Shown: positions 1 through 45,763 of the stretch, piece by piece
Numbering within the stretch: position 1 is the stretch's first letter
Layout of the letters: each line of letters starts with the position of its first letter
Origin: an uncultured Kiloniellales bacterium
Lineage (GTDB): Bacteria > Pseudomonadota > Alphaproteobacteria > Kiloniellales > JAKSDN01
Direction of reading: 5' to 3'
Length of the DNA: 45,763 nt
NCBI GenBank assembly: GCA_947258885.1
Contig: CAMYKD010000016.1
Span: forward strand, 1,850-47,612
Notes under the pieces: model-generated
What the model was told of the DNA's origin: nothing
The model's input: the letters and a program-made list of their open reading frames with translations, nothing else
Database searches by the model: none
Position numbers and translations under genes: made by a program

Positions 1-1
1 C

Positions 2-715
2 TTGAGCAACGTGTCCTCGCACCGCGTCGGTTTCCAGATCGCCGGGCCCAGGGCCCGCGAGCTGCTGCAGCGCGTGACAAGGGCGGACGTGTCCAACGAG
101 GCCTTTCCCTTCCTCTCGGTCCGGCAGATCGAGGTCGGCCTGGTCCCGGCCATCGTCTGCCGCATCACCTACACCGGCGACCTGGGCTACGAGATCTACG
201 TGGCCCCCAGGCACCAGGTGTCGCTCTACGAGACCCTGGCCGAGGCCGGCGGCGACCTGGGGCTCAGGCCCTTCGGCATGCGGGCGATGATGTCGCTGCG
301 CCTGGAGAAGTCCTTCGGCTCCTGGATGCGCGAGTACCGGCCGGACTACACGCCGGCCGAGACCGGGCTCGACCGCTTCGTGTCCTTCGAGAAGAACGAC
401 TTCATCGGCCACGAGGCGGCGCGGCGCGAGAGGGACGAGCCGCCGAAGCGGCGGCTCTGCACCTTCGTCGTGGAGGCCGCCGACGCGGACGTCTGGGCCG
501 ACGAGCCGATTTGGCGGGACGGCGCGGTCGTGGGCTTCGTCACCTCCGGCGGCTATGCCCACTACGTCGGGAAGTCGGTCGCGCTGGGCTTCGTTCCGAC
601 CGGACTGATCGAGGAGGGCGCCAGGTTCGAGATCGAGATCCTGGGCGAAATGCGGCCCGCGACGCTGGTCGCCGAGGCGCTGTTCGACCCCCGAGGCGAG
701 CGCATGAGAGGCTGA
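2..715 (+). CDS. Aminomethyltransferase (GcvT-like) domain protein, 5'-truncated by window edge
   Basis: The visible 237 codons are the C-terminal part of a folate-binding GcvT/aminomethyltransferase domain of the kind fused to dimethylglycine or sarcosine dehydrogenases. Seen: 'FQIAGPRARELLQ' near the start, 'YTGDLGYEIYV' (the usual Y-x-G-[ED]-x-G-[WY]-E signature), 'GLRPFGMRAMMSLRLEK', and a typical C-terminal 'LFDPRGERMRG'. The reading frame is open to the window edge, and the family has more sequence upstream (often an FAD-dependent oxidoreductase domain). The true start is therefore probably outside the window, although a TTG at base 2 could be read as a start. In this family the domain passes a one-carbon unit from a demethylated N-methylglycine to tetrahydrofolate. 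The gene converges on the DoeB-like gene. Family call is firm; exact substrate is unknown. Confidence 0.8.
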   Translation: MSNVSSHRVGFQIAGPRARELLQRVTRADVSNEAFPFLSVRQIEVGLVPAIVCRITYTGDLGYEIYVAPRHQVSLYETLAEAGGDLGLRPFGMRAMMSLRLEKSFGSWMREYRPDYTPAETGLDRFVSFEKNDFIGHEAARRERDEPPKRRLCTFVVEAADADVWADEPIWRDGAVVGFVTSGGYAHYVGKSVALGFVPTGLIEEGARFEIEILGEMRPATLVAEALFDPRGERMRG

Positions 716-730
716 CCCGCGGCGCCGGGG

Positions 731-1744
731 TCACAGGTCCGCCGCGATCAGCGCGAGAAAGTCTCCGGGCTCGATCAAGGCCTTGTGCGTGCGGCCGATC
801 AGGGTTCCGGGGCGTTTGGCCCGGTAGACCGCCGGCGCCCGCTCGGGCTTTTCCGGGAAGTGGATCTGGCCGACCGCGTCGCCGTCCTCGACCGGGGACT
901 CCAGGTCGCGCAGGGCCTCGTAGATGCCGCGGTCCTCGGAGATGACGTAGCACTCGGACTCCGGCATGTGCATCCTGCGGGTCGGCGGCAGGCCGCGCGC
1001 CTCGCGGGTCTGCGGCGCCTCGTCGAGGATCTGGAAATGCGCCAGGAGATTGCGGATGCCGGTCTCCGCGATCGCGACCGTTTCGGTCGTCGTCGTGCCG
1101 CCGCCGCCCAGCTCGGTGCCGACGAAGACCTTGCCCGTCTCCTCCACCGCGGTGTCGATCATGCCCTCGGCGTCGAGCTCCACCAGCTCCAGGCTGATCG
1201 GCGCGCCGAAGGCGAGCGCGGCCGCATTCGCCTGCTCCATCACCGCCCCGTCCGCTATCCGGTGGTAGCAGGCGAAGGGCGAGAACATCAGGGTCTTGCC
1301 GCCGGAGTGGATGTCCAGGAGCGCGTCGGCCAAGGGCAGGACCTTGGTCTGGACGTAGTGGGCGATCATGGCGGAGACCGTGCCGCTCCGCTCGCCCGGG
1401 AAGGCCCGGTTCATGTTGACCCCGTCGATCGGCGACAGGCGGGTCCCAGCCATGACGGCGGGGTAGTTGAGGGCCGGAATGACGATCACCCGGCCGGAGA
1501 TCTTCGCCGGGTCAAGCGCGCGGACCAGCTTCATGAGCGCGATCGGGCCTTCGTACTCGTCGCCGTGGTTGCCGCCGGTGAGGACCAGGGTCGGGCCCTG
1601 GCCGTTCTTGATCGAGACGATCGGCAGATGGACCGCGCCCCAGCCCGATTCGTTCCGGGAATGGGGAATGCCGAGATGGCCGAAGTGCTTTCCGTCGGCC
1701 TCGAAGTCGACCGTGGCGCTTACCTTCGGTTCCGTCGCGGCCAT
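731..1744 (-). CDS. doeB: N-alpha-acetyl-L-2,4-diaminobutyrate deacetylase-like zinc hydrolase (DoeB family)
   Basis: A 337-residue member of the succinylglutamate desuccinylase/aspartoacylase (M14-like) family that closely resembles DoeB, which deacetylates the product of ectoine hydrolysis. Zinc ligands are visible: H60 and E63 in 'GGNHGDEYEGP', and H146 in 'DIHSGG'. Other DoeB-like stretches are 'SPIDGVNMNRAFPG' and 'GKVFVGTELGGGG'. Start: I prefer the ATG at 1744, because a GGGAG lies 8 bases upstream. The frame can be extended to an ATG at 1786, but that would run through an inverted repeat that looks regulatory. It is divergent from an M24 hydrolase at 1938, the same enzyme pairing (hydrolase plus deacetylase) as in ectoine degradation. 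The exact substrate is inferred from family and context. Confidence 0.8.
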   Translation of the reverse strand: MAATEPKVSATVDFEADGKHFGHLGIPHSRNESGWGAVHLPIVSIKNGQGPTLVLTGGNHGDEYEGPIALMKLVRALDPAKISGRVIVIPALNYPAVMAGTRLSPIDGVNMNRAFPGERSGTVSAMIAHYVQTKVLPLADALLDIHSGGKTLMFSPFACYHRIADGAVMEQANAAALAFGAPISLELVELDAEGMIDTAVEETGKVFVGTELGGGGTTTTETVAIAETGIRNLLAHFQILDEAPQTREARGLPPTRRMHMPESECYVISEDRGIYEALRDLESPVEDGDAVGQIHFPEKPERAPAVYRAKRPGTLIGRTHKALIEPGDFLALIAADL

Positions 1745-1768
1745 GCGCATATCTCCCTTGGCGAAACT

Positions 1769-1797
1769 CGGATCATTCTGCGTCATGGTATGATCCG
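1769..1797. promoter_or_regulatory. Inverted repeat in divergent doeB-like/M24 promoter region, putative operator
   Basis: Perfect 8-base arms, CGGATCAT (1769-1776) and ATGATCCG (1790-1797), are separated by 13 bases. The site lies in the 193-base space between the two divergent genes, 25 bases upstream of the preferred doeB-like start. Position and symmetry suit a dimeric regulator controlling both genes. No regulator gene is visible nearby, so the assignment is inference. Confidence 0.4.
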
Positions 1798-1937
1798 GAG
1801 CAACGCAACCCTCTTACATCCGAACGATTCGTGCCGGGCGCCCGACTGGCCGGCCTCACGGCAAATGGCAATGGCGCTGCAATTGGGCTAATGATCGAAG
1901 ACCTTCTTTGGATCGGACAGTCAGGGGGAGGATGTCC

Positions 1938-3092
1938 ATGAGCGACCCGTTTCAAAGCCGCACGCTCGAGCTTCAGCGCCGTCTCGCCGACGCGGGCATC
2001 GACCTTCTGCTGCTGACCGATCCGGATTCGATCTTCTATGTCACGGCCTACTGGGGCGACCTCGGGGTCGAGTTCGGCCGCCCGACCGTCGTGGCGGTGC
2101 CCAAGAGCGGCGAGGTGACCCTGATCACCTCGTCCATCGAGGGCGAGATGTGCGAGGCCATGACCTGGGTCGAGGATATCCGGCTGTTCTCCGACGGTGC
2201 CGACGGGGAGTGGACAGGCCCGCTTCGCAGTGTCGTGGAAAGCCACAAAGGGCGGAGGATCGCCGTCGAGCGATCGAAGATCCCGGCGGTCGTCTCGAAC
2301 TATCTGGCAGGAGACCTGGGACTCGGCGGGCTTCTCGACGGCGCGTGCGTCCTGTCCGAGCAGCGCATGGTCAAGGGCCCCGAGGAGATCGCCCAGATCC
2401 GTCAGGCCGGGCAGGTGGCCGTGGCGATGACCGACGCCGCCCGGGCGGTGATCGCCGAGGGCGTGCCGGAATACGAGATCGCCCTGGCGGTCCAGGCCGG
2501 CGGCACCCGCAAGGCGGCCGAGATCATCGGCGGCGAGGACCCGGACTCCCTGATGACCCCGATGATCCATAACCTCCAGGCGCTCAACTCCGGTCCTCAC
2601 ACCGCCATGGCCCATCGCCATCCGACCGTGCGCCGGCTCGTGCGGGGCGACCCGGTCTATCTCTGCTTCTGCTCGATCTGCCATTTCAAGCAGTTCAAGC
2701 TCGGCTACGACCGGGAATACTTCGTCGGCGAGATGTCCGACGAGCACGCGCGCATCTACGAGATAGCCCTCGAGGCTCAGCGGGCGGCGGTCCGGGAAAT
2801 GCGTCCGGGCGCGACCGCAGAACAGATACATCGGGCCTCGGCCGAGGTCTACCGGCGGAACGGCCTCGGGCCGTGCTATCGCACCGGCCGGGCCATCGGC
2901 TACTCGTCGCTCGAGACGCCGGAGCTCAAGGACGGCGACAAGACGGTGCTGCGCCCGGGCATGGCCTTTGCCGTCGATGGAGGCATCACCGTGCCGGGCA
3001 AGTTCGGCGCCCGGGTCGGGGACACGATCCTGGTGACCGAGGACGGCACGGAGTGCGTGACCGAGTCGCCGAGGAACCAACCCGTGCTCTGA
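1938..3092 (+). CDS. M24-family (pita-bread fold) hydrolase without metal ligands, ectoine hydrolase/creatinase-like
   Basis: A 384-residue protein with an N-terminal creatinase domain (about 1-140) and a C-terminal M24 domain (about 150-384). The five metal ligands of M24 aminopeptidases are not kept. By eye, the two Asp positions align with C243 and G256, the His with R318 ('TGRAIG') and the two Glu with D347 ('AFAVDGGI') and G361 ('RVGDTILVTEDG'). Creatinase and ectoine hydrolase (DoeA/EutD) are also metal-independent members that cleave amidine or amide bonds of small osmolyte-like molecules. The divergent DoeB-like neighbour points to the same pathway. Start: ATG 1938 has GGGGGAGG six bases upstream; the ATG at 1932 is too close to it and the TTG at 1908 is less likely. 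It could act on a substrate other than ectoine. Confidence 0.75.
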   Translation: MSDPFQSRTLELQRRLADAGIDLLLLTDPDSIFYVTAYWGDLGVEFGRPTVVAVPKSGEVTLITSSIEGEMCEAMTWVEDIRLFSDGADGEWTGPLRSVVESHKGRRIAVERSKIPAVVSNYLAGDLGLGGLLDGACVLSEQRMVKGPEEIAQIRQAGQVAVAMTDAARAVIAEGVPEYEIALAVQAGGTRKAAEIIGGEDPDSLMTPMIHNLQALNSGPHTAMAHRHPTVRRLVRGDPVYLCFCSICHFKQFKLGYDREYFVGEMSDEHARIYEIALEAQRAAVREMRPGATAEQIHRASAEVYRRNGLGPCYRTGRAIGYSSLETPELKDGDKTVLRPGMAFAVDGGITVPGKFGARVGDTILVTEDGTECVTESPRNQPVL

Positions 3093-3106
3093 ACGCGGTC
3101 GCCCGG

Positions 3107-4072
3107 TCAGGCCTTGTTCCCCAGATAACCGGAAAGATACTGGCGGGCGGCATTCTCCAAGTCCAGCTCGCCGCGCTGGACCGAGCGGCACAGCGCGTGC
3201 AGGCCGTCGTCGTCGCTGTCGTTCAACTGCCGGCGGAGCAGCTCAGCGGCCGAATCCGCTATCTGCAGGCGGATTTGCGCCAAGGTCCTGGCCGCGCGCG
3301 CCGATCCCCCAAGCGCCTCGGCCCGGGCCTCGACGGCATCGCTCAGTTCGGTCACGCCGCGGCCCTCCGTCGCCGTTGTGGCGATCACCGGCACCGTCGC
3401 CGTACCCGGGCCGCGCAACGAAAGCATGCCCTGGAGCTGCGTCACTGTGCGCTCGGCGTTCGGCAGGTCGGCCTTGTTCACCACCAGGACGTCGGCGATT
3501 TCCAGGATACCCGCCTTGATCGCCTGGATCTCGTCGCCCAGTCCCGGGGCGCAGACGACGACGGTGACATCGGCGAGTTGCGCGACCTCGACGTCCGATT
3601 GCCCGGCCCCGACGGTCTCGACGATCACCACGTCCTTGCCCGCCGCGTCCATCAAGTCGACGACCCGCGCTGTGGCGGACGACAGCCCCCCGACATGACC
3701 GCGCGTGGCCAGCGAACGAACGAACACCCCGGAATCGCAGGCATGTTCGGCCATGCGGATGCGGTCGCCGAGGATCGCGCCGCCCGAAAGCGGGCTCGAG
3801 GGATCGACGGCGAGGATGCCGAGGCTTTTCCCGCGCCGGCGCAGCTCGCCGACGAGCGCGCTCACCAGGGTGGATTTTCCGGCACCGGGCGGTCCGGTCA
3901 CGCCGATCACCAGCGCATGGCCGAGTCTGGACTGGATGCCGGCGAGAACCTGCGCGGCACCCGTGCCCGCGTTCTCGATCAAGGTGATGGCCTTGGCGAG
4001 GGCCGCGGGCTCGCCGTCCAGCAGACGCTCGAGGAGCTTGCCGCCGGCCGCGGCGGCGGGCCGGTCGGTCAT
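3107..4072 (-). CDS. meaB: MeaB/ArgK-type G3E GTPase, acyl-CoA mutase chaperone
   Basis: A 321-residue SIMIBI-class GTPase. Seen: Walker A 'GPPGAGKST' (60-68), the '[18 protein letters not shown]' segment typical of MeaB, '[12 protein letters not shown]' and the guanine-specificity motif 'NKAD'. MeaB proteins guard adenosylcobalamin-dependent acyl-CoA mutases: they gate cofactor loading and release damaged cofactor, using GTP. The start codon overlaps the stop of the mutase large-subunit gene by 4 bases (ATGA), so it is the last gene of a translationally coupled TetR/small-subunit/large-subunit/chaperone operon. This arrangement suggests it is dedicated to the neighbouring mutase. Confidence 0.93.
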
Positions 4073-5766
4073 GGCATCACCAGCGGCTGTCCGAAGCCGA
4101 ACTCGCGGCGCAGGCAGGCACAGAGCTCGCCGTGGGTGACGCCGGCCATGGCGGCCTCGACCACCTTTTCGTAGACGTTCTGGCCGGGCGTGCCGGACAC
4201 GGCATTGGCCGCCCGCGCGAGGGTGTCGAGCGCGGCCGTCACCGCTGCTTGGCTACGCTCGGCCTTGAACGCTCGAAAGCGGGCGATATGGGCTTCCATG
4301 GCCCCCTGGTCGGGGCGTTCCAGCGGGCTCGGCGCGGTGGTCGGCTCTTCGGCTTCCCGGTACTTGTTCACCCCGACGATCGTCTCCTGGCCGGAATCGA
4401 TCTTTTGCTGGAAGGCCAGCGCGGATTTCCCGATCATGTCCTGCGGGCGGCCGGCCTCGACCGCGGCAAACATACCGCCGACGGCATCGATCCTGGCGAT
4501 GGTCGCCTCGATCTCCTCTTCCATGCGGTTGGTCAGGGTCTCGAGATAGTAAGAGCCGCCCAGCGGGTCGATCACGTCGGTCAGGTGGGCCTCCTCGCGC
4601 AGGATGTTCTGCGTCGCGATGGCAATGCGCGCGGCCTCCTCCGTCGGCACGCTCAGCACCTCGTCGTAGGCGTCCGTGTGAAGCGACTGCAGGCCGCCGA
4701 AGATGCCGGCGACGGCCTGAACGGCCACGCGGGCGACGTTGTTGAGCGGCTGCTGGCGCGTCAGATCGACTCCGGAGGTCTGGGCGTGGAACTTGAAGCG
4801 CCAGGCCTTGGGGTTCTTGGCGCCGAAGCGCTCGCGCACGATGCGCTGCCAGAGGCGGCGGCCGGCGCGCAGCTTGGCGATCTCCTCGAAGAAGCTGATC
4901 GAAATGTCGAAGAAGAAGGTGAAGCGCGGCAGGAAGACGTCGGGGTCCATGCCCCGCGCCCGGCAGTCCTCGGCATACTGGATCGCCGTGCAGAGGGTGA
5001 GCGCCATGGCTTCCGCTGGCGTGGCGCCGCCCTGCTGCATGTGCTGGCCGACCACCGAGATCGGGTTCCAGCCGGGCAGGTGGGTCTGGCAGAACTCGAC
5101 ATGGTCCACCAGCACCCGGCGCGACCCGGGAAGCGCGATGCGGAAGAACATGTGGTTCGCGACGAAATGGGAGATGTAGTCCGACTGGTTCGACGTGCCG
5201 GTGATCCGGCTCCAGGGAACGTCGCGCCGCTCGGCCACCGCCAGAAGCAGGGCCAGGAGCGTGAAGGGCAGCGGGTCGTTGACCGCGGTCGACAGCTCGC
5301 CGACCCCGATATCGCGATAGCAGAGATCCATGTCGTCGACGGTGTTGACCACGGCGCCGCAGGTTCCGAGCAGCGGCAGCTCGACCTCGTCGCAGTCGTA
5401 GCCGCGGTAGACCGAGTTGCAGGGGATCAGGCTGCCCGCGGTTCCTCCGGCCGCGAGAATGGTCTTGAGCCGCCGGTTGTAGTCCTCCGGCGTGCCGAAA
5501 CCGACCAGCTGGCGCTGGGTCCATGTGCGGCCGCGGTGCATGCTGGGGTAGATGCCGCGGGTCATGGGCAACTGGCCGGGAAAGCCGAGATCCTCCATGT
5601 AGCGTTCCTCGCCCCAGTCCTCGCAGGTGTAGAGCGGCTTGATCTCGATCCCCGAGCGGTTGCGCAGGATTCCGTCCTGGCCGGCCTGGCCGTCGTAGTC
5701 CCGGCGCCATTCGGCCCGGGCGCTTTCGAAGCCGGGCAGGGGCAACTGGACCGGTTGCTCGCTCAT
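4069..5766 (-). CDS. B12-dependent acyl-CoA mutase, large (substrate-binding) subunit of unassigned specificity
   Basis: A 565-residue TIM-barrel mutase lacking the C-terminal B12 domain, which is encoded separately upstream, as in 2-hydroxyisobutyryl-CoA and isobutyryl-CoA-type mutases. Core motifs: '[22 protein letters not shown]' region (71-92), H242 in '[12 protein letters not shown]', 'SLHTDAYDE', '[12 protein letters not shown]', 'IVGVNKYRE'. Pocket residues differ from characterised types. By hand alignment, the position that is Tyr89 in methylmalonyl-CoA mutase is L87, the Arg207 position is N204 (shifted by an insertion), and the Ala116 position is I114, in an unusual '[13 protein letters not shown]'. 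Loss of the carboxylate-binding Arg argues against methylmalonyl-CoA. Substrate is unknown. It sits in an operon with a TetR regulator, small subunit and MeaB. Confidence 0.88.
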
Positions 5767-5778
5767 CGTGTCCTCCTG

Positions 5779-6216
5779 TCAGCCGTTCGCGCAGGCGGCC
5801 CGGGCCTGGGTCGCGAGGTCGCCGACCGTGGCGACGATGTCCTCGCGTGGGCTGCCGGGATGGAACACCCGGCTGACCCCGGCCCGCAACAGCTCCGCCT
5901 CGTCGCCGTCGGGTATGATGCCGCCGGCGACGACCTTGACGTGACCGAATCCCGCCTCGCCCAAGGCCGCCATGAGGTCGGGCAGCAGCAGGTGGTCGGT
6001 CGCGAGCGAACTCACGCCGATCACGTCGACGTCCTCCTCGACGGCGAGCTTGACCACCGCCTCGATCTTCTGCCAGGGCGCCGTATAGATGACCTCCATG
6101 CCGGCGTCGCGCAGATAGGCGGCGACGATACGGCTGCCGCGGTCGTGGCCGTCCAGGCCGATCTTGGTGACCAGCACCCTGGGGGGCGGCGAGATGGATT
6201 TCGTGCTGTCGCTCAT
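5779..6216 (-). CDS. B12-binding small subunit of acyl-CoA mutase
   Basis: A 145-residue cobalamin-binding Rossmann domain. The base-off/His-on signature is present: 'KIGLDGHDRG' (K18, D22, H24, G27), followed by 'VIGVSSLATDH' and 'VVAGGIIPDGD'. H24 would be the lower axial ligand of adenosylcobalamin. The length (about 135-145) matches stand-alone small subunits such as HcmB, and the large-subunit gene begins 12 bases downstream in the same direction. Its own start overlaps the TetR stop by 4 bases. It should form a heteromeric mutase with the 565-residue subunit. Confidence 0.92.
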   Translation of the reverse strand: MSDSTKSISPPPRVLVTKIGLDGHDRGSRIVAAYLRDAGMEVIYTAPWQKIEAVVKLAVEEDVDVIGVSSLATDHLLLPDLMAALGEAGFGHVKVVAGGIIPDGDEAELLRAGVSRVFHPGSPREDIVATVGDLATQARAACANG

Positions 6217-6815
6217 CGGACCTCCTCCGGTCTCTCCAAGGCGCGCCTGAAATACCTCGTGAACTGTCGCGCTATGGCGGAGGGCGTATCGCCGGCCGGG
6301 CGGTACCAGACCTGCGACCAGTTCAACGCGCCGAGCAGCAGGAGGCGGAGATTGCGCCGGTCGGACGGGTTGGGCAGCGCGAGATCGTCGACCAGGCGCA
6401 CGAAGCGTCCTTCATACTCGTCGCGCAAGGCGATCAGCCGGTCGCTTACCTTCTGGGCGTCCTGCGGCAGGACCCGAACGATCACCTGGGCGTAGTCGCT
6501 GCGGTCCAGCACGGTCTCCAGATGGGCGGTGCAGGCCGCCTCCAGCCTGGCCCAGGGGTCCGCGGCCCCGGCGGCCGCGCGGTCGACATTGGCGGCGATG
6601 CGCCGCACGCCTTCCTCGTAGACCGCGAGCAGCAAGTCGTTCTTCGAGGCGAAATGATAGTAGAGCGAGCCGGGCAGCATGCCCGCGTCGCCCGCGATGT
6701 CGCGGATCGTCGTGGCCCGGAATCCCTGATGGGCGAACCGGCGGGCCGCCGCCGCGAGCAGTTGCCGGCGGCGATTGTCCTGGCGCGGGGCGCGGAGGGC
6801 GGCTTGTTCAGTCAT
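6213..6815 (-). CDS. TetR/AcrR-family transcriptional regulator
   Basis: About 200 residues. The N-terminal helix-turn-helix (about residues 15-60) is typical: 'LLAAAARRFAHQGFRATTIRDIAGDAGMLPGSLYYHFASKNDLL'-like segment with the 'G-x-LYYHF-x-SK' recognition region. The C-terminal ligand domain resembles KstR2/FadR-like TetR proteins that sense acyl-CoAs. I chose the ATG at 6815; extending to 6836 would run through the palindrome at 6830-6843. It is the first gene of the mutase operon and overlaps the small-subunit start (ATGA), so it probably represses its own operon in response to a CoA ester or acid. The effector is not known. Confidence 0.88.
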   Translation of the reverse strand: MTEQAALRAPRQDNRRRQLLAAAARRFAHQGFRATTIRDIAGDAGMLPGSLYYHFASKNDLLLAVYEEGVRRIAANVDRAAAGAADPWARLEAACTAHLETVLDRSDYAQVIVRVLPQDAQKVSDRLIALRDEYEGRFVRLVDDLALPNPSDRRNLRLLLLGALNWSQVWYRPAGDTPSAIARQFTRYFRRALERPEEVR

Positions 6816-6829
6816 CCGAAGCAATGTAC

Positions 6830-6843
6830 CAAACAACTGTTTG
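6830..6843. promoter_or_regulatory. Palindrome upstream of tetR, putative autoregulatory operator
   Basis: CAAACA-AC-TGTTTG: perfect 6-base arms with a 2-base centre, 15 bases upstream of the preferred TetR start, in an A+T-rich patch unlike its surroundings. TetR proteins usually bind such short dyads next to their own gene. The assignment rests on position and symmetry. Confidence 0.5.
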
Positions 6844-6930
6844 TTTTTTTAGATCCTCAATTGGCAAACGTCAAGCCGCCGGATTTCGTAGGACGGAAGG
6901 ATGAACTGCGGAGCGGGCCTCGGGAGGCCG

Positions 6931-9736
<2,806 letters not shown>

Positions 9737-9746
9737 GGGCGGCGGC

Positions 9747-9762
9747 TCATACCGAAGTATGA
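9747..9762. repeat. Short inverted repeat downstream of the oxygenase gene
   Basis: TCATAC-CGAA-GTATGA: perfect 6-base arms around a 4-base centre, 11 bases after the oxygenase stop and 71 bases before the Tag-like start. No T-run follows, so it is not a convincing intrinsic terminator. It could be an operator for the downstream gene or chance. Confidence 0.3.
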
Positions 9763-9832
9763 AGCGGTGGTGGCGCGATGTGCTATTCCGGCGGCCGTTG
9801 TCGAGCGCCCGGTCGCTGGCTAGCATGAGGCG

Positions 9833-10501
9833 ATGACCGATTTCCGATCCATACTCGAGGCTGCCCGGGCGCGTGCCGGCGGAGCGGACCCGCTCGAGAA
9901 AAGCCTGCCGGTACCCGAGACGGACGAGGCCCTGCGCGGCCTGGGCGACGACCGCTATCTCTCGCTGATGTCGCTTCGGGTGTTCCGGGCGGGCCTCAAG
10001 CACAGCATGGTGGACGCCAAGTGGCCGGCCTTCGAGGAGGCCTTTCTGGGCTTCGAGCCGCGGCGCGTGCGGGCCATGAGCGACGAGGCCATGGAGCGGC
10101 TGCTCGCCGACAAGCGGCTCATCCGCCACGGTCGCAAGATCATGGCCGTCAGGAACAACGCGGCCGCCATCTGTGCGCTCGCCGAGGAAACCGGCGGCTT
10201 CGGCGCCTATCTCGCCGACTGGCCCGCGAGCCGGATCGTCGAGCTCTGGGACGACCTCGCCAAGCGGTTTTCCCAGATGGGCGGGAATTCAGGCCCTCGT
10301 TTCCTGCGCATGGTCGGCAAGGATACCTTCCTCCTCACCGACGACGTGGTGCGCGCGTTGAATCATTGGGGCGCCATCGACGGCACGCCCAAGGGCAAGG
10401 CCGCACGAGCGAATGTGCAGGAGGCCTTCAACCGCTGGGCCGGGGAGGCTGGCCGGCCGCTCTGCCAGATCAGCACGATTCTGGCGCGCTCGGTCGATTA
10501 A
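9833..10501 (+). CDS. DNA-3-methyladenine glycosylase I (Tag)-like protein
   Basis: A 222-residue protein with Tag-family landmarks: 'PVPETDEALRGLGDDRYLSLMSLRVFRAGL' (in the place of the 'LFEMICLEGQQAGLSW' region), 'FEPRRVRAMSDEAMERLLADKRLIRHGRKIMAVRNNA' and 'FLLTDDVVRALN'. Classical Tag enzymes carry a zinc snap (two Cys, two His) joining the termini; the N-terminal Cys and C-terminal His/Cys are absent here. The protein belongs to a divergent, zinc-free branch often annotated simply as a DNA-3-methyladenine glycosylase. Removal of alkylated adenine is likely but unproven. The stop codon coincides with the first base of a large inverted-repeat element. Confidence 0.72.
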   Translation: MTDFRSILEAARARAGGADPLEKSLPVPETDEALRGLGDDRYLSLMSLRVFRAGLKHSMVDAKWPAFEEAFLGFEPRRVRAMSDEAMERLLADKRLIRHGRKIMAVRNNAAAICALAEETGGFGAYLADWPASRIVELWDDLAKRFSQMGGNSGPRFLRMVGKDTFLLTDDVVRALNHWGAIDGTPKGKAARANVQEAFNRWAGEAGRPLCQISTILARSVD

Positions 10502-10768
10502 GGGTTTGGAACGGAATTATCGATGCGTTTGGTCGCGGCGCAATCGGCCCGCTGTTAGGAGCGAGGAGGAAGGACATGCCGGGCATATACGACGACGAGC
10601 GACGCGGCAGCGGGCCGATTGCGCCCGATCCCCGCGGGACGGGGCCAATTCCCGCCAGGGCCGCGTCGCGGACGGCTCATGGGCACCCCACCCCACCGCG
10701 CCACCCGCTCCTAACCCTGGCGGGAATTCGCTCCCGCCAAACGTATCGATAATTCCGTTCCAGACCCT
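10501..10768 (+). repeat. 268-bp dyad element with cloverleaf-forming potential (MITE-like or structured RNA)
   Basis: Outer arms 10501-10532 and 10737-10768 are inverted repeats of 32 bases with two mismatches (10506/10763 and 10525/10744). Both become G-U pairs if the plus strand is transcribed. Inside are three further stems: 10538-10554 with 10608-10624 (17 bp, perfect, 53-base loop), 10630-10634 with 10640-10644 (5 bp), and 10647-10660 with 10715-10728 (14 bp, perfect, 54-base loop). The central CCCGCGGG (10631-10638) sits exactly on the dyad axis of the whole element. A further 10-base complementarity (10554-10563 with 10706-10715) could join the two large loops. It fills the space between convergent tag (+) and bactofilin (-) genes. 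No transposase or clear target-site duplication is seen. It could be a decayed MITE, a REP-type terminator block or a functional RNA. Confidence 0.75.
10576..10752 (+). CDS. Possible 58-residue small protein inside the dyad element
   Basis: The ATG at 10576 has AGGAGG (10564-10569) exactly six bases upstream, an ideal ribosome-binding site. The frame runs 58 codons and stops inside the right outer arm. The product is Arg/Pro/Gly-rich, starts 'MPGIYDDERRGSGPIAP' and repeats an R-G-x-G-P-I motif. I recognise no family. The ribosome-binding site and start would lie in the 53-base loop of the 17-bp stem. Because the same bases are constrained by inverted repeats, the ORF may be incidental. Confidence 0.25.
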   Translation: MPGIYDDERRGSGPIAPDPRGTGPIPARAASRTAHGHPTPPRHPLLTLAGIRSRQTYR

Positions 10769-10807
10769 AAAGGCCCGGCGGTTCGGCCGGCGCTTGCCGC
10801 CGTGCCG

Positions 10808-11242
10808 TCAGTCGCCGTCGGCCGGTTCGGATTTGAGCGGCGTCACCTTGTCCTTGCCGTTGGTCTTCGCGCCCTTGATGCGCGAGAGCTTGCCCTCGAT
10901 GGACGCCCCGGGCTTGACCTCCAGGGTCTCGTGCATGATGTCGCCGGTCACATGCGCGGTCTCGGTCAGGACCACCTGCTTGGCCTTGACGTCGCCGCTG
11001 AACGAGCCGGAGATGCGCACGGTCTCGGCCTCGATCTTGCTGATGGTCGGCGCCTCGCCCAGGGTCAGTGCGCGGCACTTGATGCTGCCTTCGACGATGC
11101 CGTGAACCGTAATGTCGCCGTCGCTGATCAGGTCGCCGGTGATCGTCAGGTCGTTGCTGATGATCGAGTGTTGGACCCTGCCGCGCGGCGGGGCGGTCTT
11201 TTCTGCGCCGTCGTCCGGTGCCTGGTTCGCCTGGAAGATCAT
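10808..11242 (-). CDS. Bactofilin family cytoskeletal protein
   Basis: A 144-residue protein with a central bactofilin (DUF583) beta-helix domain, about residues 25-125, showing the repeating hydrophobic/Gly pattern ('TITGDLISDGDITVHGIVEGSIKC', 'VRISGSFSGDVKAKQVVL', 'HVTGDIMHETLEVKPGASIEG' segments). The short tails are disordered, with a basic C-terminus. Bactofilins polymerise without nucleotide and position cell-wall enzymes. The start has GGAG about 10 bases upstream. It converges on the tag gene across the dyad element. The 191-base space upstream (11243-11433) is A+T-richer and presumably holds its promoter, but I cannot name -35/-10 boxes there. Confidence 0.9.
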   Translation of the reverse strand: MIFQANQAPDDGAEKTAPPRGRVQHSIISNDLTITGDLISDGDITVHGIVEGSIKCRALTLGEAPTISKIEAETVRISGSFSGDVKAKQVVLTETAHVTGDIMHETLEVKPGASIEGKLSRIKGAKTNGKDKVTPLKSEPADGD

Positions 11243-11433
11243 GTCTGCATATCTCCTGAATTAGCATGGGGGGATCGCACCACATGCTCTAGCGAGGAAG
11301 TGGTTAATCAAATACGAATCGCTCGGCCAGCGACGAAAAGAACATACAATTTACACAGCGACGGTCGATTTCATACTTGAGGTCGTCTATGGCGACCTTT
11401 GATCTCAGGTCAGCCCGCGGGTGCCGGCGCCGC

Positions 11434-12090
11434 CTATCCGAGGTGTCCGGTCTTGACGTAAATGTCGCAGCCGCTCCGGCTCCACCGCTCGGGAATGCTG
11501 CCGGGCGGGTTGCGCAGCCACGTGCCCTCCGGGTAGCTGCCGTGCTCGTCCTCGAGGCTGCCGTCGAGGACGAAGATCTCCTCGCCGCCGCTCTGGTCGC
11601 GGCGCTCCATTCGGGTTCCGGCGTTCCAGTGCTGCAGCAGCACCCGCTCCGGGCCATGTGCATGGAGCGGCATGTCCTGCACGCCAGCCGCGGGACCGGC
11701 CACCCAGAGCTGCGTTCTGGTATCGATGACCACCTGCGCGCCGTCGTCGGGGGCGAACTGCTGCAGCTTCACGAAGATCGTGGTGCCGTCCTTACTGCGC
11801 GGCGAGTGGCGCGAGCCCGGCGGATTGCGCACATAGGTCCCGGCCGGATAGTCGGCACGTTCGTCGGAGAAGGTGCCCGCCAGTACCAGGAACTCCTCGC
11901 CGCCGCCGTGTGTGTGCGGCGAGAAGCGGCTGTTCGGCGCGTAGCGGACGACGCTGGTCGCGCGGCGGTCGCCGTCCTCGCCGTCGCGCTCCAGCATGCG
12001 CCGTTGCACCCCGGCCATGGGCGAGTCGACCCAGGCCATCTCCTCCGTCTGTAGAACCGCGCGCTGGCCCAGGTCGGCGTTGATCTGCAT
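11434..12090 (-). CDS. Double-cupin protein (ChrR anti-sigma-type cupin)
   Basis: 218 residues with two cupin units of the ChrR-like type. The first has 'SPHTHGGGEEFLVLAG' followed by 'YPAGTYVRNPPGSRHSP', with apparent metal ligands (two His, Glu, His). The second repeats the pattern 'GGEEIFVLDGSLEDEHGSYPEGTWLRNPPGS' region but lacks the His pair, so it probably has no metal site. No zinc-binding anti-sigma N-terminal domain is present, so it is not itself a ChrR anti-sigma factor. The start has AGGAG upstream. The dehydratase gene precedes it by 22 bases, so the two are probably co-transcribed. Function unknown; possibly a small-molecule dioxygenase or sensor. Confidence 0.75.
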   Translation of the reverse strand: MQINADLGQRAVLQTEEMAWVDSPMAGVQRRMLERDGEDGDRRATSVVRYAPNSRFSPHTHGGGEEFLVLAGTFSDERADYPAGTYVRNPPGSRHSPRSKDGTTIFVKLQQFAPDDGAQVVIDTRTQLWVAGPAAGVQDMPLHAHGPERVLLQHWNAGTRMERRDQSGGEEIFVLDGSLEDEHGSYPEGTWLRNPPGSIPERWSRSGCDIYVKTGHLG

Positions 12091-12112
12091 GTCTCGTCTC
12101 CTTGCCTTGGTG

Positions 12113-16856
<4,744 letters not shown>

Positions 16857-16870
16857 GCCGACCTTTGGTA

Positions 16871-17725
16871 TCAGTTCGTCGTCTTCCAGGCCCGCGCGAT
16901 CCAGGAGTCGTCTTGCTCCTCGGGCGTCAACTCCACGCCGTCGAGCAGCGCGTAACTGTCCATATACCACTCGCTGCCCGGATAGTTGTAGCCGAGCACT
17001 GCGGCGGTCGCCCGCGCCTCGCGCGTGATGCCCAGCGCAAGATAGCATTCGACCAGTCGATGCAGTGCCTCGGTGACGTGGCTCGTGGTTTGAAATTGCT
17101 CGACCACAATACGGAATCGGTTGATCGCCGCCAAGTGCTGGTCCCGCGACTGATAGAAGCGGCCGACCGACATGTTCTTGCCGGCTAGATGGTCGCGCGC
17201 CAAGTCCGCTTTCAGGGCCGCGTCGCGGGCATACTTGCTCTGGGGGAAGCGGCGCTGCAGTTCCTCGAGCGACTGCAACGCCAACCCGGTCATTTTCTGG
17301 TCGCGCTCGATGTCCGAGATTTGTTCGTAGTAACTGAGCGCTTTCAGATAATAGGCGTAGCTGACGTCGCGGTTGCCCGGATGAAGCTGGATGAAGCGAT
17401 CAAGGGCGGCGATCGTATCGTCGTAAGCGTTGTCCTGGTAATGCGAATAGGCGGCCATGAGCTGCGACTTGGAAGCCCAGACGGAGTAGGGATGCTGGCG
17501 TTCGACCTCGTCGAACAGGCGCGCCGCTGCCTTGTACTCGCCCGCCCGAAGAGTGTTCATGGCCTGGTTGTACAGATCCTCGACCGGTCGTTCGACATAT
17601 TCCGGAACGTCGTCGCTGCTGCAGGCGACAAGCACGAAGACCACCATGACAGCTGCTAGAACAGGTCCTGTCCGGCCAAGTGTTTGGCGGATGAAATGCA
17701 CGACACTCATGCCTTTTCGTATCAT
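16871..17725 (-). CDS. bamD: Outer-membrane assembly lipoprotein BamD (ComL)
   Basis: A lipoprotein with a signal peptide ending in the lipobox 'LVAC' (Cys about residue 35 from this start) followed by five TPR-like repeats, including 'LYNQAMNTLRAGEYKAAARLFDEVE' and 'SELQ'-type helices. BamD is the essential partner of BamA in inserting beta-barrel proteins into the outer membrane. Start uncertain: a GTG at 17743, ATGs at 17725 and 17710 are all in frame and none has a clear ribosome-binding site. A 15-base tandem duplication lies upstream. Located between lpxC and recN, as in many alphaproteobacteria. Confidence 0.93.
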   Translation of the reverse strand: MIRKGMSVVHFIRQTLGRTGPVLAAVMVVFVLVACSSDDVPEYVERPVEDLYNQAMNTLRAGEYKAAARLFDEVERQHPYSVWASKSQLMAAYSHYQDNAYDDTIAALDRFIQLHPGNRDVSYAYYLKALSYYEQISDIERDQKMTGLALQSLEELQRRFPQSKYARDAALKADLARDHLAGKNMSVGRFYQSRDQHLAAINRFRIVVEQFQTTSHVTEALHRLVECYLALGITREARATAAVLGYNYPGSEWYMDSYALLDGVELTPEEQDDSWIARAWKTTN

Positions 17726-17770
17726 CCCGAGACTAAGAAACACTGAACCCGGCTATCCGCTGAATTTTCG

Positions 17771-17800
17771 GCCGCGCGAAGACTAGCCGCGCGAAGACTA
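17771..17800. repeat. Exact 15-bp tandem duplication upstream of bamD
   Basis: GCCGCGCGAAGACTA occurs twice in succession (17771-17785 and 17786-17800) in the 168-base space between lpxC and bamD. It may change spacing in the bamD promoter/leader, or be a recent slippage event. Confidence 0.7.
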
Positions 17801-17893
17801 TAAGTCCAAGGCCCCGGTGCCTCAAGCGGCTCGGCAAAACAGAACGACCACCCGCCCGGCCTACAAAAGGCGTTCGTTCGTGGAATTCGACGT

Positions 17894-18838
17894 TCAGGTG
17901 GAGGCTGCCACCGCCCGGTCAGGCCGCCCCGCCCCGCCGGCCAGCCTCGTGCGGGCATAGGGTCCATCGCTCCGCAGATCGCGCCAGCGCCAGGCGCTGT
18001 CATCGGAGAACAGTGCCCGCAAGAGCCGCAGAGTCAAGGTATGGCCGGCGCGCACGCCGCGGAAGTGGCCGAGCAGCGGACCGCCCAGCAGATACAGATC
18101 CCCGATCGCATCCAGAACCTTGTGCCGTACAAACTCGTTCTCGAAGTGCAGACCGCCTTCGTTCAGAATCCGGTCTCCGTCGATGACGACGGCGTTGTCC
18201 AGCGAACCGCCGAGAGCCAAGCCCATCGCCCGAAGCATGTCGACCTCATGCAGGAAGCCGAAGGTTCGCGCCCTTGCCACTTCATGCTTGTAGGTTCCGT
18301 TGTCCATCGAGACGGACCAGTGCTGGCGGCCAACCACCGGATTGTCGAATTCGATTTCAAAGTCCAGGCTGAACCCCTCGGCAGGCATCAATGCCGCCCG
18401 GCGGTGCGGTTCGCAAACCGAGATCGGTTTGAGAATCTCCAGAACCCGGCGCGGCGCCATTTGCTTCTCGATGCCGGCGTGCTCGATCATGGCAACGAAA
18501 GGCGCCGCGCTACCGTCCATTGCCGGTACCTCGCTGCCATGCAGTTCGACCAAGACATTGTCGATGCCGCAGCCGAGAAGAGCCGACATGAGGTGCTCTA
18601 CGGTGGCAACCGTGACGCCCTCGCGATTGGCAAGGGTGGTACAGAGCGGCCGTTCGATCGCGTTCCGCCAGGTTGCCTGGATCTCGACCGGCCGGCCCGC
18701 TACATCCGTGCGGAGAAACCGGACACCCGTGCCCGGTTGGGCCGGACGCAGAACCATCACCGCATCCGAACCGGAATGCAATCCGACGCCGGAGCAACGG
18801 CTAGCGCTCCTTAGCGTCCGCTGCCACACGAAACTCAT
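17894..18838 (-). CDS. lpxC: UDP-3-O-acyl-N-acetylglucosamine deacetylase LpxC
   Basis: A 314-residue zinc deacetylase, the committed step of lipid A synthesis, so the cell makes lipopolysaccharide. Zinc ligands H82 ('TVEHLMSAL'), H239 and D243 ('VRHKVLDAIGD') are present, along with the catalytic H266 in 'RAGH' and 'VPAMDGSAAPF'. The N-terminus 'MSFVWQRTLRSASRCSGVGLHSG' is typical. GGGGG precedes the ATG. The 288-base leader between ftsZ and lpxC suggests its own promoter. Levels are usually set by proteolysis; no clear degradation signal can be read here. Confidence 0.97.
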   Translation of the reverse strand: MSFVWQRTLRSASRCSGVGLHSGSDAVMVLRPAQPGTGVRFLRTDVAGRPVEIQATWRNAIERPLCTTLANREGVTVATVEHLMSALLGCGIDNVLVELHGSEVPAMDGSAAPFVAMIEHAGIEKQMAPRRVLEILKPISVCEPHRRAALMPAEGFSLDFEIEFDNPVVGRQHWSVSMDNGTYKHEVARARTFGFLHEVDMLRAMGLALGGSLDNAVVIDGDRILNEGGLHFENEFVRHKVLDAIGDLYLLGGPLLGHFRGVRAGHTLTLRLLRALFSDDSAWRWRDLRSDGPYARTRLAGGAGRPDRAVAAST

Positions 18839-18897
18839 GATGCCCCCAGCCTGCCCCGGTAACCCTCGTGGCTCCAGGCGATCGTCCGTTTTCCGCA

Positions 18898-18918
18898 GTG
18901 TCGACTCCCGTTCGACAC
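18898..18918. promoter_or_regulatory. Hairpin in the lpxC leader
   Basis: GTGTCGA (18898-18904) and TCGACAC (18912-18918) form a perfect 7-bp stem with a 7-base loop, about 60 bases upstream of lpxC. It has no T-run, so it is not an intrinsic terminator. It could be a leader-RNA structure or an operator. Nothing else recognisable was found in 18839-19126 besides an A-run at 19012-19019. Confidence 0.35.
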
Positions 18919-19126
18919 GTTCCCTTTTCCCGGGGCTTGTTCACCCCTTGGCCGCAAAGCCGAATCGATCCTCCGTCCTTGCGGCGACGGAATACCAACA
19001 CTTACAATCGCAAAAAAAATGCTCCTGGAAAACCAATTACATAGGTGTCGCCAGCTCTCAAGTCACGGATTGTTACGAAATGTTGCTATCGCTGTGCGGG
19101 TATCTTTCCGATCATGAGCCCTGTCC

Positions 19127-20896
19127 TCAATTAGCCTGTCGGCGCAAGAAGGCCGGGATGTCCAGGAGTTCTTCTTCGGCCGCGCTGGCACCGATCGGCC
19201 CAGCCGGATCGAGCCCGGCCAGCTCGGGCTGCCGTGGCGCTTCGGCAGCCGACGGGGTCGTATCGCCCGTTGCGGCCGACACCTCGGGTGTGCGGCGCTC
19301 CATCGACTCCTCGGGGGGCTCGGAGGGCCTACTGCTCTGAGTTGCGCCCTGGAAGGCACGCGCCGCGTCGGAGACCCTGGCGAACAGGCTCTGGGAGCGT
19401 CTTCGACCGCCCCGTACCGGCTCCCTTGTCTCGCCGGCCAGGCGATCTTGGTTCGGCCGGGCTGGTTCGGTCTGTGGGTAGCCAGCTCGTTCGAGGCCGG
19501 CCTCGGCCGCGAGGGAGGGGCTCGTTTCCGGCTCGGCGGGTGGCGGTGCAATGAAGCCTTCGGTGTTATTTTCCGACAGGTTGCCTCGATCCGATGCCCC
19601 TGGTTCCCGGGTTGCCGCGGGTGCGGCGCTCCGGATCAATCCCGGACTCTCCACGTGGATCGCCGGGGTTTCGCCGTCGTCCTCGCTCTCGGCCGTCGGA
19701 TCGTACCGTTCGGGCTCGGCGGCCATCAGGGGTCCGTAAGCCTCCAGATCACTGGCGTCGGTGTCGACGGCAAGCGACTGGACACCGTATGCGCCGCCCA
19801 TCGAAGGTGACGCGGCGGTTTGGGCCTGCTGGGTGACCTCGGGCCCGGCGACGGCTCTGGTGCTGGCCCTGGTGTCGGCCCGGCTCGAGACCAGGCTGAG
19901 AGCCACCGGATGTGGTGCCGTGACCTCTTCCGCATCGATCCCGGTTGCCACCACCGAGACCCGTATCCGCCCTTCAAGACTCTGCACGAAGGTCGAGCCG
20001 AAAATGATGTTCGCCTCGGGGTCGATCTCGTCGCGGATCCGGTTGGCTGTCTCGTCGACCTCGAAAAGGGTCATGTCGGCACCGCCGGTGATATTGATGA
20101 GGACGCCGCGCGCGCCCTTCATGGAGACGTCGTCCAGCAGCGGATTGGAGATCGCCGCTTCGGCGGCCTCGACCGAACGGTTTTCGCCCTCGGCCTCGCC
20201 GGTGCCCATCATGGCCTTGCCCATCTCGGTCATGACGGCCCGGATGTCGGCGAAGTCGAGGTTGATCAGGCCTGGCATCACCATGAGATCGGTCACGCCG
20301 CGCACGCCTGAGTCGAGCACGTCGTCGGCCATCTTGAAAGCGTCGGCGAATGTGGTCTTCTCGTTGGCGACCCGGAACAAGTTCTGGTTCGGGATGATGA
20401 TCAGCGTGTCCACGTATTGCTGCAGTTCGGTGATACCGGATTCGGCAAGGCGCATGCGGTGCACGCCCTCGAAGTGGAACGGCTTGGTCACCACGCCGAC
20501 CGTCAGGATCCCGGCCTCTCGCGCCGCCCGGGCAATCACCGGCGCGGCGCCGGTGCCGGTGCCGCCGCCCATGCCTGCGGTCACGAAGACCATGTTCGAA
20601 CCGTCAAGTTGGCCGAGGATCTCGTCCAGGGCCTCTTCCGCCGCGGCGCGCCCGATATCGGGGCGCGAGCCCGCGCCGAGCCCCTGCGTGATGTTGCGTC
20701 CGAGCTGGATGCTCCGGTCGCAGAGCGTCTGGGCAAGCGCCTGAGCGTCGGTATTGGCGACCAGGAAGTCGACGCCTTCCAGGCTGGACTGGATCATGTT
20801 GTTGACGGCATTGCCCCCGGCGCCGCCGACGCCGATCACAGTGATGCGCGGGGATAGCTGCTCCTTCGCGCTTGGTACATTAAGGTTCAAGGTCAT
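19127..20896 (-). CDS. ftsZ: Cell division protein FtsZ with extended C-terminal linker
   Basis: 589 residues. The tubulin-like GTPase core (about 15-320) has '[13 protein letters not shown]', the T4 signature 'GGGTGTGAA' (110-118) and the catalytic T7 loop 'NLDFAD' (222-227). The C-terminal partner-binding peptide is '[12 protein letters not shown]'. Between about 325 and 575 lies a roughly 250-residue low-complexity linker rich in Pro, Glu, Ala and Ser. The ATG at 20896 has GGAGGA six bases upstream; the in-frame start at 20908 is less likely. It polymerises into the Z-ring that organises division. Last gene of the dcw cluster, 90 bases after ftsA. Confidence 0.98.
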
Positions 20897-20951
20897 CGAT
20901 TCCTCCACTGGCCGGAGTCTCGGCCCACGCTGCCGGGCGGGCCGGCTAGTT

Positions 20952-20970
20952 GTCCCGATCCGGTCGGGAC
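20952..20970. promoter_or_regulatory. Perfect hairpin in the ftsA-ftsZ spacer
   Basis: GTCCCGA-TCCGG-TCGGGAC: 7-bp stem, 5-base loop, in the 90-base gap before ftsZ. No U-tract follows in the direction of transcription. It may mark a processing site, attenuator or operator that sets FtsZ level relative to FtsA. Confidence 0.4.
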
Positions 20971-20986
20971 GTCCGGATTGTCGAAC

Positions 20987-22261
20987 TCAAAAATGCTCAC
21001 GGACCCAGTCTCCTAGTCGGCCCATAAAGCTACTCGGGTGCTTTGTTCCCGGTATTGGCTGTCGGGATGCGGCCAGATTGCTCTCGACGGCACAGGTCAA
21101 GAGTCCGGCGCAGGTCGCGAAGGCCGGTCCGCTGGTCGCCTCGGCCAGGCCCAGCGCCCGATTCGGCCGGCCGATCCGCACTTGCTTGTCCAGGACCAGG
21201 GCCGCCAGGTCGCGCAGGCCCGGCAGTTGACTGGCGCCGCCGGTCAACACCACGCGGCGCCCGACCACTTGGCCCAGCCCGCTGGTTTCCAGACGCGAGC
21301 GGACCAGCTCGAAGGTTTCTTCCAGGCGCGGCTGTATGATCCCGAACAAGATCGAACGCGGAACTTGCTGGGAGTCGTTCTCTTGTTGGTCCTCGCCGAC
21401 CCGGGGCACGTCGATCATCTCGCGCTCGTCGTCGGCGGCGGCCATGGCATGTCCGTATAGCGTCTTCAGCCGCTCGGCGTGGGCCACCGGGGTCGACAGC
21501 CCGCGGGCGATGTCGTTGGTGACGTGAATGCCGCCCACCGGGATCAAATCCGTATAGATGACGTTGCCACCGAAGAACAAAGCGATCGTGGTCGTTCCAC
21601 CGCCCATGTCGACCAGGGTCACGCCCAGGTCCATCTCGTCCTCGACCAAGGTGGCCAATCCGGCGGCGTAGGGCGAGACGACGAAACCGGCGACACTCAA
21701 GTGACATCGTCCGATGCAGGTCGTCAGGTTGCGCACCGCGCTCGCCCCCGCGGTGACCAGGTGCATCCTGACGCCCAGCCGTTCGCCGTACATGCCGCGT
21801 GGATCGCGAATGCCACGGCTGTCGTCGATGCTGTAGCCGACCGGGATCGAGTGGATCAGTCGCCGGCTCTGGCCGTTCATGTCGCTGGCGCCGTTGACTT
21901 GGCGGCCGTGTTGAAGGGCACGGCGCAGGTCGGATTCGCCGACTTCGTGACCCGCGATGGACACCTCGATACCGATCGAATTCGAGGCGGGATGGCCACC
22001 CGAAAGATTGACAACAACCTGGTCGATGGTATCGCCGGCCATCTGCTCTGCAGCGTGCACGGCGTTCCGGATGGCGCCTTCGCAGCCCTCCATGTCGACC
22101 ACGTTGCCGTTCCTCACGCCCCGGCTGGCCTGTTGGCCGATGCCCAGGACGCGCGGCCGTCCGGTGTCCTCCGTCGCGGCTATGAAGCAACAGACCTTGC
22201 TGCTGCCCACGTCGAGCGCGGCGGTCAGACCGTTTCGTGTCTTGCCGAGGCCGGTTCTCAT
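20987..22261 (-). CDS. ftsA: Cell division protein FtsA
   Basis: A 424-residue actin-like ATPase. Phosphate loops are 'AALDVGSSKVCCFIA' and 'TLVDMGGGTTTIALF', and the adenosine motif is 'VVLTGGASQLPGL'. The C-terminus ends in an amphipathic helix, 'FMGRLGDWVREHF', which anchors FtsA at the inner membrane. It tethers FtsZ via the FtsZ C-terminal peptide. The gene lies 44 bases after ftsQ and 90 bases before ftsZ; these are the only clear gaps in the second half of the dcw cluster. Confidence 0.97.
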   Translation of the reverse strand: MRTGLGKTRNGLTAALDVGSSKVCCFIAATEDTGRPRVLGIGQQASRGVRNGNVVDMEGCEGAIRNAVHAAEQMAGDTIDQVVVNLSGGHPASNSIGIEVSIAGHEVGESDLRRALQHGRQVNGASDMNGQSRRLIHSIPVGYSIDDSRGIRDPRGMYGERLGVRMHLVTAGASAVRNLTTCIGRCHLSVAGFVVSPYAAGLATLVEDEMDLGVTLVDMGGGTTTIALFFGGNVIYTDLIPVGGIHVTNDIARGLSTPVAHAERLKTLYGHAMAAADDEREMIDVPRVGEDQQENDSQQVPRSILFGIIQPRLEETFELVRSRLETSGLGQVVGRRVVLTGGASQLPGLRDLAALVLDKQVRIGRPNRALGLAEATSGPAFATCAGLLTCAVESNLAASRQPIPGTKHPSSFMGRLGDWVREHF

Positions 22262-22305
22262 TTCAATCCGTCTTTCTTCCCCTCTCGCGTCTCACGCCGG
22301 GCCTC

Positions 22306-23178
22306 TCAGGTGTCGCGGCCCGCCTTGGACACGGCGTTTCTTATGCGAGCGTCCGGCGCCGTGCGAACCACCAGCCGGCCGGGCAGCCGTAGGTCGATGG
22401 CCACCACATCGCGCCCCAGCACGCCGTGCTCCCGTTCGAGCCGGGCCAACTGCATCCAAGCCTCGGCGGGATCGGTCTCGGGCAGCCGCACGTCGATCCC
22501 ACCCCGCAGGTGCAGGTTCCAGCGGCGTCCGCTGACCCTGACCGCGGCCGTGACCAGCGGCCTGAGATCAGGCTCGCGGTCGAGCATGGCGATCAGGGCC
22601 GCGGCGTGTTGGGGCGCTCCCTGGCCGACCACCAGCGGCAGTCGGGCGAACTGCTTGGCCGACACGCCCGGTATCGCTTGCCCCCTCCGGTCGATCACCG
22701 ACAGTTTGCCGTCCAACTGCCAGAGCGCGAGCGGGCTGCGCTCGGTTAGGTGGATATAGACCAGCTTGGGCAGGCGCCGCTCGACGGTCGCCCGGCGCAC
22801 CCAGGGCAAGGCCTCCAGCCTCGCCCGGGCGGCCCGCGGGTCGATCGCCAGGATGGGGGTGCCGCGTTGGACCTTCAGAGCCGCCAGAATAGCGGCCCGG
22901 TCCGTCCGTCCGCGCCCTTCGACCAGCACGTCGTCGACCGCGAATCCGGCGTCGGCTGTGAGCTGATACGCGGCCTCCGCCATGCGGTCGGCCTGCCGGC
23001 CCAGCCAGCCGTTGCGCCAAAGCCATGCGGAGCTGGCCAGGGACAGGACGAGCGCGATGCCGACCCCGACGCTCAGAGCGCGCCGCCGGCCGAACCTGGG
23101 GCGGGCGCGGGGATGGACCGGCTTGCCGCTGCGCGTCTTTGCCGGGCGTGGCCGGGTCTTGGCAATCAGGTGTCGCAT
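22306..23178 (-). CDS. ftsQ: Cell division protein FtsQ
   Basis: A 290-residue bitopic inner-membrane protein. It has a basic cytoplasmic tail (1-33, many Arg/Pro), one transmembrane helix (about 36-54, '[19 protein letters not shown]'), then a POTRA domain starting '[19 protein letters not shown]' and an FtsQ domain. It bridges early and late division proteins (FtsB/L) in the periplasm. The ATG at 23178 lies inside the end of ddl, a 13-base overlap, so the two are translationally coupled. Confidence 0.94.
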
Positions 23179-24089
23179 GCGGCGTTCTCCACCAGCCAGG
23201 CGCAGAGGTCGGCGAACGAGATGCCTTGATGCGCGGCTTGTTCCGGGACCAGGCTCATCGGGGTCATGCCCGGTTGCGTGTTGACCTCGAGCAGGAAGAG
23301 TTCGCCCGGCTTGCCCCGCGTGTCGTCGTAACGGAAGTCCGCGCGGCTGATCCCGCGGCAGCCGAGCACCCGATGTGCTCGTAGGGCCATGTCCATGGCC
23401 TCGTCCGCGATCTTCTTGGGCACCTTCGCGGGGACCACGTGGCTGGCGGCATGCTCTTCCGTGTACTTGGCCTCGTAGTCGTAGAAGCCCTCTTGCGGCC
23501 TGATCTCGGTAACCGCAAGCGGCCGCTCGCCCATGACGGCCACGGTGAGCTCGCGTCCGGCCACGTAACGCTCGACCATCACCATTTCGCCGAATTGCCA
23601 GGTCGTACCCGACAACGGCGGCTCGTTGGCGCCTTCGGCGACGATGCGCACGCCGACGCTCGAGCCCTCGTTCGGCGGCTTGATGACGTAAGGCCGGGCC
23701 ATGACATCGCCGGCCAGGACCTCGTCGCGGTGGACGAGGATCCCCTCGGGACAGGCCAGCCCCGCGGCGGCGAAGAGCTGCTTGGCCATGGGCTTGTCCA
23801 TGGCCACCGCCGAGGCCAGCAGGCCGGAATGGGTGTAGGGAAGCTGCATCAGATTCAGGACGCCCTGGATGCAGCCGTCTTCGCCCCAACGGCCGTGCAG
23901 GGCGTTGAAGACCGCGTCCGGGCGCGGGGAGAGCGCCTCGAGCAGCGCGCCCAGGTCGTGGCCGACGTCGATTTCGCTCACCTTGTAGCCGGCATCCCTG
24001 AGTCCGGCGGCGCACTCTCGGCCGCTCACCAGCGAGACCTCCCGCTCGGCCGAGGGGCCGCCCATGAGGACAGCGACGCGCTTGGTCAT
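23166..24089 (-). CDS. ddl: D-alanine--D-alanine ligase
   Basis: A 307-residue ATP-grasp enzyme making the D-Ala-D-Ala dipeptide for peptidoglycan. Seen: '[17 protein letters not shown]' at the N-terminus, '[16 protein letters not shown]', '[13 protein letters not shown]', 'YDYEAKYTE' and the metal-binding '[11 protein letters not shown]'. The length fits the DdlB type found in dcw clusters. The start overlaps the murB stop by 4 bases (ATGA), and its 3' end contains the ftsQ start. Confidence 0.97.
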
Positions 24090-25036
24090 CCGGAATCCTC
24101 CGAATTCGGCTCGTCGGCGGGAACCCCGATCCGGCGGATCTCCCAGTCGAGTTCGACGCCGCTCGCCGCATGGACCCGCCGCCGCACCTCCTCGCCCAGC
24201 TTCTCCAAGTCGGCCGCGGTGGCGTCGCCGGTGTTGATCAGGAAGTTGCAGTGCTTGTCGGAGACCATGGCGCCGCCGCGCCTGAGGCCGCGGCAACCGG
24301 CCTGGTCGATCAGCTGCCAGGCCTTCGCCCCGGGTGGGTTCTTGAAGGTCGAGCCGCCGGTGCGGGTGCGCAGCGGCTGGCTTTCGGCCCGCGTCTCCTG
24401 GATCTTGGCCATGCGCGCGGCGATCGCGTCCGGCTCGTCCGCTCCGCCGCGCAGGCGGGCGCCCAGGAAGATCCAGTCCTGCGGTACCGCGCAGCGGCGA
24501 TAGGCGAAGCCCAGCGCCTCCGAGTCCAGCCGGTGTATCCGGCCCCGGGGGTCGACGGCCTCGGCCCAGACCGCGACGTCCTTCGTCTCCCGGCCGTAGG
24601 CGCCTGCGTTCATGCGCAGCGCGCCGCCGAGCGTGCCGGGCACGCCGCACAGGAACTCGAGCCCGCCGAGGCCCGCGCGTCGGGCGGCGGTCGCCACGTT
24701 GAGGTCGAGGGCCCCGGCGCCGCACACAAGGTCATTGCCCTCGACGGCGATCTCGACGAAGCCGCGACCCAGGCGCAGCACGACGCCCGGCACGCCGCCA
24801 TCGCGGACCAGCAGGTTGGATCCGACCCCGATCACCGTGACCGGCACGTCCGCCGGCTTGGCCCGCAGGAAGGCCGACAGATCCTCGCGATCGGCCGGCC
24901 GGAACATCACTTCGGCCGGACCGCCGACCCGGAACCAGGTGATGCCCGCGAGCGCCGCGTTCTCGCTCAGGCGGCCGCGCACGGGCGGCAGCCGGTCGAT
25001 CAAGCGGGAGGCTGGCGGCGCGGTCATCGGCATCAT
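24086..25036 (-). CDS. murB: UDP-N-acetylenolpyruvoylglucosamine reductase MurB
   Basis: A 316-residue FAD enzyme that reduces UDP-GlcNAc-enolpyruvate to UDP-MurNAc. The FAD-binding part has '[17 protein letters not shown]' and 'MNAGAYG'; the catalytic serine is in '[10 protein letters not shown]'. Three Met codons (25036, 25033, 25027) are close together; the first overlaps the murC stop in an ATGA and is chosen. Coupled to ddl downstream in the same way. Confidence 0.96.
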
Positions 25037-26475
25037 GGCCCCGTCCCCGCCGGCTTCGAATCGCCGGCGTTCGACGGCTCGGCCAGCTGCTGCGGCAGGG
25101 CGTTCGCCCAGGCCGTGATGTTGCCGGCGCCAAGACAGACCACCATGTCGCCCGGCGCGGCCAGCTCGCGGATCATGCGGGGCAGGTCCCACTCGCTGTC
25201 CAGGGGTTGGGCGTGGCGGTGGCCGTGGGCGCGCAGTCCCTCGACCAGGGCGTCGCGGTTGACCCCCTCGATCGGCGACTCGCCGGCGGGGTAGACCTCG
25301 GCCACGATGACCTGGTCGGCGTCGTTGAAGCAGCTGCAGAAATCCTCGAAAAGGGCGGCCAGGCGCGAGTAGCGATGCGGTTGAACGACCGCAACGACCT
25401 TGCCCTCGGTGGCCTGCCGGGCAGCGTTCAGGACCGCTGCGATCTCCACCGGATGGTGGCCGTAGTCGTCGATGACCGTGACGCCGCCGATTTCTCCGGT
25501 CTTGGTGAAACGCCGCTTGACGCCGGCGAAGTCGGCGAGCCCTTTGCGGATCACCGCCTCTTCCAGGTCGAGCGCACCGGCTATGGCGACGGCGGCGAGC
25601 GCGTTCTGTACGTTGTGCCGGCCCAGCATGGGCAGGATCAGATCTTGGATCCTGTGCTCCGCGTCCTGTCTCCGATAGGTCAGCACGACGTCGAAGCGGG
25701 TTCCCTCCGGCTCGTTCACGATGTTCGTAGCGCGCACCTCGGCCTGAGGGCTCAGCCCATAGGTCACGATGCGGCGGTCTTCGATGCGCCCGATCAGCGA
25801 TTGGACCACCGGGTGGTCGATGCACAGCACCGCGAAGCCGTAGAAGGGGATGTTCTCGATGAAGGCCTCGAAAGCGCCGTGCAGGGCCTCGGCCGAGCCG
25901 TAGTGATCCATATGCTCCGGATCGATATTGGTGACGACCGCTATGGTGGCCGGCAGCTTCACGAAGCTGCCGTCGCTTTCGTCGGCCTCGACCACCATCC
26001 AGTCGCCCTCGCCCAGACGGGCATTGGTACCATAGGCGTTGATGATGCCGCCGTTGATGACGGTCGGGTCGAGGCCGCCGGCATCGAGCATTGCGGCGAC
26101 CATCGAGGTGGTGGTGGTCTTGCCGTGGGTGCCGCCGACGGCGACCGACCACTTGAGCCGCATCAGTTCGCCCAGCATCTCGGCCCGGCGCACGATCGGG
26201 GCGAATCGCTCGCGCGCGGCGAGGACCTCCGGATTGTCGGGTGTGACCGCCGAGGAGATCACAACGACCTGGGCCTCGTCGACGTTCGCCGGCGCGTGGC
26301 CGATCGTCACCTTGACGCCGAGTTTCCGCAGGCGCTGTACGTTGGGGTTCTCCGCGATATCGCTGCCCTGCACATGGTAGCCCAGGTTGTGCAGGATCTC
26401 GGCGATGCCGGACATGCCGATCCCGCCGATGCCGACGAAATGGATAGTGCCCAGGTTGAGTGGCAGGCCTCTCAT
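25033..26475 (-). CDS. murC: UDP-N-acetylmuramate--L-alanine ligase MurC
   Basis: A 480-residue Mur ligase adding the first amino acid (L-Ala) to UDP-MurNAc. The N-terminal Rossmann domain starts '[17 protein letters not shown]', which binds the UDP moiety. The ATP P-loop is 'GGTHGKTTT' (about 114-122), followed by '[11 protein letters not shown]', '[11 protein letters not shown]' and '[10 protein letters not shown]', all diagnostic of MurC. The ATG at 26475 overlaps the murG stop (ATGA). Confidence 0.98.
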
Positions 26476-27626
26476 GCGGCGGCCTCGTTTCTTTCGCCGC
26501 GGTCCGGCTCCTCGCCCCCATTGGAATCGGTCTCCGGGAACACCAGATCGGCCAGGCGCCGGGCGGCGTCCGGGTGGGCGACTGCGCCCGCGCACTGGGC
26601 GGCGCGGGCCAATAGCGCGGGTGTCGCGAAGAGGGCGCCGAGCCGGTCGGCCAGGACCTCGGGGCTCAGCGACCGGTCCGGAATCAGCCAGGCGCCGCCG
26701 GCATCGACCAGGGCCTGGGCGTTGGCGGTCTGGTGGTCGTCCGTAGCGAAGGGGTAGGGCACCAAGATGGCCGGTCGGCCGGTCGCAGCCAGCTCGGCTA
26801 TGGTCGAGGCGCCCGCGCGGCAGATGGCCAGGTGAGCGCCGGCCAGGCGCTCCGGCATGTCTTCGAGGAACCCGGCGAGGTGCGCCGCCACCCCGCATTC
26901 CCGGTAGACCGCCGCGACGCGCTGGAGAGCGTCGCCACGCACCTGCTGGCTGACCTCCAGGCGGCGGCGCAGGGTCTCGGGCAGGCGCTGGACGGCCGCG
27001 GGGACGACATCGTTGAAGGCGCGCGCGCCCTGGCTGCCGCCGGTCACCAGAAGCCGCAGCCTGCCGGCTTGGTCGGGCGGGGCATAGGGCCCACGGCCGA
27101 CCTCGGTGATGGCCGGACGCACGGGGTTGCCGGTCACCGTCACCGAGGCGTGGCCGGCGGGGTCAAGACCTTCGACCCGAGCGAAGCAGGTGCCGATGGC
27201 CTGCGCCCGCGAGGCCAGGACCCGGTTGGCCCGGCCGAGAACCGCGTTCTGCTCATGCAGCACCACGCGCAACCCAGCCCGGGCGCCCGCCAGCACCGTC
27301 GGGACAGAGGGATAGCCGCCGAACCCGACCACGGCATCCGCCTCGAGCCGTTTGACCAGGCCGCGGGCCTGCAGGAAACCGACAGCCAGGCTGAGCAGCC
27401 CCTTGACCCTCTTCAGCACGCTGCCGCCGGCCACCCCGCCGGCGCTGATCCGATGGATTTCGACCTGGTACAGGTCCGGCCCGAATCCGGCGCCGCGCCG
27501 GTCGGTCACCAGCGCGACCGCACAGCCCCGGGCAAGCAGTTCGCGCGCCAGGGCCTCGGCCGGGAACATGTGCCCGCCGGTGCCTCCGGCGGCCAGCACG
27601 ACCTTGCGTGGCGGGGCGGCGTTCAT
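26472..27626 (-). CDS. murG: UDP-N-acetylglucosamine transferase MurG
   Basis: A 384-residue GT28-family enzyme on the inner face of the membrane that converts lipid I to lipid II. Motifs: '[16 protein letters not shown]' at the N-terminus (acceptor-side G loop), '[13 protein letters not shown]', '[12 protein letters not shown]', '[13 protein letters not shown]' and '[25 protein letters not shown]'. Starts with ATGA overlap on ftsW and overlaps murC in the same way at its end. It has a slightly extended Glu/Asp-rich C-terminus ('[17 protein letters not shown]'). Confidence 0.97.
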
Positions 27627-28747
27627 ACCGCCTCTCCGATCCCGACACGCCGCCGGGTCAGGCCCAGCACCATGCCCATGGCGAGCGCCAGGGCCAGCAA
27701 GGAGGAGCCGCCATAGCTGATGAACGGCAGCGTCATGCCCTTGGTCGGCATCAGGTGCAGGGTCGAGGCCATGTTGATCAGCGCTTGCAGGCCGAACTGC
27801 GCCAGCAGGCCGCCGGCCGCCAGAAGCACGAAGAGGGAATTGTCCTGGAAGACCCGGGCGAAGCCGCGCAGGACGACGAAGCCGAATAGGGCGAGAATGA
27901 TCAGGCAGGCGATCAGCCCGAGCTCCTCGCCGGCCACCGCGAAGATGAAGTCGGAATGGGAATCCGGCAACAGCGCCTTCACCGTGCCTTCTCCCGGGCC
28001 ACGCCCGAGCAGGCCGCCGTTCATGAAGGCCTCGATCGAGCGATCGATCTGGTAGCGGTCACCGGCCTGCGGATCGAGAAAGGAGTCGATGCGGGCACCG
28101 ACGTGGGGCAGGGCAAAATACGCGATGGTCAGGGCCAGCAGACCGGCCGCACTCAGCAGACCGACCCACAGCAGGGGCAGGCCGGCGAGGAAGAACTGGA
28201 AAGCCCAGACGGCGGTGACCAGGAAGGCCTGGCCGACATCGGGTTGCAGCAGCAGCAGCGTCATCGCGGCGAGCCACAGCACGATCGCGATCGTGCTGCC
28301 CGGGATGCCCTCTTCGCCCTTCTCCGCGGCGAACATCCAGGCCGAGACCACGACGAAACAGGGCTTCAGGAACTCCGAGGGCTGAAGCGACAGGCCGGCG
28401 AGGCTGATCCAGCGGGTCGCGCCCTTGATTTCGACCCCGATCGACAGGGTCAGGAGGCAGAGGGCCAGCGACGCCGCGAAGCCGATGACCGCCAGGCGCC
28501 GGATCCAGCGCGGGTTGAGCAGGGAAACGCCGATCACGGTCAGCACGGCTAGAGGCAGAAGCGCGAACTGCCGCTGCGCCAGCCGGAACCCGGGTAGGCC
28601 GATCCGCTCGGCCACCGCGGGCGAGGCGGCCAGAACCAGGACCGCGCCAAAGCCCATGAGAACGATCAGGGCCGCCAGAATCCAGCGGTCCACGGTCCAC
28701 CACCATTGGCTCAGCGCGCTCGTGTCGGTCCGCGCGAAGGCGGTCAT
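27623..28747 (-). CDS. ftsW: Peptidoglycan glycosyltransferase FtsW
   Basis: A 374-residue SEDS-family membrane protein with about ten transmembrane helices. Hallmarks: 'KGATRWISLAGLSLQPSEFLKP', 'QPDVGQAFLV', a periplasmic loop with 'GRGPGEGTVKALLPDSHSDFIFAVAGEELG', and 'MPTKGMTLPFISYGGSS' near the C-terminus. It polymerises septal glycan from lipid II together with FtsI. The ATG at 28747 overlaps the murD stop by 4 bases. Confidence 0.97.
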   Translation of the reverse strand: MTAFARTDTSALSQWWWTVDRWILAALIVLMGFGAVLVLAASPAVAERIGLPGFRLAQRQFALLPLAVLTVIGVSLLNPRWIRRLAVIGFAASLALCLLTLSIGVEIKGATRWISLAGLSLQPSEFLKPCFVVVSAWMFAAEKGEEGIPGSTIAIVLWLAAMTLLLLQPDVGQAFLVTAVWAFQFFLAGLPLLWVGLLSAAGLLALTIAYFALPHVGARIDSFLDPQAGDRYQIDRSIEAFMNGGLLGRGPGEGTVKALLPDSHSDFIFAVAGEELGLIACLIILALFGFVVLRGFARVFQDNSLFVLLAAGGLLAQFGLQALINMASTLHLMPTKGMTLPFISYGGSSLLALALAMGMVLGLTRRRVGIGEAV

Positions 28748-30159
28748 TGCAGCACCCTCCCGCTCGGATCCAGGTCCGCATGGCGGCCCGGCAGGGCTTC
28801 GACCAGGGTGCGGAAGCGCTCGCCGCGTTCCTCGAAGTCGGAGAACTGGTCGAACGATGCCGCCGCCGGGGACAGCAATACGACTGCGCCCGTCCGCTTG
28901 TCGGCCTTGGCCGCCGCCTGGGCCAGATCGGTCGCGCGGTCCAGGTCGCCGCAGCGCGCAAAATCGACCCGGCCGTCCAGGGCCGTGGCGAAAGCGTCCT
29001 CGGCCTCTCCGATCAGAAAGGCCCGCGCGATCCGCGGGAACAAAGGCTCGAGGCCGGCCAGCCCGGTCTCCTTGGGCCGTCCCCCGGCGATCCAGTAGAC
29101 GGCGTCGTAGCAGGCCAGCGCCTTGGCCGCGGCGTCGGCGTTGGTTGCTTTGGAGTCGTTGACGTAGCTGACGCCGTCGATCACGGCGACCAGCTCCTGC
29201 CTGTGCGGCAGGCCGGGGAAGCTGCGCAGGCAGGCGGCGATGACCGGCGGCTGTACGCCGAGCGTCTTGCACGCCGCATAGGCGGCCGCGGCGTTCTGCC
29301 GGTTGTGGCGGCCCGGCAGGCTGGGCACTTCGCGGAGATCGAGAACAGGAGCTTTGCCGCCCTCGGTATCGTCGGTCAGGACGCCGCCGTCCGCATGAAC
29401 GCCGCCCTGTGCGGGACCGCTGCCCGAGACCGGGATGACGATTTGCTCGCCGGCCTCCGTCAGCTGCCGGCAGATGCCCCGGCAGGTCTCATCGTCGACC
29501 CCGATCACCGCGGTGCGGGGCCTGGTCTGGCGATGGAATATCAGCCGCTTGGCCGCGACATATCCCTCGAGGCCGCCGTGCCGCTCCAGGTGGTCCGGCG
29601 TGACGTTGAGCAGCACGGCCACGTCGAAGGTGACCGACAGGGTGAGCTCGAGCTGGTAGCTCGACATCTCGAGCACATAGATGCCGCTCGAGTCGAGTGG
29701 CTCCAGGTCGAGCGCCGGCGTGCCGAGGTTGCCGCCGACCTGGACCTCGCGTCCGGAGGTCTCGAGGATGTGACCGATCAAGGCGGTGGTCGTGGACTTG
29801 CCGTTGGTCCCCGTGACTCCGAGATAGCTGGCGTCGCGCTGGGAGCGTGCCAGCAGCTCGATGTCGCCGATGATCTCGCAGCGGTGTTCGCGCGCCAGGG
29901 CGGCCACAGGATGGGGCGCGGGGTGGCTGTGCGGGATGCCCGGCGAGATCACCAGGCTGGTCAGCTCCCGCCAGTCGCAGCCGGTCAAGTCGACCAGCGG
30001 AATCCCCCCGGCCGCGGCCGTGGCGCGGCGCTCGACGTCGTCGTCCCAGGCCCAGACCTCGGCACCGCTCGCCATCAGCGCGCGGGCCGCCGACAGGCCC
30101 GACCTGCCGAGCCCGAGGACCGCCACCGGAAGGCCGCCGAAGAAGGAAAGGTCAATCAC
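28744..30159 (-). CDS. murD: UDP-N-acetylmuramoylalanine--D-glutamate ligase MurD
   Basis: A 471-residue Mur ligase adding D-Glu. The N-terminal dinucleotide-like fold is 'VAVLGLGRSGLSAARAL'; the ATP P-loop is 'GVTGTNGKSTTTALIGH' (about 115-125). 'LEMSSYQLE', 'LNVTPDHLERHGG' and 'LPGRHNRQNAAAAYA' are typical, as is 'WIAGGRPKETGL' in the C-terminal domain. It starts 12 bases after mraY and overlaps ftsW at the end. Confidence 0.97.
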   Translation of the reverse strand: MIDLSFFGGLPVAVLGLGRSGLSAARALMASGAEVWAWDDDVERRATAAAGGIPLVDLTGCDWRELTSLVISPGIPHSHPAPHPVAALAREHRCEIIGDIELLARSQRDASYLGVTGTNGKSTTTALIGHILETSGREVQVGGNLGTPALDLEPLDSSGIYVLEMSSYQLELTLSVTFDVAVLLNVTPDHLERHGGLEGYVAAKRLIFHRQTRPRTAVIGVDDETCRGICRQLTEAGEQIVIPVSGSGPAQGGVHADGGVLTDDTEGGKAPVLDLREVPSLPGRHNRQNAAAAYAACKTLGVQPPVIAACLRSFPGLPHRQELVAVIDGVSYVNDSKATNADAAAKALACYDAVYWIAGGRPKETGLAGLEPLFPRIARAFLIGEAEDAFATALDGRVDFARCGDLDRATDLAQAAAKADKRTGAVVLLSPAAASFDQFSDFEERGERFRTLVEALPGRHADLDPSGRVLQ

Positions 30160-30171
30160 GCCGGCCGCCCT

Positions 30172-31260
30172 TCATCTCAGCTTCAAGGTGGACAGCCCGG
30201 CAAGGGCCAGGATCACCGCGATGATCCAGAAGCGGATCACGATGGTCGGTTCGGCCCAGCCCTGCTTCTCGAAGTGATGGTGCAGGGGCGCCATGCGGAA
30301 TATGCGCCTGCCGGTCAGCTTGAACGAGGCGACCTGAACGATGACCGAGATGGTCTCCAGCACGAAGAGACCGCCGATGATGGCGAGCACGAGCTCGTGC
30401 TTGGTGATGACCGCGACGCCGCCGAGCGCGCCGCCGCAGGACAGCGATCCGGTATCGCCCATGAAGACCATGGCCGGCGGGGCGTTGAACCAGAGGAAGC
30501 CGAGGCTGGCACCGACCAGCGCGGAACAGAACACGGCGAGCTCGCCGGTGCCGGCCACGTAGTGGACCTGCAGGTAGCCGGCGAAGACCGTGTTGCCGAC
30601 CAGCCAGGCGATCAGCGCGAAGCATCCGGCGGCGATCATGACCGGCACGATGGCCAGGCCGTCGAGCCCGTCGGTCAGGTTGACCGCGTTCGACGCGCCG
30701 ACCATGACGAAGACCGCGAAGGCCACGAAGAACCAGCCGAGGTTGAGCAGGACGCCCTTCAACAGCGGAATCGCCAGGTGGGTCTGCATCTGCTCGGGGC
30801 TGATGTGGACGATCCACAGGGTGGCGGCGGTGCCGATGGCGATCTGGGCCAGGAACTTGAAGCGGCTCGGCAGGCCCTTGGAGCTGCGCCGCGTCAGCTT
30901 CAAGTAGTCGTCGCCGAAGCCGATCATGCCGAAGCCGATGGTGACGAAGAGAATCGCCCAGACGAAGCCGTTCGTGAGGTCGGCCCAGAGCAGCGTGGAA
31001 ATGGCGATCGCCATGAGGATCAGCACGCCGCCCATGGTGGGGGTGCCCTGCTTGGTCAGCAGATGGCTCTCCGGTCCGTCGTCGCGGATCGGTTGGCCTT
31101 CGCGTTGCTTCGACTTGAGCCAGGCGATCACGCCGGGCCCCAGGGCGAAGCTGATCAGGAGCGCGGTGATCACCGCGCCGCCGCTGCGGAAGGTAAGGTA
31201 GCGGAACACGTTGAAGATGATGTGTTCGTCTGCGAGCGGGACCAGGAGGTTGAATAGCAT
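30172..31260 (-). CDS. mraY: Phospho-N-acetylmuramoyl-pentapeptide transferase MraY
   Basis: A 362-residue polytopic enzyme (about ten helices) that makes lipid I from UDP-MurNAc-pentapeptide and undecaprenyl phosphate. Catalytic/Mg2+ motifs: 'GFGDDYLKL', '[13 protein letters not shown]', 'FMGDTGSL', and the substrate-binding '[13 protein letters not shown]'. The ATG at 31260 has GAGAGG seven bases upstream; the in-frame ATG at 31275 is less likely because it overlaps murF. It is one of the few dcw genes here with its own clear ribosome-binding site rather than an ATGA overlap. Confidence 0.97.
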
Positions 31261-31271
31261 GGGTGTGCCTC

Positions 31272-32699
31272 TCACTCGCCGTTGGCCGCGCGCGCCGGGT
31301 CGCCCTCGAGCGATGCCAGCGCCTCGATCACCAGGGCCATGCGGCTGCCCTGAGAGCCCTTGACAAGGACCGTGTCGCCCGGCCTGAGCCCGGCGGCGGC
31401 CAAGGGCGCCAGGCTCCGGGCATCGGCGGCGTGCCCGCCGCGACGGGCCTTGGGCAGGGCGTCGTGCAGTGCCGCCATGTTCGGACCGCAGGTGAAGACC
31501 AGGTCGATTTCAGCCGCCTCGATCGGCTCGGCCAGCTTGGCGTGCAGCCTTTCGGAGTCCCGGCCCAGCTCCAGCATGTCGCCGAGGACTGCGATGCGCC
31601 GGCCGCCCTTGCCGAGCGGGGTTTTTTGCAACACCTCGAATGCCGCCTGCATGGAGGCCGGATTGGCGTTGTAGGCGTCGTCGATCAGCTCGAAGCTGCC
31701 GCCGGGCAGGGGCAGCACTTGGCGTGCGCCGCGTCCCTTGAGCGGCTTGAGGGTCGCCATCTCGGCGGTCGCCGCGCGCAGGTCCGCGCCGACCGCCAGG
31801 ATCGTCGCCAGCACGGCCAGGGAGTTCATGACCCAGTGGGCGCCCGGCAGTCCGAGGCAGTAATCGAGCAGCTTGCCGCCGACCAGCGCGCGCACCGTGC
31901 TGTGGCCGCCGTGCAGCGAGCAATTGATGAGACGGGCATTGGCCTCCGGGTGCCGCCCGAAGCTGACGATCCGGGTCACGCCGGCCGCCTCGGCCCGTTC
32001 GACCAGCAGGGTGAAGAAGGGGTGCTCGCGGTTCAGTACCGCCGCTCCGCCCGGCTCCACGCCCTCGAAGATCTCGGCCTTGGCCTTGGCGATCTCCTCG
32101 ATCGAGGCGAAGTATTCGCTGTGCGCCGCCTCGATGGCGGTGATCAAGGCCACGTGCGGACGGACTAGGCGGGTGAGCTGGCGGATCTCGCCCGGGTGGT
32201 TCATGCCCATCTCGAATACGCCGTAGAGCGCCTGCGGCCGCATGCGGGCGAGCGACAGCGGAACGCCCCAGTGGTTGTTCAGGCTGCCCATGCTCGCCGC
32301 GGTCGGCGCCTGGGGCGCAAGGCAGTGCCGCAGGGCCTCCTTGACCCCGGTCTTGCCGACGCTGCCGGTCACGCCGATGAAGCGGGCCTCGCTGCGCGCC
32401 CGGGCGGCCGCGCCGAGCGCGGTCAGCGCCGCCAAGGTGTCTTCGACCAGAAGCAGCGGCGCCGACTCGGGCACTCCCTCGGGCCGGTGCTGCGCCACGG
32501 CCGCCACCGCGCCGGCGTCAAATGCCGCGGCGATGAAGCCGTGGCCGTCGAAGCTCGGGCCTTCGAGCGCGACGAACAGATCGCCCGGCTCCAGGCTGCG
32601 GCTGTCGATCGAAACGCCGGTGGCCGCCCATTCGGCCGTGTTGCGGCCGCCGGTCGCCTTGGCGGCCTGGCCGGCGGTCCAGAGGGGCGCAGGGTTCAT
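31272..32699 (-). CDS. murF: UDP-MurNAc-tripeptide--D-alanyl-D-alanine ligase MurF
   Basis: A 475-residue Mur ligase adding the D-Ala-D-Ala made by Ddl. N-terminal '[18 protein letters not shown]' binds UDP; the P-loop is '[15 protein letters not shown]' (about 109-121). '[11 protein letters not shown]' and '[11 protein letters not shown]' are diagnostic of MurF. It overlaps the murE stop by 4 bases (ATGA) and is followed by mraY after an 11-base gap. Confidence 0.97.
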
Positions 32700-34174
32700 G
32701 ACCGACCCTCCGCCAGGCGGGCGACGACGCCGCGCACCACGTCGCGGTCGTCGAAGGGCAGGACCTCGTCGCCGACGATCTGCCCGGGCTCGTGGCCCTT
32801 GCCGGCGACGATCAGCAGGTCGTCCGGGCCGAGCGCGGCCACGGCCGTCTCGATCGCCTCGGCCCGGTCGCCGATCTCCAGCGCTCCGGTCGCCGCCTCG
32901 AGGATCTCGTGCCGAATCGCGGCCGGGTCCTCGCTGCGCGGATTGTCGTCGGTGACGATGACCTGGTCGGCCAGGGAGCGGGCAACCTCGCCCATCTGCG
33001 GACGCTTGCCGCGGTCGCGGTCGCCGCCGGCACCGAACACGACGCAGAGCCGTCCACGGGTGTGTGGCCGCAGCGCCTCGAGCGCGCTGCGCAGCGCATC
33101 GGGCGTGTGTGCGTAGTCGACATAGACCTGGCCGCCGGAGGGCGCGCGCGCCACCAGCTCGAGCCGCCCGGCGACGCCGGTAAGGTGCGGCAGCGCGTCC
33201 AGCGCCGCCTCTGGGTCCGATCCGGTTGCGATGACCAGACCGAGCGCCGCCAGGACGTTGGCCGCCTGAAAGCGGCCGGCCAGGGGCAGCGCGATGTCAT
33301 GACGGCGGCCGAGGAGTTTCAGGGTGAGGCGTTGGCCCTCGGCCGCCGCGGCGACCCGGACGAGGCGGAGATCGCCACCCCCGGCGCCGTAAGCGAAGAT
33401 CTGCAGGCCGCGCGACAGCGCGGCGGCGCGCAGCGATTCGAACTCGGGTACGTCGGCGTTCAGCACCGCGCCGCCGCCCGGCAGTACCAGCTCGGCGAAC
33501 AGGCGCAGCTTCGCGGCCAGATAGGCCTCGCTGCCGCCGTGATAGTCCAGATGGTCGCGCGACAGATTGGTGAAGGCCGCCGCGCGGATCTCCACGCCGT
33601 CCAGGCGGAACTGATCCAGGCCGTGGCTCGAGGCCTCCATCGCCAGGTGCTCGACCCCGTCCCGGGCAAGCGCCGCCAGACAACGGTGCAGCTCGACCGG
33701 GTCGGGCGTGGTCAACGAGGCGGGCGCGTCGGGTCGTGGCGGCATCAGGCCGAGCGTGCCCAGGCTCGCCGCCTCTAGGCCCAACCGGCCCCAGATCTGG
33801 CGCGCGAATTCGGCGACCGAGGTCTTGCCGTTGGTGCCCGTGACCGCAGCGGTCACCGCGGGCTGGCGGCCGAAAAAGCGCGCCGCGATCAGCGCCAGCC
33901 GGCGGCGCGGGTTCTCGTCGGTCAGGAGGGCCACGGGCCGGCCGTGCTCCCCGACCGAGGTTCCGGGTGTGGTCAGCACCGCGACGGCGCCGCGCTCGAT
34001 GGCCTGGCTGATGAAATCGCGCCCGTCGCTGCGGCCGCCCGGGATCGCGGCGAAGAGGTCGCCCGGGGCGATCTTTCGGCTGTCCGCCGAAAGGCCCTGG
34101 ATCTCCAGTGTCTGCAGCGCCGCCGTGGGCTCCATCTCGATCGTCGTTCCCTCTGCCAGGTCAGTTAGCCGCAA
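32696..34174 (-). CDS. murE: UDP-MurNAc-L-Ala-D-Glu--meso-diaminopimelate ligase MurE, TTG start
   Basis: 492 residues from the preferred start. The P-loop is 'VTGTNGKTS' (about 111-119); 'TTPDPVELH', 'EASSHGLDQFR' and 'VDYAHTPDAL' are typical MurE. 'DNPR' (410-413) is the signature for the meso-diaminopimelate-specific enzymes, so the peptidoglycan is of the usual Gram-negative type. Start: a TTG at 34174 has AAAGGA seven bases upstream and gives the family-like N-terminus 'MRLTDL', overlapping the end of ftsI by 14 bases. An ATG at 34219 would add 15 atypical residues, and the first internal ATG would cut into the conserved domain less well. Confidence 0.95.
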   Translation of the reverse strand: MRLTDLAEGTTIEMEPTAALQTLEIQGLSADSRKIAPGDLFAAIPGGRSDGRDFISQAIERGAVAVLTTPGTSVGEHGRPVALLTDENPRRRLALIAARFFGRQPAVTAAVTGTNGKTSVAEFARQIWGRLGLEAASLGTLGLMPPRPDAPASLTTPDPVELHRCLAALARDGVEHLAMEASSHGLDQFRLDGVEIRAAAFTNLSRDHLDYHGGSEAYLAAKLRLFAELVLPGGGAVLNADVPEFESLRAAALSRGLQIFAYGAGGGDLRLVRVAAAAEGQRLTLKLLGRRHDIALPLAGRFQAANVLAALGLVIATGSDPEAALDALPHLTGVAGRLELVARAPSGGQVYVDYAHTPDALRSALEALRPHTRGRLCVVFGAGGDRDRGKRPQMGEVARSLADQVIVTDDNPRSEDPAAIRHEILEAATGALEIGDRAEAIETAVAALGPDDLLIVAGKGHEPGQIVGDEVLPFDDRDVVRGVVARLAEGRS

Positions 34175-35915
34175 AGACGGTTCCTTTGAGGTTGACGGGC
34201 ACCAGGTGACGGTCCGCACCTTCTTCCTCGTCCAGGGCCTTCGGCTGGATGCCGAGCAAGGGGCCCATGCGTTCGATCACCCGGCGCACCACCGGCGCGG
34301 CGACCCAGCCGCCCGTGGCATAGCCGTGCGTACTCTCGATGCCCTTTGGCTCGTCGATCATCGCGAAGATCACGTAGCGTGGCCGATCCATCGGAAAGGC
34401 CCCGATGAACGAGGCAATGCGGGCGCTTCTGGCATAGCGCCGGCCGCGCAGCTTGTCCGCCGTACCGGTCTTGCCGCCGACCAGATAGCCCGGGGCGTCC
34501 GCCAGGCGGCCGGTGCCGTTCTGCACCGCCAGACGCATCAGCCAGCGCATGTCGCGCGAGGTCCGCGCGCTCAGCACGCGCCGGACCACGACGCGCTCCC
34601 CGTCGCCGCGTTTCAGCAGGGTGGCGGGCACCAGGTCGCCGCCATTGACCACGGCGGCGACGGCGCCGACCATTTGCAGCGGGCTGACCGCGAGGCCGTG
34701 GCCGTAGGAGATCGTCATGGTGTTGATCTCGCGCCACGGCGAGGGAACCATCGGCTGGCCCACTTCCGGCACCTCGATCTGTGCCGCGCGGGTCAGCCCG
34801 AGATTGCCGAGGAAGGCCTTTTGGGCCGGCGTACCGGAGTCCATGGCCATGTGCACCGAGCCGATGTTGCTGGAATAGATGAAGATCTCCGGCACCGACA
34901 ACCAGCGGTTCTTCGGCTTGAAGTCACGGATCGTGTAGCTCGCCACGCGGATCGGCTGGCTGACGTCGTAGCCGTCCTGCAGGCCGACCGCGCCCTGGTC
35001 GAGCGCCATGGCCGTGGTGAAGATCTTGAACACCGATCCCATCTCGTAGACGCCCAGGCTGGCTCGGTTGAAGCGCGCGTCGCCGTCTGACTCGCCCGGC
35101 CGGGCCGGGTCGAAGCTGGGCAGGGAGGCCATGGCGACCACCTCGCCGTTCTCGGCATCCAGCACCAGCCCGGCCGCACCGATCGCCCGGAACGTCGCCA
35201 TGGCCGTGGCGAGCTCCTCGGTCAGGACGTGCTGCACACGGAGGTCGAGGCTGAGCGCCAGCGGCCGAGTCGCGCCGCGCAGCCGCTCTTCGAAAGCCTG
35301 CTCGATGCCGGACAGACCCCGGTTGTCCATGCCGGCGAAGCCGATCACATGCGCGGTCAGCGCGCCGTGCGGATAGACCCGGTCCGGCTCGTGCTGGAAA
35401 TAGAGCCCGGGAATGCCGAGGCGGTTGACCTCGTGCTGCTGGCGCGGCGACAACTTGCGCTTGAGCCAAACGAAGGACCTGTCGGCCGCGAGCTTGGCGG
35501 CGAGCTCGGGCTCGGGGAGTTCCGGCAAGGCCGCGGAAAGCCGTGCGGCCACCGCCTCGGGATCGAGGACTTGGCGCGGGTTGGCATAGAGGGACGCGGT
35601 CGGCAGGGTGGTCGCCAGGACCACGCCGTTGCGGTCGACGATGTCGGCGCGGATCGTCTCGAGGGCGTTGGACCGCGGTGTTGCGGCCAGGCGCGGCTCG
35701 TTGCCGTCCGTGAGCAGGCTGACGTCGACCAGGCGCAGACCGACGACCAGGAAGGCCATGGCGAAGATCAGGCCGGCGGCCAGGAGCCGGGTCCGGCCGA
35801 TCTCCAGACACTGCTTGATCGTGCCGTCGAGCAGGACCATCGAGGTCGGATCGGGCCCTGGATCCAGGTCCAGGGGGCGGCGTGTCTGCACGAAGGTCGC
35901 GTCCGGCCGGTTCAT
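34161..35915 (-). CDS. ftsI: Septal peptidoglycan transpeptidase FtsI (PBP3)
   Basis: A 584-residue class B penicillin-binding protein. It has a short cytoplasmic tail, one transmembrane helix (about 43-63), a PBP dimerisation domain ('ETIRADIVDRNGVVLATTL') and a transpeptidase domain with the active-site 'SVFK' (S294, K297), 'SSN' and 'KTGTADK' motifs. It crosslinks septal peptidoglycan with FtsW. The start overlaps the ftsL stop (ATGA). The C-terminus runs 20 or so residues past the last conserved strand and contains the murE ribosome-binding site. Confidence 0.97.
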   Translation of the reverse strand: MNRPDATFVQTRRPLDLDPGPDPTSMVLLDGTIKQCLEIGRTRLLAAGLIFAMAFLVVGLRLVDVSLLTDGNEPRLAATPRSNALETIRADIVDRNGVVLATTLPTASLYANPRQVLDPEAVAARLSAALPELPEPELAAKLAADRSFVWLKRKLSPRQQHEVNRLGIPGLYFQHEPDRVYPHGALTAHVIGFAGMDNRGLSGIEQAFEERLRGATRPLALSLDLRVQHVLTEELATAMATFRAIGAAGLVLDAENGEVVAMASLPSFDPARPGESDGDARFNRASLGVYEMGSVFKIFTTAMALDQGAVGLQDGYDVSQPIRVASYTIRDFKPKNRWLSVPEIFIYSSNIGSVHMAMDSGTPAQKAFLGNLGLTRAAQIEVPEVGQPMVPSPWREINTMTISYGHGLAVSPLQMVGAVAAVVNGGDLVPATLLKRGDGERVVVRRVLSARTSRDMRWLMRLAVQNGTGRLADAPGYLVGGKTGTADKLRGRRYARSARIASFIGAFPMDRPRYVIFAMIDEPKGIESTHGYATGGWVAAPVVRRVIERMGPLLGIQPKALDEEEGADRHLVPVNLKGTVFAAN

Positions 35916-36256
35916 CGTGCGTTCCTCGCGCGCGCCAGAATGGCGTCCAGGGTGGGTGTCGGGACCTCCGCCTTCCGCACCGCGCGTTGCGGCAGGTCGT
36001 CGAGCCGGATGACCTGGGTGCCGACCATTGGCGCCAGCCCGAGATGACGCCTAGCCAGATCGGAGAGTCGCGCCGGCTGGTTCAGATAGCTCCACTCGGC
36101 CTTGAGAATGTGGATCGCTTCCTGTCGCTCGAGGATCGACTGATGCTCCAGGCCGAGTTCCTCTTCCAGGCGCTGGACCTCGTATTTGACGTGGAACAGC
36201 CCGAGGGCGGCCACCATGATAGCGGTGAGCCAGACCAGAACCGCGATCCTGCTCAT
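35912..36256 (-). CDS. ftsL: Cell division protein FtsL
   Basis: A small bitopic protein of 114 residues. The transmembrane helix is about 3-22 ('[20 protein letters not shown]'), followed by a coiled coil with heptad leucines (about 24-60) and a short periplasmic tail with '[10 protein letters not shown]', typical of alphaproteobacterial FtsL. It forms the FtsQLB complex. Identified by size, topology and position between rsmH and ftsI, with ATGA overlaps on both sides. Confidence 0.92.
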
Positions 36257-37260
36257 GGCGAACCTCCCGTCCTGCCGTCGGTCCAGGCGGGGGCAACGGT
36301 GCGCTCGGCCGCGCGCAGACGGGCCGAGCGGGCTCGCGGGTTGGCCGCGGTTTCGCTTGCTTCCGGGCGCCGGGCCCCTTTGAAAAGCGGACGGAACGTC
36401 GCCGCCGGCCGGGTGCGCCCGGGCGTGTCGGGCAGATGGCGCGAGCCACGCGCGGCGCCACCGCTGCGCTCGCGGAGGAACTCCTTGACCGCACGGTCCT
36501 CGAGCGAGTGAAAGGCGATGACCGCCAGGCGGCCGCCCCGCCGCAGCAAGCGCTCGGCCGCGCGCAGGCCGCGATGAAGCTCGCCGATCTCGTCGTTTAC
36601 ATAGATGCGCAAGGCCTGGAACGTGCGCGTCGCCGGGTCCAGGCCCTCGGGGCCGCGCTTGATCACGCGGCGCACGGTTTCCGCCAGCTCGAGCGTCCGC
36701 TCGAACGGCCGCTCGCGGCGCGCCGCGACGATCGCGCGGGCGATCGGCCGGGACTTGCGCTCCTCGCCATAGCGGTAGAGCACTTCGGCCAACTCGCCCT
36801 CGGAAAGGCTGTTCACGACCTCGGCGGCGCTGGGCCCGGTGGCGCTCTCCGGACCGGCCATGCGCATGTCGAGCGGACCGTCGGCGCGGAACGAGAAGCC
36901 GCGCTCGGCCCGGTCGATCTGCATGGAGGACACGCCCAGATCGAGCGCGATGCCGTCGACCGGGGCCGTGCCGTGTTCTTCCATCAGGCGGTCCATATCG
37001 CCGAAGCGCCCCTCGATGAGCGTCAGGCGGCCCGCGTAGCGTTCGACCAGGATCCCGCCGCCTGCCACCGCCTCGGGGTCGCGGTCGATGCCCCAGACCC
37101 GGCAGTCCGCGGCGTCGAGCAGGGCGGAGGCGGCGCCGCCGGCGCCGAAGGTGCCGTCCACATAGATCGCGCCGTCGCGCGGCGCCAGGGCCTCCAGGAC
37201 CTCGCGGAGCATGACCGGCGTGTGCGGCGCGGCGGCACGCCCTGTCGTGCCGGCGCTCAC
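36253..37260 (-). CDS. rsmH: 16S rRNA (cytosine1402-N4)-methyltransferase RsmH (MraW)
   Basis: A 335-residue SAM methyltransferase. The start '[13 protein letters not shown]' and SAM loop '[17 protein letters not shown]' are diagnostic, as are '[13 protein letters not shown]', '[14 protein letters not shown]' and '[12 protein letters not shown]'. It methylates C1402 of 16S rRNA. It is coupled to mraZ upstream and ftsL downstream by 4-base overlaps. The C-terminal 45 residues are Arg/Ala-rich and poorly conserved. Confidence 0.97.
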
Positions 37261-37724
37261 GAGGCGTCGCCCGGGCCGCGGCGCAGCGGCAGCGTTAGGC
37301 CCTGTTCGCGGGCCCGCGCGCGGGCCTCGGTCTTCTGGCGCAGCAGGGTTTCCGGCTCCCAGATCTGGAATGCGGCGCCCATGCCGACGAAACCGGCCCG
37401 CTCGGTGATGCCGGCGTGCTCGACCAGCGCCGGCGGCAGCAGGATCCGGCCTTCGCCGTCGAAGCTCAACTGGTGGGAGTCGGCGAAGATCGTGAAGGCG
37501 AGGTCTTCGTGGGCGTCGGAATAGAGGTCCGTGGCCGATACGCTCTCGTTCAACTGCTCCATGAACTCCAAGTCGCAGGCCTCGATGGCCTGGCCGCGGT
37601 AGGACGGACGGGCGATGATGCCCTGGAACGCGGAGCGTCCGAGGGCTTGGCGGAACGGCGCAGGGACGGAAACCCGACCCTTCCGGTCCACCTTGTTCTC
37701 GAAGGTGCCAAAGAACACCGCCAC
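37257..37724 (-). CDS. mraZ: Transcriptional regulator MraZ
   Basis: A 155-residue protein with two AbrB/SpoVT-like SXXXR domains. The N-terminal '[25 protein letters not shown]' is highly typical; the second copy is around '[24 protein letters not shown]'. MraZ binds TGGG repeats at the head of the dcw operon and controls it, including itself. Five such repeats lie 83-126 bases upstream. First gene of the cluster; rsmH follows with an ATGA overlap. Confidence 0.96.
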
Positions 37725-37806
37725 GCTCGTCTCCCGCGGCCTGCGCCGCCCGTTTCGATCCCCTGTCTCCCGCGTCTAGCTGCCCTGGGAGCAGATGCCC
37801 TCACAA

Positions 37807-37850
37807 TGGGACTAAGTGGGATATCATGGGATTTCATGGGTGTCAATGGG
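37807..37850 (+). promoter_or_regulatory. MraZ box: five TGGG repeats at 10-bp spacing
   Basis: TGGG occurs on the plus strand at 37807, 37817, 37827, 37837 and 37847, exactly one helical turn apart. This is the TGGGN-N5 direct-repeat pattern known for MraZ operators, here with five units rather than three. The repeats read on the strand opposite to mraZ. They overlap the likely -35 and -10 elements, so MraZ binding would block RNA polymerase. Confidence 0.85.
37818..37846 (-). promoter_or_regulatory. Putative dcw (mraZ) promoter
   Basis: On the minus strand, TTGACA (37846-37841) is followed after 17 bases by TATCCC (37823-37818). The -35 is a perfect match; the -10 is weak but has the TA start common in alphaproteobacteria. 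It lies about 95 bases upstream of mraZ and inside the MraZ repeats. Confidence 0.5.
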
Positions 37851-37872
37851 CGCACAAGTAAAACTCTCCCGG

Positions 37873-37888
37873 TTAAGAAGACGTTAAC
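37873..37888. promoter_or_regulatory. CtrA-type binding site (TTAA-N7-TTAAC)
   Basis: TTAA at 37873-37876 and TTAAC at 37884-37888 are separated by exactly seven bases. The minus strand also reads TTAA-N7-TTAAC, so the site is nearly symmetric. Full matches are rare by chance in DNA this GC-rich. CtrA is the alphaproteobacterial cell-cycle regulator that controls division genes in several species. The site is 26 bases upstream of the mraZ -35. Confidence 0.6.
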
Positions 37889-37988
37889 AGCGGTTCTTGA
37901 TGGCAGTGTCATGTAGTGGTCCAGATGTTGTGGCGACAAACTTTGGCGGCCCATAATGAAGCCTGTGTTCAGATTGTGTCAGAACTTT

Positions 37989-38003
37989 GTTCTTGGAATG
38001 TTC
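37989..38003 (+). promoter_or_regulatory. LexA-like box (GTTC-N7-GTTC)
   Basis: GTTC at 37989-37992 and 38000-38003 are separated by seven bases, the direct-repeat SOS box used by alphaproteobacterial LexA. A palindrome, TTGGAA-TG-TTCCAA (37993-38006), overlaps it. Which gene it would control is unclear: mraZ starts 265 bases away, and no small SOS gene could be recognised nearby. A chance match is possible. Confidence 0.35.
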
Positions 38004-38115
38004 CAAAAATGGTTTGCGCGGGTGTGCGCGCAGGTGGTGCCGGAAACCTTTGTAACTGGGCGAAATGTGACCGCCGGCGGGCCGTTACGGCCTGCTGTTC
38101 CAACAAGGTATGAAA

Positions 38116-38446
<331 letters not shown>

Positions 38447-38453
38447 CCTTGGG

Positions 38454-38482
38454 TACCTAGGAGCGGACAGCCCCTCCGTCAA
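38454..38482 (-). promoter_or_regulatory. Putative rnpB promoter within the 3' end of the amidase gene
   Basis: On the minus strand TTGACG (38482-38477) and TAGGTA (38459-38454) are 17 bases apart and would start transcription near 38446, just before helix P1. The -10 overlaps the TAG stop codon of the amidase gene. The -10 is a poor match to consensus, but spacing and position fit. Confidence 0.45.
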
Positions 38483-39164
38483 GCCGGTCGGCGAGGGCGG
38501 AAAGGCGGGCCGCCGTCTCGCCGTCGACTGTACCGGTCACGGCGGCGGGCCGGAAATGGCGCTGGAAGGCCCGGATGACCGCCGGGTAGTCCTCGCCGAG
38601 GTAGCCGTAGCCGAAGCCGGCGAGCCGGGCCATGATCTCGTGCTCTGGCGGGAGGGGGCTCGCCGCCGGCACCTCTCCGGGCCACAGGCCGATCCCCGTG
38701 GCGGCCAGGCGCGCCCAGTCGAAGAGCTCGCCCGGGTCCTCCTTCCTGAGCGGCGCGACGTCCGAGTGGCCAAGCACCCGCTCGGGCGGGATCGGGTGGC
38801 GGGCCAGGATCTCCTGGGCGAGCGCGATCAGCGCCGCCATCTGCGCTTCCGGGAAGGGGCGGTAGCCGAACTCGTGGCCCGGGTTGACCAGCTCGATGCC
38901 GATCGAGCGCCCGTTGATGTCGCTCGATCCCGCCCAGGCCGCCACGCCGGCGTGCCAGGCGCGGCGCTCCTCGCCGACCAGCCGGCTCACGCTGCCGTCC
39001 TCGTCGATGAAGTAATGGGCGCTCACCTCGGTGACCGGATCCAGGAGGCGCCCCAGCGCCGCCTCGGCCGTCGGCATGCCGGTGTAATGCAGCAGCAGGA
39101 TGTCCACCGCCTGGCCATTCGGCCGGGCGTTATGGTTGGGCGAGGGACGGTCGTGGATTTTCAT
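38457..39164 (-). CDS. N-acetylmuramoyl-L-alanine amidase, AmpD/AmiD-like, with peptidoglycan-binding domain
   Basis: A 235-residue protein. An amidase_2 domain (about 15-160) carries zinc ligands in 'LLLHYTG' and 'LGHSDVAPLRKEDPG' and the conserved 'HYFIDEDGSV' and 'AWHAG'. A C-terminal peptidoglycan-binding-1-like helical domain (about 175-230, 'LAGFGYGYLGEDYPAVIRAFQRHF') follows. No signal peptide is visible, so it is probably cytoplasmic and cleaves anhydro-muropeptides in wall recycling; the binding domain makes it closer to AmiD in architecture. It lies 9 bases after the transporter gene and just ahead of rnpB. Confidence 0.88.
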   Translation of the reverse strand: MKIHDRPSPNHNARPNGQAVDILLLHYTGMPTAEAALGRLLDPVTEVSAHYFIDEDGSVSRLVGEERRAWHAGVAAWAGSSDINGRSIGIELVNPGHEFGYRPFPEAQMAALIALAQEILARHPIPPERVLGHSDVAPLRKEDPGELFDWARLAATGIGLWPGEVPAASPLPPEHEIMARLAGFGYGYLGEDYPAVIRAFQRHFRPAAVTGTVDGETAARLSALADRLDGGAVRS

Positions 39165-39173
39165 GGTTCGCGA

Positions 39174-40061
39174 CTATACCCGTTCCACCTCGGGCGCGGC
39201 GACCCTTGGGCGGCGCAGGACGATGATGCCGACGCCGGCGACGGTCAGCAGGCCGCCCGTCACCAGGGTCGCGGTCAGCGTCTCGCCGAGGAACAGGATC
39301 CCGGAGAGGACGCCGAAGACCGGCACCAGCAGCATGAAGGGCATGGTCTGGGTGACCCGGTAACGCCCGAGCATCCAGTACCAGGCGCCGTAGCCGAGGC
39401 CGAAGACCAGCACGGACTGATAGGTGACCGAGGCGTAGGCGCGCCAGTCGGCCGCGGCCAGTGCCGCGAGCTGGCCGTCCTCCAGTGCCATCGAGGCGAG
39501 CAGGAGTTGCGGCGTGGCGAAGATCGCGACCCAGGCATTCAGCGTCATGCCGTCGATCTCGCCCAGCATCTTGATCTGGATGTTGGCGACCGACCAGATG
39601 CAGGCCGCCAGGATCACCAGGGAGAGCGAAAAGTAACTGCCTTGCAGGCGCGGCTCGCCGGCGATCAGCATCACGCCGCCGAAGGCGATCGCCATGCCCA
39701 GCGCGCGGCGCCAGCCGAGCATGTCCTTGAAGAAGATCGCGGCCAGCAGGGCGGCGAAGGGCACCTGGAGCTGGATCGCGATAGCGGCCGTGGCCGCATC
39801 GATGCCGCTGAGCCCGGTGAACATCAGCGAGAAGTGCAGCAGGCCCAGGGTGACCGAAATCAGGAAGACGGCGCGCCAGCGGCCCTTGGGCGGATTCGCA
39901 AAGGGCCCAAGGAGCAACGCCACCAGGCCGAAGCGCAGGGCCATCATCAGGATCGGCGGAAGCTGCTGCAGGCCGATCTTGGCCACTGCGAAGTTCAACC
40001 CCCAGATCGCCATTACGCCGACGATGACGGCGATGTGCAGTGGCCGCAGCTCGAGGGTCAT
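39174..40061 (-). CDS. EamA-family (DMT superfamily) transporter
   Basis: A 295-residue membrane protein with ten predicted helices in two EamA repeats (about 8-135 and 148-283). Typical features: 'IWGLNFAVAKIGL' in helix 1, 'LRFGLVALLLGPF', and 'PVFGVLSGILFLGETLT' in the second repeat. DMT proteins export amino acids or other small metabolites; the substrate here is unknown. The start overlaps the uup stop by 4 bases (ATGA), so it is in the same operon. Translational coupling to an ABC-F ATPase does not imply a functional link. Confidence 0.9.
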   Translation of the reverse strand: MTLELRPLHIAVIVGVMAIWGLNFAVAKIGLQQLPPILMMALRFGLVALLLGPFANPPKGRWRAVFLISVTLGLLHFSLMFTGLSGIDAATAAIAIQLQVPFAALLAAIFFKDMLGWRRALGMAIAFGGVMLIAGEPRLQGSYFSLSLVILAACIWSVANIQIKMLGEIDGMTLNAWVAIFATPQLLLASMALEDGQLAALAAADWRAYASVTYQSVLVFGLGYGAWYWMLGRYRVTQTMPFMLLVPVFGVLSGILFLGETLTATLVTGGLLTVAGVGIIVLRRPRVAAPEVERV

Positions 40062-41899
40062 GCGCGTTCCCGCGGCGCTTCGGCCAGCGCTTCGCGCTTT
40101 TCCTCCAGCTCCAGCCACCGCGCCTCGGCGGCCTCGCGCTCGCTGCGGGCCGCTTCCAGCCGAGCGGCCGCCGCCTCGAAGGCGGCGGGGTCGCGGCCGT
40201 AGAGGCCGGAGTCGGCCAGGCGCCCCTCCAGCTCCGTGGTCTCGGCGGTCAGCCGGTCGATCTGGCCGGGCAGGCGCTCCAGCTCGCGCTGCTCGCGGTA
40301 GCTCAGCTTGCCGCCGCCGGCCCGCGGCCGCTCCGCCTTCGGCACCGCGGCCTTGCCCTTGGCCCTGTCCGGCGCCATGGCGTTCTCGCTCTGCTTCAGG
40401 TAGTCGCCATATCCGCCGACCGCTTCCTGCACCCGCCCGTCGCCCTCCAGCGCGATCACCCCGGTCACCAGGCGGTCGAGGAAATCCCGGTCGTGGCTGA
40501 CCAGCAAGAGCGTCCCCTCGTAGCCGTCCAGCACGTCGAGCAGCAGGTCGAGGGTCTCCAGGTCCAGGTCGTTGGTCGGTTCGTCGAGCACCAGCAGGTT
40601 GCTCGGCTTGGCGAAGAGGCGGGCCAGCAGCAGGCGGTTCTTCTCGCCGCCGGACAGGCTTTTCACCGGTTGGCGCGCCTGGGCGTCCGCGAACAGGAAA
40701 TCGCGCAGGTAGGCGACCACGTGGCGCTGGCGCTCGCCGACCATAAGCGAGTCGCCGCCGTCTGGGACCAGGGTGTGCCAAAGGGTGGCCTCGGGATCCA
40801 GGCTCTCCCGGCGCTGGTCGAAATAGAGCGGCGCCAGGTTGCTGCCCAGCTTCAGCATTCCGGCGTCCGGTTCCAGCTCGCCGGTCAGCAGGCGCACCAG
40901 CGTGGTCTTGCCGGCGCCGTTCGGGCCGATGACGCCGATCCGATCGCCGCGCCGGATGCGGGTCGAGAAATCGCGCACGATGACGCTTTCGCCGCCGCCA
41001 TCGGCCTGCCGAAAGGACTTGGCCAGGTGCTTGGCCTCGATGACCATGCCGCCGCTCCGCTCGGCGGCCAGCGCGCTCAGCTTTGCCTGGCCGGGCGCCT
41101 TCAGCCATTCGGCGCGTCTCCGGCGCAGCTCGCCGAGCCGGGCCAGACGGCCCTGGTTGCGCTTGCGCCGGGCGGTCACGCCGCGCGCCAGCCAGCGCTG
41201 CTCGCGTACGATCTTTCGGTCCAGCCGGTGCAGCTCGCCCGCCTCGCGCTCGGCCTCCGCCTCGGCCCAGTCCTCGAAGTGGGCATAGCCCTTGTCGAGC
41301 CGCCGGATGCCTCCGCGGTCGAGCCAATAGGTGACCCGCGAGACCCTGGCAAGGAAGGCGCGGTCATGGCTGACCACCAGGAGCGCGCCGGCGAAGCGCG
41401 CCAGCTCCCGCTCCAGCCACTCGATGGTCGGCAGGTCGAGATGGTTGGTCGGCTCGTCGAGCAGCAGCACCTGCGGATCGCTGACCAGAGCCCGGGCCAG
41501 CGCCGCGCGCCGTCCCTCGCCGCCCGAGAGCGTGTCGAGGTCGCGAGCGCCTTCGAGATCGAGGCGGGCCAGTACCGCCGCCGTCCGGTGTCGCCGCTCC
41601 GCCTGCTCCGCCGGCAGGCCGCCGGCGACGTAGTCGGCGACGCTCCGGCCGGCCTCCAGGACCGGGTCCTGCGGCAAGTAGGCCACGGCGGCGCCGGGCT
41701 GCAGGAAGCGCTCGCCCGCGTCCAGTGCCAAGGCGCCGGCCAGCGCCTTCATGAGGCTCGATTTGCCGCTGCCGTTGCGGCCCACCAGACAGGCCTTCTC
41801 GCCGCGCGTCAGGCCGAGCGAGAGGCTCTCGAACAACGGACGCCCGCCGAACCCGAGCGCCGCGTCGCGCAGCGCGACGAGAGGGGCCGGCGGCGCCAT
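40058..41899 (-). CDS. uup: ABC-F family ATPase Uup
   Basis: A 613-residue protein with two ABC domains and no membrane part. First Walker A 'GRNGSGKSS' (40-48) with 'LSGGEGRRAALARAL' and 'LLLDEPTNHLDL'; second 'GPNGAGKTT' with 'LSGGEKNRLLLARL' and 'LVLDEPTNDLDL'. The 'TNHLD'/'TNDLD' boxes, the interdomain linker rich in Arg/Glu, and the C-terminal coiled coil (about 540-605) mark Uup. ABC-F proteins act on ribosomes; Uup also binds branched DNA and limits precise transposon excision. It begins 3 bases after the DjlA-like gene. Confidence 0.94.
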   Translation of the reverse strand: MAPPAPLVALRDAALGFGGRPLFESLSLGLTRGEKACLVGRNGSGKSSLMKALAGALALDAGERFLQPGAAVAYLPQDPVLEAGRSVADYVAGGLPAEQAERRHRTAAVLARLDLEGARDLDTLSGGEGRRAALARALVSDPQVLLLDEPTNHLDLPTIEWLERELARFAGALLVVSHDRAFLARVSRVTYWLDRGGIRRLDKGYAHFEDWAEAEAEREAGELHRLDRKIVREQRWLARGVTARRKRNQGRLARLGELRRRRAEWLKAPGQAKLSALAAERSGGMVIEAKHLAKSFRQADGGGESVIVRDFSTRIRRGDRIGVIGPNGAGKTTLVRLLTGELEPDAGMLKLGSNLAPLYFDQRRESLDPEATLWHTLVPDGGDSLMVGERQRHVVAYLRDFLFADAQARQPVKSLSGGEKNRLLLARLFAKPSNLLVLDEPTNDLDLETLDLLLDVLDGYEGTLLLVSHDRDFLDRLVTGVIALEGDGRVQEAVGGYGDYLKQSENAMAPDRAKGKAAVPKAERPRAGGGKLSYREQRELERLPGQIDRLTAETTELEGRLADSGLYGRDPAAFEAAAARLEAARSEREAAEARWLELEEKREALAEAPRERA

Positions 41900-41902
41900 G
41901 GG

Positions 41903-42637
41903 TCAGTCGAGGCCGCGCGCTTTGCGGATCTGGTCATGGGCGGCGTTGATCGTCGCCAGCCTTTCGTTGGCCAGCTCGACGAACTCCGGCGGCATGCCTT
42001 GCGCGACCAGCTTGTCCGGGTGGTTTTCGAGCACGAGCTTGCGGTGCGCGGCCTTGATCTCGGCATCGCTGGCGTCACGCGGCACGCCCAGAACGCCGTA
42101 AGGATCGCCATCGCCCGGTTCGAGGTTCTCGGCGCGCAGGCGTTCCCAGCGCTCCGGGTCCAGGCCGAAGATTCGGGCCAGTTGGTGGAGGTAGTCCAAC
42201 TCGTCGGCGGTCACCTTGCCGTCGGCCCGGGCGATGTGGAACAGACCCTCGAGCAGCTCTTCCAGGACCGCCGGATTGTCCCGGAACATACGGCCGAGCT
42301 GGCGCGCATAGGGTTCGAAGCCGCGGACGTCCTTGCGGGCCTGGTCGAACAGCCGCCCGACGTTCTTCATCTCCTCCCGCGGAATGCGAAAGACTTCCTT
42401 GAAGGCGCCGATCTCGTCGCGGGTCACCACGCCGTCGGCCTTGGCCATCTTGGCGCCGAGGACGATCACCCCGATGGTGAAGGCGACCTTCTTTGTGGCG
42501 TCGTCGGGTTCCTGGCCTTGCGTGCTTTCGCGCATCTTGTCGACCGCATGGCCGGCCAGGCCGCCAAGGAGCGCGCCCAGCGGCCCGCCGAGCGCGAAAC
42601 CGGCCGCGCCGCCGACGACTTTGCCCCAAATGCTCAT
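41903..42637 (-). CDS. DjlA-like membrane co-chaperone (TerB + J domain)
   Basis: A 244-residue protein. The Gly/Ala-rich N-terminus (about 5-32, 'VVGGAAGFALGGPLGALLGGLAG') is probably membrane-inserted. A TerB-like helical domain follows (about 50-165, 'KADGVVTRDEIGAFKEVF' and 'ARADGKVTADELDYL'), then a C-terminal J domain (about 178-240) with the DnaK-activating 'HPD' in 'LENHPDKL'. The order matches DjlA, a type III DnaJ protein. It would recruit DnaK at the membrane. Confidence 0.92.
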   Translation of the reverse strand: MSIWGKVVGGAAGFALGGPLGALLGGLAGHAVDKMRESTQGQEPDDATKKVAFTIGVIVLGAKMAKADGVVTRDEIGAFKEVFRIPREEMKNVGRLFDQARKDVRGFEPYARQLGRMFRDNPAVLEELLEGLFHIARADGKVTADELDYLHQLARIFGLDPERWERLRAENLEPGDGDPYGVLGVPRDASDAEIKAAHRKLVLENHPDKLVAQGMPPEFVELANERLATINAAHDQIRKARGLD

Positions 42638-42725
42638 GTCATGCGCCTGGTGGAATGGAACCCTTGGTTGTCTCCGCTTATTTCACGTCGCCGCGTCGGC
42701 GGCAAGTGCGCCGCCGGTCCCCGGT

Positions 42726-43481
42726 CTAACTGGTGCCGGGCGCCAGGCGTCCGATGCCCGGCAGCTTGAGCGCCAGGTCGAAGGGGTCGATGCCCAGGGT
42801 CAGGCCCAACAGGTTGATCTCGACCCCCTCCTCCACCGCGGCCAGAAGGCCCAGGGCGCCGAACAGAGAGACCTGGTACCCGGTGCCGCTGGGACTGGGG
42901 CCGGCGAAGGTGGTATCGCCTAGATAGTCCTTGCCGATGGCGGTCGGCGGCAGGTCGAGGCGCAGGTCGGGCACTGCCCGGCCGACATAGGCCGTGAAAG
43001 TATTGGAGTTGGGGCCCGGCCAGGTGCGGTAGACGTTCTGGTAGGGATAGCCGGCGACCGCTGCCTCGATGCGGTCGATCATGGCCTCGACCCCCTCGCC
43101 GCGCCGCTCCAGGTAGACCTCGGGCCGGGCGCCGTACCACCGCCGGTCCGGGTGGCGGTCGCGGCGCTGGACGAGCGGATTCCGCCCGTGCCAATGGCGC
43201 CAGCCGATCACTTCGTAGATCGTGTAGGCCTCGGCGTTCCGGCGCTTGACCGCGATCCAGGTATGAACGGCCAGGGCGCCGCGCCAGCCGAAGGCGCGTG
43301 CGCCGTAGACCTGGACCAGGGGCTCGCGCAGCTTGGCCGGATCGGGCGCGATCCCGGCGCTGTCCCGGCTGGCGGTGCGCCAGTCGCCGCCGAGATTGGC
43401 CATGCCGGTGAGGGCCGCCACGACCGGGCCGGCCACCAGGACCAGCAGGGTGATCAGCAGAAGCTTCGTCACGATCGCCAT
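42726..43481 (-). CDS. DUF3750 family membrane/periplasmic protein
   Basis: A 251-residue protein with one N-terminal hydrophobic helix (about 5-27), a signal anchor or signal peptide. The rest matches what I know as DUF3750: 'VQVYGARAFGWRGALAVHTWIAVK', 'YEVIGWRHWHGRNPL', 'YQNVYRTWPGPNSNTFTAYVGR' and 'LDLPPTAIGKDY'. Its conserved His/Trp/Tyr pattern suggests a periplasmic enzyme or binding protein, but function is not established. It appears to be the first gene of the minus-strand unit leading to uup and the amidase. Confidence 0.75.
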   Translation of the reverse strand: MAIVTKLLLITLLVLVAGPVVAALTGMANLGGDWRTASRDSAGIAPDPAKLREPLVQVYGARAFGWRGALAVHTWIAVKRRNAEAYTIYEVIGWRHWHGRNPLVQRRDRHPDRRWYGARPEVYLERRGEGVEAMIDRIEAAVAGYPYQNVYRTWPGPNSNTFTAYVGRAVPDLRLDLPPTAIGKDYLGDTTFAGPSPSGTGYQVSLFGALGLLAAVEEGVEINLLGLTLGIDPFDLALKLPGIGRLAPGTS

Positions 43482-43751
43482 GGGCCTAGCCTACCACTCC
43501 GGGGCTGACGCGGGGTAAACGCATCCCTGTGACACCGATCTGTCGGTATGGGTCGGGCCACGAGCATTCCATATGGGGTTACCGCCGGGACAGGCAAGGA
43601 TGCGGCTGCGTCCGGCGGCCCCGGGCGGCCGCCGCGAACGGGTCCGTTGTCCGTATCTTAACCAAGAACGTGCTATCGCTGGGCGAGTTGCAACTTCGCC
43701 TAAGAGCATGCGGCCTGTCGGGCCTCGGTGCGAGCGCGGGAGTCCAGACCC

Positions 43752-44492
43752 ATGCCCATCATCTTCCTTGTCACTGTCGGCCTGCAGGTCCTCTGCGCGG
43801 TTCATGTGATCAGAACCGGCCGGCCCATGATGTGGCTCTACCTCGTCGTGCTGCTGCCGTTGGCGGGCAGTGCCGCCTACTTCCTTGTCGAGATCTTGCC
43901 GGACCTGCGCCACAGCCGGGCCGCGAAGCAGGCGGTCAGGGACGTCGGCGCGGTCATCGATCCGGATAGGGATTTTCGCGAACTGGTCGATAACCTCGAC
44001 CGGGTAGAGAGCGTCGAGAACAAACTGGCCCTGGCCAAGGAATGCCTGCGCCGGGAGAGCTATGGCGATGCCGTTCGGCTTCTCGAGAGCTGCCTGACCG
44101 GGGTCCATGAGGACGACCCGGCGCTTATGCTCGCGTTGGCCCGGGCCCGGTTCGGCACGAAGGATTTCGCCGGCACCTGCGAGATCCTGGACCAACTGCG
44201 CGCCGCCCACCCCGATCTCAGATCGCCTGAAGGCCACCTGCTCTATGGGCGTGCCTTGGAAGGCCAAGGCAACGTCGAGCGTGCGCTCTACGAATACCAG
44301 GCCGTCGCGGGCTACTTCGCCGGCGAGGAAGCGCGCTGCCGATACGCCCTGTTGCTCCAGAAGACCGGCCGGGTCGACGAGGCCAAGGCGGTCTTCCGCG
44401 AGGTCGTGAAATCGGTCGAACGGGCGAGCAAGACCTATTTCCGAAGCCAGCGGGACTGGTACGAGGTCGCGCGCCGAAACCTGGAGGAGTGA
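43752..44492 (+). CDS. Membrane-anchored tetratricopeptide-repeat protein
   Basis: 246 residues. Two N-terminal transmembrane helices (about 3-20 and 26-47, 'MMWLYLVVLLPLAGSAAYFLVEI') resemble the phospholipase-D-nuclease N-terminal type. The rest consists of TPR helices (about 85-225), such as 'AKECLRRESYGDAVRLLESCL' and 'GRALEGQGNVERALYEYQAVAG'. The ATG at 43752 has GGGAG nine bases upstream. Probably a scaffold for a membrane complex; function unknown. It is divergent from the DUF3750 gene; the 270-base gap holds no gene I can support. Confidence 0.78.
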   Translation: MPIIFLVTVGLQVLCAVHVIRTGRPMMWLYLVVLLPLAGSAAYFLVEILPDLRHSRAAKQAVRDVGAVIDPDRDFRELVDNLDRVESVENKLALAKECLRRESYGDAVRLLESCLTGVHEDDPALMLALARARFGTKDFAGTCEILDQLRAAHPDLRSPEGHLLYGRALEGQGNVERALYEYQAVAGYFAGEEARCRYALLLQKTGRVDEAKAVFREVVKSVERASKTYFRSQRDWYEVARRNLEE

Positions 44493-44553
44493 GCCGGCCT
44501 GTGCTCGTTCAACCCGGCGTCGAGTAGTCTCGATTGTCGTTACAGACCAAGTG

Positions 44554-45471
44554 TCACTGAAGACAGCACTTCTTGAACTTCCTGCCGCTGCCGCAGGGAC
44601 AGGGGTCGTTTCGGCCCACGTCGCGAAACGGGTTCACGTGGGGCTCGTCGGTCAAAAACTCCGAAACGGCTGCTTCCCAAGGCTCGCGTTCGAGGCGATC
44701 CGAGGGCCCGTCGGAGAATGCCGCCCAAGATTCCATTTCGCCGATCGCATCGTCGAGGTAACCGAGCGGCACACATGCCGAAACCTTATAGCTCTCCGGG
44801 TCCCTAACAGCCGCCCGCACATCCCCCTGAAAGTGGTGGAACCGCATGGTTCCAGGATGGATCATTCCCGACGCGAAGGCCTTGCGGACGAGCTCGGTAA
44901 ACCCGGTCAGGCCGAGCATCGATATCGCGCTCTGCCAGCCGACCCAGACATGGCTCTCTCCTTGGGGCCGCAAGTCGGCATAGGCCCGAAGCAGGTACTT
45001 TTTGAATTCCCCGAGATCGATCTTGCCCTCCTTGACCAGGAAGGCCAGGGCCTCGAAGAGGCCCGATCTGACGTAGTCGTCGGAGTCGGCGTTTTCGATG
45101 ACCTCCTGAATGGGTCTGGGATCGCCGTCGAAGACGCTGATCGCGATGCTCGGCAGCGTCTCCGTCGTGACATCGCCCAGGATGCGGTAGAGCCGGGCCG
45201 AATCGAGCGAGAAAAGCCGCATCAAGGGCCGATAGGCCCGCTTTTCGCGAAACTGCGCCAGAAGGTGGACGACGAAGAAGATGGCGTCCCCGTCGTCGCC
45301 GTCGAGGTCGGACCCGTTCACGTAGGCTTCGACCGTTTCCAGCAAGCCCGGCGTTACGGCCTCCCGGTTTGCGATGGCCCACTCCAGGGCCTTTCGCGGA
45401 AAGCCGTCATGTTCGGCAAGATCGAACAGGACTTCATCAACGTCGAAGTCGAGAGCGTCGGCAATGGCCAT
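44554..45471 (-). CDS. DUF1186 protein with C-terminal SEC-C zinc motif
   Basis: A 305-residue protein. The main part (about 20-250) is a helical, HEAT-like DUF1186 region ('HLLAQFREKRAYRPLMRLFSL', 'DDYVRSGLFEALAFLVKEG'). The end is a SEC-C motif, 'RNDPCPCGSGRKFKKCC', with the C-x-C-x8-CC zinc pattern found in SecA and many uncharacterised proteins. I chose the ATG at 45471, in a family-like N-terminus; the frame extends to 45570, but that part is atypical and covers a likely promoter. It converges on the TPR gene and is divergent from the oxoprolinase. Function unknown. Confidence 0.8.
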   Translation of the reverse strand: MAIADALDFDVDEVLFDLAEHDGFPRKALEWAIANREAVTPGLLETVEAYVNGSDLDGDDGDAIFFVVHLLAQFREKRAYRPLMRLFSLDSARLYRILGDVTTETLPSIAISVFDGDPRPIQEVIENADSDDYVRSGLFEALAFLVKEGKIDLGEFKKYLLRAYADLRPQGESHVWVGWQSAISMLGLTGFTELVRKAFASGMIHPGTMRFHHFQGDVRAAVRDPESYKVSACVPLGYLDDAIGEMESWAAFSDGPSDRLEREPWEAAVSEFLTDEPHVNPFRDVGRNDPCPCGSGRKFKKCCLQ

Positions 45472-45563
45472 GATCGTTGATCCTCGATGAACAGCCGGTG
45501 AAGAAATGCACCGATTCGCTGCTGAGGCGCAATCGAAAGAGGTAACCGCGCTACTGGAGTTCA

Positions 45564-45613
45564 TTGACAAAATGCAGATAATTTATCAATAAACTACCTT
45601 CGTATCGATAAAC
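45564..45613 (+). promoter_or_regulatory. Promoter/operator region of the oxoprolinase gene
   Basis: An A+T-rich patch with TTGACA (45564-45569), a GATAA-T-TTATC dyad (45578-45588) and two near-identical direct repeats, TATCAATAAAC (45584-45594) and TATCGATAAAC (45603-45613), 19 bases apart. It lies 20-70 bases ahead of the oxoprolinase start. The -10 is not clear. The repeats may bind a regulator. Confidence 0.45.
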
Positions 45614-45632
45614 GATAGAGTTGGGGGCGGAT

Positions 45633-45763
45633 ATGCTGGAAGAATTCGGAGCGTCAGGGAGTTTCGGCGGCGGCTGGCAGTTCTGGGTCGATCGGGGCGG
45701 CACCTTCACGGACGTGGTGGCCCGGCGGCCGGACGGCGGTCTGGTTACCCACAAGCTGCTTTC
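45633..45763 (+). CDS. 5-oxoprolinase/hydantoinase, N-terminal fragment cut by window edge
   Basis: Only the first 43 codons are inside the window. They read '[19 protein letters not shown]' then 'GLVTHKLL', the diagnostic N-terminal phosphate-binding-like motif of ATP-dependent 5-oxoprolinases (HyuA/OplA family, often about 1200 residues when fused). The ATG at 45633 is preceded by GGGGGCGG. The family hydrolyses 5-oxoproline or hydantoin-type lactams with ATP. Family call is firm from the motif; fusion state and substrate cannot be seen. Confidence 0.85.

Follow-up and report, generated by a model that had tools for sequence, protein, structure and literature searches.

Some division genes are known to be timed by CtrA. 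Its full palindrome in Caulobacter is TTAA-N7-TTAA, with ftsK, ftsQ and mipZ as division targets (PMC4287350), and ChIP-seq in Hyphomonas neptunium yielded the consensus TTAA-N7-TTAAC, in a study that gives ftsZ and potentially ftsQA as division targets in Caulobacter and ftsAKQZ in H. neptunium, and in which CtrA targets shift between lineages (PMC7200025). Cell wall/envelope biogenesis is an enriched category of predicted CtrA regulons, the main text of that study making no mention of mra, murE or ftsI (PMC2877005). In Sinorhizobium meliloti, a matrix search placed mraZ among the genes with CtrA motifs (PMC3616915), and a second paper counts it among genes with upstream CtrA binding sites (PMC4414408); the available text of neither paper describes a fixed register with a MraZ-box promoter. 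The main texts, supplements apart, of CtrA target studies in Caulobacter (PMC4287350), H. neptunium (PMC7200025) and S. meliloti (PMC4433202) leave mraZ unnamed, and the available portions of PMC11387232 and PMC9022086 contain nothing on a CtrA site at mraZ. More generally, the accessible text of the CtrA and mraZ/dcw literature, again supplements apart, offers no description of a fixed geometry between a CtrA box and a MraZ promoter.

The window, that is the whole 45.8-kb stretch of DNA analyzed here, carries a dcw cluster on its minus strand. The first gene is mraZ (37257..37724, GTG start), recognized by MraZ models with a best score of 160 bits, slightly below the cut-off of 162. Family matches identified rsmH, ftsL, ftsI, murE, murF, mraY, murD, ftsW, murG, murC, murB, ddl, ftsQ, ftsA and ftsZ on the same strand (within 19127..37260). 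When starts are taken from the longest ORFs, the genes from mraZ to murD overlap by 4-59 bp or are separated by a 12-bp gap, ftsQ-ftsA and ftsA-ftsZ are 44 and 78 bp apart, and lpxC lies 288 bp past the ftsZ ORF. Upstream of mraZ on the same strand is the gene for class A RNase P RNA (rnpB, 38114..38483), and a terminator-like hairpin (38015..38032, minus strand) stands between rnpB and the mraZ promoter; a terminator search of the stretch returned this one candidate versus 0.7 in shuffles, and the hairpin is hence weak alone.

The CtrA box is located between rnpB and mraZ, 163-149 bp upstream of the mraZ start codon. The plus-strand sequence at 37873-37888, TTAAGAAGACGTTAAC, matches the CtrA full-site definition TTAA-N7-TTAA(C) with its 7-base spacer, the final C included. 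When the preceding G is counted, the arms become fully symmetric and the box palindromic (GTTAA-N7-TTAAC, 37872-37888; coding strand TTAACGTCTTCTTAAC). TTAA-N7-TTAA occurs once in the window and never in 100 dinucleotide shuffles of it, and allowing one mismatch reveals no second place. Base composition predicts about 28 copies of TTAA for the window; there are 6, and both arms of the box are among them. In 20,000 Markov-1 simulations of the 389-bp intergenic stretch, which is AT-richer than the window, the box arose in 0.23%. The preliminary description had claimed an exact match with near symmetry, a rarity of TTAA in the genome and a place upstream of the whole dcw cluster; the sequence bears out each of these, the rarity as counted in the window and the place in that the box lies 5' of mraZ, from which the dcw genes run on the minus strand to ftsZ. 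This is the only full box of the cluster, and from gene order and tight spacing we infer that it would command all of the division and wall-precursor genes, with internal promoters possible. One further copy of TTAA, at 20880 near the start of the ftsZ ORF, stands alone and is possibly a half-site.

As checks on its proposal, the preliminary description had named conservation of the site and the presence of ctrA in the genome. Among 38 genomes of the order, mraZ was found in 36, the genome of the window included. The exact site was present upstream of mraZ in 20 of these 36, with two more carrying it in register with one mismatch. Its distribution follows families: within the sample of 36, all members of four families bear the site (f1, 5/5; f2, 3/3; f4, 7/7; f7, 7/7, five of them exact), and it is absent from four others (f3, 0/2; f5, 0/7; f6, 0/2; f8, 0/3; 0/14 in total), most of which have CtrA. 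Site-bearing relatives include Pelagibius litoralis (strain DSM 21314 recorded) and a Kiloniellaceae genome. A composite pattern, in which TTGACNCCC comes 18-30 bp after the box, gave matches in 34 of the 61 genomes examined from the order (control, 1), again by family (f4, 21/23; f1, 4/7; f7, 6/9; f2, 3/3; none in f3, 0/2, f5, 0/12, f6, 0/2, or f8, 0/3); a downstream mraZ was looked for at those of the 34 matches whose genome also belonged to the sample of 36. Because the genomes of the order are related, these counts are non-independent events. Across the class, 10 of 385 genomes carried the composite pattern (control, 3). Five of these ten had mraZ in the fetched stretch, three within the order and two outside it (G038 and G198), and the other five gave no mraZ match within fetched stretches of 1.6-3.1 kb. 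The architecture is therefore mainly a feature of this order, and a class-wide one was rejected on these counts.

The site is kept in many relatives at a near-fixed distance from the promoter. For this comparison, upstream regions were anchored on the -35 element together with the MraZ boxes. Of 118 loci, three gave no mraZ match and six were too short upstream; among the 109 remaining, 19 fell below the anchoring score, leaving 90 anchored regions. An exact box lies 40-44 bp before the -35 in 23 of them (40 bp in 7, 41 bp in 13, and 42, 43 and 44 bp in one each), and two regions have it elsewhere between 20 and 74 bp (L111 at 29 and L069 at 74). Two of the 23, L156 and L161, had been retrieved through the composite pattern, which contains the site, and the unselected figure is 21 of 88. 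Within the order, the box of site-bearing regions stands 40-42 bp before a TTGAC -35 with one exception, whereas the start codon is anywhere from 161 to 219 bp away. In L111, from the same family as the window, the box is shifted 12 bp towards the -10 relative to the window, roughly a turn of the helix. The sequence around the box differs among families; the arms are kept. The spacer is similarly specific: in 101 upstream regions, the 7-base spacer occurs in 23, whereas no other length between 0 and 24 is found in more than 2, and the other word pairs examined reach 6 at most. Loci L104 and L006, which are identical segments, count twice in this spacer control.

A site that arose by chance, or survives as a relict without function, would fit the many CtrA-bearing relatives that lack it and a conservation that is partly descent. 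We regard this as very improbable, given the Markov-1 chance of 0.0023 in the intergenic stretch, a spacer length and a near-constant register that hold in several families, and arms that stay while flanks differ. Chance origin was rejected on the shuffles, the spacer control, the register and the 8-base-spacer counts in the genome itself.

Those counts come from a search for the motif across the whole genome. The 7-base-spacer motif has 28 forward and 27 reverse matches, that is 55 strand-wise at 42 distinct places, compared with 5 + 6 for the reversed pattern and 2 + 3 (5) for an 8-base spacer. At 40 loci around other motif places, with genes called by a crude GC3-based caller, the site lies outside called ORFs in 37 and at most 350 bp upstream of a called gene start in 30. 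Genes so placed encode a DUF1153 protein, a family that we take to be SciP, FlaG, a PilZ protein, a GGDEF protein, a response regulator, a cell-wall hydrolase, DapF, DapD, two DUF2336 proteins and two CHASE-domain proteins, one with a HisKA domain; for many other genes after motif sites a link to the cell cycle is not evident. The two DUF2336 genes (L118:1639-2856 and L123:1604-2836) each begin about 100-120 bp downstream of a CtrA-type site. Upstream of dapF, of the diaminopimelate pathway, such a site lies at a distance of about 206 bp (L119, site 1473); that of dapD lies about 223 bp upstream and at the same time 68 bp upstream of a divergent GGDEF gene (L135, site 1546). The stretch upstream of ctrA itself holds degenerate sites only, three of them with one mismatch.

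The regulator is present in the genome as well. Its CtrA scores 429.7 bits against the NCBIfam equivalog NF045991 (cut-off 350), is 70% identical to a Caulobacter CtrA reference sequence, and has as its best solved-structure match the 4qpj receiver domain, whose chain is named cell cycle response regulator CtrA. ChpT was also found (PF10090, 78.3 bits), with a model to which Caulobacter alone responds among 14 control genomes. At E<=1e-70, CtrA is present in 22 of 22 site-bearing genomes of the order versus 10 of 14 without the site. The four genomes without clear CtrA (G011, G017, G018 and G030; best matches 35-42%) have no mraZ site, and a fifth without a CtrA match, G003, is 69% complete and yielded no mraZ. 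Loss of the site together with CtrA is suggestive only, because the four genomes represent two lineages and ten CtrA-bearing genomes also lack the site. The four show no clear enrichment of the full motif across their genomes, with 6 (G017), 0 (G030), 1 (G011) and 0 (G018) matches with the 7-base spacer versus 2, 0, 0 and 2 with the 8-base spacer; the site-bearing G004 has 30 versus 8. G023 and G036, two f5 genomes with clear CtrA and no mraZ site, show no genome-wide excess (4 versus 3 and 5 versus 3), and their reversed-pattern counts are higher still (19 and 13). CtrA's preferred site or regulon may therefore differ in f5. From these counts it follows, for a small and related sample, that mraZ carries the box in those genomes in which the full motif stands out genome-wide.

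The genome also encodes a second CtrA-like protein (G000:C5:43540-44217; L002:1501-2211), 61% identical to its CtrA and scoring 311.5 bits, below the CtrA cut-off. This paralogue, or another OmpR-family regulator such as CenR, might use the site in place of CtrA, and CenR was detected by ChIP upstream of Rhodobacter sphaeroides mraZ, where its authors report no motif and a possible artefact (PMC9275681). However, among the 38 genomes the paralogue is confined at E<=1e-70 to g1, the genus of the window, whereas the site spans many genera, which makes such a substitution very unlikely. CenR and NtrX were rejected as binders on their published motifs, TGA-N8-TGA and GCA-N9-TGC, both of which are missing from 37725-38113.

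The promoter downstream of the box is predicted to consist of a -35 hexamer TTGACA (37841..37846, minus strand), 41 bp from the first base of the box, and a -10 hexamer TATCCC (37818..37823, minus strand), which follows after 17 bp and is preceded by TGA, as in the extended -10 type. The TTGAC of the -35 is kept whether or not a genome carries the CtrA box. Five MraZ-type boxes, TGGG on the plus strand (CCCA on the coding strand), are repeated directly with a 10-bp period at 37807..37850, where they overlap the promoter from the -35 to the predicted start site; they conform to the definition of a MraZ box array (direct TGGGN repeats of about 10-bp period before mraZ). These repeats presumably match the MraZ box of E. 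coli. MraZ control alongside CtrA, which the preliminary description had also put forward, finds its expected counterpart in this array. Within 37725-38113, neither GANTC (CcrM) nor a full SciP motif was found, and SciP half motifs are too common in the window (819 and 855) to be informative.

Between box and promoter lies a second conserved element, TTTTACTTG (37855..37863, minus strand). In many alphaproteobacteria, whether or not they have the CtrA box, a TTTACT(T) stands a little way ahead of the mraZ -35. The element invites a different assignment, in which the box replaces the -35 of a separate promoter with TTTTACTTG as its -10 and a start about 39 bp from the 5' end of the box, like Caulobacter ctrA P2, where the full motif lies at -39 (PMC4287350). 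TACT indeed begins 13-16 bp before the downstream -35, about where such a -10 would be needed, in 14 of 24 deduplicated site-bearing regions, but it does so as well in 28 of the 67 regions that lack an exact box in register, a set that includes L111, L090 and L107 with their off-register or one-mismatch boxes. In this comparison L104 and L006 form one count, and their anchor was moved by hand by 11 bp, the automatic anchor having taken TTGAAA adjoining TTGACT; the register counts of 23 in 90 exclude that change. Moreover, TACT is out of position in the box-keeping loci L096-L099, L101 and L102 of genus g7, and a separate promoter does not require the kept distance between the box and the downstream -35. 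We therefore consider this assignment unlikely. Some box-less genomes have CTTG 33-36 bp before the -35, in the register of the box (15 occurrences in 67 regions), which gives the impression that an older element may have been overwritten by the CtrA box.

In our reading the box in front of the dcw cluster is a true point of CtrA control, and we consider it probable that, here, a dimer of phosphorylated CtrA regulates the mraZ-to-ftsZ promoter, overlaid with MraZ boxes. The dimer would bind the palindrome at 37872-37888 and act on the adjoining downstream promoter, TTGACA-N17-TATCCC, from which the cluster would be started, possibly as a single operon. The cluster would thus receive a cell-cycle signal through CtrA above the -35 and MraZ autoregulation through the boxes on the promoter itself. 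Because the box is kept in many relatives at a near-constant distance from the promoter, the arrangement suggests a link between the cell-cycle clock and the synthesis of division proteins.

Regarding sign, activation by CtrA appears somewhat more likely than repression, because the center of the box falls near -69 of the predicted start, a class I-like position (5' end near -77). In Caulobacter, the 5' end of an activating full site lies near -35 (PMC4287350), a rule that a hypothetical start 39 bp from the 5' end of the box would satisfy; the starts considered here are predicted ones. By the same binding step, CtrA could instead repress the cluster and keep division and wall-precursor synthesis low until it is removed, and mraZ and ftsL transcripts do rise in Caulobacter when CckA function is lost (PMC12421884). 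Caulobacter is, however, distant and the CckA effect may be indirect, and the box here lies upstream of the -35, not over the promoter. The OmpR-family regulator CenR has its sites upstream of the -35 in operons that it activates and over the promoter or start site in those that it represses (PMC9275681). We consider repression less likely than not.

If activation or repression through CtrA is real at this locus, the division and wall-precursor set would receive one cell-cycle signal at one place in this lineage, and MraZ would act locally on the same promoter as that signal. Part of the order would then have its CtrA division input at the dcw head, in near-fixed geometry with a MraZ-overlaid promoter, as a composite CtrA-MraZ switch serving division proteins and wall precursors together; we put this broader reading forward tentatively, as somewhat short of an even chance. 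With CtrA-type boxes also before dapF and dapD, diaminopimelate supply may therefore be timed with such a switch. We take the agrobacterial gene atu2434 to be other than mraZ. In agrobacteria, mraZ was among ten cell-cycle/wall genes examined, possible CtrA sites being named at atu2434 and atu3742 (rcdA), and predicted CtrA sites are found further upstream as well (PMC10469942).

Compared with known systems, the box shares motif and spacer with the CtrA full site of Caulobacter crescentus and H. neptunium. Unlike the division targets of these species, the cluster's full box stands at its head, before mraZ, and unlike typical Caulobacter activator sites it lies further from the predicted start. 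The closest parallel is S. meliloti mraZ, the same gene with the same regulator in one species; a CtrA site before mraZ has thus already been named there, and the box described here is a well-conserved new case. R. sphaeroides likewise has two-component regulators, NtrX and CenR, at, or detected at, the mraZ promoter (PMC7240162, PMC9275681), with motifs unlike the one found here. The TGGG direct repeats of 10-bp period at the mraZ promoter resemble those of MraZ autoregulation, but in contrast to the known cases the five boxes here overlap the predicted -35 and -10 and stand at a near-fixed distance from a CtrA box.
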